The position numbers and the translations under genes were made by a program. From NCBI RefSeq assembly GCF_019059575.1, contig NW_024881571.1, forward strand, positions 744,001 to 808,000: a stretch of DNA of 64,000 nt, read 5' to 3'. How positions within the stretch are numbered: the stretch's first letter is position 1; each line of letters opens with the position of its first letter. Under the pieces are notes generated by a model that saw only the letters and a list, made by a program, of their open reading frames with translations, was not told the origin of the DNA and did no database searches. Positions 1-64,000 of this stretch are shown in pieces. The stretch comes from Amphibalanus amphitrite. Taxonomy: Eukaryota; Arthropoda; Thecostraca; Balanomorpha; Balanidae.

Positions 1-1764
1 GACAGTCGCTGAGAACTTAATCAATCTAAAAAAGGAATAATAAAGAGTCATATCCTCCTTACACTATGACTATAACAAAAAATGATCCTCAAATAAACCA
101 TTCAAACAGCAATAAAAATATTTCAGAATTTTCTTACCACTTCGAGACGTTCCGCACCTGGATTCTGGAATATTTATAGGTCTGCTAGTGATATAATCAA
201 CAATATTCAGCGTATTCAGCTACAAAACCTTGTACAAAACTAACAAACGCCCCAGTTGTCCCGAAATTGAAGTACGTCTATTGCGCATCGGTTATGTAGC
301 AAACTACGGCTACCAAATTAGGGGAATCCCTTAGATATAGAAGGCTGAAGGGGAGAGGAATCTTGCTGAAGGGCATCTACTCCTCAACAGTTCCGGAGTG
401 TAACTAGTAAAGTAATCTTGCGCCGCTCGCTCTGTCGGCGGAGGGCCAGGACTGTCGGGACTCGGGACTCGGGACTCGGGTCTGCACATTGCCGAATGTG
501 GTGTAGCTAATATTGCAGAAATAATGTTAACGCTTATATCTATGCGGTTTATGCAAAAGTGCACTTTCATTGGGTTTTGTGATTTGTCCTCCATTTACGA
601 AACTTCGTCTAAGCCGCCTAGTTGGACATCTGAACAAGAACGAAGTAGAAGTGAGCGTACCACCATGCTTTCCCCATGGCATGGCAGTTCAGTTCGAGGA
701 AAGCCTTGAAGCCATTACAAAATCGAGGACTTCGCTGTCTGCTTACTTGTCATGAGGACTGAGGTATACTATGTAACAATGCAAAGGCTTTCCTAAACAC
801 GATCAACGATGCTCCAGGTGAGAAACGATAGACGTGTAATCTGCGTCCTGCGCCTACCCCAAAAAGTATAATAACATTATTACGATTTACGAGTCGCATT
901 CAGAGTCAACGTGGACTGGATCGTGGATACCGAAGGCATTCACACAATTCTTCCGCGACAAGACCCATCACAGAACTGACATTTGTATAATTTTGTATTG
1001 GAGCTGTGATCATCACGTGATACAATCGTTTGTCACCAGCACTGAGAGAATAAACATTACGAATAAAACGTCGGTCTTAACAAACCGGACAAAGCGAACT
1101 CTCCATTCTGCAATTAAGCCAGTTCACTGAAAAGTTAACCCACAAAATAGCACAAGTCATCAAGTACATGGAATGGGATGGACCAAGCACCGATGTGATA
1201 AGATATTTTTGGTGGCATCGCGTCGCATCATTTCCGTGGTACAACCACGAGCCGTTTTATCATTTTCTGTATTTTTATGGATTTTCTATTTTTTGGTGGA
1301 TTCTCGGTGTCTACGAGAGAACTTTGTAATCTAACTTGATGACAGCACAACCGACAGAGCGATGTGGGCAGCGCCGCCGACGCCGTCCGCCGGTCGCCGG
1401 CGGGGGCGCGGCGCGGACCGGTGGGGACCAGCCGCGCCGCGTCCCTGCAGCGGCCGGTGGGCGGCGCCGCTGCCACCGGCGCCGCCCACCCCGCTCCGCC
1501 CGTTGGCGCACCGAGGGGAACCCGACACTGGTACACTGCACAGTCCTCCTAGAGCACAAATCGGCCTGACGATCGCCGTCTGCCGCCGCTGGAGCCCCTG
1601 AGGGGCGCCGCGCGCCGCCACCACCGCCGTCACCGGCCGCCGCGCGCGCGTCCGCCGGCCCCGCCTCGGAGCAGTCTCGTCATTCGAGCCGTCGGGCGCG
1701 CGCAGCGGCGGTCGGCGCGTCAGCGGCGGCGGCGCGCGCTGTCCCCCGCCGTCAGCGCCGCGCG
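1..1764. other. 3' flank of antizyme, no gene seen
   Basis: No coding region is recognised here. The first 1.3 kb is ordinary mixed-composition DNA. From about 1340 to 1764 it becomes very GC-rich and abuts the antizyme stop codon, so it is probably antizyme 3' untranslated sequence. Overlapping short open frames on both strands in this GC-rich part look like composition artefacts (proline, arginine and alanine runs). Confidence 0.5.
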
Positions 1765-4700
1765 CTACTCGATGGCGTAGGCCAGGTACAGATGGTCCTG
1801 GTCGCCGCGAGCGGGAATGATGTCACTTCCCGGCGCGATCGGCGCGAACCCGAGGAACATGAAGGTGCGCACCAGACTGGCGCGGTCCTCCCTGTTCTTC
1901 CTCAGGCTGATGACGACGTGAGTGGCCTGCAGCGTCTCTTCGGCGAACTCCAAGAGAGAGACGAATCTGCGGACAATGGAGAGAGACAACAGTCAGGCAA
2001 TGGCAGGGAAGTTGTCAGTCGTCGGCAGGGAGGGGTATATACGAGTACGGCAATGACGGATATGGCTGTATGGATCTTGGATATGGTGATGAGCTGAGCG
2101 TAATACTCCAAGTGCGCAGCAGTCTTTCACGAAGTCGACCCATAAATAAACGCCAAGGATCAGACATTAATGATGAAATGGAACAGTAGGCTAGCTTCTC
2201 TAATGAACTATGGCGTGTCTGAAAATCCTGATCGGTAAGATAAAAAAAAAAACGAATCAATACTAAGATCAGGAGCAGGTGGAAGCGGAGGACGATTCCA
2301 ACAGGCAAAAAAAAAAAAAATGAAGAGTTCGGTCACCAACGCGATTATCTGATCCTTCAGAAAGAGGAACTGCATCAGCCGTCACCAACCTAATCAATAA
2401 TCACGGGCATTGGCAACATCTTACGTAACCATGTCGTCACCACTAGAGGTGGCAAAAGATGAAAATTTTGGGAACCAGACTCGAACCAGACCCGGCTGGA
2501 CATTTCTGGAACCAGTCGGACCCGGTCTTAGTTGGAATCGGAACCAGTTGGACCCGTTCCCCAAAAGTCAATTAATACAAACTACTTGTAGGTATCATTA
2601 GTCGCATCATGTAAAACAGCCTATTTCCCACTGGGAATACTCATGAGATACTGTGTGCAAAGAAACATTCACTTCATATTTTGCGGTAATGTGTAGTGTG
2701 CAAGATGTATATGTAGTTAATGGTAGGACCCGGTTGGACCCGTCAGAAAAGTTCCAGGAACCGGTCTGGACCCATATGGGTCCAGACTGGTTCTTTGGAC
2801 CGGGTCCTCGGGTCCACATTTTGCCACCTCTAGTCACCACCCCTTTGTCAGTTCTCCATTTTCCCGCCAGGCAGCAGCACCATCGGTGAGCGCGCGGGGG
2901 TCGATATGGCCTCTGCCGGTCTGCCGGCCGCCCGGTGCAGGGGCGAGGGCACGCAATGAGCCCGCAGCGCAGTGGTCCCAGGTAACAGGGAACGCGGAGC
3001 TGGGCAGCCGGGCTGGGAGACTCACCGTTCCGTCACTCAGCGACTGCAGGTGGCTAAAAGAGTGGAAAATTTGCAATTATTGCTGTTTTGTTGAAAAATG
3101 GATATCAAACCTTACATTGACCTTCAAACTAAGCGCCTCCGCGGTCGATTTCGGACGTCAACTGCTTGGACGCAACCATACAATTTCAGAAGAACAACTG
3201 ACGTCAGGCAATCGATGAGCAATCAGCTGACTGCGGTCGGAGCAGCGAACTAGCCCCGAACTAAAAATACCCGACAAAGAAAATAGCTGTAATCATCGGT
3301 AGCTGGGCCCGCGAGGAACGTCAGCTTTTACCTCCCCCGACCACTACTACTCAGACCCCAAAACACGCGCCACGTTATCTACTAGCTCGGTCAGTGGCAC
3401 TCGAGGCCGCGCCCCGGTTCTGATTCAGCGAACTGGCTGGCCCGCCGCCAGCGCTGCCAGCCATCAGCTGAGCTCGCGTACGTTCCAAGTCATCACAGCA
3501 GAGGCACGCTGGCCTATTCCAGTGCTGTTTTTCCTGGAGAGTGACGACTATTGCGCAGTCGGCAAGGGCTGTCCTTGGTCCGTTCAGAAGGGCCACTGGC
3601 CTGTAACTGATGACCAACCGACTGTCCCCTTCGGAGGGAAGGGGGAGGGGTTGCAGGGTCCTGCATCATCTCGGGAGAAAAGTACTCACGTCTTCACGAA
3701 AAAAAGGAAGTTCTGCCCGCGGTTTGCCAAGTGCTCAAACAATGAGAGTGGCACGATAATAATGATATTAAAGATGTCAATCGGATACCAACTTTTTGGT
3801 ATACCGATACCAACCCATACCAACTTGGTATTTGGTATTTCAATCCTAATGTGTTTGGTATTTTGTTGGTATCATGAACCCTTTTGGTTAGTATTTGGTT
3901 TGGTATCGGTATTCCGATTTTCCGTATTTGACATCACTAAATGATATAGTCTCAACTCTCATTGATACAGGCATGAGAATCGAATTACTTTTGAGTTTTT
4001 TTTTTACAATTTTCCCATCTGTCACATTTAGATAAATTGCGCCAGATGCGATAAATACGTTCAGTGATCTGCGTTGTAAGAATGCCCTCCTTGCTCAAAC
4101 CAACGCTTGAATGCACACAGTAACACATCTGGGCGACAGCGGTCGCCAATGCATTTTGCATAGCCCAATTTGGCAGATGATACATTTGCATCTTACAAAT
4201 GCACAATGAGGCTACAATGAGCTATGAGTCTGCGTCTGCGAGTTACGCAAAATACAGCGTTTTAGCCAGGCCGCCGGTAAGGAAGGAGAGCCCCATGGGT
4301 CACGAGAGAGGGTCACGACTATTTGAGACGAGAAAATTACTCGCATTGCACAAAGCGAATACATATTATTGCTATCCAATGCTGTTTCTGACCGTGCAAC
4401 GGATGCCAGCTGTCTATTTGAAGTTGTTTTCTGCGTCGTAATGAGCTCCACAGTCCACAGTCCACATAACCGCAAGCATCTCCGTCGCAATTAAGGTTCA
4501 AGGGTCAGGAATACTATTCAATCCACAAACAAACGCAAGAAAGGTCTCGAAAGATCGCAACACAAATGTGTTGCTCATTTGCTCGGCACGCCGCCTGCCA
4601 CTGTCTGGGCCGTGTCGAAAGTCGAAACGATGGCCCCAGCAGGACAGCGATAACGTCGGGGTCGTACGCGAACACGCGAGGGGAGGGGCGCACGCGGCGG

Positions 4701-6188
4701 GCCGGTGGGGGGGGGGGGGGGTACTGCGCACTACGCGGCTGACCTAGGACCGGCCCGGGCTGCCAGACACAGGCAGCAGCCGCCCGGCCGCCTATTTCGG
4801 CACCGGCTCAAATACCGTACTTGGCTCAGGGGCTGCCACCGCCCGAGTTGCCAACGTCGCAGCGTGACCCGATGACCTCAGGCGGAGGGCTGGATGACTG
4901 AGACAAAACCATCGCGCTGTTGCCGACCGAAAGACAGCGACCCCAGTAAACTTCAACCGTCAAAACCGCTTCTGGGCGAGTAGCAAGCTCGAACCGTAAA
5001 ATGACTCAGTGAAGCGAAGCTGCAAGGGCGGCGCCTGAGGAGTGTGTACCCTGCACCTGTGATACCGCAGTGACACCTGTCAGGCTCTCGTATTTTCAAC
5101 GCAGCATTCTCCCCAAGCAGCGACGTCCCCATTGTTCGATACTCAGCCTCAAAAACCAAACCAGAAGTTGCGCTGTTCTGATTGCATCATATTGCCACAA
5201 CCAACGCCGCACGTTGCGCCGCGTCACCACGCCGAGAGCACGCCGCTGACCCGTGGTCGACCTCTGTCCCTCTGTCGTTCTGAGCACATCCCCCAGCCCC
5301 CTCACGTGACCCGAGCGGCCGTCTCTGGTGTCCGCTGCCGGCCCGTGTTTATAGTTTATACCGAAACCAGCAGGCGGAGCGGCGTGCCCCGGGGAGGGGG
5401 GAGAGACTGCGACCAGACGACCCCAGCGGCGCTGGAGACGAGGAAACTGCACGTCTGACGGCAGGGAGGAACGCCCTCGACACAGCTGACGGATGTAGCC
5501 AGTGCAGTCGGGATGAGGGACGAGCGGAATTAGCCAACATCCGCCATAGTCGCAATGCAGACAGAAAAGGACGCAGGACGCCAACTGCTGGAGGGCGAAC
5601 AAGGACGCACCGTCCTCAGGAAGGGCGACTGGCCACTGCAATCACCCTCCGTGATCTATTTTATAAATAAAGCCTCTACGATGTCCCAGTTGTGGACCAA
5701 GGCCAACATCTGAGGTGGCATCATTCCAGAGTCGGCCGGTGGATGACAGACTGTCCATGGAAGAGGTCGAGGAAGATAAACTTCCGCATCAAGGACAGGC
5801 GTTCTGGATTTTTATGTTCTCACTAGTGAATGAAGTAGGTAAGAGAAGAGCACAGATCAAAAACAAATGATAAATATTGTTTTACAAAACGCTTACAAGC
5901 AAGTAACACAGCTATGGAAACTACTTTACACGGTTAGACGATAACATACTCATCGATAAATCACTTGCAGACCGCACACCAAAATAATAAAGTAATTCCG
6001 TGGCCTGGAATCGATCCCGGCACTCACCCCTCCTTGGAGCCCTCGGGCAGGAGTCCGTCGGGCACCTGCACGTAGAGTCGCTGCCGCCAGAGCACAGTCT
6101 GCCAGCGCACGTCCAGCGTCGGCGTCAGCGTCAGGGTGACGCTCAGACGCACCGGCTGCTCCTCGTCGATGTTTGCCAATTCATTCTC
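1765..6188 (-). CDS. Oaz: Ornithine decarboxylase antizyme, last two exons (partial)
   Basis: Antizyme binds ornithine decarboxylase, directs it to the proteasome and limits polyamine uptake. Two minus-strand exons are seen. The penultimate exon, 6188-6028, follows an acceptor (TCGTCCTCAG) and encodes ENELANIDEEQ through LYVQVPDGLLPEGSKE, ending at a GTGAGT donor in phase 2. The last exon, 1966-1765, follows TTGTCCGCAG and encodes FVSLLEFAEE, a KNREDRASLVRTFMFLGF core and a terminal YAIE before TAG. Joining them gives the continuous family motif EGSKEGFVSLLEFAEE, which fixes both splice sites. These exons encode about 120 residues, the conserved ODC-binding half. The upstream exon with ORF1 and the programmed +1 frameshift was not found; the next upstream exon must end in phase 0. 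The intron between the two exons is about 4.06 kb and contains two hAT MITEs. Confidence 0.93.
2444..2832. mobile_element. hAT-type MITE, 389 bp
   Basis: The element starts TAGAGGTGGCAAAA and ends with the exact reverse complement (TTTTGCCACCTCTA). It is flanked by a perfect 8-bp duplication GTCACCAC at 2436-2443 and 2833-2840. Eight-base duplications with such ends are typical of the hAT superfamily. Both arms carry degenerate GGAACC/GGACCC repeats, so the interior is an imperfect palindrome. It has no coding capacity and sits in the antizyme intron. Confidence 0.88.
3769..3939. mobile_element. hAT-type MITE, 171 bp
   Basis: Flanked by a perfect 8-bp duplication AATGATAT (3761-3768 and 3940-3947). 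Ends are TAAAGATGTCAA on the left and, as reverse complement, TAGTGATGTCAA on the right, 10 of 12 matching. The interior is a run of GGTAT/ATACC motifs that makes it palindromic. No open frame of note. It lies in the antizyme intron in addition to the 389-bp element and is a different family. Confidence 0.82.
3948..6027. other. Rest of the antizyme intron; no gene seen
   Basis: No family is recognised. It includes a short poly-G run near 4707-4722 and GC-rich stretches at 4600-4860 and 5200-5460. A 181-codon minus-strand open frame at 5096-5641 lies here, but it shows no domain and overlaps an equally open plus-strand frame, so it is not called a gene. A promoter or an alternative first exon could lie in the GC-rich part, but nothing in the sequence proves it. 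Confidence 0.4.
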
Positions 6189-6940
6189 CTGAGGACGATA
6201 GAGGGATGGGTGGAGAAGGGTGGTCAGAGGTTGCTGGCTTTTTGGGGAGGTGGAAGAGGGGAATAGCAGGAGACACGCATATCGGACCTCAAGAGCACAA
6301 ACCACAGGTAAAGCAGAAAAGTTTAGCACACAATGTTCGTCCCTTACGAACGTAAGGTGGCGTTTTATGTCCTTGTCAACGCACTCAGCAGTACGTAACT
6401 ACATAGCCTACCGTGCAATAACCTGACAGCTGGGGATAGGTAGAATAGAGAGCTTATCAGACCCTGTTCTGGTGTTCAGAAAAATACCAGCTGAAGCGAA
6501 TGAGTCTGGGAAAGACTAAACGAGAGAAATGGTTCAAAGACAAGGCTACTGCTCCTCAACGATGAAAATGTAAACATGCACGAGATCCATCCGAGAAACA
6601 TCAGTTTATCGGAGTGGTAAAGGTTTCGTCTTTGCGATGTATCACATGCTAGCCAAGGACAACAGTAGACGCCATATTTACGTTCAGCTATGCGTCGCAA
6701 TAAGCTCCTGCAGAAAAATAAGCTCCTCCCAGCATAGGTATTATGTAACGGCATGGCAGAGTTGTTCGGCCTGGCTTAGCCTGGCCTCTTGCAATGTCAA
6801 TTAGATTCCGCACATACCGTCCAGGCAATCTCAGCTGGTGGCGGCAATCTCAGTCACCAGCACCATATACATTATTTAACGTTGGAAAACTTACATGAGA
6901 ATGGCACTTCCAAAAATAACCTCAGCAACCAATGACATTT
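6189..6940. other. Upstream of the antizyme exon; nothing recognised
   Basis: This is probably antizyme intron sequence, because the 5' exons must lie further along the minus strand. No repeats or domains are seen. Confidence 0.3.
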
Positions 6941-7273
6941 GTTTGTTTGTTTGTTTGTTTGTTTTGTTGGGTTAGGCCCTTTCGGTCGACAAGACCATTG
7001 CAGAGCCGGAAGGATGATAGGATTTAGGGGGTGACATTGGTCTGGGCAGGCACCCTAGTGAGTCGCCGGGGCTGAGCCCGTCCAGAGGACAGGCCACCCA
7101 GCCCCAAGGCACTCACTGCACCCGGCTTCGGGGTGCGCTCCCTCAGGAGCAGCGGTGCCGCTCCAAGGGAGCAGCCCGCATGAGATAAAGTTGCCTGTCC
7201 AGCCCGGAGGGGGATTGCGGCGTGGAGGAGAAGGATTTCAGTATCCTGAGGATAGAAGCATGGAAAGGTGATG
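6941..7273 (-). mobile_element. Candidate short retroposon with (AAAC)n tail
   Basis: On the minus strand this segment ends in a run of AAAC repeats (plus-strand GTTT run at 6941-6967), as many short retroposons do. The 8-mer TGACATTT occurs on both sides (6933-6940 and 7274-7281), which could be a target duplication. The body is GC-rich and contains an inverted pair (GCTCCCTCAGGAGC... and GGGAGC) near 7137-7175. No A/B box or reverse transcriptase was identified, so the class is uncertain. Confidence 0.4.
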
Positions 7274-7281
7274 TGACATTT

Positions 7282-8350
7282 AACGTTACCAAAAGGAATT
7301 TTGAAACAACTCAGTCAAGACTCGCAGCAATGCGATCTGGAGACGGGTAGCACGATCCATTGATGGACGAGCCTTCGCTTATTGACAATAGCGGTCAGTC
7401 AAATGTTGGAGGAATAACAAATATTCAAAACCATGCAAACGTACTTCGCGAACGCCCTCCTATCTTTGATCAGCGAGCGACGATTTGCCAACAAGCTTGA
7501 ACAACTTTTGAACACGGAAGACAAACATGACAATGATAGCGGTTACCAGGTTCTGATACCGCTATCAGGGCTATCAGTATGTGGAGCGTACTCTTTCGTT
7601 CGATATACCAAGCGGAATGTCGACTCGGCTCAGTTGAAGGGACAGAAGCATAACAACGCTAACAGGACGCATGTTGCTGCCAATAAGACGACGGCGGTAC
7701 ATATGCAATATGTATGCTCTAGGAGTCGAACATCACAGTATGCTGAAACACATGCATATCCCCCCCCCCAAAAAAAAAAAACGCGAAAAAGGCTGACAGA
7801 ATACATAAGAGCCAGCACCTACCTATGGTAAAAAAGGGGAACAAATAAACATGAGTCTTATAATAGCTTATAGCAAGCATCAAGGCAGGAGACTAAGTGA
7901 AAAGAGACTGAACCCTTAGAATATCAAATGAAACATTCCCTTAGAACCACAAGCCGATACACCTTGCAGGCTCATCTCCCATCACACGTGCTGCCCAAAG
8001 TTACGACCAACGTCTGGTCTTCCTTTCGCCTGGCGAACGAGAGCCGAATTTCCACCGGCCGTGAAAAATTCATCGTTTGATTAGGCGGGCCAGACCACAG
8101 CTGCACAGCAATGGATGTGGCTCGTTCCGTAGTCCATAACAAGTGGCCGGCGAGGTGGTAAAACTAGCGGTGCGGAATTCAGTTTGAACTGGACGGAGAG
8201 GAGCAAGAGGAATGAGAAAATGGAGCGGACAAGCGGTGTGAGGAGACTATCAGGACCTGACCGGACGGGACCACACAGGACCAAACCGGATAGGACAGGA
8301 CCGGGCAGAGAAAGAAAGAGTGTGAGAAAGAAATAGACATATGGCGAGCC
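7282..8350. other. Intergenic or intronic DNA, nothing recognised
   Basis: No domain-bearing frame is present. A short poly-C/poly-A junction lies at about 7761-7781. The 132-codon frame at 7433-7831 has no recognisable feature and is not called. Confidence 0.3.
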
Positions 8351-9346
<996 letters not shown>

Positions 9347-9386
9347 CAACACACACACACAACACAACACAGCTCACACAACACAG
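9347..9386. repeat. Short AC-rich microsatellite
   Basis: An AC dinucleotide run grading into AACAC repeats. Confidence 0.8.
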
Positions 9387-11732
9387 CACTGAACCGCAGC
9401 GGTGCGCAATGCGCATTACACGGAGGTGAGAAGACATGGTAAGTATGTATAACTGGCACACCGCAGAGGTCACGTTTAACCATACTGGATCAAACGACGA
9501 TATCGAAGGAACGAAACCAAAGGCTTTGAACCTGGCCGCCATAGGGTAGCCAATTGGCGGACGTACAGCTGAGTCCAGAAAAAGAGTCTGTAGCAAACAT
9601 TATTATTGGTTTAAGATTAAGCGGGCGCCAGCGAAGCGGTTGGCTTGTTGGCCCGTGGTGTTGTGCAACAAGTTCTGTTAGTAGACATTTGATCTTAAGG
9701 CCACACATTCAACCGCTCAGATTACATTCATTCAGCAAAGTAATCCACCACTGAACCAACAAATATGAAAAAGAAATATTCAAAGATATATGTGACAAGG
9801 AATCACGGCCAAAGAAGCAAATTTAGCAGGTGCTTATCATGAACAGTCACTAGTCAGGCATAAAAAGGGTCTACCATCCTCAATGAAAACGACAGTGGAG
9901 CCACGAACCATTTCCTGCATCCCTTTCACAGCATCTATCGGCGGTGTATTCACCATCCACAATCCACATGCACCCCGCTCACCGGGTCATATCCCGACAA
10001 GTGTGACCGACAGCTCGGTCACTCGATCGATGCCCAATAGAGTGCTGCGTGACGTCATATCGATCACTCCCCCCCCCCGCCCCCACCCTACAGGGGAATG
10101 GTGATTAGTATACATGGTGGCACGGGGCAGCAGAGGATGGAACAAGGGCAGCGGGCACCCACACCACACTTGAGCTATCAGCGGTGTCGAGAGAAGGTAG
10201 AGGCGAATGCGAAGTCGCCCTTCACCGTCATGGCCACGATTCTCCAGAGCCGTTTTGGTTGCGGATTTCTGAAGGTTCTAATGATTACCCATACCAGGCT
10301 GACGAACTGACGGACTTTGTCACGAAGAGTTGTACGGACGCGTGTTTCACCTACTGTTCTTGGTCGGCTGTCTCACTCATCAGATTGTCTATCTGATGCT
10401 GTACCGGACAGCGGTCAGCTGGGTCGGAGCCAGGAGCCCTGCTCTGCAGGCTGAGATCGATCCTTGTCCTCTGGGATGGAGAGGAGAGGAGGGGCGGCCG
10501 GCAGATGATAGGGCGGGGATGCGGAGAGAGACAGAGAAAAAGGCCAGAAATAAGATCGAAGACCGGTAGAAGGAAATGAACAAGGAAGAGGAGAGAGAAA
10601 AGGGAGGGGGCAGACCCACCAGTGCTCATTTTGCTGCCTCCTCAATGAGAGAAAGTGGAAGGGAAATTGCCCGCGGAGGACCGGAGGGGCCGTGAATACG
10701 CCTCCGGCAGAGCGGCGTTGCGCCCTGCGGCGCAGAACAGTGCGAGCTCAGTGACCTGATGACCTTGACCGAGGTGAGCCGCGGGGTGCTGTGTCATGTG
10801 GCGCCCGGTTGGCAGCGCAGGGACGCTTGGCCGCCGGCCGACGGCGTCACAGTCCGCCAGATACACGGCAGCCGCAGGCAACCGTCAACAATCATGGCAG
10901 CCTCATCCCACACACCGGCGACAGGGCAGGAGCCAGATATCCACTGACCTTAGCTTCGTGCCATGTCAACTGAGTTATGAGTAGGTATTGCGGCCCGTAG
11001 GCACAATAGCGGTCAAAGGTCCTTCAAGCCAGATGCCAGATGTGGTGTCCGATGGATCCATGATCCAGCATTTCGTCCACGATCACAGTCACCTGCTTTA
11101 GACAACTGTCATTTTTAGGAGCGAAATTGAGAGGAGGAAGCAATGACCATCCATGAATTACAGTTGAACCCAATAGAGGGAGTGGTATACCTACGCATTA
11201 TCAACCACACCCAGGGGCGACGGAAAAGCATGAACCGTAGTGCAATAAGTCAGTGGTTTTAACTATTCATACTAACCTGCTGTAGTTGTGTCTGCTTTTT
11301 CGTATGTTGCCATTCTCGTCGTAAAAGCATGAATTCGGTTGGACATCCATCTTGACCGCCTTTGAATTACTCTGCACAGATGTTACCGCATGTTAAGATA
11401 ATTCGAACAAGCTTAAAAGAGTTGTTTTAGAATGGAAATGGACAAACTACCTACCGACACGGGTCATACTGACAAGGATCGAGACATTCCCAATTCCCAT
11501 GTATTAGATATATGAAAGTAGGTACCCAAGAGTGTAACTAATATTGAATCTCTACCACTACAAGTCACTACATACAATATGAGGTGGTCTATATTTGAAC
11601 CCCTCGGGAAACATGGAAATGTTCGCTAGTGCAAGAGTCTATGTACAATTTTTCATGAATAACTCTCGGACCGTGCGAAAAGCCAGAAACGGCAAAGCAA
11701 AGAATTAAAACAAACTAAACGCAACTTCATAG
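9387..11732. other. Long stretch without a supported gene
   Basis: No domain, splice-supported exon or element boundary was found. A purine-rich, GC-moderate block at 10440-10900 has open frames on both strands but no recognisable protein. It could hold a 5' antizyme exon, but the required TCC-TGA shift site was not found there. Confidence 0.3.
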
Positions 11733-11734
11733 TA

Positions 11735-13130
11735 CCGTAAACTGGGGTGGCTTTGAACTTCCGGGTGACTTTGAACGCCGTTCACTTCTTAGAGGGAATC
11801 ACAAATATCTTAAAAATGTGAATTATAAATGCAGCCATGTATTTTTACAGATAAGAATGCACATTTTTGAAAATGTACATGACATATTGGAAGATATGTA
11901 CCTTAGTACATAGGAGTAAAAAATCAAAAACTAAATCAATGTTTTTGGCTTTTTGAGATATACCCGTAAACTTCCATATGGCATGGACTAGTCATTATGG
12001 TCATGGAACGGAATGACATATTTTTGCCATCCTCGATGGTTGCCCTATATTGCCCCATCATAATTTTTTAGCTTGCTTGAGCATGGCAAATGCTGTGAAG
12101 GGATTTGTAAAAGCATGACATTTTTGGAACTTCGCTGGGGTGACTTTGAACGTGTTCAATGTAGCCCCGGTGACATGCATGCCTGACTTGTTGTTCAAAA
12201 GACTTGTTGATCAAAGTAACCCCACCAAAATACACTGCATACATTTTGCGCTACAAGATAGGGGTGTAACAGAGATCGACTAGCTGGTGTGCAAGCTAAG
12301 CCAGCCTGACATGGACAGGAAGGGCAGGCTCCACTTCAAGAGTGAGGAGCTCTCACCATACAAACTGATGCTGGGGTAAACTCATGACTGACGTGTTCTG
12401 ACGCTAGCAGGTGTACCTAGTGTTAAGTGTTAGTATTAAGGTGTTAAGTCGGGTTTCAAGTGTTAACTGTGTCCAAGGATACTCTGTACTCAGGTGTTCT
12501 CAGGTGTTCTCAGGTGTATTTCATGCATGCAGACCTAGTCGAGTCAGTGCATGCATCACACTTGAGTTGAGTTGAATCGAGTGATTTCATATCCTGTGAG
12601 TGTTGCTCCACAGTGCCTATGCAAGTGTTAAGGTGAGCAAGTAAGGTGTTTGCCATGAAAGATGCTTCTTTTTACTCACTGTCTGTGTGCTAATTTCTGT
12701 GAATATGGTGTTTGATTCATCAGCAGAGACTGCTACAAGAAGTTGTGTTTTTTGCTTGACGAGCTCGCCTTGTTTTGACTACTACCCCCAGAAGGACTTT
12801 TGCAGGCATAAATTGTTTTTGGCCTCTTTTTTAAAAAGCATCAGGGTGTTCAAAGCCACCCCAACCGGCACGAGAAATTGCACACCTACTGAGATAAATG
12901 ATGAAAAACACAGACTGTTCAAATTCACCCCATTGCATGGTGACTTTGAACACCAGACATTTTTTTAAAAAATAGGGAAATGGCCTTACCTAATTTTTTG
13001 TTGACACCGTGGATGGATAAGGCCAGACTCAGCCCACAAAATAGTCCATGTTTCACATTCCTATCTACAGTAGCTTTCAAGATATTCACCGATAAGTCTC
13101 AAAACTGTCCAAAGTCGCCCCGTTTTACGG
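11735..13130. mobile_element. TA-flanked DNA element, 1.4 kb (Tc1/mariner-like ends)
   Basis: TA dinucleotides flank both ends (11733-11734 and 13131-13132). The left end reads CCGTAAACTGGGGTGGCTTT and the right end, reverse complemented, CCGTAAAACGGGGCGACTTT, 16 of 20 matching. The phrase GGGGTGACTTTGAAC or close variants recurs inside at about 11764, 12134, 12852 (complement) and 12937. No intact transposase is readable; the 93-codon frame at 12687-12968 is not recognised. It is likely non-autonomous or decayed. Confidence 0.68.
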
Positions 13131-13132
13131 TA

Positions 13133-16100
13133 ACAACGAGCTGCAGCAAATTTTGGTGCTCCCGACAGGTGGAGCAGTGTTGAGGCAGGCCATAATACAA
13201 ATGTGGAAGAAGCATTTACTACACGCATCCGTATTCGATGCATAGGTAGATAGCCACCCCATCCTTTAACATTAGTCTATGTAGATGTGCCCGCTGAGCA
13301 GGCACTTCCTATCCAACTCGTATCAGCTATCAGCTCCGTTACCGTCCAAGGCCCGCCGCCGTGGCCGCGTCGGGCGGCGTGGTCGGACCAGGGCAAGGGG
13401 CACCGCAATGGAAAATTCCCGAGCCCTCCGTCCATATGTCCGCTAACGTAAACAGGGAGCCAGTGCGTCGTCCAGCGCCGGCCACCCTCCCACCCGCCGG
13501 GGAAACGGTCACTGCCGACCAGGGCCACCAACCGTGACACGGACCAAGACGCACATTGCGGCCCACGCCGCGGGTAAAAGACTCAACGTCTGAGGGCAAT
13601 AAATTGTGCCAATTTGAATACTACTTTGAAAAGACTGGTTACCATGGCACCATAAGCTAAGGATTCTGCACCGAACAACATTACGTTATGTGAACAAATG
13701 CGGTGAATTTGGATGGTGGGCGACAGTGCGGCTCACCACCCGCCGTCAGGGACCACCGGCCGGTCACCGTCCGCCGCCGGCAGCAGCGGCCCGGCGGCGG
13801 ACCCACTCACTGGTGCGCTCCGGCTCAAACTGGCGCCGCCGGCGGCGGTGGCTGGCGGCGGCGGCGGCACACCCCTCCCCTCCCCGGCGCGGGCCACGGC
13901 TGGTCAGCTGATGAACCGGACGCGGGACGAACAAAGCTCGTCCACAGACACTGCGCTCCAGCGAGACTGGCTGACCCAGCGGCTAAACGTATAGCACGCA
14001 GTAACGCGTAGAAGCTATGAGGCCGTTCTTACCCTTAGTTCTTTCCAACAAACCGCAATGTTCTGTGCGTGCTGGGTCGGTTCCATACACCGTGGGCTGT
14101 GAAAGCAACTCTTGACCGAAGCGAAGCGGCGACTTTCATACCGCTAGCTAGGTTGCTTATTTTTCGACATCGCTCACCTCGCCTGACCAACTCATAAGGC
14201 CCATTGTTCTTATCATGAATCTGATGTTCAAGCAAAACTTTTAAACTAAGGTCCCAGCCACACAGTCCAACATTCTTATGCTTGGTACTATGTCGTCAAC
14301 TCGAGGAGTCGAGATGTGAGATGTGCTAGCTGAAAGACCATCGATACTCCACACCGTGCAGAGGGAGCCAAAAACATGCAGGAGCATCACGATGCCAAAC
14401 ATCTTCAGGAATGGAGCCACGGACGCGTCAGCAACCAGCCTTCGCTTCGCTTCAGACACTCCTACAGAAAAAAAACCACATCGACAGAACAGACAAGATT
14501 ACTTAAGAACAGACGCGCCAGTGTCTGCAGCTGGTATGACATTGCAGCCGAAATACATTTACTTCTGTTTATATGAACGGCAGTGTTATTCTGCTCTGCC
14601 TCTCAGCTTTATGCGATTCCACTCCCCAACTGGAGTTTACGGCTAAAGTCGCGGTGGTATGTTCCAGAGCCTAAAAACTCCGCATCTGGCCAAAAGGAAA
14701 CTTCAGAATAGCACAAAAACACTCTGAATATGCACCGAAAGGCGAAAACTCATTATTGAAACAGTGCCCTTTTGAAACCCATCTTCATATTGAAATATAG
14801 GATACAGTGACCTCCAGTCTACAGGCATCGATCCCTTGGCCTCTTCTCGGGTTATTCCTTGGGTTGGGATTACCCGTTCCGACTTCCTAGCAAAGTTTGC
14901 ATCAGATAAGTCTTCAATAAACGCCATGCGGCTATCAAATGATGAAAAAGGCAACAGAACGACCGTCCAACAGCACCCCTGTGATGGAGAGGGATGGTGG
15001 GCTATTGCTGGGGCATTTGGCAGCAGAAGCCAGACAATGAGTCCTTGCAGCCTCGTTGTATTGTGGTAGGTAATCAATAACAGGCTAGAAATTGTTAGAA
15101 ATAGCCTGGCTGGAAAACAGGCAGTTAGAACATATTAAATGACTTGAACATGTTAAATGTTTGACTTCATTTTTCAGCCCTCATTCAACTTACCAATTGA
15201 GATTTACAGCCAGTGATAACCAATAAACCAATATAACCAATTGAGCTTAGAGCTTGCCAAGCAATCCTGCCTCAGCATGGGTTCTTGGGTTCACTCCTAA
15301 ACTTAGCCATCACAACAATATGTGTAACAGTAACAGGCTTCTGGGCATTTAATTTACAACACTCATAAAGTAATAATGTTTCTCTTATTGTACACAGAGA
15401 TATAGAAGTAATAACTCATGGTGTGTTAAAGGCTGGAATCATATAAAATCATTTTCGTATGGTGTTGACTCTCAGAATTTGTTGATTGACCATTGAGAGA
15501 CATATTGACATGAAAATAAAGCCCAGGTAGATGCTCAAATATGCTTGCAATATATTTTGACACAAGTTTTCAACGGATAAGTCAAAATTCAGTCATTGAG
15601 CTAAGTTACTTAGACAATGTTCCAGCCTCAGCCCTAGGAAGACTCAGTCTCGGAGTTGGAATGGGGGCCACCTAGGAGGTGGCATTCTTAACCTGGGAAT
15701 GTTTTATTTATAATTTCGAAGTAGTCTGATTTGCTAGGTACCCTGCATGCATTCATTGTCAGATTCAGCCATCTATGTTGGATTCTGTGACAGAACACTG
15801 ACACATGGACTTGTCAATGGTCGATCTGAAGCATCTTGATCTGTGGGCACTCGTCCAGAGCTGCCCCTACCCACACTGTTTGATAGAGCGCACAAACATT
15901 TAGTAAAGGTCATGCAAGAGCAGAAACTAGGTATCCCGCAAAAATATTTGCTGATAAATGCAAGAACGACTGACGCATAAGGCAAACTACGAATCTTAAA
16001 TGGAGCGCGCCACAATAGTAAAAAACGCAGATAGGGAATGCATACGTCCGCTGTAACAAATACAACATCCCGGCCAAAACGATATCAAATAAATAAGTTA

Positions 16101-16570
16101 ACCCACCTTAAATTGGAAGAATTGGGTATCGGCATCTTTTCACTGTAGTCTAAACTGGAAAATGCGGCGCTGGAAGCGACGAGACTCATATCAAACGTCC
16201 ACTTCCAACACAAGGCGGATCCGCAGTGAAGGGATTTGCTAGGATTGCTTCCAAACTGCACTTGCTATTGGCTTCCATATCAAGTTAAAAGGGCGCCATC
16301 TGTTGTGCAGCTAGTACCAAGTGCTGCCCTCTGCGGGTAAATTAGAAGTGCACAAGTCCACCAGTTTGGACCGCAGTGGCACTGTGAGGCTAAAATAGAA
16401 TTCCCCATTACCAATCCAGACTTCAGCATTGGTCTTCTGTCTTCTGACATACAGATACCTTTCCTCAGCAACTCAGACTCTTCGCTCTGGGCTGGAACTA
16501 GACTGTCTGGTCACCATTATCCAATTCGAGCAAGAGTATGGAGCAAGATACCTATAAGAAACTACGGAGA
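13133..16570. other. Gene-poor stretch with a GC-rich block at about 13330-13960
   Basis: The block at 13330-13960 is GC-rich with frames on both strands and might be an exon or promoter region, but no family is recognisable. From 14000 to 16570 the sequence is AT-richer and featureless to the eye. Nothing is called. Confidence 0.3.
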
Positions 16571-17965
16571 GCGCCCCGTGGGGGGGGGGGGGGTCCGTTT
16601 CGGTCCCCCCTGTCCTTTTCCGTCCATATCTCCTAAACGGCTGCAGATATCGCCACCAAACTTTCAGGACCCCTCCGGGCATCCATTTTACACATTGCGA
16701 CCAAAAATTTTCAGAGGCTCTGATAGGTTGGCCGCAAATGACGTCCGAATGACGTCATGTTCTACCATTTTTGACCGAAAAAAGAGCTTCGCGAGAAGAG
16801 CTGTCAGGCCTACAGCTTTGAAGATACAGAAAAATGATTAGACATAAAAGGTGAAGAATTGACAGGGCTACAAAAGTGATATCTGGGATTTTTAAAATTT
16901 TAGAATTTTGACCCCTAAAAATAAAAAAATAAAAAAGTAATTTTGGGGATACCTACATTAGCAAAAAAATCAAGTTTTTAAATGAGTTTCAAAAAACGGA
17001 ATATACATGATAGTAGGTAGGTACCTACCGTCTTCTATCCACATACAAAATTTCAGATCGATACCTCTATTTTTGGCAAAGTTATAACGAAATAACTATT
17101 CAAAAATGATGACATCAAATTTTCAAACTCAATTGTTGGCAATTCTAGACCACGTAGGGCAAAACAAAGACCACCATTAGACTCCCCGTGACGAGCTGCA
17201 TCGAATTAATACCCATTTTATGCAAAAATATCAACTTTTAAATTTAACCTAATTTGACCTGACCTTGACCTGACCTTCACCAGAACGTAACCTAAGCTGG
17301 CCGCAAAGACTGCCTGACCCACATAATCGCATTTGTCATGTAAAATGGACCATAAAACATGTATCACACGCTACCTTCATATTGTGACCCCCAGTGACCT
17401 GACCTCTGTGACCTGACCTGGTATCAGTGACCTCGGATAGCAAAGTATGTGTTTGACGAACAATGTACAGGTCTCGCGAGATTAAGCGGTAGGTTTTGCA
17501 CTTTTACATTTCCGGTTATATCTCAGAAACTAATCGATCTACGATGAAGCCATTTTACACGATCATGGCCGGCTTGTTACCCAACAAGTCGATCGCATCT
17601 TCAACACTTAAAGCTTAAGACGACGAAGATATAGCCTGAAGTACACTAAATTTTCTAGGTGCAAAACCTACCGCTAAAACCCGCGAGACCTGTACCATCG
17701 AACTTACCAATTTACTCGATTTCACAACACATTTCTTGAAATGCCTGTGAACGGTGAAAATCCGACCTTTGACCTGAACTGTGACGTCATCGGTTTGACC
17801 TAGCTCAATAAAAATTGGTTACATGGTAGTTGCCCGGTTGGACTATCGAACGCCGTTTGAATTTTGGAAATCGGCCGGTAAATTTCCGAGATCTTAGGGG
17901 TCCCGAAACGCCCCCCCCCCTACGGGTGGTAGGGTCCGCCGATAGCCCTACGGGGCGCGGTTTAA
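16571..17965. mobile_element. Decayed TTAA-class element with AGGTCA-type repeats
   Basis: The left edge reads GCGCCCCGTGG followed by a G run, and the right edge reads C run ... CCTACGGGGCGCGG followed by TTTAAA. These inverted ends resemble, in decayed form, the TTAA-CCCGCG termini of the better-preserved copies downstream. The interior has TGACCTGACC runs near 17245-17280 and 17385-17440. No transposase is seen. Boundaries are approximate. Confidence 0.5.
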
Positions 17966-18320
17966 ATTTTGACAGATCTCCACCCCTACACTGGAGGGAG
18001 GCGTTGCGATGTTCAGTAGCGTCGGAACACCTTCAATTAGGGAGGGGGGGGGGGGGCACTGCCGACTTTTGGTCCCATTCTTTCCATGCAACGCCTATAG
18101 GGCTAATGTTAAAATGCCAAAATCAAAGGGGGGGGGGCACGGTGTTCCGGTGGCTGCCTGTTCCGCCGCCTATGGCGAAGTTGTGCCATTTTTTGACCGT
18201 GAACAGCAACTGCTAACGTAAAATAATCGACCGATAACATGACTATAGCCTTCGGGCTATTCCCAGTTTTGTCGGAGAAAGAAAATATTCCACGTGGTGA
18301 GACAAGCGCTGTACACATGA

Positions 18321-19478
18321 ATAAACCGCGCCGTGCTAATGGTCTGAGTTTCGGTGTCGTGGTGGAGGGGGGGGGGCGTTTTCACCCCATTCCATCCCCG
18401 TCTAACTTGGCTCCTGGGCCACGTAGCAACACGCGGTAGGCGGCAATCGAAAGAGCGTCAAAAATAATTTCGGAAACACTTCAGTCATTTTCAGGTCAGG
18501 TCACCAGAGGTCATCAAAAGTTAATCTTTGTCTATTTCAACAATTTTCGGAACACACAACGGCTAACTCGGGTATCAGATAAAGCTACAGCGCCACGGAA
18601 AGAGCATTCGATAGCTCTATTAACGCTCTTTCGCCAGTCTGCCCTCATATTTGACCTCAGGTCAACGGTTTAGCCTCCAGAGGGCAAAAACTATAAAAAT
18701 AGCCGTTTTCGCAAAAAAAAGTTTTACGGTAATAGCTTTTGATTCAAGGGAGCCATGACATTAATTTTGTCAGCACCGTGTTTCTCTCGTCGAGACGCGT
18801 CGAATGAACTATAATTTGATCTTGAAAGATCATTTGAAAAATTTGGCCTCAGGTCAAGGTCATGACCTGACCGGGAAGAGTCATGCTGCATATCAGTCGA
18901 TCCGTATCGTCGAGCTGAACACATCTGACACCGCTCTATCACGTCTCTATCACAGGTTATAATACAAAATGCTGGTGACCTTTGATGACCTGAGATGAAC
19001 TCAGGGGCACACAGAGGTCAAAGGTGCAATTTTCCGATTCAGTGTGTCATGCTCACCTATGAGCCGATGTTTGAGAAAGAACGACATTCGTCCAAAAGAG
19101 GGGCGCATTTCAATTTTCTCCCCTTGACTTAGGTATACAGAGAGGTCGCAAAATTGACCTGACCCTAGGTCACATATATCAAAACTCCGAAATAAACGTT
19201 TTACGCATATTGGTCTCTTATCAATCGCTGAAAGTTTCAAAGTGATCGTTCAGTCGGTGTAGCTACAGCGAGCCTTTGAACATTTTCTGAGGTAAGGTCA
19301 CATGACGTGACCTGGTGACCTGACCTTGAGCGACCTGGGTCTGAAATTTTCACAATATGTGCGGAAAAGATGTATGAACAGGTGTGCTAAACACTGCTCG
19401 CCGCCGTTTTTGAGATATCCACGAAAAATCTGAAGGGGGCGTGAACCCCCCCCCCCCTCCAAGCACGGCGCGGGATAA
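18321..19478. mobile_element. TTAA-class non-autonomous element (older copy)
   Basis: The left end reads AAACCGCGCCGTGCT and the right end AGCACGGCGCGGGATAAT, inverted repeats of about 14 bases with degraded TTAA edges. G and C runs lie just inside the left and right ends. The interior has the family's AGGTCA-rich modules, and the segment at 18590-18720 matches 32160-32280 and 53800-53950 in other copies. No coding capacity. Confidence 0.65.
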
Positions 19479-19480
19479 TA

Positions 19481-19756
19481 GCCGTTTTCACGACGGGCTA
19501 TCCGGCGAATGCACCTGATTTGACCAAATCTGCACCTAATTTCTGTTACAGCAAATATCTTCATTTTATGAATTTAGTTCAGTGTTTTAATCGATGATGC
19601 TCTCTGATAATATGGCAAAGTAGGCATATCAGCAATTAGTGCAACCCTAGCTGAAAGCTGCTAAGAGGCATAATGAACCTGATTTGACCAGATCTGCACC
19701 TAATTTGTACCAGATGTGCACCAAATGTGTAACCAGATGGCCGTCGTGAAAACGGC
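19481..19756. mobile_element. 276-bp MITE with perfect 16-bp inverted ends
   Basis: Ends are GCCGTTTTCACGACGG and its exact complement, flanked by TA on both sides (19479-19480, 19757-19758). A second copy lies at 30128-30402 and diverged pieces at 34447-34735. The interior contains repeated CAAATCTGCACCTAAT-like phrases. No transposase. The TA flank suggests a Tc1/mariner-type source. Confidence 0.85.
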
Positions 19757-19924
19757 TAATAACGGTTGATTTAGGTACCAATAGGTAAGGCATAGTTACT
19801 CTAGGCTCCAAAGTCCAATAAGACATCTTGCCAACATAACGCGGGCATGAACCGCACCGTTCGCAAATGCTTCGATGATTAGCACTGATACGTTATCAGT
19901 TCTAAGCCGCTCACTTTCATATTA

Positions 19925-21106
19925 TATCCTTCGCCCCAGTGGGGGGGGGCATATGTTACCACCCTGTCACGTTTTTTGCGTGTGAATAAAAAACCGCGGC
20001 GCGTAGCGCCGCGCCGCTTGTGGTAGCTTTTGGTACATTAATTTTGGACAATGTGTGAAATTTTTGACCCCAGGTCATGTCAGGTCAGGTCACCAGGTCA
20101 AGTTAACTGACCAAGCCTTAAAAAAAGTTTGCAATCATGTCCAGCCTGCAGTGTTTGTCAGAAAGGTTTGAAACTTGGTGGATTGCATGCTGTTATGGGT
20201 GCCTACAATTCGTATATCTCGGATTTTTTATATCCGTGACCTAAGGTCACGTCAGTGGCATGACCTTTCCATTACAAGTCAATGGAGAAAAATGAAAATG
20301 CCTTTAGATCCGTGTGTACGCATAGGAACAGTCCAAATATTTCAGAATCACAATGATTTAGTCCACTCGTGATGACCAAGGTGTCATTTTTGCTGATAAC
20401 CTCTAGAAAGGTCATCCGAGGTCATTTGAGGCTACTAACAGTTTTTTGCCAATAACTCGGGATTGGAAAGAGATAGAACGCTGGGGATGGTCTCATTGTG
20501 TTTGTCTTGTTGAGACGCATCGACTGATATGCAACATGACCTTTTCCGGTCAGGTCATGACCTTGACCTGAGGTCAAATTTTCAAGTTGACCTTTCAAGG
20601 TCAAATTATAGTTCATTCGACGCGTCTCGGTAAGGGGAACACGATTCTGGCAATAGAAATGTCGTGGCTTTTTGTAGTCGAAAGTTATTGGCGAAAAACA
20701 CTTTTCGTAAAAACAGCTATTTTTGGAGTTTTTGCCCTCTGGAGGCTAAACCGTTGACCTGAGGTCAATATTGATAATGACCTTTTCAAAAGAAGAGTTC
20801 AAAAGCTATCGATTGTTCTATCATGCGTTTTTCTAGCTACCATAGTTTCTGAGATAGCGGCATGTTTTCTGAAAAATATAATGACAATTGGCAAATTTTG
20901 ACCTTTGATGACCTCTGGTGACCCTAATATTGCTCTAAGGTGAAAAATGACTGAAATACTTTCAAACGTACGCATTGAGAGCTATCGACTGCTTTTTACC
21001 GCGTCTTTCTAGCCCTCTTAGTTTTTGAGTTAGAGGTGGGTGGTAACATATGCCCCCCCTCACTAGGGCGAAGTTGGCCGAGACCGCCACTGGGGCGCGG
21101 GATATT
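19925..21106. mobile_element. TTAA-class non-autonomous element (older copy)
   Basis: Inverted ends CGCCCCAGTGGGGGG on the left and CACTGGGGCGCGGGATAT on the right, with degraded TTAA edges. It contains one GC hairpin (19994-20017) near the left end and many AGGTCA/TGACCT half-sites. Segment 20480-20620 matches 31925-32060 of another copy. Confidence 0.65.
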
Positions 21107-22042
21107 GCACAAGTTGGTCGACATACCCAATCAGAGTTGGCTTTGAGTAGGCCTTTAGGTACATACCTGTTGTGGCTGAATTGCGGCCTACACCTATCTG
21201 TCCGGGTGCGTCAGCCAGTGCTAATCAGGAGTCAGGACGGGGATGGTCTCTTTATGGTCTCTCACGCGGGGTTGCTGCTTCATTGTTGATGAGCCGTCCA
21301 TTATAGAAAAATATATTTACGCATTTGAGGGGCGGCATCAATGCCTACCCTATCATACTTGATTCAATGTTGACGTTGGTATCTTTGATATCTATTTAGC
21401 TCTATGAACCTATTCATCTATTTATTGTATGGTGGGTTGCAGTGTGGAGATTGACAGTCGGCCCGGCACCACAGTGCCACAAGGCATGACTCCAATGACT
21501 CCAATCATATCATGTCCTCTTTAGTGCCCTGATCATGTCATTGATGACCATCGAGACTGTATCAGGGGTGCAATGAAGTGTCAGATAAAGTATCCATAGA
21601 TGCTTAGATACCTGTAGATACTGCAGCATCTACAAGGCTAAACCTATCACGATATCGTTATCAAGAATGCCTATGACACACGAATCTGCTATATCAGCTT
21701 TGCTTGGGTCCGCTGCTCATGCTGGTAGTGCGCTGCGACTTCGACCGAGACAAGGTAAGAGAGAATAGTACCTTACCTGTATATTGCGCAAACAATCGCC
21801 CAGTTGCTTCAGCAAGCTGCGGGTTTCGTGCTTGTTTCCATGTTTTGAGTTGTCAATCACCATTCTGTTCGCTTCCACTGTGTCTTGTATGTCATGCGGG
21901 TTTGGATGTGTCGTGCGGGTTTATGTACGATCTGCCATCAGGGGACGGTGGAGTCCAGTCGTCAGGTCGCAGGCTGTTTCATCCTGGTTTTCTGTTTTTT
22001 TTAGTCGTTTCATCGCAATGCCTTTTTAAAACTACGTTGAAA
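21107..22042. other. Spacer between elements; no gene recognised
   Basis: A 118-codon frame (21704-22060) is present but has no recognisable domain and runs into the Penelope-like insertion. It is not called. Confidence 0.3.
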
Positions 22043-22098
22043 CAACATTTACCCGTCTAATTTAAGAGAGTTTAGCGTAGTGAGGAAAATCATATTGA

Positions 22099-23072
22099 TG
22101 ATTATGAGCATATTTTTAATTGACCGAATCCTCAATGTAATCTGAATAAAATGACAAATAGCAAAAATTCGGGTATATTCGATCACAGATCTTTGTCAAC
22201 CGATACCAGCAGGCGCCACAATTGTAGATGTCAAAATACTTTTTGTTCAGTACACATGCACAACAGTAGATATGTCCTCAGGGAAAAGATTTATGGTTGG
22301 TACTTCTAAAAGTCGCAGCAGTCAAACATAATATGTACAGGGAAAGCAGTCAAACATAATATGTACAGGGAAAAACCTATACACAAGATTAAAGTGCGTT
22401 TGTGCCTAAGCATATACGAATTTAAGATGAAACAATACTTGCGGATCAATTAAATGGGCAGCAAGTTACACTCTTACCCTGGACAAAGTTAGGGCACATA
22501 TAACATTTACACTGTGCGAAACAATTAAATGAGCATATTATACATAAATGAACATTATATACGTAAATGAGCATACATGAGCGTATTATCATACTATGAC
22601 TACTCATACCCTGGACAAAGTTAGGGCGCATACAGCATCTATGAAAACGATCTACACAATCACTTTTTAACGTGGTGAGCTCTTGAAAATGCTACCCTAC
22701 TTTGGAAGTAGCTGCCAGGAGGTGCTGTTATCGTTAAGAGCTGGCATCCTATCGCGGATGGTGATGGATTCAGCAATCCTCCTGTCAGCTTCATCCTTAC
22801 ATTTGCGTACGATGCGTGCTATCAGAGTCGTGTCCGTTGGGGTCAGGTCTGGGTGCTCGTGCGCGAAATGTTCACCCATTGGTGTGCCTAGTTTCTTGTT
22901 GGTGCCATCTCGTAAGTGTTCGTTATATCGCAGTCGTATTGGCCTACCGCTTTCTCCTACGTAAGTTTTGTTGCACAGACTACATTTCAATTCGTACACT
23001 ACGTTTTTCGTGTGACACTTTCCCCGCAGCCCAGCTTGACATGCGTGGCAGTGCTGTCTGCCTGAAGGACAC
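22099..23072 (-). repeat. Left arm of a 974-bp inverted repeat
   Basis: This segment is the reverse complement of 23194-24167, with no mismatch noticed in the stretches compared and identical translated peptides. The 121-bp spacer is 23073-23193. The outer part carries two copies of CCCTGGACAAAGTTAGGGC (about 22485 and 22609). Confidence 0.92.
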
Positions 23073-23095
23073 AAAAGTGCTGGTCCAAGGTCCAA
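22697..23095 (-). pseudogene. Penelope-like GIY-YIG endonuclease fragment, inverted copy
   Basis: Mirror copy of the plus-strand fragment at 23099-23569. The peptide from CPSGRQHC to LLPK is identical. The copy loses homology upstream of 23072, inside the cysteine cluster region, so it is about 120 bp shorter at the 5' side. Confidence 0.85.
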
Positions 23096-23098
23096 AAA

Positions 23099-23569
23099 GT
23101 GCTGAAAACATCAGGGTTTCCGATCCTTGCAGCATGGACAAATCAAAACACACTCAAAAGACAGCTAGTGCGGTCAGCTCTCAAAGACCCACCGTGTCCT
23201 TCAGGCAGACAGCACTGCCACGCATGTCAAGCTGGGCTGCGGGGAAAGTGTCACACGAAAAACGTAGTGTACGAATTGAAATGTAGTCTGTGCAACAAAA
23301 CTTACGTAGGAGAAAGCGGTAGGCCAATACGACTGCGATATAACGAACACTTACGAGATGGCACCAACAAGAAACTAGGCACACCAATGGGTGAACATTT
23401 CGCGCACGAGCACCCAGACCTGACCCCAACGGACACGACTCTGATAGCACGCATCGTACGCAAATGTAAGGATGAAGCTGACAGGAGGATTGCTGAATCC
23501 ATCACCATCCGCGATAGGATGCCAGCTCTTAACGATAACAGCACCTCCTGGCAGCTACTTCCAAAGTAG
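23099..23569 (+). pseudogene. Penelope-like GIY-YIG endonuclease fragment
   Basis: About 156 codons remain of a much longer retroelement polyprotein. Visible in order are a linker (NTLKRQLVRSALKDP), a cysteine/histidine cluster (CPSGRQHCHACQAG, GKCHTKN), the GIY-YIG core in the form VVYELKCSLCNKTYVGESG followed by RLRYNEHL, and a downstream EHF/HEHPD region. This order is characteristic of Penelope-like elements, whose endonuclease nicks the target for reverse transcription. The frame is uninterrupted to its TAG, but no reverse transcriptase precedes it, so it cannot be functional alone. Confidence 0.85.
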
Positions 23570-24167
23570 GGTAGCATTTTCAAGAGCTCACCACGTTAAA
23601 AAGTGATTGTGTAGATCGTTTTCATAGATGCTGTATGCGCCCTAACTTTGTCCAGGGTATGAGTAGTCATAGTATGATAATACGCTCATGTATGCTCATT
23701 TACGTATATAATGTTCATTTATGTATAATATGCTCATTTAATTGTTTCGCACAGTGTAAATGTTATATGTGCCCTAACTTTGTCCAGGGTAAGAGTGTAA
23801 CTTGCTGCCCATTTAATTGATCCGCAAGTATTGTTTCATCTTAAATTCGTATATGCTTAGGCACAAACGCACTTTAATCTTGTGTATAGGTTTTTCCCTG
23901 TACATATTATGTTTGACTGCTTTCCCTGTACATATTATGTTTGACTGCTGCGACTTTTAGAAGTACCAACCATAAATCTTTTCCCTGAGGACATATCTAC
24001 TGTTGTGCATGTGTACTGAACAAAAAGTATTTTGACATCTACAATTGTGGCGCCTGCTGGTATCGGTTGACAAAGATCTGTGATCGAATATACCCGAATT
24101 TTTGCTATTTGTCATTTTATTCAGATTACATTGAGGATTCGGTCAATTAAAAATATGCTCATAATCA
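23194..24167 (+). repeat. Right arm of a 974-bp inverted repeat
   Basis: Pairs with 22099-23072 about an axis near 23133. The near-identity of the arms implies recent origin, arm-to-arm gene conversion, or an assembly fold. It holds the plus-strand GIY-YIG reading frame. Confidence 0.92.
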
Positions 24168-24247
24168 ACATTTACCCGTCATCCAATTCCAGACAATATA
24201 TGTTCGCAGTTTTTTTGCGTCAACATGTGGGTATAGCTTATAGCTTC

Positions 24248-24525
24248 TTAACCCACGCCCCGTCGGGGGTCCTGGATTTCCACACCATGCTGGGGGGTAG
24301 TTGACCCCCCCCTTCTAACTCGGCTCCCGAGTCCCGGACCATGTATGACACGCGGTAGGCGGCATTGAAAAGAGCGTCGAAAATAAAAAAAAGAAATTGC
24401 CTCGGCCAATTTTTAGATCGTCAATTGTCAGGTCATCAGAGTTCACCGAAGATAAAATTTCTACACTTACAGCGCCAAGCATCGGCAAAGTTTCAACAAA
24501 ACGGCGCATAGCTCGGGAACGGGCA
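24248..24525. mobile_element. Truncated TTAA-class element, left end only
   Basis: Begins TTAACCCACGCCCCG and follows the left part of the copy at 53534-54730 (same CTGGATTTCCAC phrase, C run, GAAAGAGCGT region). Homology stops near 24525, where the different phrase GGGGAAGGTGGGGCAAT begins. That phrase resembles the edge at 50822. Confidence 0.7.
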
Positions 24526-24573
24526 TGGGGAAGGTGGGGCAATATGGACACCCTAAAAATTTTCTCCTGTTCC

Positions 24574-25479
24574 TTAACCCGCGAGTTGCTGGGGGGCGTT
24601 AAACGCCCCCACTTTTTTCGCCGGGCCATAGCATAAAAACGGCGCGCCGCAGGCGCGCCAAATTTTGGGTGCCTGTAGAGAATTGATTGAAGTTTATTGT
24701 GACAAAGTTTCAAAAAAATCGGTCGGAAAATTATTGAGATATCGAGGTTTTAGTGACGTCATGATTTCTGAGTTTTCGACCAAAAACGGCATATGTTCAA
24801 AAAATCATATAAAATCGCAGAATAAACATACAGACATGCCGTAAACGCCATTAGACTGCCAATACCATGATCAATCAAATGGCTATCTTCAATTATTGAT
24901 TATCGTTCCGCATTTTCCAAAATCTTGAACTGAATCTTGGCAATTTTTCGTGACCATGATACATGAATTTCTTAAATTGAACTTTTTGAGCCAAACACGT
25001 ACACATATGATAAAATGAATGTCACCATCGTGTTCTACGCTCCAAATTACCTATAAAACATGTGTCACAGGCTGCGAATATCAGTTTTGATTTTCGGGGA
25101 TATGTACCCGGTTGACCTGACCTCGACCCTGACCTATGCTTGACTGACCCCTATATGGAGCTGACACTCTTGTAGGCCTTATAAGATGGATTGTGCACCG
25201 TTTTGACAGAGTTTATGGCGAGAGGCGCCCATTGCGAAGTCCTAAAGTCCATGCTACTGAAAGCCCGATTTCAGGTGTTTGACCTGACCTTGACCCGACC
25301 TGTGACCTCAAAATTCAACTTTAAAGTACTCATCTGAAGCGTCTCGTCGCCCTCTTTCGTTTGCCGCCTCGTGCGTTTCGCTGCGCCTATTGGTTCTCGA
25401 GTTATCGGCTGGGGGCTTTTAACGCCCCCCCCCCCAGCAAACGGTGGGTGGCGAAATACCCCAGCAACTGCCGGGTTAA
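24574..25479. mobile_element. TTAA-class (piggyBac-like) non-autonomous element, 0.9 kb
   Basis: Starts TTAACCCGCGAGTTGCTGG and ends CCCCAGCAACTGCCGGGTTAA, so TTAA flanks CCC...GGG inverted ends. That pattern is the mark of piggyBac-type insertion. A GC hairpin lies at 24641-24659. AGGTCA-type half-sites cluster around 25108-25300. The copy at 36199-37126 is the same family in the opposite orientation. No transposase. Confidence 0.82.
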
Positions 25480-25790
25480 GGAATGAATCAAAACTACTGG
25501 TTCATGGTGCTAAACGAGACCTTGATGCCTTGCTGATAAAGTGCCAGTGTATTTACTTGATCTGATATCCAGACGCAATTAAAAACTTTTTTTTTGAAAC
25601 AGGTCCTGCACTTTTTTCGTTTAGCCCCACCCCTGGGGTAATACCCCTGGGAAATACGGGCTTCGATGAATTTCACCTAGCTATACTATCTCCCTCGGTC
25701 TCCATCCAAGCTTCTGGAAATGAAAGAGTTTATCTCGGCAAAAATATACATACAACACATATTTTAAACGTCTCGCCTATCGCCTCGATA
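25480..25790. other. Short spacer between elements
   Basis: Nothing recognised. It contains a small hairpin CCACCCCTGGGGTAATACCCCTGGG near 25625-25650. Confidence 0.3.
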
Positions 25791-25792
25791 TA

Positions 25793-28700
25793 CCGGGTGG
25801 CCCAGAAAAAACGTTCCGAACTTTGGAGGCCTATATATAAAATACGAGTACAAATAACGAGCCAAAATTTTCATCAAGTTTGCGTCATTTCTTTGCGCAT
25901 TGGTATGCCAAAATATAACACTATACCATCATTTTCAAGCTGGCAATCTTGAGTTGAATTAAGCAAAACATTTTTGCTTTTTTGGCCGATGTCAAACGAT
26001 AGTGATGATTGGGTTAGACGTCCCATGTTATAAAAAAAGAATAAAAATAGAGCACGTGAATGAAACCAACACGTATGTTCTTATTAATATTTTTGTCTCA
26101 CTTATGTGCCAAATATTCAAATACTGAGCCAAAATGGGGCTCATGGATGTCATTCGTTTCAACACCAAATCATGTTTCGAGCAGGAGTGGCACGGTGCAT
26201 GGATTACCTACTGCTGATTACCCTCCTTTCAGTAGATCAAACAGTAAATCGACCGGATAAGGAAAACAAACTAAAGCAGACTGGCAGGGGCGTCGCCACG
26301 GATTTTTGAGTGGGGGGGTCGGGTTTCCGGTCTTCGTCTTGATGGGTAGGGGTGTTTTTAGCCACACTCCCGGTTTTTTTTCGTGTGCCCGGAGGAAAAA
26401 CTCGGCGCGCAGCGCCGCGAAAGCAGCGGTATATCTTAATGTACATCAATTTTTGCATCGTGCATAAAAATCAAGCACAGGTCACCTGAGGTCAGGTCAC
26501 AATGTCATGTCAAGTTCAGTTTTAATGCCTCTAAAAACTGCAGTCTTGTCATTCCTATAGATGATCTCCTATAAGTCTGAAATTTGGAGTAATGAATGGG
26601 AGTATAAGTGCAAACAGTTCATGAATCTGGGATTTTACATCTGAGAAGCGAAGTCAGGTCAAATAGGTGTGTGACCTCACCAATCATGATAAGATATGGG
26701 AAAAAGTACGATGCCCTCTGCTTTGAAAGAATATGCTAAAAACGCTAGATACTTTTGTAGCCATGGCACCTTGTTCATTTTAGAGATAAGGTTCAGCTAA
26801 TGACCAGTGGTGACTGAAATGGTCAGTCATTAGGTCATCAAAGGTCTCTAACACATTTTCGACAACAACTTTTGATGGAGACGTTGTAGAGCGATGATAG
26901 CACCTGGAGTGTGTTCAGCTCAGTAACACAGATCGATCTATATGCAGCAGGTTCTTTTTTGGTCAGGTCATGACCTTTACCTCAGAGGCTGCCTTACCAA
27001 GAGGCAGCATCCTATGAGCATCCGCTCCCTATGCCTCTTTCCTATCTACTATGGTGAGCATGGTGAGCACCTAATGTCAAGTTTTCTATTGAAGTTTTTA
27101 AGTTCAAATTGTAAGCCATGCGACGGGTTTCGACGAAACAAAAACGATGGTGATAACATGAATATCATACACATTCACTGAACCATATGTTGTTACAGAA
27201 CAAATGTTTCGGCAAAATCCGTCCGTTTAGCTGTTTGGACTCTATGGTACACAAGCCATAGACCCGAAGTCATATCTGAGGCGAAGTTGGCGAAAGAGTT
27301 TTAAAAAGCTATCGAATACGCTTACTGTGTTGCCGTAGCTCTTATTCGTATTTTGCGGGTCGCTAAGGTAAAACGTTTACCAACGTAACGCATAAGGCAT
27401 GCTTTCGGCCCCTGATCGAGATAGAGTTTCGCGAAAGAGCAAAAATGCTGCCCGTGATGAGAGAAAGCCGATGATGCCCAATTTCAAGGTCTTGGCCGGG
27501 TCATCTTAGGTCAACGCCCAAAAGTACATAGGAAAAATCTGGCCGCCTGCTAGAACTTAGTGAGCCGTAGCTGTTATCGGGGTCCCGAATACGAGTTCGA
27601 TGTTAGTCTTGAACAAAGATGATGACTCCATGCATTTTGGGTAGATCGTGTCGGGTCAGGTCAGGTCGACCAGCAGGCTTCCTGCCGGCCATCTAGAGTG
27701 GGTGACTGACAACCACCAACGATAGCTTCGTAACATGTTACCTAACCATCATTTATCAAAACTACTTCAAACGGTTCAAACGGGCGCTAAACTCGAAATC
27801 AGCCCCAAAAACCACACTTGTATGTGGATGCAAATAAAACTCAAAAAAGTTGACCAAGGTCATCCATATTCGAATCAGGGCCAATTTTTTAGAATAGGTG
27901 TAAAATTCATTAACCCGAGGTCACTGGAAGTTTCGTTGCAATATACTCCTTTTTGCGCGTCTTATTAGGAAAGCCCCAGAGGGATCCACCATCTGACCCC
28001 TCTTCCCCTATGCAGGCAGGTCCGAGGGTAGCAGGGCTGAGGCTAGCCAGGTACCTCGTAGTTACTGATACGTCATCCGACGAATCGACTGCAACCATTA
28101 TTTTGACAATCAGACGAACGCTTGGATCAGTTTTGACGCGCTCGCTCATTTGAGGGATAAAAAGGGACTAAAATCACATTGTCATGCTGATGTTCTAACC
28201 CACAGCTTATTGACCTATAAGCAATAGGGACTAGGGAGCTCTTGAAGCGATTCTGAATCTGACGTTGTATTTGTTGATGTTGCTGACGCCAGCTTCCCTG
28301 ACATGATAGCTAAAAAAAGCATACTCAGCATCGCCAAAAGTGGGGGGGGGGGTCGACCCCCCCGGTTCTGACGAGTGGGGGGGTCGCGACCCCCCCGACC
28401 CCCCCTTCGGCGACGCCCCTGCAGACTGGTTCCTGTGCCAGAAGACCACAGAATAGCTTATGAAAAACAACATTGCCAGCAGATGACAAAAAAAAACTGG
28501 TTGAAAAGCTACCTTTTCCCAGGAATGTCAGCCAGGAAAGCATTTGAGCCACAAGATGGTTAGAAAACTGGAAACTTCTTCCGATGCCGCTGGCACAGAG
28601 CCATCGTGGTTGTCTGAGGGAATGTGTCATCCTGAGACCCGAACCATCAATGAGACTAGCTGCCAGTAGAAGTCATGGCTCTGGGCCGCGGTGCCGCATG

Positions 28701-28938
28701 GTGAAAGTGACCCGTTCGCTCACATTTTTTAGTAAACATCGGAGCAAAAAAGTAATTTTTACATGGCATGCTTGAAACACGAACCGTTTGAAAAGTTATT
28801 TACCGAACACCATGAAAATCACACCATTTACTGAAAATGTGTGCCGCATTGACCATTTGAAGTTTCAATGTTGTATCTTTATCACTTTCTGAGAAATATT
28901 GATTTAAAGTTGGGAACGTTTTTTTCTGGGCCACCCGG
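25793..28938. mobile_element. Mariner-like element remnant, split by a hAT-like insertion
   Basis: Left end CCGGGTGGCCCAGAAAAAAC and right end its complement with one extra base, both flanked by TA (TATA on each side). The TA flank and the GGGTGGCCCA end are typical of Tc1/mariner-type elements. Without the 2.1-kb insertion at 26285-28421 the element is about 1.0 kb. Open frames in the two halves are broken and no DDE motif is visible, so it is non-autonomous or decayed. Confidence 0.72.
26285..28421. mobile_element. hAT-like element, 2.1 kb, inserted in the mariner-like element
   Basis: Ends CAGGGGCGTCGCC and its exact 13-bp complement, flanked by a perfect 8-bp duplication CAGACTGG (26277-26284, 28422-28429). 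This fits hAT. The interior is not a transposase: it holds AGGTCA/TGACCT runs (for example 26478-26510, 26660-26680, 26960-26985, 27650-27672) and a GC hairpin (26403-26419) of the same design as the TTAA elements. Its boundaries are among the best supported in the window. Confidence 0.88.
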
Positions 28939-28942
28939 TATA

Positions 28943-29955
28943 TTAACCCGCGCACCGACGGGGGGGGGGGGGCGGATATCCACCCTCCCTGAGGTTTTTC
29001 GCGGATAGCGGGAAAAACCGCGGCGCATAGCGCCGCGAAATTTGGTACGACTATTCTCTGATCAATTTTACACATGGTGTGCAAGTTTGAACCTCCTAAC
29101 TTTTAAGGTCAGGTCACCAGGTCACTTTGAATGACCCAACCTCAAGTCACTTTTTTGCAACTTTGTCACCGTGCCAGAGCTACAGTAGATGTCGGAGGCC
29201 TTTGAAAGTCGCAGGATGTTATTAGGTCATTAGTAGCTACAATTTGTATATCTCGGAATTTTGATGTCGGTGACCTAAGGTCAGGTCAATTTCGCGACCT
29301 CCCCATTATAAGTCAATGGGGGAAAAATCAACTCCCTGTTTTTACCACTAAAACGGGTCGGAATGGCCCCATATACCATACATGACTTCATATACGATCA
29401 ACCTTCAATACCTTGAGGTCTGTTTTGCTGTTGGGCAGCTGTAAAGTCATGTGACGTCATCAAAGGTCACCAAAGGTTTTTTGCCAATAACTCGGTACAG
29501 GAACAAGCTACAGCCGCGTGGATGGTCTCATTGTGTTCAGCTCGTCAAGACGCATCGAATGATATACATGATGACCTCGAGGTCACGTGACCTGAGGTCA
29601 ACCTTTGGCCTTGACCTTTCGAGGTCAACATATACATCATTCGATGCGGATTGACGAGAGGATCACGATGCTGCCCTTGGTTTGTTCCTATCTTGATTAA
29701 TTCGAAAGTTATTCGAGAAAAACTCTCTCCATATCTAGCGCCGCCATTTTGACTTTTTCGATCCCTGTGACGTCATCTTTGACCTGACCTGAAAATGGCC
29801 TTGGTAAAGATTGTAGACCTTGTCCGTGCGTATCCGATGCCGTTTACCGCTTGTCGCTATCTTGCTTCGTTCTCGAGATCTCAGGGGGGGGGGCGGTCAT
29901 CTGCCCCCCCCGTCGGTACGAAGTTGGCGCAGACCCCCGTCTGTGCGCGGGTTAA
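28943..29955. mobile_element. TTAA-class non-autonomous element, 1.0 kb
   Basis: TTAACCCGCGCACCGACGG at the left and CCGTCTGTGCGCGGGTTAA at the right. It abuts the end of the mariner-like element. A GC hairpin lies at 29019-29037. A central foldback pairs 29551-29578 with 29621-29648 (25 of 28 by eye). The loop and stem are packed with TGACCT/AGGTCA. Segment 29451-29654 has a close relative at 51288-51509 in the opposite orientation. Confidence 0.85.
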
Positions 29956-30127
29956 TATATATTAAACAGCGAGTAGGTAGAACAAATCTTTAACGAGACG
30001 TTTAAAAGATTTTTCTACCTACGAGCGGTTTAATAATTTTATCCCGTTCCGCCGATATCTTTCGGGCGCTTAACGGCAAAAAATACATTTTATATAAAAT
30101 ATGATATATTTCAGACTAGACGAAATA

Positions 30128-30402
30128 GCCGTTTTCATGACGGGCTATCCGGCGAATGCACCTGAATTGACCAAATCTGCACCTAATTTCTTTTACAGCA
30201 AATATCTTCATTTTATGAATGTATTTCAGTGTTTTGATCGATGATGCTCTCTGATAATATGACAAAGCAGGCATATAAGCAATTAGTGCAACCCTAGCTG
30301 ATAGCTGCTAAGAGACACACTGAACCTGATTTGACCAAATCTGCACCTAATCTGTACCAGATGTGTACCAAATGTGTACCAGATGGACGTCGTGAAAACG
30401 GC
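30128..30402. mobile_element. 275-bp MITE, second copy
   Basis: Ends GCCGTTTTCATGACGG and CGTCGTGAAAACGGC. High similarity to 19481-19756 along its length, with small substitutions. TA precedes the left end; the right flank is TTA. Confidence 0.85.
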
Positions 30403-30599
30403 TTATGTCTACCAGACGTTTAACAGTTTGGTAATCGTCTAGACCTTGGTCTAGACGTTTAACAAATCAGACGACATCTGATAATTTTCTCTCTTTGCGC
30501 GTGAAGCAATGGTAAACACTGTCTACGGTGCGGGACAATATATTTTAATCGCTCTAGCATGTCTTTATTAGAAATTGCCTATTAGCGGAAAATGCCCGG

Positions 30600-31093
30600 T
30601 ACATTAGTGACTGAAGATGGCCTCACGGACATAGCAAGGGGTCACGGGTGTCATTATCCGGTTTAGTATGTCACTTTGACTTGTAGTTCGGTATTTGAGA
30701 GTGTTTAGAATGACGTCCTTCCAAAAGAAGCTTCTTTCAATTTTCTCCCATTGACTTATAATGGCGAATGGAGAAGTCGCAACACTGGCCTGACCTTAGG
30801 TCACCGACATCGAATTTCTGAAACATACCTATAATTTGCGCATAATGCTGCTCTCGTCAATTGATGAAAGTTTTAAAGTGATCCGTCCCTGTGTGTAGAT
30901 ATGGTAGGCATTATAACCTTTCTATGAATGAGGTGAGGTCACTATGCAGTTTTCACAGCATGTGTGAAAAAGATCCATGATAAATTGTGACAAAAACGGT
31001 GACGCTCCGCACCTCGTTTTTTATAGAAATTTGCGAAAGACTTGGGTGGGGGGTTCTCTGTTCAAACAAAACCCTCAGCCGGGTGCGGGTTAA
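30600..31093. mobile_element. TTAA-class element, right half only
   Basis: Ends GCCGGGTGCGGGTTAA. The sequence from about 30640 follows the right half of the copy at 53534-54730 (shared CCCATTGACTTATAATGG phrase and AGGTCA sites). The left half is missing; the left boundary is approximate. Confidence 0.6.
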
Positions 31094-31357
31094 ACCCATT
31101 TTTTTCAAACAATGGAAGCAATCGTTTTAAAACTGCCAACTACCTATATCATCTTTGCATTATTTTCGTGTAAAAAGCAGTAATTTAATAGAAGTACGTG
31201 CTTGCAACCGCGAAGGCACATAGGTTCTTTACCCAAATAAATCGATGGAGGCGACAACGCATCGAATACCTGATGGTAAGCAAGAGTATATACTACATGC
31301 ATCGTTTAGCTTGGACACCACAGAAGAACTAAATCAAAATAAAATAAAAGGTATCTT
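31094..31357. other. Short spacer, nothing recognised
   Basis: AT-rich unique-looking DNA between two TTAA elements. Confidence 0.3.
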
Positions 31358-32508
31358 TTAACCCGCGCCCTGCTGGGGGGTGTTTGAACACCCCCCTTGT
31401 GGTTTTTCGCGAATATCTCAAAAACGGCGGCGCTCCGCGCCGCCGTTTTTGGTACACCTTATCATACATAAATTCTACACATGTTGTGAAAATTTCAGAC
31501 CAAGGTCATTCAAGGTCAGGTCACCAGGTCACTTGAAGTGACCTCACCTCATAAAAAGTTTCAATGTCTGTCATAGCTACACCGAGGGACCGATCGCTTT
31601 GAAACTTTCAGCGATTGCTAAGAGCAATAGCACGTACAAAATTTATATCTCAGAATTTTGATATCGATGACCTAAGGTCAGGTCAATTTTGCGACCTCCC
31701 CATTGTCAATGGGAGAAAATTGAAATGCGCCTCTTTTGCACGAAAGACATTATAAACACTCCCAAACACTTAATTACAAGTGGTTTAGACACACTGAACA
31801 TGAAAATGGTGTCCGTGACCCCTGTTTATGCCCTGAGGTCATCTTAGGTCACGAATGGTATCTAACAGTTTTTCGCAAATAACTTTTGATAGAGGCATGC
31901 TAGAGCGATGAAAACGCATTAGATGTGTTCAGCTCGACGATACGGATCGACTGATATGCAAAATGACCCTTTCAGGCCAGGTCATGACCTTGACCTGAGG
32001 TCAAATTTTCAAGTTGACCTTTCAAGGTCAAGTTATAGTTCATTCGATGCGTCTTGACGAGAGAAACACGATGTCGGTATAAGTAACCTCGTGCAAGGCT
32101 TGGGTCAAAAGTTATTGCATAAAAACTGTTTCCGAAAAAAAATCGGCTATTTTTGCAGTTTTTGCCCCCTGCAGGCAAAACCGTTGACGTTAGGTCAAAT
32201 CTGAGAGAATTACTCAGAAAGGGCGGTAATAGGGCTATCGAATGCGCTTTTCTGCGGCGCTGTAGCTCTATTGGTTCCCGAGTTATGCGTTGGCATCTTG
32301 GAAATTGTCGACATTTGACCTGGAAATCGGCGAAATTTTGCCTTCAATGACCTCTGGTGACCTGACCTTTGATCTGACCAAACAAATTGACCGAAGTGAT
32401 TTCGTCATTATTTTTGGCGCTCTTTCGAACGCCGCCTTCCGTGTTCAGACACCCCCCCCCCCTTAGCAGGGCGTGGAAATCCAGGACCCCCAGCCGGGCG
32501 CGGGTTAA
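31358..32508. mobile_element. TTAA-class non-autonomous element, 1.15 kb, upstream of paralog 1
   Basis: Starts TTAACCCGCGCCCTGCTGG and ends CAGCCGGGCGCGGGTTAA. A hairpin of 14-bp stem lies at 31420-31450. By hand it holds about twenty AGGTCA/TGACCT half-sites, including two TCAAGGTCA sites (about 31512 and 32023) that match the extended Ftz-F1/ERR form. It is the same family as 53534-54730 in reverse. It ends only 104 bp before the start codon of the gene at 32613. Confidence 0.86.
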
Positions 32509-32612
32509 GCAAGCTTCCTTTCACAGACTCGCAGGCGCATGTATGTGGAGCCAGCAGACAAGGAGCGAATGGCACATACCAATCGAAACTAAATCCCAGG
32601 CGGCGACTGTCA

Positions 32613-34440
32613 ATGGAGGTGGCGGCGACCGTCCAGAGGTGGACACTCGTCCTGCTGCTGCTGGTGTTACTGGCGGTGCTCTTAGTCAGCGCCGAGCTGC
32701 CAACTGACGGAGAATTGTCGGTGTGCAGCACGCCCTGCTGCACGGTGGAGCCCAGCTGCTCCGTCGCCCTGCACGTCGCCTGCAGCTGCAATGACGAGGA
32801 ACGGGTAAGCCATGCGACTTATTTTGTTAGCTTAATGGCCTGCCTCACCAAATATACTTTATATTCGAAATGCTCGTTTGAGTATTTATTGAGTGTATGT
32901 AGTACGGTAATTGTTTACTGTTTTATTCTAAATATGCGAACATTTTTCCTTTCAGATCGTTCTCAGGAAAGCGGACATACCTCCAACGGTGAAAACAATT
33001 CACATTTCCAACGCCGAAAGAGTAACCATCTATAATGACGCCCTCACCAGTCTGCCGCTCCTCACTGACTTCAGCCTCCACGGTATCGTCAATGTAACCA
33101 TAGAAAACGGAGGAATGAATATGCAGAGCAGCTGCAACCTATCCATGGTGCGCATGGAAGACATTGAAAACGTCCGAGTAAAAAGCTGGGCGGTCACTGG
33201 AGCCTGGGACCGAGAACTAAACTTTGAGCTGGCCAAAATAAACCAACTTCAAATTGAGACAGACGCCTTTCACTACGACTCAGAAACACCGGGCCTCAAA
33301 TTGATGCTGCAGGACATCAATATGCTGGTCCTGGATTCGAAGGCATTCTCAGCGCCCATTGCCGAAATGGCGCTGAATAATGTTCGCATGGAAGAGTGCC
33401 ATGACCAGAGCTTTGGAGGCCGGACTGCCAACACAATGTTCAACAACGTATCCATCGCTAATGCCCAAACTAGATGTGTCTTCGGGTCTGATAGCCGGGC
33501 CACGCTGTCCGTACACTCCAGCAGGATCGATGTTCTAAGCAGCGAGGCGTTCTCTGGACAGCTGAGGAAGCTGTACATCAGCAGCAGCGACTTCTTGACA
33601 ATGCAAGACATTGGCGTGAATCTGCAACTTGTAGAACTAGAAGTCACTAATCTGTTTGTCCAGCGACTGAATTCTAAAGCACTGTCAGTTGTGGCCGACG
33701 ATTCTATTCGCATCCATAAAATGCACGTGGAGTCGCTAAAAAAGAACGCTCTCGCAGGTCTGCTTGTCAAGCCAACACCGTCAGGCTTCTGTCCCCCCGT
33801 GAATATCCACCAGATGGAGGTCACCGAGGCCGAGCTGGGCTCGCTGACTTTCTCTGAGTGTGCCGATCTGGCCGTCACAGACCTGATCGTGCACTCGATG
33901 CCGACAGGTCTCTGTCCCACGGAGAGCCTGACACGCGCGCTGTGCGCCGGTCCCGACAGCGGGCCGCTCAGTCTGACACAGGAGGCGGTCTTCTGGCAGC
34001 TGTACGAGCGCAGTCTCTGTGACCAGGACGACCGCCTGCCCTTTCCAGAGCTGGCCGACAGACACCGCTGCGACCCCGGGCTCATCTACAGCTCTCCGGC
34101 TGGCGAGACAACGGTCCCGGTGCCGTCAGAAAAGGTCACCGCTCGGGCCGTGGTTCCCGGAATCGCGAGAGATCAAGCTCCTGTGGAAGGAAAAGGCGCT
34201 CTTTTTCCATCCGGGGCATCGTTTCCGTCGAAATCGACTCCCGTTGGGGGCGGCGGCGAGACGGACCAGCAGCATTCCCCGGTGCTGTACCCAGCGCTGG
34301 GCGCAGTGATGTCGGTCCTGTTGGTCGTGGCGCTGGTGGCACTGCTCGTCCGTCTCCGTCGTCACCACCGCGTGAGCGAAACAGACGAGCGGTCAGAGGC
34401 GATTGTGATACTAAGCACGGAAGCGCTGGGCTTATGGTGA
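32613..34440 (+). CDS. Type I membrane protein with cysteine cap and irregular LRR/solenoid-like ectodomain (paralog 1)
   Basis: Two exons: 32613-32804 and 32956-34440, with a 151-bp phase-0 intron (CGG|GTAAGC ... TTTCAG|ATC). The 558-residue product has a signal peptide (1 to about 27, leucine-rich core), a cysteine cluster at about 28-62 (CSTPCC...CSC), then about 300 residues with periodic hydrophobic strands and AFS/ALS phrases resembling a degenerate leucine-rich or beta-helical solenoid, a second cysteine region (about 330-430), a Pro/Ser/Gly linker and a membrane helix at about 507-529. The cytoplasmic tail is only about 29 residues. The family is not recognised; a cell-surface recognition or adhesion role is inference. 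The stop codon sits at the edge of MITE-like sequence (34447 on), so the tail may have been cut short relative to the paralog. The start was chosen because it gives the signal peptide. Confidence 0.82.
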
Positions 34441-34446
34441 TTATAA

Positions 34447-34735
34447 ACCGCTTTCACGACGATTATCTGGCGCAAATTATATCATATTTGGTGTGATTTG
34501 GTCAACATAGGTCCATATAAGACGCTTTCACGACGGGCTACCTGGCGAACTTGCACCAAATTTGACCAAATATGCACCAAATCTCTTTTACAACAAATAT
34601 CTTCATATTTTGAATTTATTTCAGTGTTTTCATCAAATATAATGTCTGATAATTTCAATACGCAGGCATATACGCAAGCAGCTGTGCAACCCAAGCTGAT
34701 AACTTTTAAGAAAAACAATGAACCTAATTATCCAT
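34447..34735. mobile_element. Diverged pieces of the 276-bp MITE family
   Basis: Two left-end fragments in direct order: a short one at about 34447-34500 (ACCGCTTTCACGACG) and a longer one from 34521 (GACGCTTTCACGACGGG) that follows the family to about 34735. The right terminus is missing. Confidence 0.65.
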
Positions 34736-36198
34736 TTTATCCGTAACTGACTGCTCTTGGATCATCTACAGGTGTAGGTGATCGTTGTGGCAGTGTCACG
34801 TGAAAAGTCAAGGGTGTGCAAGTTGTTCTGCTGATGTAGGGCTTTTGAGAGGCTTGAATATCTCAGGAACCTCTGGGGTAATTGACTTGCGATATTTTTT
34901 TGTAGGGTAGGCTGGCGGACAACGAGATATTTTAATGAGCTGGGTAGCCAACAATGTATACTATGCCAATGTTAAATGTATATTGTATATGACATGTCAT
35001 GAAAAGCGCTGAACGAAATATATAACAAAAAAGCATCTCGCAATCGTTCTGTTTTAGAACATAGGAATTAGGAATAAATGCATAATGACATGATAAGCTT
35101 TTCAATTCTCAGTTTAACTCTTGTCGTCTCCAGAAATAGCATTTATCTTGTTTAGCCCATGAATAACTAGCCAAAGCATACACTTTCATTGTAAATCATT
35201 GGCATGATCATGTTACTGTATAAGTCACACTTGCTCCCTTAGACCAATCAGCAGCGAAGAGCTATTTGCAAAGCTATCTGTGCTATCTGTGTGCAGACAC
35301 CCTACCAACCGTGCGCCTTGATAGGCAATCTTGTGGCCTGAAGCATGACTACCTATGCATAACAGTCCATGGCAGTGCTGTGCTTGTGGTGGCCGCCCAG
35401 CCAGGTCCTCAACTCCTCAGGTAAGGGAGCATTGTTCAACGCTGCACATTTAGGTAAGAATAGGTAGGTACCTATCATAACCATAGGCATAGACCATAAG
35501 TGGACCATAGCATGACGCTAGTTTGAAAAATTGACGCTGCTCAAACTGGGGAACAGAGGAATTATTATTTTTTGCGATCGGTTGTGCCTTGATAGTTTAG
35601 AAGCTCACCCTTTTCTGTTCCGTTCTTTTAGTCATTAGGCTTATTTATTCTTTTAATTTCCTTTTGGACACACATGTTTAGTCTGGCCACCTGATCTACA
35701 GCTAGTTGTGCTCTAATGCTCAATTTTGGGGTCTCCTTTTATAGTTTACACATGATTTTAATCGTAAATATGCATGGACATTGGATGCATTTGTAGTCCA
35801 GTACATATTTTTTTCTGCCGTCTGTATAGTTATGGGGAAAAGGTCAAAGAACGTTATTAATCCTGATTGCAAGCATTGCCTGCAGTCAAAAACAAATTCT
35901 TTCAATTCTTTTACGAGGACTTCAGGTCTGATGTAGGCAGACCACCACGTCAACCATCACCCAAGTGCCAATCTAGTTGTAGAGCAATGCATAGCTGTTC
36001 GGTCTGCCGGTCTAGAGTGCCGCGAGGCTAAACAGAAACACAATGCTGAAAAGTATAACAGCCAGGCGCATGCATGCCACGCGCCATGGCGCGCGCCGCC
36101 GCCGCGCGCGGACCGCACCCAGCAACCGTGCAGAAATATATGCGTACTTTGTATCACTCGCACTTTTTTCCTTTTACCCCTACTTGTTTTCATGCTTT
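34736..36198. other. Intergenic DNA between the paralogs
   Basis: No gene or element boundary recognised. A GC-rich palindromic patch (GGCGCGCGCCGCCGCCGCGCG) lies near 36087-36110. Confidence 0.35.
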
Positions 36199-37126
36199 TT
36201 AACCCGGCAGTTGCTGGGGTATTTCGCCACCCACCGTTTGCTGGGGGGGGGGGGGGCGTTAAACGCCCCCAGCCGATAACTCGAGAACCAATAGGCGCAG
36301 CGAAACGCACGAGGCGGCAAACGAAAGAACGCGACGAGACGCTTCAGATGAGTACTTTAAAGTTGAATTTTGAGGTCACAGGTTGGGTCAAGGTCAGGTC
36401 AAACACCTGAAATCGGGCTTTCAGTAGCATGGACTTCAGGACTTCGCAATGGGCGCCTCTCGTCATAAACTCTGTCAAAACGGTGCACAATCCATCATAT
36501 AAGGCCTACAAGAGTGTCAGCTCCATGTAGGGGTCAGTCAAGCATAGGTCAGGGTCAAGGTCAGGTCAACCGGGTAGGCACATATCTCCGAAAATTAAAA
36601 CTGATATTCGCAGCCTGTGACACATGTTTTATGGGTAATTTGGGGCGTAGAACACGATGGTGACATTCATTTTATCATAAGTGTACGTGTTTGGCTCAAA
36701 AAGCTAAATTTAAGAAATGCATGTATCATGGTCGTGAAGTAGTCACGAGAAATTGCCGAGATTCAGTTCAAGATTTTGGAAAATGCGGAACGATAATCAA
36801 TAATCGAAGATAGCCATTTAATTGTTCATGGTATTGGCAGTCTAATGGCGTTTACGGCATGCCTTTATGTCTATACTGTGATTTTATATGATTTTTTGAA
36901 CATATGCCGTTTTTGGTCGAAAACTCAGAAATCATGACGTCACTAAAACCTTGATATCTCAAAAATTTTCCGACCGATTTTTTTTTTGAAACTTTGTCAC
37001 AATAAACTTCAATCAATTCCCTACAGGTGCCCAAAATTTGGCGCGCCTGCGGCGCGCCGTTTTTATGCTATGGTCCGGCGAAAAAAGTGGGGGCGTTTAA
37101 CGCCCCCCCAGCAACTCGCGGGTTAA
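36199..37126. mobile_element. TTAA-class non-autonomous element, 0.93 kb, upstream of paralog 2
   Basis: Starts TTAACCCGGCAGTTGCTGG and ends CCCCAGCAACTCGCGGGTTAA. It is the reverse-orientation sibling of 24574-25479, matching through most of its length. A GC hairpin lies at 37040-37058. It lies about 370 bp before the start codon at 37498. Confidence 0.86.
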
Positions 37127-37231
37127 GTGAGTGCCTATGCCGCTTATGGTGGGATATATAAACGTTAAACCAAATTAGGACGATTTATTTCGAGCTAATT
37201 AGAAGGCAAAGAATTTGTATGTATTTTCTGC

Positions 37232-37372
37232 AAAATAAATATAGAAATAAATAATTAAGTAAATAAATATATGATTAAATAAATAAATAAATAAGTAAAT
37301 ATATTATTAAATAAATAAATAAATGAATAAGCAAATCAATGAATAAACAAGTGATAAATACATAATAAAAAT
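37232..37372. repeat. (AAAT)n-type microsatellite
   Basis: Imperfect AAAT/AAATA repeats over about 140 bp, in the upstream region of paralog 2. Confidence 0.85.
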
Positions 37373-37497
37373 GACACTTTGTTAAGCATCTTATGACCCA
37401 AAAGCAGAACTCATTTTATTTTCAGGAAATCTGGCTCTGAAGCTAGCAGGCCAAAGCGGTGCAGGACTGATCGCCGGTGGTTCCACGGCTGATCACC

Positions 37498-39635
37498 ATG
37501 GCACCAGGCCGGCATGGCCCGGAGCTGCCGTCACCTGCACTGCTACTTCTGACCGTGGCAGTAGTCAGTATGATGACGTCATCAGTGCTCAGCGCCGAGC
37601 TGCCAACTGACGGAGAATTGTCGGTGTGCAACACGCCCTGCTGCACGGTGGAGCCCAGCTGCTCCTCCGCCCTGCACGTCGTCTGCAGCTGCCACAACAA
37701 GGAGCGGGTATGTACAGCATGAACAAATGCACCATCAAGGAACCCATACCTTTAACGTTCAGTAAAATGTATATGCATATGAGTGTATGTGTAATATGGA
37801 GCAGCAACTCAAGATAACACAACTAAGGTCTTCTTACTTCTTTCTATAGTGCGGCGCTATAGAAAGGATTGCCGCTAAATGGTCCGTGCCACGTAGGTAT
37901 TCTCTCCCCCAGGGGATCTGTGGTGAGCGAGTATTTGACGTGTCCTAAATCTAGCATGAGCCCAGGATGAAACTGGACGGTAGTAGGTATTCCCTCGAAA
38001 GACAACATATAGGTACACATGGAGAGGGATTAAGGTCGAAGAAGGTGACGTCCGATTTAAATTAAAATAGTTACATATAAGCAATTGAAACATAGCGAGG
38101 GCTGTGCATATGTGGGAATAGGTGTGCATGCTTTTTATGCGTAGGTTGTGATGTGCGTCGTTTGTATCAATCTCTATCTCTTTTGTTCACTTTTCCAGAT
38201 CTCTCTGCGTAAAGGAGATTTGCCGGCATCAACCGAGACCATTAAACTTGAAAGAGTGGACCAGCTGACAGTGTATCAAGGCGCTTTGCTGGATTTGACA
38301 TCGCTGACGAACTTAGAGCTGCACGGGATCGGTACACTGACCACACTCGCGAATGCGATCGCACCTCGAAAGAACTCCCTCCTTCACGTTGTAGACATCA
38401 CCTACGTCAACAATATCGAGATCGGCAGACGGGCCTTTTCAGGTTTCTGGACGGAACAAGCTACCCTCAATATACGACATATTGAGAAGATGCAAATAAA
38501 GGAGAACGCCTTCTGGTTTAAGCAACCATTCCATGCCCCTCACCTTGGGATAAAGAATGTCGATGTTCTACATGCAGCGTCCAATGCATTCAATATGCCC
38601 CAGGGAACATTGGATATTGAAGGAATAAACATGCAGCGCTGCGAACAGGGTACCTTCGGCGAGCTGTCCAACATTGACATGGACAGAGTGAACATCACCG
38701 AACTCGGAGAGGGCTGCGTCAACGGCAGTGGCAGCCTCCACCGGCTGTCGGTGTCCAACAGCCGTCTGGGAGTGATTGGGCAGCGCGGCATCTGCGGGAA
38801 CATCGACACCGTCGCCATCAGTAACACCAGCGTCTCTGTCCTCGAATCAAACGGCCTGCAGCTGCGGACCACCAAACTGGGAATACAGAGCTCCCACTTT
38901 AACTCCGTGATGACAAAAGGACTAAACGTCCTAGCTGATGAAGTCTTTTTAAGAGAAATGGCCGTAAACACTCTTCACTGGCGCGGTCTGAAGTCATTGA
39001 AAGTATCAGAAGAGGGCAAAGGCAGAACTTCTTTTCGAATAATGAACCTCACAGTGGAGCACGCTGCCAACGGCTCGCTGGCCCTTGACGTTGACCCCGG
39101 CGTTCTGCAGCTAGTGCGCCTGTCGGTCGGCGTTCCGGAGCCGCCCGTGTGTCCCGTGGATAGGTGGGTCCGACAGCTGACCGACACCAGAGAGACGGCG
39201 CCGCTAGGATTAACCGAGCAGCGCATGCAGGCCCTCCTGCAGCGCGACTGGCTCTGCAGGGAGTCCAGGAGCACGACGCCCACTGCCACCGGTGCCGAGG
39301 ACGGCGGAGGTAGCAGTGTGGAACGGGAGGACCCGATCGCCTCGCCAGTCACCGAGAGAACTGATGACTTCAGCATGGACTACCGCCTGACCATTGTAGT
39401 CATTGTGGCGTTAGTGTTCGTCTTCATCATAGTCGCCCTCATTGCCATCCTCATTGCACGCTCTAAACAATCATCGGACGAAGCGAAAAGCAACAGAAGA
39501 GCGATCGAGTCCAGAGATGGCACCCCTGAACCCTTCATGGACCAGTCACTTTCCAGTGTTGTCACTGACTCGGTGGTGCGTCGCAAGCGAGGCAGGCGAG
39601 GCGTGGCAGGGAGACGAGGTGTCAGGGTGAACTGA
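37498..39635 (+). CDS. Type I membrane protein with cysteine cap and irregular LRR/solenoid-like ectodomain (paralog 2)
   Basis: Exons 37498-37707 and 38199-39635, with a 491-bp phase-0 intron at the same position as in paralog 1 (GAGCGG|GTATGT ... TTTTCCAG|ATC). The start ATG is in a good context (ATCACCATGG). The product is 548 residues: signal peptide to about residue 35, cysteine cap (CNTPCC...CSC), ectodomain with repeated hydrophobic strands and phrases such as NLELHGI, RRAFSGF, FGELSNI, a membrane helix at about 466-490 and a 58-residue cytoplasmic tail ending in a strongly basic stretch (RRKRGRRG). The upstream acceptor-like TTTTATTTTCAG at 37413-37424 suggests a separate 5' untranslated exon. 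The ectodomain is only distantly like paralog 1, yet exon 1 is nearly identical at DNA level. Function unknown; surface receptor or adhesion is inference. Confidence 0.84.
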
Positions 39636-40600
39636 GGGTGTACCGAGTCCATGGGATACGGCAGATCAGAGCAGTAAGCTACATCGCTAGGAGGCAATGA
39701 CGTCACGAAGTCAGCTACCCGGTCATGATGAATACGATGTCTGTCATACGATGTGGCTGGGGGGATCCATGTGATCGCAAGGCACCTCGCAGTTGCGATC
39801 AAACGTAAGTTGAATCGGAACAGATATTGGAGGGATCCATCACATCGTAGGCTAAGTAGATACGCAAGTTGTATCGCAAATGGTGAAGATACGAACTAAC
39901 TTTACGAATCTTCTCGGTCGATCGGAAGGCCGATCGTAGCGAAGCTTTACCTCTTTCTCAAGAGAAAAATATAAGAAATTTTCAAAATTTTCACAAAACC
40001 GAAATATATGTTAAACAAATATGGTTGATGAACACGTGTGCAAAATTTGAAGTCGATTTCTTCAAAAATGGCTGCGCTAGAGCGTTTTAAATTTACACGT
40101 TGAAAACGGTCACTTTCGCGTCATTTTTGTAACTATTTTTTTCAATTTTGAAATTTAAAAAATGTTTTGGGCAATTTTTCGCGTTAATTGCGAAAATCTG
40201 ACCAAAACATGTATCGCACCATCAATGATCCGATACGCCATCAGAGGCCGCGCCGCGGACAGGCGGGCGCGGCGATACCTAGGCCGCGTGGGGGTTACAC
40301 TGGTGTTCGGGAAGGGCTATGTCAACGCGAGGCAGGCCGCGGGGGAGCCGGTTGCGGCGCCGGTCCGTATTTGTCGGCGCCTAGCAGTGCAGCGGTGCGT
40401 TTATGGCGGAGGGAGGGGAAGCGGTGTAGTGTCGGCAAGGCCACACACAGGAGAGGGCACACGGGCCTCTCCCCCATTCGAGTTGGGGCCCCTAATCTTT
40501 AGACCGCCGAAGACCATGTAAAATGAACTGAAATAATGATTAAAAAGACCGGGAGGGCCCATCTCGTTCCCCAGCAGGCCCATACGAGTCCATAAATGCC
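39636..40600. other. Downstream of paralog 2; no gene recognised
   Basis: Includes GC-rich sequence at 40220-40480 with two overlapping frames (119 and 104 codons) that show no domain. The phrase TGCGCTACTGGGCA/TGCCCAGTAGCGCA at about 40598-40612 resembles a transposon edge but no partner end was found. Confidence 0.35.
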
Positions 40601-40609
40601 CAGTAGCGC

Positions 40610-41760
40610 AGCCAGGGGTATTGTGGTGAAGTTTCAATGGCCCTCAAAAGACCTCAAAGGGCCCACAGATGGGTTCACCGGGTCCTCAGATGGTCTCGAA
40701 GGGCCCTCGGTTAGCGCCAAATGGCCCTCATCTGGTGTCAAAGGGCCCTCAGATGGCCAAATGAAGGGCCACAAGATGGCCTCAAAGGGCCCTCAGATGG
40801 GTTCAAAGGGCTCTCAGCCAACGTTAAACCTACCTCAGAAGACCTTAAAGGGCGTCAAAGGGCCCTAAACCTGCGTCAGAGGGCCCTGAGCTCGCGTCAA
40901 ACGACCCTCCGAAGGCCTTAAAGAGTCCTTAGCTTGTGTCAGAGGGCCCCCAGCTGGTGTCAGTGAGCACTCCTCAGCTGGCGCCAAAAGTCCATCTGAA
41001 GGCCTCAAACGGTCGTCAGCTGGAGTACAACGGTCCTCAGATGCCGTCACGCGGCCCTCAAAAGCCTCAAGGAGCCCTTATAAGGTCTCAAAGGGCCCTC
41101 ATTTGGCCTCAAAAGGCCCTCCGCTAGCGTTAACCGGACTTCAGAAGGCCTTAAAGGGCCCTTATCTGGTGTCAGAGGGCCCCAAGCTAGTGTCAGAGGG
41201 CCCCCCGGCCCTCAGTTGGCGCAAAATGGCCATCAGAAGGCCTCAAACGGTCCGTAACTGGAGTCCAACCGCAACGGTCCTCAGGTGGCGTCAAGCGGCC
41301 CTCAAAAAGCCTCAAAGGCCGCTTAGAAGGCAGCCAAGGGCCCTCATATGACCCCAAAGGGTCCTCTGCTGGCGTCAAACGGACCTCAGAAGGTCTCAAA
41401 GGGCGTCAAAGGGCCCTGAGCTCGTGTCAAATATAAAAGCGCCCTTAGCTGGTGTCAGGAGGCCCCCAGTTGGTGTCAGCGTGCCCTCAGCTGGTGTCAG
41501 AGAGCCCTCAGTTGGCATCTACTGGCCATCAGAAGGCCCCAAACGGTCCTCAGATGGCGTCCAACGGTCCTCAGCTGACGTTAAGAGGCCCTCAAAAAGG
41601 CCTCAAAGACCCCTCGGCTGCTGAAGAGGCCCTTAGCCTCAAAGGAAACTCAAGAGACGTTAAACGGCCCTAAAAAGGCTTGAAAGGGCCCTCTGCTGGT
41701 GGCAAAGGGCTCGCATATGACATCAATAACAGCTTTGTCAAAAACGGACCTGAGAGACCT
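40610..41760. repeat. Degenerate GGGCCCTCA minisatellite, about 1.15 kb
   Basis: About 1.15 kb built from variants of a roughly 15-base half-unit alternating GGCCTCAAAGGGCCC and TCAGATGGCGTCAAA-like phrases, usually spaced near 30 bases. Each unit is diverged, so the array is old. Open frames with KGPSDG-type repeats come from the repeat itself and are not called as genes. Confidence 0.88.
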
Positions 41761-41769
41761 TGCCGGTCC

Positions 41770-41950
41770 CTGGTTATAAAGGACTCCTGTCTCTTGCAGT
41801 AACCTGAGTGGCCCACGTTTACTGAGGGGCCCCTGGTTATTGAAGGAGTCCCTGGTTACTGGAAGGACCCCTGGTTATCAGAAGGTTCCCTGGTCACCTG
41901 GTGGGTCCCTGATCAATTGAGACCTCCCGATCATCTGAGCGCCCCCTGAT
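41770..41950. repeat. Second degenerate array, CCCTGGTTA units
   Basis: Adjacent to the GGGCCC array but with a different unit, CCCTGGTTAnnn(G)AAGGACC, in about seven diverged copies, for example near 41768, 41830, 41850, 41868 and 41889. Confidence 0.7.
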
Positions 41951-41954
41951 TGCC

Positions 41955-42770
41955 TTGGTCTTGGCGTTGGCGTACAGTTTAAAGTCGTCGGCTCACTGCG
42001 GCCTCCTCTTTCTCAACAAGTCCCTCTATTTCTTCTGCAGCGAGGGCGATTTCGTCAAAATACTCCTCCATCGCGAAGCCTCGTGCGCAGACGCAGTCTT
42101 CGGGGCGCTCGCTGCGCCAACGCTTGACGCCAACTGACGGGCTCCAAATGGAACAGATGGACTCCGAAACGAACGTGGGAATGCCGACACATGATCCCTC
42201 CAAATTTACAGAGGAGGAGATGTCCCTGACAGCCCATTTGCAATAGGGGTCACTTTTACACTATAGACGTATGGGGAATTCGACCTTATCGACATGGTAC
42301 TACGAGGTCAGCTGATCTGCTTGGCATTTAAATCGTAGTAAAACTGGCATTTAAACGCTGCGAAACAACTTACGTACAACGTAGCTCCGATTTGCCGCTC
42401 TTTCTTTTTCATCCCTCCGATTTTCTTCCGATCAAGAGAAGTTTCGTACCGAGAGAAGTTTCGCAGCCACGTCCGATATAACTTACGATAGCACGGATCC
42501 CCCCAGCCGATGTCTCGTACGACAGACACAGTTCGGCTGCAATCGGCCGTTGTGGGGATACCGGCATGTCATTACTATCCGCCACCGATGGACACAGAAA
42601 CCATCTATATATACCGTAACAGAAAAGAACACTGAAACCGGTGAAGCACAATGAAGTAGGAAAAGGTTAGGGAAAGGGTGAACAGCAGCTCCTTTTACCA
42701 TTGATTAGTAATATTAGTAATAATGTGCAGAAGTTATCGTTCGATACGATAATCAGTAATGAATGTTATG
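41955..42770. other. No supported gene
   Basis: A frame on the plus strand from about 42000 to 42246 (ending EEEMSLTAHLQ) and one on the minus strand (41979-42203) are both open. Neither shows a family signature, so no call is made. It may be a retroelement remnant. Confidence 0.3.
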
Positions 42771-42772
42771 GC

Positions 42773-43033
42773 CAGGGCTGCGGAGTCGGAGTCGGAGTCG
42801 GAGTCAGTCGGAATCGACAGTTGTGACGGGCGTTGGAGTCGTATTCTGAGTCGATTTTGGAAACCGGAGCCGGAGTCGAAGTCGCAGTCACCGAAATTCT
42901 ATCGAATCCGCAGCCCTGCCAGGTCTGCGGAGTCGGAGTCGAAGTTGGAGTCAGCCGGAGTCGACAGTTCTGCGCGGTTTCGGAGTCGGAGTCGGAGTCG
43001 GAGTCGCCGAAAATCCATCGACTCCGCAGCCCT
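42773..43033. mobile_element. Candidate hAT-type MITE with GGAGTC repeats
   Basis: Starts CAGGGCTGCGGAGTCGG and ends CGACTCCGCAGCCCT, with many GGAGTC hexamers between and an internal copy of both ends at about 42905-42932. That suggests a dimer or two adjacent copies. The flanks TTATGGCC and TTATAGCC could be an 8-bp duplication with one change. The end sequence is of a widespread hAT-like type. Confidence 0.62.
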
Positions 43034-43304
43034 ATTTATAGCCACTGGGTGCAAATGCGTGATTAATGATGACCAACTGTGATTGCTGACTATAGGATAA
43101 TAAACAGTGTCAGCTATGATAAACATATAATTGTATAGTTGTGACTGAAAATGAAACATATTGCTTTAATTGTGCTGATATTGTGTCTATTGCTTTCGTC
43201 TGTTCATGCTGGCAACGATAATAACAAAGCTTCTTTTACCAAAACGACACAAATGTTTTGGATGTTCTGGTTTCATGGATGTGCAATGAGTATGTAGAGC
43301 GGAC

Positions 43305-43307
<3 letters not shown>
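43034..43307. other. Spacer, nothing recognised
   Basis: AT-rich DNA downstream of the protease gene (which is on the minus strand). Confidence 0.3.

Positions 43308-43365
<58 letters not shown>
43308..43365. repeat. (AT)n microsatellite
   Basis: 58 bp of pure AT dinucleotides. Confidence 0.97.
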
Positions 43366-43368
<3 letters not shown>

Positions 43369-43692
43369 ATCTAGTACGCCACACGGTCGGCGCAGCGCAG
43401 CATGTGTGGGCCATAGAACTGCGAACGTGCACACTGCATAGGTAGTTTTAAAAGAGGCATTGCTTTGAAATAAATCGTTAAGGTTTTGTCCTACGTTTTT
43501 TGTAACTTGTTGTTCCTTGTCGTCAGTAGTTATTGGGATCAATCATCAATCTGGTATAAAATAATAAATTTCTTGGAGGAACGGTGTATTCATTAAATAG
43601 CCGAACAGCAATCAGCATTTCATACTCGTACGTTACATGCAAGTACAAGTAGGCATACCGACACACATCGCAAGTCAACGACGCAATCCTAT

Positions 43693-47196
<3,504 letters not shown>

Positions 47197-47197
47197 A

Positions 47198-47618
47198 TCT
47201 ACAACGTTGAAGTAAGTTCCCCAATCGCTGCACCGACGCCTAACCGCTCTGACGCGCGTTCTACCGACACCGCGGCGCGTCCAGAGCACACTGCGGCCCC
47301 TGTTCAGCGGACCGGAGCGGGTGCATTAGGAATATGAATGAGCACTTGCAACCGGCTGAAGCGGTGCAAGTACTGGTCGGTAGCGCAGGTGTGTGCAGTT
47401 GCACACCAGGAGCAAGCCGCGATCAGGGACTTCCCTGGCGAGCCTGAGCGATGCAGATGATGGGGAATGGGGTGATGGGGTGAATCCCCGTTCCCTTCTT
47501 CACTGGGCCAGCTCAGAATAAGCGGCTTTAGATAATGATTCACACTTCACTGCAGGCGATTGTGCAACCCTGTATCTTCCGCATGCCTCCGCTTTGGGCT
47601 GATTGATGTTTGGAGCCA
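47198..47618. other. Upstream of the protease start; probable promoter region
   Basis: GC-rich near 47210-47330, AT-poor and without a recognisable gene. By position this should contain the protease 5' untranslated region and promoter. No TATA box is evident. Confidence 0.35.
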
Positions 47619-47894
47619 TAGGCGCGGGAACCGGGGGGGGGGGGCAGTGGGGCAGCTTGCCCCCCCCCCCCCCGATTTCTGGGGCTGTGCAGGGGCGGTA
47701 GGTACCCCCACAACTTTGAGACACAATATCGCACTTTTTTGTAAATGTTTTATTTTTTATTGAAAAAGCCAAGGGATGAAAAGTACATCAGTGGCCTACA
47801 ACCAGTGAGAAAAACTAGAATTGGGGTACCCTTGGTTGATCTTTTTATAGTGTGCCCCCCCCCCCTCCCAGTCTGAAAGTAGTTCCCGCGCCTG
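47619..47894. mobile_element. Candidate MITE with AGGCGCGGGAAC ends
   Basis: Left TAGGCGCGGGAACCGGG and right GTTCCCGCGCCTGC are inverted, with G and C runs just inside each. The target duplication is not clear, so the exact edges are approximate. Confidence 0.55.
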
Positions 47895-48144
47895 CACTGT
47901 TCGGAGCTGCGCAGCACATATTTCACAACGTGAACGGTTCAAGCTTTTTCCGTCTTAAGTTATACGCATTTCGAAATTCGACCTACGAAGAACGAACAAT
48001 CTGCGTCCACGGGGCTGGAGAGTGCTGGGGTATTGCAATTGAGGGCCAGGGTCCAGGGACTCAGGTCGACTTCCATGGAGTCACCAACTTTCGGCTCAAA
48101 AGAAATTATGAAAATATGTTATAAAAAAATACTTTATATACTAC
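47895..48144. other. Spacer, nothing recognised
   Basis: A 90-codon frame crosses this region from the preceding element; no domain. Confidence 0.3.
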
Positions 48145-48201
48145 TTATACTACTTATACTATATATACTACTTATACTTATACTACTTATACTACTTATA
48201 C
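48145..48201. repeat. (ACTACTTAT)n short tandem repeat
   Basis: Several copies of ACTACTTAT with a TATATA interruption. A shorter tract of the same motif lies at about 50773-50795, on the far side of the element that begins at 48202. Confidence 0.8.
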
Positions 48202-48579
48202 CATAGAGATCTTATATACATAGAGATGACATGCACTTGAAATCGTGGCGATTCAGTGGGTCTTTTTAAGCAACTTATTTTCAGCCAGTAGCGTGCCAAT
48301 ATGGCTGAGGCATTGTTAGTCTGAAGAAATTAATACGTAGCGAGTGAGGCAAGCGTAGTCTTTCGTAGATTAACGGAAATTTCTGAGTATGAGCGACCGG
48401 GCGGCCGTGCGGACGCTTTTGCGAGGCTTATATCTCAGCAACCACTAGACCGATTTACATTCGATGATTTTTCTAGGGTAGCTTCATTCCTTCTACCAAG
48501 TATTGGACTATTCCCGATGCATGTGGGTAACCCCTTATGCACGTGCCACGTGCAAAGCGAAGAGGTGTCAGTTTTGCAA

Positions 48580-48965
48580 TTGTTGCAATATCTTGTTAAC
48601 TACTTGGCCGATTGCGCTGAAAGTTGGTATGTAGGTAGGCACCCACTAGGCAATGCATATCCATGTGCCACAGTTGGGGTGCTGCTGCACGTGCGCACGT
48701 GCAGGGGTCGATTCCAGATCTCGAGAACGGCTGAACCGATTGTGCTGAAATTTGGTACATGGTTAGGGACCAGTTAGTAGGGTGCCGTGCAAAAGTCAGT
48801 TGTGACCCATTTTGCACGTGTGCACGTGCAGGGTGCCGCTTCCAGATCTCGAGAACGGCTAGGCCGATTGCGCTCAAATTTGGCATATCACTAGGGACCG
48901 GTTAGTAGGGTGCAGTGCACAAGTTAGTTGGCGGTGTCCCTCGAAAATTCGCTTGTCCAAGGCCC
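48580..48965 (+). repeat. Three degenerate modules of about 130 bp
   Basis: The phrase TCGAGAACGGCT followed by CCGATTG(C/T)GCT and AAATTTGG occurs at about 48718 and 48851. A related one (ACTTGGCCGATTGCGCTGAA) lies at 48602, and an earlier relative (ATATCTCAGCAACCACTAGA) at 48431. The spacing is about 130 bp. GTGCACGTGCA-type palindromes lie between modules. Confidence 0.7.
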
Positions 48966-49149
48966 ACCCTCTCGCTCGCTCCGTTGGTTGCCCCAAAAGG
49001 CGTTTTACTGGTTAAAAATATTGCTGTTTTTTCCTGGCTGATTTCATTCCTGAGGTAAGCAATGCAATTTGTAGCATGATTTCATTTTGTGTTTTTATTG
49101 AATTCCTTAAAAGCTCGCCTAAAAACATTCTCTCTCATTCAGGCTCTCA

Positions 49150-50498
49150 CCAACCCGGCAGGTGGTGGACCTCCCGGCCACCTTCCGCGCGGTGGGGGGT
49201 GGGGGGCATTTTTTGCCCCCCTCCCGTATCTCCGAAACTACTGGACGGATCCGTAACATTCAAACGATGTTCGATAGCCCTGTCAAATTTGTCGACGGAA
49301 CTCCAATTTCATTGACCTCGGGGTCACCGATGACGTCACAGGTCAGGTCAAAGAAGTTTCGCCCCTGATGAAGCTAGAGCGTCGCGGAAAAAACAAGCGT
49401 GTGCGCCGTTACAAGACGCAGGGACTGGTACCCGATTTTAAGGTCTCATGAGGCCAGGTCAAGTGACCAAGGGCCAGGGTTCAGTTTTTCATAACTTCGC
49501 AAAAAAAGACGGTCGGAGGGCCGCGATTTTGGCATCATCGTGTTTGCCTCGCTCAGGCGCGTCGAATGGTATACTTTTTGTTCGGGTGAGGTCAACTTGA
49601 GGTGTTGACCTCGGGTCAAGGGCAGGTCAGCTCCCCCAGATCACGAAGCTGGTTGAAAGAGGTCACGTTACATATTACTCGAATCGGCAGGTCTTCCTGA
49701 GTTTATTGGTGGCTTTCCCTACTCGCTAACTCAAATTGATGGGGAGTTACTGATGAAAAACTCTAATGACCCAAGTACATATATAACTGCAATGAAAACC
49801 GTAAGCCTCATGCTAACAATTATATTCAAAATAGGGCCATGAAAATAAGACATGTTGGCCAAACTGACAAACTGACTTTTGTCAAACCGTCTTACGGTTT
49901 TCATTGCAGTTATATATGTAATCATGAGCCTCAAAACCGCGCTTTCTTTAATCAATGACCCAAGTGACTATAAATGACGCCACGCAATGTCAACAATACA
50001 AAAGTGAAGCATCGGACCTTGCAAGGCGTGCAAGAAATCACGATTCCATGTGCTGCTGTTTGAGATAGTTCTCGGCGCTAACACAGCAGTTTTCATTTTT
50101 CCCCATTGACTTATACCTAATGGTGAGGTCACGTGGCCGACCTGACCTCATGTGATTTTTAGGGAAAATCCGAGATATATGTACAAGTTGTGAGACCTCT
50201 GGATGATACTACATCCTGTAAGTTTCATCTCCCTGTGAAAGTCCCTCTGGCACTGACGGTGACGGCGTTGCGAAGTTGCGACATCTGAGGACTGTGCAGA
50301 GGTTCACTTATGACGCCACAGTTCAGTGACCTGACCTGACCTGAAAATGCGGTTGGTGTCACAAGATGCGGCTTGGATCAAAGGTCAGGTATGCCAAGCT
50401 TCAGCTCTCTATCGCCTGCGTGTTCGGAGCTATCGTGAAAAACCCTATAGGGAGGTGGCACCTGCCATCCCCCACCCCCGGCGGACGGCGAGGGTTAA
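49150..50498. mobile_element. TTAA-class element nested in 48202-50772
   Basis: The left end CCAACCCGGCAGGTGG has a decayed TTAA; the right end GGACGGCGAGGGTTAA keeps it. G and C runs lie inside each end. AGGTCA-type motifs occur near 49340, 49450, 49590-49625, 50120-50150 and 50320-50345. No transposase. Confidence 0.65.
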
Positions 50499-50772
50499 TA
50501 ATACATGCAGTACCTGATACGAGCATAAGGTTAAAACATGCCTAATTTCATTTCAATAATAACGCTCGAAAGCGTCACAGCTAGACAAAAAAGAAAAACT
50601 GTACTTAAAAATAAGCGGATGTGAACACAATCTCCTTGACCGAATCCTTACAAAATGCAAGTCACGGGCCATGGCACCCCAGAAAACCTTGCTTAAAAAG
50701 ACCCACTGAATCGCCACGAAATCAAGTGCTTTAACATAGGCGTGTCATCTCTATGTATATAAGATCTCTATG

Positions 50773-50991
50773 ACTTATACTACTTATACTACTTTTAAAG
50801 TTAAATAGGAGTGCCTATATAGGGGAAGGTGGGGTAAAACGGCCAGCTTAGGTTTGAGGCCGAATATCTTCCTACGCTGCTCTCGTTACTCATATTGTTT
50901 AAAGCTTTCTGAACGCTCAATCCTTCCTCTTTTAAACATGAGCAAAGACTGAATCACAAATTTAAAAAAAAATATAGGTAGTGGCTGCTCT
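50773..50991. other. Edge of another element (GGGGAAGGTGGGGTAAAAC)
   Basis: From 50822 the sequence GGGGAAGGTGGGGTAAAAC begins what looks like the edge of a further element. Its body continues after the TTAA insertion, at 51999, with GGGGTAAGACGGACC near 52033. The right boundary was not resolved. Confidence 0.4.
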
Positions 50992-51998
50992 TTAACCCTA
51001 TTCCTGGCGGGCTCCGCCGGGACAAGAAACTGGCGGGGGGGGCCGATTCGGCCCCCCCTGAGATCTCGAGAACGAAGCAAGATAGCGACAAGCGGTAAAC
51101 GGCATCGGATACGCACGGCCAAGATCTACAATTTTTACTAAGGTCATTTTCAGGTCAGGTCAAAGATGACGTCACAGGGGTCGAAAAAGTCAAAATGGCG
51201 GCGCTAGATATGGAGAGAGTTTTTCTCGAATAACTTTCGAATTAGTCAAGATAGGAACAAACTAAGGGCATCATCGTGATCCTCTCGTCAATCCGCATCG
51301 AATGATATATATGTTGACCTCGAAAGGTCAAGGTCAAAGGTTGACCTCAGGTCACGTGACCTCGAGGTCATCATGTATATCATTCGATGCGTCTTGACGA
51401 CTTGACGAGCTGAACACAATGAGACCATCCACGCGTCTGTATCTTGTTCCTGTACGGAGTTATTGGCCAAAAACCTTTGGTGACCTTTGATGACGTCACA
51501 TGACCTCACAGCTGCCCAACAGCAAAACAGACCTCAAGGTAGTGAAGGTTGATCGTATATGAAGTCATGTATGGTATATGGGGCCATTCCGACCCGTTTT
51601 AGTGGTAAAAACAGGGAGTTGATTTTTCCCCCATTGACTTATAATGGGGAGGTCGCGAAATTGACCTGACCTTAGGTCACCGATATCAAAATTCCGAGAT
51701 AAACAAATTGCACATACTGGTACCCTAACTAAACCCTGAAGAGAAGAAATTGATCGGTCAAAAACTCTAGCTCTGGCGTGATTGCAAATTTTTCTGAGGA
51801 AGGGTCACCAATCCGCCTCTGGTGACCTGACCTGAGGTCAGATCAACTCAAAATTTTCAGACATGTTGCGTAGAAGCCTTTTAGGAAAAGTCAGAAAATT
51901 TGAGCTTCCTAGCTCAACGCGTTTGGGAGAAATAACCAAAAAACCTCAGGGGGGGGGGGGCTCCTGAGGCCCCCCCCCCCCGCCAGGAATAGGGTTAA
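50992..51998. mobile_element. TTAA-class non-autonomous element, 1.0 kb
   Basis: TTAACCCTATTCCTGGCGGG at the left and the complement CCGCCAGGAATAGGGTTAA at the right, a long and nearly perfect inverted end with TTAA on both sides. The central foldback around 51294-51390 matches that of 28943-29955 in reverse. Rich in TGACCT/AGGTCA. Confidence 0.88.
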
Positions 51999-53533
51999 GG
52001 GGGACATGTCAAAATCTCTGACGAGAAAAACGCGGGGTAAGACGGACCACCCAGCAGTGCACCTGCTATCCAATCATGTTTGGTACACTTCTAGTCTGTA
52101 CTCGTGTAAGTAGAGGTAACCAGAGTGGTAAAATAACAAAATGAGCCTTTATTCTATGCTAGCTCATGCGATGGAAATGCAACTTAAAACTGGGAACCTG
52201 TGTGTTCATTGTCGTTTGGCATGAATGCATGCTAGTTGAGCACATGCATGCATGGCTCACATGCAACAAATGCTCCTCCCTGAAAAAAATAGCTTACTTA
52301 AATTTTAAACCCATGTCAATGTTTTAGAAAAGTGACTTTTCATATGTTTGATGCAATGGACCACCACAGGGTAAGATGCAGAGTATATAGACATACATAG
52401 GAGTATATATGTCTTGCCCCATATCTAAATTTTGTCATTTTGATGACGTACATGCTAAATAGCCGAACATTGCGAAACCATGCCTGTCCTTAGCTTTTTG
52501 TAGGTGTGACAGTGACTATAACATTGTTTTTCACAGTAAATTGCAAATAAAAACTAAACATGCAAGAAACGCGCCAAAATTAAATTGCCCTTAGACCTTT
52601 TAAATTAGATCGGTTTGACGAAAACAACATTTTCTCAATAGCTCAAAAGCTATGGGGGAAGGAGGGTGAATTGCGCCACCTGAAAACGCTAATTGTAAGA
52701 AAACCGGTAGAGATCAGCATGCACTGTTAACCATTTCAAAGAGGAACTAATTAGCTACGATTTATGAGACTCCCGGTCAATCAAGAATGATTCGTTTGCT
52801 TCTGACAGACGCTTTTCAGAAACATGCAAAAGGGCGCATTTACCAACAACTGCTGTAAATTGCGTCAGGGGATGGCATCATGGCGCAATTAGAATCCAAT
52901 TGCGCCCTATACTTTAACATGGCAAAAAAAAAGATACGGAATGCACATACACCTCGGCAGTTTATGTCATTACGGCTTATTTAAACATTTATAATGTTAA
53001 TTAGGCTGGATGCATAATAAATGTAGAAATAAATCACGATGTTTTTGCGCAGGTAAATAGCTTTACGTGTGTTCGTACTTCGTATGCTTGTGAAAGCGCA
53101 ACGAAAACGTTTAATGCAACCGATTAGATACATATGAACGTATGCGCCAATACGATTATATTTTCAACTGTTTCTCTCTAAATTCATAAATTTTTCATCG
53201 ATTCGACAACTTTTGGACATCAGTTTTTGCTGTTTATCATTGCTGTCACATTCACCTCTCACGCCTGAATCCATGTTAAAAGGCCATATTTTGTCAATTA
53301 TGCCACAAGTTCATAGCCTAAATGGCAGCTGGATTACAAGTTTGACGAGAGGAATAATTTGCGGACTGATGAAAGCGGATTGCTCCCCTGCCTGACAAAG
53401 AACTCCTTTATTGCAATCAGTTAATGATGCATTCATACAGTCGTGATGCAATAGCTATACGCCATTAATCTATTTGCGCCCCCCCCCCTTAGCGCAATTG
53501 CCATGGGCGCAATGGGGTTGGGAACTCGATTTT
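51999..53533. other. Gene-free stretch with GGGG(T)AAG- and TTGCGCC-type repeats
   Basis: Contains GGGGTAAGACGGACC (52033), GGGTAAGATGC (52369), AGGGTGAATTGCGCC (52664) and several GGCGCAATT/AATTGCGCC phrases (52850-52910, 53475-53515). These look like ends or bodies of old elements, but no paired ends were defined. No gene recognised. Confidence 0.4.
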
Positions 53534-54730
53534 TTAACCCGCGCCCTGCTGGGGGTCCTGGATTTCCACGCCCTGCTGGGGGGGGGGGGTGTTTGAACAC
53601 CCCCCCCTTGTAACTCGGCTCCTGGGCCACGTAGCGATACGCGGAAGGCGGCGTTCGAAAGAGCGTAAAAAATAATGACGAAATCACTTCGGTCAATTTT
53701 TTGGTCAGGTCAAAGGTCAGGTCACCAGAGGTCATTGAAGGCAAAATTTCGCCGATTTCCAGGTCGAATGTCGAAAATTTCCAAGAAGCCAACGCATAAC
53801 TCGGGAACCAATAGAGCTACAGCGCCGCGGAAAAGCGCATTCGATAGCCCTATTAACGCCCTTTCTGAGTAATTCTCTCAGATTTGACCTAACGTCAACG
53901 GTTTTGCCTGCAGGGGGCAAAAACTGCAAAAATAGCCGATTTTTTCGAAAACAGTTTTTCTGCAATAACTTTTGACCCAAGCCTTGTACGAGCTTACTTT
54001 TACCGGCATCGTGTTCCTCTCGTCAAGACGCATCGAATGAACTATAACTTGACCTTGAAAGGTCAACTTGAAAATTTGACGTCAGGTCAAGGTCATGACC
54101 TGACCGGGAAGGGTCATGTTGCATATCAGTCGATCCGTATCGTCGAGCTGAACACATCTAAGGCGTTTTCATCGCTCTAGCATGCCTCTATCAAAAGTTA
54201 TTTGCGAAAAACTGTTAGATACCATTCGTGACCTAAGATGACCTCAGGGCATAAACAGGGGTCACGGACACCATTTTCAAGCTCAGTGTGTCTAAACCAC
54301 TTGTAATTCGGTGTTTGGGAGTGTTTATAATGTCTTTCATCCAAAAGCGGCGCATTTCAATTTTCTCCCATTGACTTATAATGGGGAGGTCGCAAAATTG
54401 ACCTGACCTTAGGTCATCGATATCAAAATTCTGAGATACACATTTTGTACATGCTATTGCTCTTAGCAATCGCTGAAAGTTTCAAAGCGATCGGTTACTC
54501 GGTGTAGCTATGACAGACATTGAAAGTTTTTATGAGGTGAGGTCACTTCAAGTAACCTGGTGACCTGACCTTGAATGACCTTGGTCTGAAATTTTCACAA
54601 CATGTGTAGAATTGATGTATGATAAGGTGTACCAAAAACGGCGGCGCTCCGCGCCGCCGTTTTTGAGATATTCGCGAAAAACCACAAGGGGGGGTGTTCA
54701 AACACCCCCCGCCAGCAGGGCGCGGGTTAA
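53534..54730. mobile_element. TTAA-class non-autonomous element, 1.2 kb
   Basis: TTAACCCGCGCCCTGCTGG at the left, CCAGCAGGGCGCGGGTTAA at the right. It is the best-preserved copy of the family that includes 31358-32508 (in reverse) and the partial copies at 24248 and 30600. A GC hairpin with A/T-extended stem lies at 54634-54664. AGGTCA half-sites occur throughout, for example 53704-53735, 54045-54100 and 54390-54420. Confidence 0.88.
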
Positions 54731-55366
54731 GAATGCATGAAAATGATCAAACTATTTTCACAGAATTTATGGTGCATACCATTGCCTCATAAAATCAATA
54801 AGCTGAGAGAAATGGGGGAAGAAAGATAGGAAACTTGTTTTGAAAATTTCTTGAAAAAAGATGCTCTTGATGCTGTTACGTCACATGTCACCTTCTGCGG
54901 TTGACAAATAATGGCGCATCTGGCGCACCACGATTACATGTTATATCAATGGGTGAAAGATGTTGTTTGCTTCACTCTGCCATTCACACTGTTTTTACCT
55001 TTAATTATGCTAAAACATTTACGGATGAAATGTTCAGTGTCAAAAATTGATGTGTCTGCCGTGTACTATATTCCCACTTAACATGAGCGCGTGATAAACA
55101 TTTTATGTACCTCGAATTTTCAAATGATAAAGATGATGAATCGGAGGATGCTGAAAAGCAAAAGCTCATTCCAATATTTGGACTACTTTACGATTAAAAT
55201 GTTTACATTCCTGTCATCTTATTGATCATTTATTTGTTCTTTTTTATGAAAATAACTTAAGGCGTTGAGAACCGAGGTAATTTCTATCTACCGTGCCTTA
55301 ACTTACCAGCAACAGCAATCTATCTACGCCCTACGGTGGCAAGGGAGACTGTGAAAGAAGCGTAAG
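54731..55366. other. Spacer, nothing recognised
   Basis: AT-rich sequence with no domain-bearing frame. Confidence 0.3.
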
Positions 55367-55652
55367 ATGGATTCTAAACAATTCTTTTGTGATATACGGA
55401 AGGGCAAAGTGCAGAGAAGAGCGTACAAGTCCTGTTTTGTGCCAGGCTGTTGCAGTAGCACTTATGAAACTCCGAAAACGATCTTCGTTCATGTCCCGAA
55501 CAACATTACCCTGAGGAGATGATCGTCTGCAATAGCAGGAAGAGCTGATGCAAGTACTTTGAAATCCACTATCAAGTCGGTGCTATTGTTGTAATGATCA
55601 CTGTGAGGTGAGATATTTTGTGCAAGGGCTGAGTGTAATACCCAGGAGATGA
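55367..55652 (+). pseudogene. Broken THAP-domain fragment
   Basis: From ATG at 55367 the frame reads to a THAP-like start (KSCFVPGCCSSTYETPKTIF, then VHVPNN) and meets TGA at 55520, where the family has a tryptophan. The same frame continues with AIAGRADAST, then a shift of one base gives YCCNDHCEVRYF, the C..DH half of the zinc site. THAP domains bind DNA and are common in P-element- and ISL2EU-type transposases. One stop and one frameshift make this a dead fragment. Source probably transposon-derived; no transposase follows. Confidence 0.6.
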
Positions 55653-55979
55653 CCTCCATTCGCCCCCTGACCGGTCAGGGTTATAAAATTTGAGTGGATG
55701 GCGGTCCGTTTGGGGTTCAGATGTCAATTGTATTTTGTTACTGTCAAACAATACATGTTATGCTGGCAGCGAATGTGTGTAACGTCGGTTTTCGAAACAG
55801 AAGTTAGAACTGTAACGGCAGAGTGCTTGCTGGTCTCATCGTAAGTATTGTAAGTGTTGTAAGCAAAAGCATTGTCAATATTGTAAGTATTGTGAGCATT
55901 GATGTATGGTAGATATCACCTCACATGATCTCGGCTCAGATAACCCTCCCCGGTGATCCTGTCAGTAAATGGCACCCGG

Positions 55980-56416
55980 ATCATTACAGATAAGATAATT
56001 TGTCATAATTCTTAAAGAATTGGGTGGTTTTGACTCGTTTAGTCGAGGTGCAGGTCGCATTTCAATACTTTTCCATAGGCTTGCAATGTAAAGGTCACGA
56101 CTCTGACCCAACCTCAGGTCACAGATAAAAAATTCTGAGATATACAAACGACACATACTGCAGGTACTGTTTTGAAGACTTGATGAGAGGAAATAACTTC
56201 GTGAAAAACTCAAGCTCTGACGTGTTTGCAAACTTTTCTGAGGTGGGGTCAACAAACCCGCTCTGGTTACCTGACCTGACCTGACCCGGCATTTTTTTAT
56301 GAGATGTGCGCAATGAGCATTTAGGAAAAGTCACCAAATATGAGCTGAATGTCTTGCGGCGTTTGGCAATTGTACAAGAAAATCCTGAAAGGCCTCCCCG
56401 TCCGAAATAGGGTTAA
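55980..56416. mobile_element. TTAA-class element, right part
   Basis: Ends CCCCGTCCGAAATAGGGTTAA. Upstream it carries AGGTCA-type motifs (56110-56125, 56265-56290) and a phrase shared with 51700-51960. The left end is absent or unrecognised, so the start is approximate. Confidence 0.55.
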
Positions 56417-56478
56417 TGTGTATATGAAGAGTTGCAGATGCAAAACATACCCAGATCTAAGACTGCAGTTCCCAGCGC
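56370..56478 (+). repeat. Duplicated segment, copy 1
   Basis: About 110 bp from TTGTACAAGAAAATCC to CTGCAGTTCCCAG repeats at about 57948-58068. It includes the right end of the TTAA element. Confidence 0.8.
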
Positions 56479-56988
56479 CGCTGCAACGTTTTTAAAACAA
56501 ACATACATAGGACATACAAACATGTTTATTTGCATCTGTTTTGGATAATAGCAACTCATGGCGCCATCACCCACGATAACTGTTAGGATTTGAGATATAT
56601 TTTTATTTAGGCCATTAGTTTGGCTGTAATGTTTATTAATATTAGTTGGGCGGAGTTTGGTAGTTTTTTATTTAACTTGTGGTATGTTGTGCTGATTGCG
56701 GGTTGTTCAAACCTTTCAAATGTAAGGACCTTTTTGAACTCAACCCTACCCCTACACTACCCTACATACGACTGGACGCTTTCCAAGCCCACAAGCATCA
56801 CGACGCCGAGATGGAATGTAGCCGGGAAATCACCCTCGCCATCTGCTCTAGAGCTAATCGTGTGGGGCGGCGTGTGGGGCGCCGCTTAGCCTATGGGGGT
56901 GCACTTCTAGTGGATGGGGGACGGGGGTGCACCTGCACCCCTTTCATATGGAAAGTTACTTCCCTGATTACAGCTCCCCGTATTGCAC

Positions 56989-57335
56989 CTAATCAGGGAA
57001 CGGCCAGCAAACGAAGGAACTATTTCTGGATGACAGGCGAATAACCGCTCACGCAAGGAGCGGAGCTCCGCCCCGTCCAAAGTGGCCAACAAAGCAGAGA
57101 CAGAGGCAGCATCACATCTTCCATCAAAGAACTGGTTTCTGGCTTGGAAGATGAGCTCCATCTTTGCATCCGAGTCGGTGCTGTCAGGAATCAGCTGGTC
57201 TAATGGAGTGAGAGTAGTGAGACGACTAGCTATTGTATCAGAGCTGCCTGGTCTTCGTAGCATTTGCACCGATTCTTCTCGATCGGACTCTGAATTATGT
57301 CCCTCCTGCGTATTACTTGAGGCATTGCTATGTAG
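56989..57335 (-). CDS. Candidate coding exon, unrecognised
   Basis: A minus-strand frame of about 115 codons lies between an acceptor-like ACTTAG (before 57335) and a donor-like AG|GTGCAA (56989). Its composition looks protein-like: SVSALLATLDGAEL, LRERLFACHPEIV and mixed charge. No family is recognised and the competing plus-strand frame is less convincing. It could equally be a transposon remnant. Confidence 0.28.
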
Positions 57336-57947
57336 CTAAGTCTTTGGCACAGTTTCATTATCCATGCTTTGCAAACAGTGCCATAACAACACAGTTAATT
57401 AATCACCAAGCTTCTTTGCAAGTTCCAATACAGTTGAATCGCACGCGATTTGAGTGCAAAAATCAAGAAAAGTGCCAACTTGTTCCCGTAAAATATTTTG
57501 AATATTGACCTAAAAAAATGAGTAATTTCCAGATAAAATAACAGCGAAATCAGTTTTCGCTTGCCAATAAAACTCACAGATATTGAAGCTCCATTATTAA
57601 AGGAACATTTTAGTATATGCCATTCTTGATAAAACTTCTTAGCCACGCAATACCAGCGCAAAATAAAGAGACACTGAAAACACGACCAATCACTCCGATA
57701 TACCATAGGAAAATACATAGAAAATGTATGTCTCAACTGCGCCAAATATACAGACAGTTATATACCTACATGTGACGTCATGATTAGCCCGACCAATCAG
57801 AAGCAAGTTGTTTTCAGCCACAAATAATTAATTTCTGAACTAACTAGGCATTTTTTTGACAAAGTGATTTTAAATTAAATCATTAAAAATTCTGAGCTTT
57901 TTTATTTTACCAAAACATACAGAGCATGCAGATAGGTCCCAACCCTA
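57336..57947. other. Spacer, nothing recognised
   Basis: AT-rich sequence between the candidate exon and the second copy of the duplicated segment. Confidence 0.3.
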
Positions 57948-58068
57948 TTGTACAAGAAAATCCTGAAAGGTCTCCCACACTGTGGGTCTCCCCGTCCGAA
58001 ATAGCGTTAATGTGTATATGAAGAGTTGCAGATGCCAAACATACCCAGATCTAAGACTGCAGTTCCCA
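57948..58068 (+). repeat. Duplicated segment, copy 2
   Basis: Direct repeat of 56370-56478 with a small insertion (a CCCACACTGTGGG palindrome at about 57973-57985) and a mutated TTAA end (AGCGTTAA). It lies immediately before the satellite array. Confidence 0.8.
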
Positions 58069-58106
58069 GACGTCTGTATACTTAGCGAGTTATTGACATT
58101 GACGTT

Positions 58107-59434
58107 CAGCGACAGATTCGCGGACCCCTAGGAATCCGCTGAAAATCCCTATTTAGGGGTAACTTGGGGCGTAGAGTCGCGTGGTGCAATCCGTTAAACC
58201 CTACACCTAATACTTTTCCCGCTAGAGGGCAGCAAAGTTCCAGCAACAGGTTCGCCGGACCCCTAGGATTCCGCTGAAAATCCCTACATAGGGGTAGCCT
58301 GGGGCGTAGAGTCGCGTGGTGCAATCCGTTAAACCCTACACCTAATACTTTTCCCGCTAGAGGGCAACAAAGTTCCAGCGACAGATTCGCCGGACCCCTA
58401 GGATTCCGCTGAAAATCCCTACATAGAGGTAACTTGGGGCGTAGAGTCGCGTGGTGCAATCCGTTAAACCCTACACCTAATACTTTTCCCGCTAGAGGGC
58501 AGCAAAGTTCTAGCGACAGATTCGCCGGACCCCTAGGAATCCGCTGAAAATCCCTATATAGGGGTAACTTGGGACGTAGAGTCGCGTGGTGCAATCCGTT
58601 AAACCCTACACTTTATACTTTTCCCGCTAGAGGGCAGCAAAGTTCCAGCGACAGATTCGCCGGACCCCTAGGATTCCGCTGAAAATCCCTATATAGGGGT
58701 AACTTGGGGCGTAGAGTCGCGTGGTGCAATCCGTCAAACCCTACACCTAATACTTTTCCCGCTAGAGGGCAGCAAAGTTACAGCGACAGATTCGCCGGAC
58801 CCCTAGGAATCCGCTGAAAATCCCTACATAGGGGTAACTTGGGGCGTAGAGTCGCGTGGTGTAATCCGTTAAACCCTACACCTAATACTTTTCCCGCTAG
58901 AGGGCAGCAAAGTTCCAGCGACAGATTCGCCGGACCCCTAGGATTCCGCTGAAAATTCCTACATAGGGGTAACTTGGGGCGTAGAGTCGCGTGGTGCAAT
59001 CCGTTAAACCCTACACCTAATACTTTTCCCGCTAGAGGGCAGCAAAGTTCCAGCGACAGATTCGCCGGACCCCTAGGAATCCGCTGAAAATCCCTACATA
59101 GGGGTAACCTGGGGCGTAGAGTCGCGTGGTGTAATCCGTTAAACCCTACACCTAATACTTTTCCCGCTAGAGGGCAGCAAAGTTCCAGCGACAGATTCGC
59201 CGGACCCCTAGGAATCCGCTGAAAATCCCTACATAGGGGTAACTTGGGGAGGAAAGTCGCGTGGTGCAATCCGTTAAACCCTACACCTAATACTTTTCCC
59301 GCTAGAGGGCAGCAAAGTTCCAGCGACAGATTCGCCGGACCCCTAGGATTCCGCTGAATATCCCTACGTAGGGGTAACTTGGGGCGTAGAGTCGCGTGGT
59401 GCAATCCGTTAAACCCTACACCTAATACTTTTCC
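58107..59434 (-). repeat. 135-bp satellite array, inverted arm
   Basis: About ten head-to-tail units of 135 bp (for example starts at 58241, 58376, 58511), in the opposite orientation to the main array. Each unit holds CCTAGGATTCCGC, CCCGCTAGAGGGCAGCAAAG and AAACCCTACACCTAAT phrases. Since 135 is a multiple of three, a 45-residue peptide repeat stays open on the minus strand; it is treated as satellite, not a gene. Confidence 0.95.
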
Positions 59435-59468
59435 CTCTAGAGAGCAAGTTCCAGTAAGTTCCATCAAA

Positions 59469-62400
59469 GGAAAAGTATTAGGTGTAGGGTTTAACAGATT
59501 GTACCACGCGACTCTACGCCCCAAGTTACCCCTACGTAGGGATTTTCAGCGGAATCCTAGGGGTCCGGCGAATCTGTCGCTGGAACTTTGCTGCCCTCTA
59601 GCGGGAAAAGTATTTGGTGTAGGGTTTAATGGATTGCACCACGCGACTCTACGCCCTAAGTTACCTCTATATAGGGATTTTGAGCGGATTCCTAGGGGTC
59701 CGGCGAATCTGTCGCTGGAAATTTGCTGCCCTCTAGCGGGAAAAGTATTAGGTGTAGGGTTTAACAGATTGCACCACGCGACTCTACGCCCCAAGTTACA
59801 CCTATGTAGGGATTTTCAGCGGAATCCTAGGGGTCCGGCGAATCTGTCGCTGGAACTTTGCTGCCCTCTAGCGGCAAAAGTATTAGATGTAGGGTTTAAC
59901 GGATTGCACCACGCGACTCTACGCCCCAAGTTACCTCTATGTAGGGATTTTCAGCGGAATCCTAGGGGTCCGGCGAATCTGTCGCTGGAACTTTGCTGCC
60001 CTCTAGCGGCAAAAGTATTAGATGTAGGGTTTAACGGATTGCACCACGCGACTCTACGCCCCAAGTTACCCCTATATAGGGATTTTCAGCGGAATCCTAG
60101 CGGTCCGGCGACCAAGTTACCTCTATTTCAGCGGAATCCTAGGGGTCCGGCGAATCTGTCGCTGGAACTTTGCTGCCCTCTAGCGGGAAAAGTATTAGGT
60201 GTAGGGTTTAACGGATTGCACCACGCGACTCTACGCCCCAAGTTACCCCTATGTAGGGATTTTCAGCGGAATCCTAGGGGTCCGGCGAATCTGTCGCTGG
60301 AACTTTGCTGCCCTCTAGCGGGAAAAGTATTAGGTGTAAGGTTTAACGGATTGCACCACGCGACTCTACGCCCCAAGTTACCCGTATGTAGGGATTTTCA
60401 GCGGAATCCTAGGGGTCCGGCGAATCTGTCGCTGGAACTTTGCTGCCCTCTAGCGGGAAAAGTATTTGGTGTAGGGTTTAATGGATTGCACCACGCGACT
60501 CTACGCCCTAAGTTACCTCTATATAGGGATTTTGAGCGGATTCCTAGGGGTCCGGCGAATCTGTCGCTGGAAATTTGCTGCCCTCTAGCGGGAAAAGTAT
60601 TAGGTGTAGGGTTTAACAGATTGCACCACGCGACTCTACGCCCCAAGTTACACCTATGTAGGGATTTTCAGCGGAATCCTAGGGGTCCGGCGAATCTGTC
60701 GCTGGAACTTTGCTGCCCTCTAGCGGCAAAAGTATTAGATGTAGGGTTTAACGGATTGCACCACGCGACTCTACGCCCCAAGTTACCCCTATGTAGGGAT
60801 TTTCAGCGGAATCCTAGGGGTCCGGCGAATCTGTCGCTGGAACTTTGCTGCCCTCTAGCGGCAAAAGTATTAGATGTAGGGTTTAACGGATTGCACCACG
60901 CGACTCTACGCCCCAAGTTACCCCTATATAGGGATTTTCAGCGGAATCCTAGCGGTCCGGCGACCAAGTTACCTCTATTTCAGCGGAATCCTAGGGGTCC
61001 GGCGAATCTGTCGCTGGAACTTTGCTGCCCTCTAGCGGGAAAAGTATTAGGTGTAGGGTTTAACGGATTGCACCACGCGACTCTACGCCCCAAGTTACCC
61101 CTATATAGGGATTTTCAGCGGAATCATAGGGGTCCGACGACCAAGTTACCCCTATTTCAGCGGAATCCTAGGGGTCCGGCGAATCTGTCGCTGGAACTTT
61201 GCTGCCCTCTAGCGGGAAAAGTATAAAGTGTAGGGTTTAACGGATTGCACCACGCGACTCTACGTCCCAAGTTACCCCTATATAGGGATTTTCAGTGGAT
61301 TCCTAGGGGTCCGGCGAATCTGTCGCTAGAACTTTGCTGCCCTCTAGCGGGAAAAGTATTAGGTGTAGGGTTTAACAGATTAAACCACGCGACTCTACGC
61401 CCCAAGTTACCCCTACGTAGGGATTTTCAGCGGAATCCTAGGGGTCCGGCGAATCTGTCGCTGGAACTTTGCTGCCCTCTAGCGGGAAAAGTATTAGGTG
61501 TAGGGTTTAACGGATTGCGTCACGCGACTCTACGCCCCAAGTTACCTCTATATAGGGATTTTCAGCGGAATCCTAGGGGTCCGGCGACCAAGTTACCCCT
61601 ATTTCAGCGAAATCCTAGGGGTCCGGCGAATCTGTCGCTGGAACTTTGCTGCCCTTTAGCGGGGAAAGTATTAGGTGTAGGGTTTAACGGATTACACCAC
61701 TCGACTCTACGCCCCAAGTTACCCCTATGTAGGGATTTTCAGCGGATTCCTAGGGGTCCGGCGAATCTGTCGCTGGAACTTTGCTGCCCTCTAGCGAAAA
61801 AAGTATTAGGTGTAGGGTTTAACGGATTGCACCGGGCGACTCTACGCCCCAAGTTACCCCTATGTAGGGATTTTCAGCGGAATCCTAGGGGTCCGGCGAA
61901 TCTGTCGCTGGAACTTTGCTGCCCTCTAGCGGAAAAAGTATTAGGTGTAGGGTTTAACGGATTGCACCACGCGACTCTACGCCCCAAGTTACCCCTATAT
62001 AGGGATTTTCAGCGGAATCCTAGGGGTCCGGCGAATCTGTCGCTGGAACTTTGCTGCCCTCTAGCGGGAAAAGTATTAGGTGTAGGGTTTAACGGATTGC
62101 ACCACGCGACTCTACGCCACAGGTTACCCCCATGTAGGGATTTTCAGTGGAATCCTAGGGGTCCGGCGGACCTGTTGCTGGAACTTTGCTGCCCTCTAGC
62201 GGGAAAAGTATTAGGTGTAGGGTTTAACGGATTGCACCACGCGACTCTACGCCCCAAGTTACCCCTATGTAGTGATTTTCATCGGAATCCCAGGGGTCGG
62301 GCGACCAAGTTACCCCTATTTCAGCGGAATCCTAGGGGTCCGGCGAATCTGTCGCTGGAACTTTGCTGCCCTCTAGCGGGAAAAGTATTAGGTGTAGGGT

Positions 62401-64000
62401 TAAACGGATTACACCACGCGACTCTACACCCCAAGTTACCCCTATGTAGGGATTTTCAGCGGATTCCTAGGGGTCCGGCGAATCTGTCGCTGGAACTTTG
62501 CTGCCCTCTAGCGGGAAAAGTATTAGGTGTAGGGTTTAACGGATTGCACCATGCGACTCTACGCCCCAAGTTACCCCTATGTAGGGATTTTCAGCGGAAT
62601 CCTAGGGGTCCGGCGAATCTGTCGCTGGAACTTTGCTGCCCTCTAGCGGGAAAAGTATTAGGTGTAGGGTTTAACGGATTGCTTCACGCGACTCTACGCC
62701 CCAGGTTACCCCCATGTAGGGATTTTCAGCGGAATCCTAGGGGTCCGGCGAATCTGTCGCTGGAACTTTGCTGCCCTCTAGCGGGAAAAGTATTAGGTGT
62801 AGGGTTTAACGGATTGCACCACGCGACTCTACGCCCCAAGTTACCCCTGTGTAGTGATTTTCAGCGGAATCCTAGGGGTCCGGCGAATCTGTCGCTGGAA
62901 CTTTGCTGCCCTCTAGCGGGAAAAATATTAGGTGTAGGGTTTAACGGATTACACTACGCGACTCTACGCCCCAAGTTACCCCTATGTAGGGATTTTCAGC
63001 GGATTCCTAGGGGTCCGGCGAATCTGTCGCTGGAACTTTGCTGCCCTCTAGCGGGAAAAGTATTAGGTGTAGGGTTAAACGGATTACACCACGCGACTCT
63101 ACACCCCAAGTTACCCCTATGTAGGGATTTTCAGCGGATTCCTAGGGGTCCGGCGAATCTGTCGCTGGAACTTTGCTGCCCTCTAGCGGGAAAAGTATTA
63201 GGTGTAGGGTTTAACGGATTGCACCACGCGACTCTACGCCCCAAGTTACCCCTATGTAGGGATTTTCAGCGGAATCCTAGGGGTCCGGCGAATCTGTCGC
63301 TGGAACTTTGCTGCCCTCTAGCGGGAAAAGTATTAGGTTTAGGGTTTAACGGATTGCACCACGCGACTCTACGCCCCAAGTTACCCCTATGTAGTGATTT
63401 TCATCGGAATCCCAGGGGTCGGGCGACCAAGTTACCCCTATTTCAGTGGAATCCTAGGGGTCCGGCGAATCTGTCGCTGGAACTTTGCTGCCCTCTAGCG
63501 GGAAAAGTATTAGGTGTAGGGTTAAACGGATTACACCACGCGACTCTACACCCCAAGTTACCCCTATGTAGGGATTTTCAGCGGATTCCTAGGGGTCCGG
63601 CGAATCTGTCGCTGGAACTTTGCTGCCCTCTAGCGGGAAAAGTATTAGGTGTAGGGTTTAACGGATTGCACCATGCGACTCTACGCCCCAAGTTACCTCT
63701 ATGTAGGGATTTTCAGCGGAATCCTAGGGGTCCGGCGAATCTGTCGCTGGAACTTTGCTGCCCTCTAGCGGGAAAAGTATTAGGTGTAGGGTTTAACGGA
63801 TTGCTTCACGCGACTCTACGCCCCAGGTTACCCCCATGTAGGGATTTTCAGCGGAATCCTAGGGGTCCGGCGAATCTGTCGCTGGAACTTTGCTGCCCTC
63901 TAGCGGGAAAAGTATTAGGTGTAGGGTTTAACGGATTGCACCACGCGACTCTACGCCCCAAGTTACCCCTGTGTAGTGATTTTCAGCGGAATCCTAGGGG
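59469..64000 (+). repeat. 135-bp satellite array, main arm, continuing past the window
   Basis: More than thirty units run to the end of the window. Most are full length; shortened units with the phrase GACCAAGTTACC directly before TATTTCAGCG occur at about 60107, 60961, 61138, 61586, 62303 and 63423. A block at about 59546-60110 recurs at about 60398-60960 (offset 852 bp), and one at about 62271 recurs at 63393 (offset 1122 bp), showing higher-order duplication. The open 615-codon frame (59379-61226) follows from the unit length. Confidence 0.95.

Follow-up and report, generated by a model that had tools for sequence, protein, structure and literature searches.

Why a short mobile element should be packed with AGGTCA, and whether such elements scatter nuclear-receptor binding clusters through a genome, are the questions raised by positions 31358-32508 (E1) of the window, the whole 64-kb stretch of Amphibalanus amphitrite DNA analysed here. 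A preliminary description had counted about twenty AGGTCA/TGACCT half-sites in E1. We found 21, versus a mean of 0.51 and a maximum of 3 in 500 dinucleotide shuffles, and AGGTCA was the commonest hexamer within the element. The similar density described for the copies at 18321, 19925, 28943, 50992 and 53534 was also recovered (16-21 half-sites each; shuffle means of 0.52-0.62, maxima of 3-6), and neither E1 nor any of these five copies had the density of shuffled sequence. Over the whole window, 187 half-sites were present (20 shuffles: mean 30.3, maximum 38). Direct repeats, the gap-0 form AGGTCATGACCT (at 31979), TGACCT-G-AGGTCA (at 31991) and two occurrences of TCAAGGTCA on the + strand were all found in E1 as described, with one additional TGACCTTGA at 31985; AGGTCA-CG-TGACCT, which had been placed in 31358-32508, was absent there, and the copies that contain it are those at 28943 and 50992. 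The earlier observation was correct but understated. The spacing of about 165 bp between clusters of half-sites had been missed.

The ends of E1 matched 31358 and 32508 exactly (TTAACCCGCGCCC...GGGCGCGGGTTAA), and the terminal inverted repeat (TIR) of this MITE reads CCCGCGCCC[T/G]GCTGGGGG. The elements E3, E4, E5 and E6 were about 63-74% identical to E1 (Table 1). E1 ends about 105 bp upstream of a candidate ATG at 32613, and positions 32508-32615 and 37126-37700 hold a pair of genes that resemble each other (92.6% over 122 bp), each with a comb MITE upstream.

Table 1. Elements of the window and half-site clusters of E1.
Feature	Positions	Strand	Description
E1	31358..32508	+	complete non-autonomous TTAA-flanked MITE, piggyBac-like; six half-site clusters
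E1 left TTAA + TIR	31358..31379	+	TTAACCCGCGCCCTGCTGGGGG; 22-nt arm, 95% complementary
E1 right TIR + TTAA	32487..32508	-	22-nt arm, 95% complementary
E1 cluster 1	31503..31544	.	5 sites, ++++-; conserved block 31511-31536
E1 cluster 2	31668..31685	.	-++, TGACCT-A-AGGTCAGGTCA; conserved block
E1 cluster 3	31836..31851	+	two sites, ++
E1 cluster 4	31979..32030	.	+--+-+; palindromic centre of the element
E1 cluster 5	32192..32197	+	single site in E1; TGACCT partner in copies 18321 and 19925
E1 cluster 6	32316..32368	-	four sites, ----
E2	53534..54730	-	E1 subfamily, ~92% identical to E1; 19 half-sites
E3	18321..19481	-	diverged relative, comb as in E1; 17 half-sites
E4	19925..21076	+	diverged relative, comb as in E1; 21 half-sites
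E5	28943..29955	+	diverged relative; 16 half-sites
E6	50992..51998	-	diverged, E5 subfamily; 18 half-sites counted to 51960
F1	24574..25479	+	another TTAA/CCCGCG subfamily; two clusters, 169 bp apart
F2	36199..37126	-	second member of the F1 subfamily (93.6% to F1); its clusters too are 169 bp apart
Truncated relative	26349..26985	+	clusters at 26490, 26666, 26834, 26970
Truncated relative	30543..31093	-	adjoins E1

Other features of the window included a 135-bp satellite array (58107-64000; orientation switch near 59446-59469), each unit of which holds CCGCTAGAGGGCAGC, which we take to resemble the CTCF core motif; a near-perfect inverted repeat (22096-24170) with 977-bp arms separated by 121 bp, whose short open frame, presumably GIY-YIG/Penelope-like, gave no Pfam match; a gene (44075-46087, - strand) for a serine protease that combines PAN, LDL-receptor class A and trypsin domains; and about 1.2 kb of degenerate 21-bp tandem repeats (GGCCCTCAGATGGCCTCAAAG) at 40636-41894. 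No structured RNA was matched in the window by Rfam at gathering scores.

Half-sites were unevenly distributed, E1 exhibiting six clusters about 165-175 bp apart. Inter-cluster gaps below 300 bp in the window (n = 44) averaged 165 bp (SD 23), and distances between pairs of half-sites showed maxima at multiples of about 165 bp, separated by near-empty valleys. This comb-like spacing was also kept in the diverged relatives of E1. It was looked for in 120 kb of random DNA from 12 other contigs, i.e. eight blind 10-kb stretches, picked by coordinate before their letters were seen, and four held-out ones. AGGTCA was the second commonest hexamer in the blind stretches (144 versus about 39 expected) and ranked ninth in the held-out ones; pair counts on and off the spacing were 150 and 12.5 in the blind stretches, with additional maxima at about 345 and 520 and increasing counts toward 690, and 69 and 5.5 in the held-out stretches. 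Across all 12 stretches, edge gaps below 260 bp between multi-site clusters (n = 23) had a median of 147 bp, with a centre spacing of 174 bp. When no size limit was applied, 18 of the 22 edge gaps in the first 80 kb measured 112-206 bp, the remainder ranging from 332 to 2,005 bp; stretches between multi-site clusters covered 4.2% of these 80 kb. With sites collapsed to clusters, AGGTCA ranked first of 1,421 hexamers for periodicity in the 120 kb (19; others 0.15, SD 2.1), ranks 2 to 6 were all held by words overlapping AGGTCA, and the best non-overlapping word, CGGCAG, reached 8 versus 19. The elements found in the random stretches were related to those of the window.

The arrangement recurred throughout the genome (807,550,619 bases, 2,644 contigs). 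AGGTCA-N150-180-AGGTCA pairs numbered 575,351 in the whole 807.6 Mb and AGGTCA-N70-100-AGGTCA pairs 66,633, whereas the reversed-word control gave 6,733 and 8,929, respectively; among the matches listed, many N150-180 pairs belonged to other element families or tandem-like arrays, beyond the E1 subfamily. A genome search gave 5,483 first-look candidates, of which 40 were scored. Thirty loci were fetched, corresponding to 29 distinct places because the flanks of L001 and L002 are identical on two contigs; all 30 held 20-22 half-sites and 27 had TTAA at both ends. The TIR pattern TTAACCCGCGCCC[T/G]GCTGGGGG occurred 8,626 times (4,281 + 4,345; reversed control, 0), and most of the 100 places listed formed inverted pairs about 1.2 kb apart. 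Identical or near-identical flanks were found at two places in several cases (C74 and C227 of genome G000, L047/L048, L054/L055), which indicates that duplicates (of haplotype, assembly or segmental origin) are present and that the genome counts are inflated. A dense, microsatellite-like AGGTCA array, different from the MITE combs, was observed on contig C1 (1237935-1238515), as was another tandem-like array (41924-42281). Each of two exact patterns matched a single viral contig, and no comb was present in either.

The half-sites were more conserved than the DNA around them. In an alignment of six copies, identity inside and outside the hexamers was 0.94 and 0.60 for E1 and E4, and 0.88 and 0.59 for E1 and E5, and none of the 1,104 and 976 circular shifts, respectively, equalled the observed difference. 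Hexamer positions of distant pairs were 77-95% identical, versus 54-77% outside, and for every one of the 26 distant comparisons just 0 to 7 of about 960-1,145 circular shifts matched the observation. The four close comparisons revealed no significant difference (438/1,147, 205/1,147, 73/993 and 91/993 shifts). Because the alignment programme may favour repeated words, the closer pair formed by E3 and the consensus is of importance, and it differed at 8.1% of half-site positions versus 23.0% elsewhere. Between subfamilies, half-site divergence was 2.4-3.5 times lower than that of the remainder.

Young copies were also compared. In the first sample (the 28 best-scoring copies compared with E1, plus E2), non-CpG differences affected 5 of 3,567 half-site positions and 279 of 22,090 others, a 9-fold depletion that is possibly inflated because copies were ranked by score; singletons numbered 5 versus 150 and shared differences 0 versus 51. 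Some flanks in this sample overlapped in part (L012/L027, L013/L023, L015/L028 and L023/L027; 302-975 bp). A second sample was fetched with a hexamer-free 95-bp query and 12 of its 15 loci were kept, L045/L046 (E1 and its duplicate) and L052 (the same place as L010) being dropped; half-sites differed at 6 of 1,259 positions versus 112 of 7,010 in the remainder (3.3-fold). Further duplicates were present, as L047 and L048 shared flanks, as did L054 and L055, and the L012 flank was partly common to the latter two. For the nine distinct copies (without L048, L054 and L055), the counts were 6/984 versus 91/5,443 (about 2.7-fold; Poisson 0.003), comprising 6 versus 78 single-copy differences and 0 versus 11 shared ones (123 and 759 bp). 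Private differences were also depleted about 2-fold, so that selection acting in the lineage that transposes and constraint after landing are not cleanly separated. The low mutation of the first 80 bp in the first sample was not repeated at the 24 + 24 TIR bases of the second (8/494). Young pairs picked by position were mixed: differences at half-sites were depleted in E4/L036 (2/130 versus 68/900) and F1/F2 (0/34 versus 32/769) but not in E5/E6 (3/71 versus 15/490) or E2/consensus (2/123 versus 14/954). The constraint signal is strongest and cleanest between subfamilies, and the odds of the readings given below rest on that comparison.

Descent of the spacing was addressed by profile comparison of the seven intervals. 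Unit 3 was homologous to reversed unit 4, and unit 5 to unit 6 (best E-values of 7e-12 and 2e-13), which means that part of the spacing of about 165 bp was inherited through unit duplication; units 1 and 2 matched no other unit. Since the five runner-up periodic words in random DNA all overlap AGGTCA, the remainder of the unit has decayed while the half-sites were kept. On this evidence the comb arose partly by unit duplication, and the periodic word outlived the remainder of the unit.

Between clusters, a modest A/T rhythm of 9.4-10.8 bp, a band set following a first look at periods, reached a ratio of 1.52, compared with 1.00 ± 0.11 in shuffled sequence (0/200), 1.03 ± 0.13 in AT-matched genome DNA (0/300) and 1.09 ± 0.14 in unmatched background, where 1.3% of sets reached 1.52; the elements are related, hence the segments entering these statistics are non-independent. 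With random loci only, some of them reused, the ratio was 1.51 versus 1.00 ± 0.16 (2/300). The rhythm was weak in single elements (for E5, matched by 32.5% of shuffles), and G/C showed no 10-bp rhythm between clusters. As a sign of nucleosome positioning, the A/T rhythm is suggestive.

We then considered which protein might read the clusters. GGGTCA, a familiar variant within the RGGTCA degeneracy of receptor half-sites, was the top one-mismatch neighbour of AGGTCA in clusters (32; next 14) and kept that rank when the count was confined to random DNA (120 kb; 18; next 6). AGTTCA was weakly favoured (9, versus 3 each for AGATCA and AGCTCA; in random DNA, 2 versus 1 and 1). The clusters fit the RGKTCA-type degeneracy of nuclear-receptor half-site arrays by GGGTCA, and weakly by AGTTCA. 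The EcR/USP element is an IR1, Ftz-F1/ERR sites carry YCA 5' of AGGTCA, and HR3/ROR sites carry WAWNT 5' of RGGTCA. In 178 kb, IR1 was rare (4 among 527 RGGTCA sites) and WAWNT occurred 3 times only; YCA preceded 37 of 392 AGGTCA sites, above a uniform expectation, partly owing to GGTCAAGGTCA. No fixed 5' extension of AGGTCA was seen. The commonest pair was the overlapping direct repeat AGGTCAGGTCA (57 occurrences), a spacing for which we know of no receptor dimer; its sites overlap, so two receptors could hardly occupy it simultaneously. Other pairs were DR4 (36), DR9 (24), TGACCT-N-AGGTCA (ER1; 26), IR6 (13) and IR11 (16), and spacings within clusters fell on a 5-bp lattice, i.e. half a helical turn, with DR gaps of -1, 4 and 9 (e.g. 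31513-31523). The genome gave 77 exon-level zf-C4 profile matches from 121 scored candidates, which looks like an ordinary set; a receptor DNA-binding domain carried by a transposon was rejected, as zf-C4 matches with equal scores came in groups of three or so at most and no family was amplified. A CRE-like word, TGACGTCA, was observed in phase with the comb at 28943-29955, 50992-51998 and random loci (25 in 138 kb versus about 2 expected); of its 20 occurrences in random DNA (120 kb), just 2 lay inside cluster territory.

Judged by this grammar, a receptor tolerant of spacing and orientation would fit best, EcR/USP, HR3 and Ftz-F1 not being singled out. That mobile elements scatter receptor clusters, as the preliminary description had proposed, is plausible at the sequence level: the elements carry TIRs and TTAA ends and have placed constrained half-site clusters genome-wide, but the site grammar does not support the three readers that had been named.

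As regards the transposon class, the TTAA flanks, which probably represent piggyBac-type target duplications, and the short TIRs beginning with 5'-CCC fit piggyBac. A Kolobok origin was rejected, given that 5'-RR...YY-3' termini are required and those of the MITE read 5'-CCCGCG...CGCGGG. The genome held 116 scored piggyBac transposase matches (PF13843), many with open frames. A 604-aa family showed TTAACCCATTAGTGCCC... when its two ends were compared, and 569-aa and 601-aa families had one candidate end each (GGGCACTAATGGGTTAA and GGGCACTGGGGGGTTAA); AGGTCA was absent from all of these on the element side, and none of the three autonomous end stretches examined matched the TIR of the MITE. At L060 (1-368 and 453-801), a piggyBac with a 604-aa open frame nearby starts some 85 bp away from the TTAA terminus of another apparent comb element.

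The sequence shows three things: the comb itself, the fact that it recurs throughout the genome, and half-sites that are constrained when subfamilies are compared. The reading that we consider quite possible, though somewhat short of probable, is that the clusters lie in the linkers of positioned nucleosomes, are read by a spacing-tolerant nuclear receptor and are kept because this aids the spread of the element. E1 and its kin are non-autonomous, piggyBac-like MITEs with five or six RGGTCA clusters in both orientations, one nucleosome repeat (about 165-175 bp) apart, and the DNA of about 140-147 bp separating cluster edges would wrap nucleosomes. A host receptor, RXR/COUP-TF/TR4-like rather than EcR/USP or Ftz-F1, would bind the clusters as linkers, and each copy would in this way stay accessible as a phased array. 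Where the comb is intact, copies would be mobilised or kept open more frequently, and every insertion would bring a ready-made receptor platform to its neighbourhood. Unit homology, AGGTCAGGTCA on the 5-bp lattice, the mixed young pairs and the weak rhythm within single elements count against this explanation. The broader claim that a transposon superfamily has chromatin structure written into its DNA, each copy being a phased array of about five nucleosomes with a receptor docking cluster per linker, is more doubtful.

The same comb could be a fossil: an ancestral unit of about 165 bp, containing an array of pentamers of the (GGTCA)n type, would have undergone duplication and inversion, and the pattern would persist, functionless, by descent and slippage. 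The homology of units 3/4 and 5/6, the 5-bp lattice, the tandem-like AGGTCA arrays on C1 and the kinship of random-stretch elements with those of the window all agree with such an origin. Units 1 and 2, however, match no other unit, mixed orientations such as the 26 TGACCT-N-AGGTCA are not derivable from a simple pentamer repeat, and the half-sites have outlasted the rest of the unit in the periodicity ranking and are 2.4-3.5 times less diverged between subfamilies; we regard the fossil as rather unlikely. Constraint between subfamilies would also be expected if the clusters bound the element's own transposase or another transposon protein, the likeness to receptor sites being coincidental. 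Differences shared by young copies do spare the half-sites (0 versus 51, and 0 versus 11, the latter too few alone), many of the 116 piggyBac matches in the genome have open frames, and the outer clusters point mainly inward from both ends, with a + majority in the first third and a - majority in the last third of five out of five elements. Clusters nevertheless run through the middle of the element at a one-nucleosome spacing needless for transposase binding, and GGGTCA is the preferred variant; the three autonomous piggyBacs whose short ends were examined have other termini without AGGTCA, and no matching autonomous element was found among them. A transposase is, on balance, an unlikely reader.

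It is a good deal less likely that the host reads the clusters in order to counter the element or to shape its chromosomes (through a silencing protein, a dispersed centromere-like role or insulation). Orphan receptors have been reported to sit on variant repeats of the TCAGGG type in the telomeres of ALT cells, where, going by one title, they recruit a silencing factor, and AGGTCA is the second and ninth commonest hexamer in the two random samples. A silencing target would yet be expected to be lost between successive subfamilies, whereas the half-sites were kept, and these data do not tie the comb to centromeres or telomeres.

Several known systems resemble the comb in part. In Caenorhabditis, the CERP2/CELE2 MITEs carry repeated motifs recognised by the host factor HIM-17, together with a TT periodicity of 10 bp linked to the positioning of nucleosomes, and they are the source of roughly one third of germline-specific promoters (PMC9757741). 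Their motifs are other than AGGTCA, the factor is a THAP protein, and an m1-m2 pair lies in the inverted repeats, in contrast to the five or six clusters at nucleosome spacing in the comb. Primate Alu elements likewise spread AGGTCA-type sites genome-wide, some of which bind RAR in vivo; these are mainly DR2 and less often DR4, arisen largely by CpG deamination (PMC1785376), whereas the comb MITE carries about 20 half-sites per copy, periodic and constrained between subfamilies. With the resident piggyBac bearing an open frame, the MITE shares TTAA at both ends and 5'-CCC...GGG-3' termini, but its TIR is unlike the autonomous ends compared and it lacks a transposase of its own. Kolobok shares the TTAA target duplication and differs in its 5'-RR...YY-3' termini (PMC9587614), versus 5'-CC...GG-3' in the MITE. 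ALT telomeres are also reported to carry repeated receptor half-sites within repetitive DNA, as tandem repeats in human cells, unlike dispersed transposons with nucleosome-spaced clusters. AGGTCA-rich repeats of bivalve genomes are another likeness, of value as a lead only. TGACCT appeared in none of the papers listed for that likeness. In titles and abstract openings of the open-access literature, no half-site comb in a MITE was found.

It is already known that transposons spread single factor sites; the novelty lies in a comb of nucleosome length that is constrained from one subfamily to the next. The arrangement, with clusters at nucleosome spacing and in both orientations and with conservation between subfamilies, has the look of selection. 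Its confirmation would open to test the idea that mobile elements evolve chromatin arrays encoded in DNA in order to remain accessible, with thousands of natural replicates varying in receptor-site number, spacing and phase. Combs across this 800-Mb genome would, if the chromatin reading is true, give a mobile element a leading part in organising where receptors bind and how nucleosomes are phased, and the recurring comb may show mobile DNA organising chromatin and gene control.
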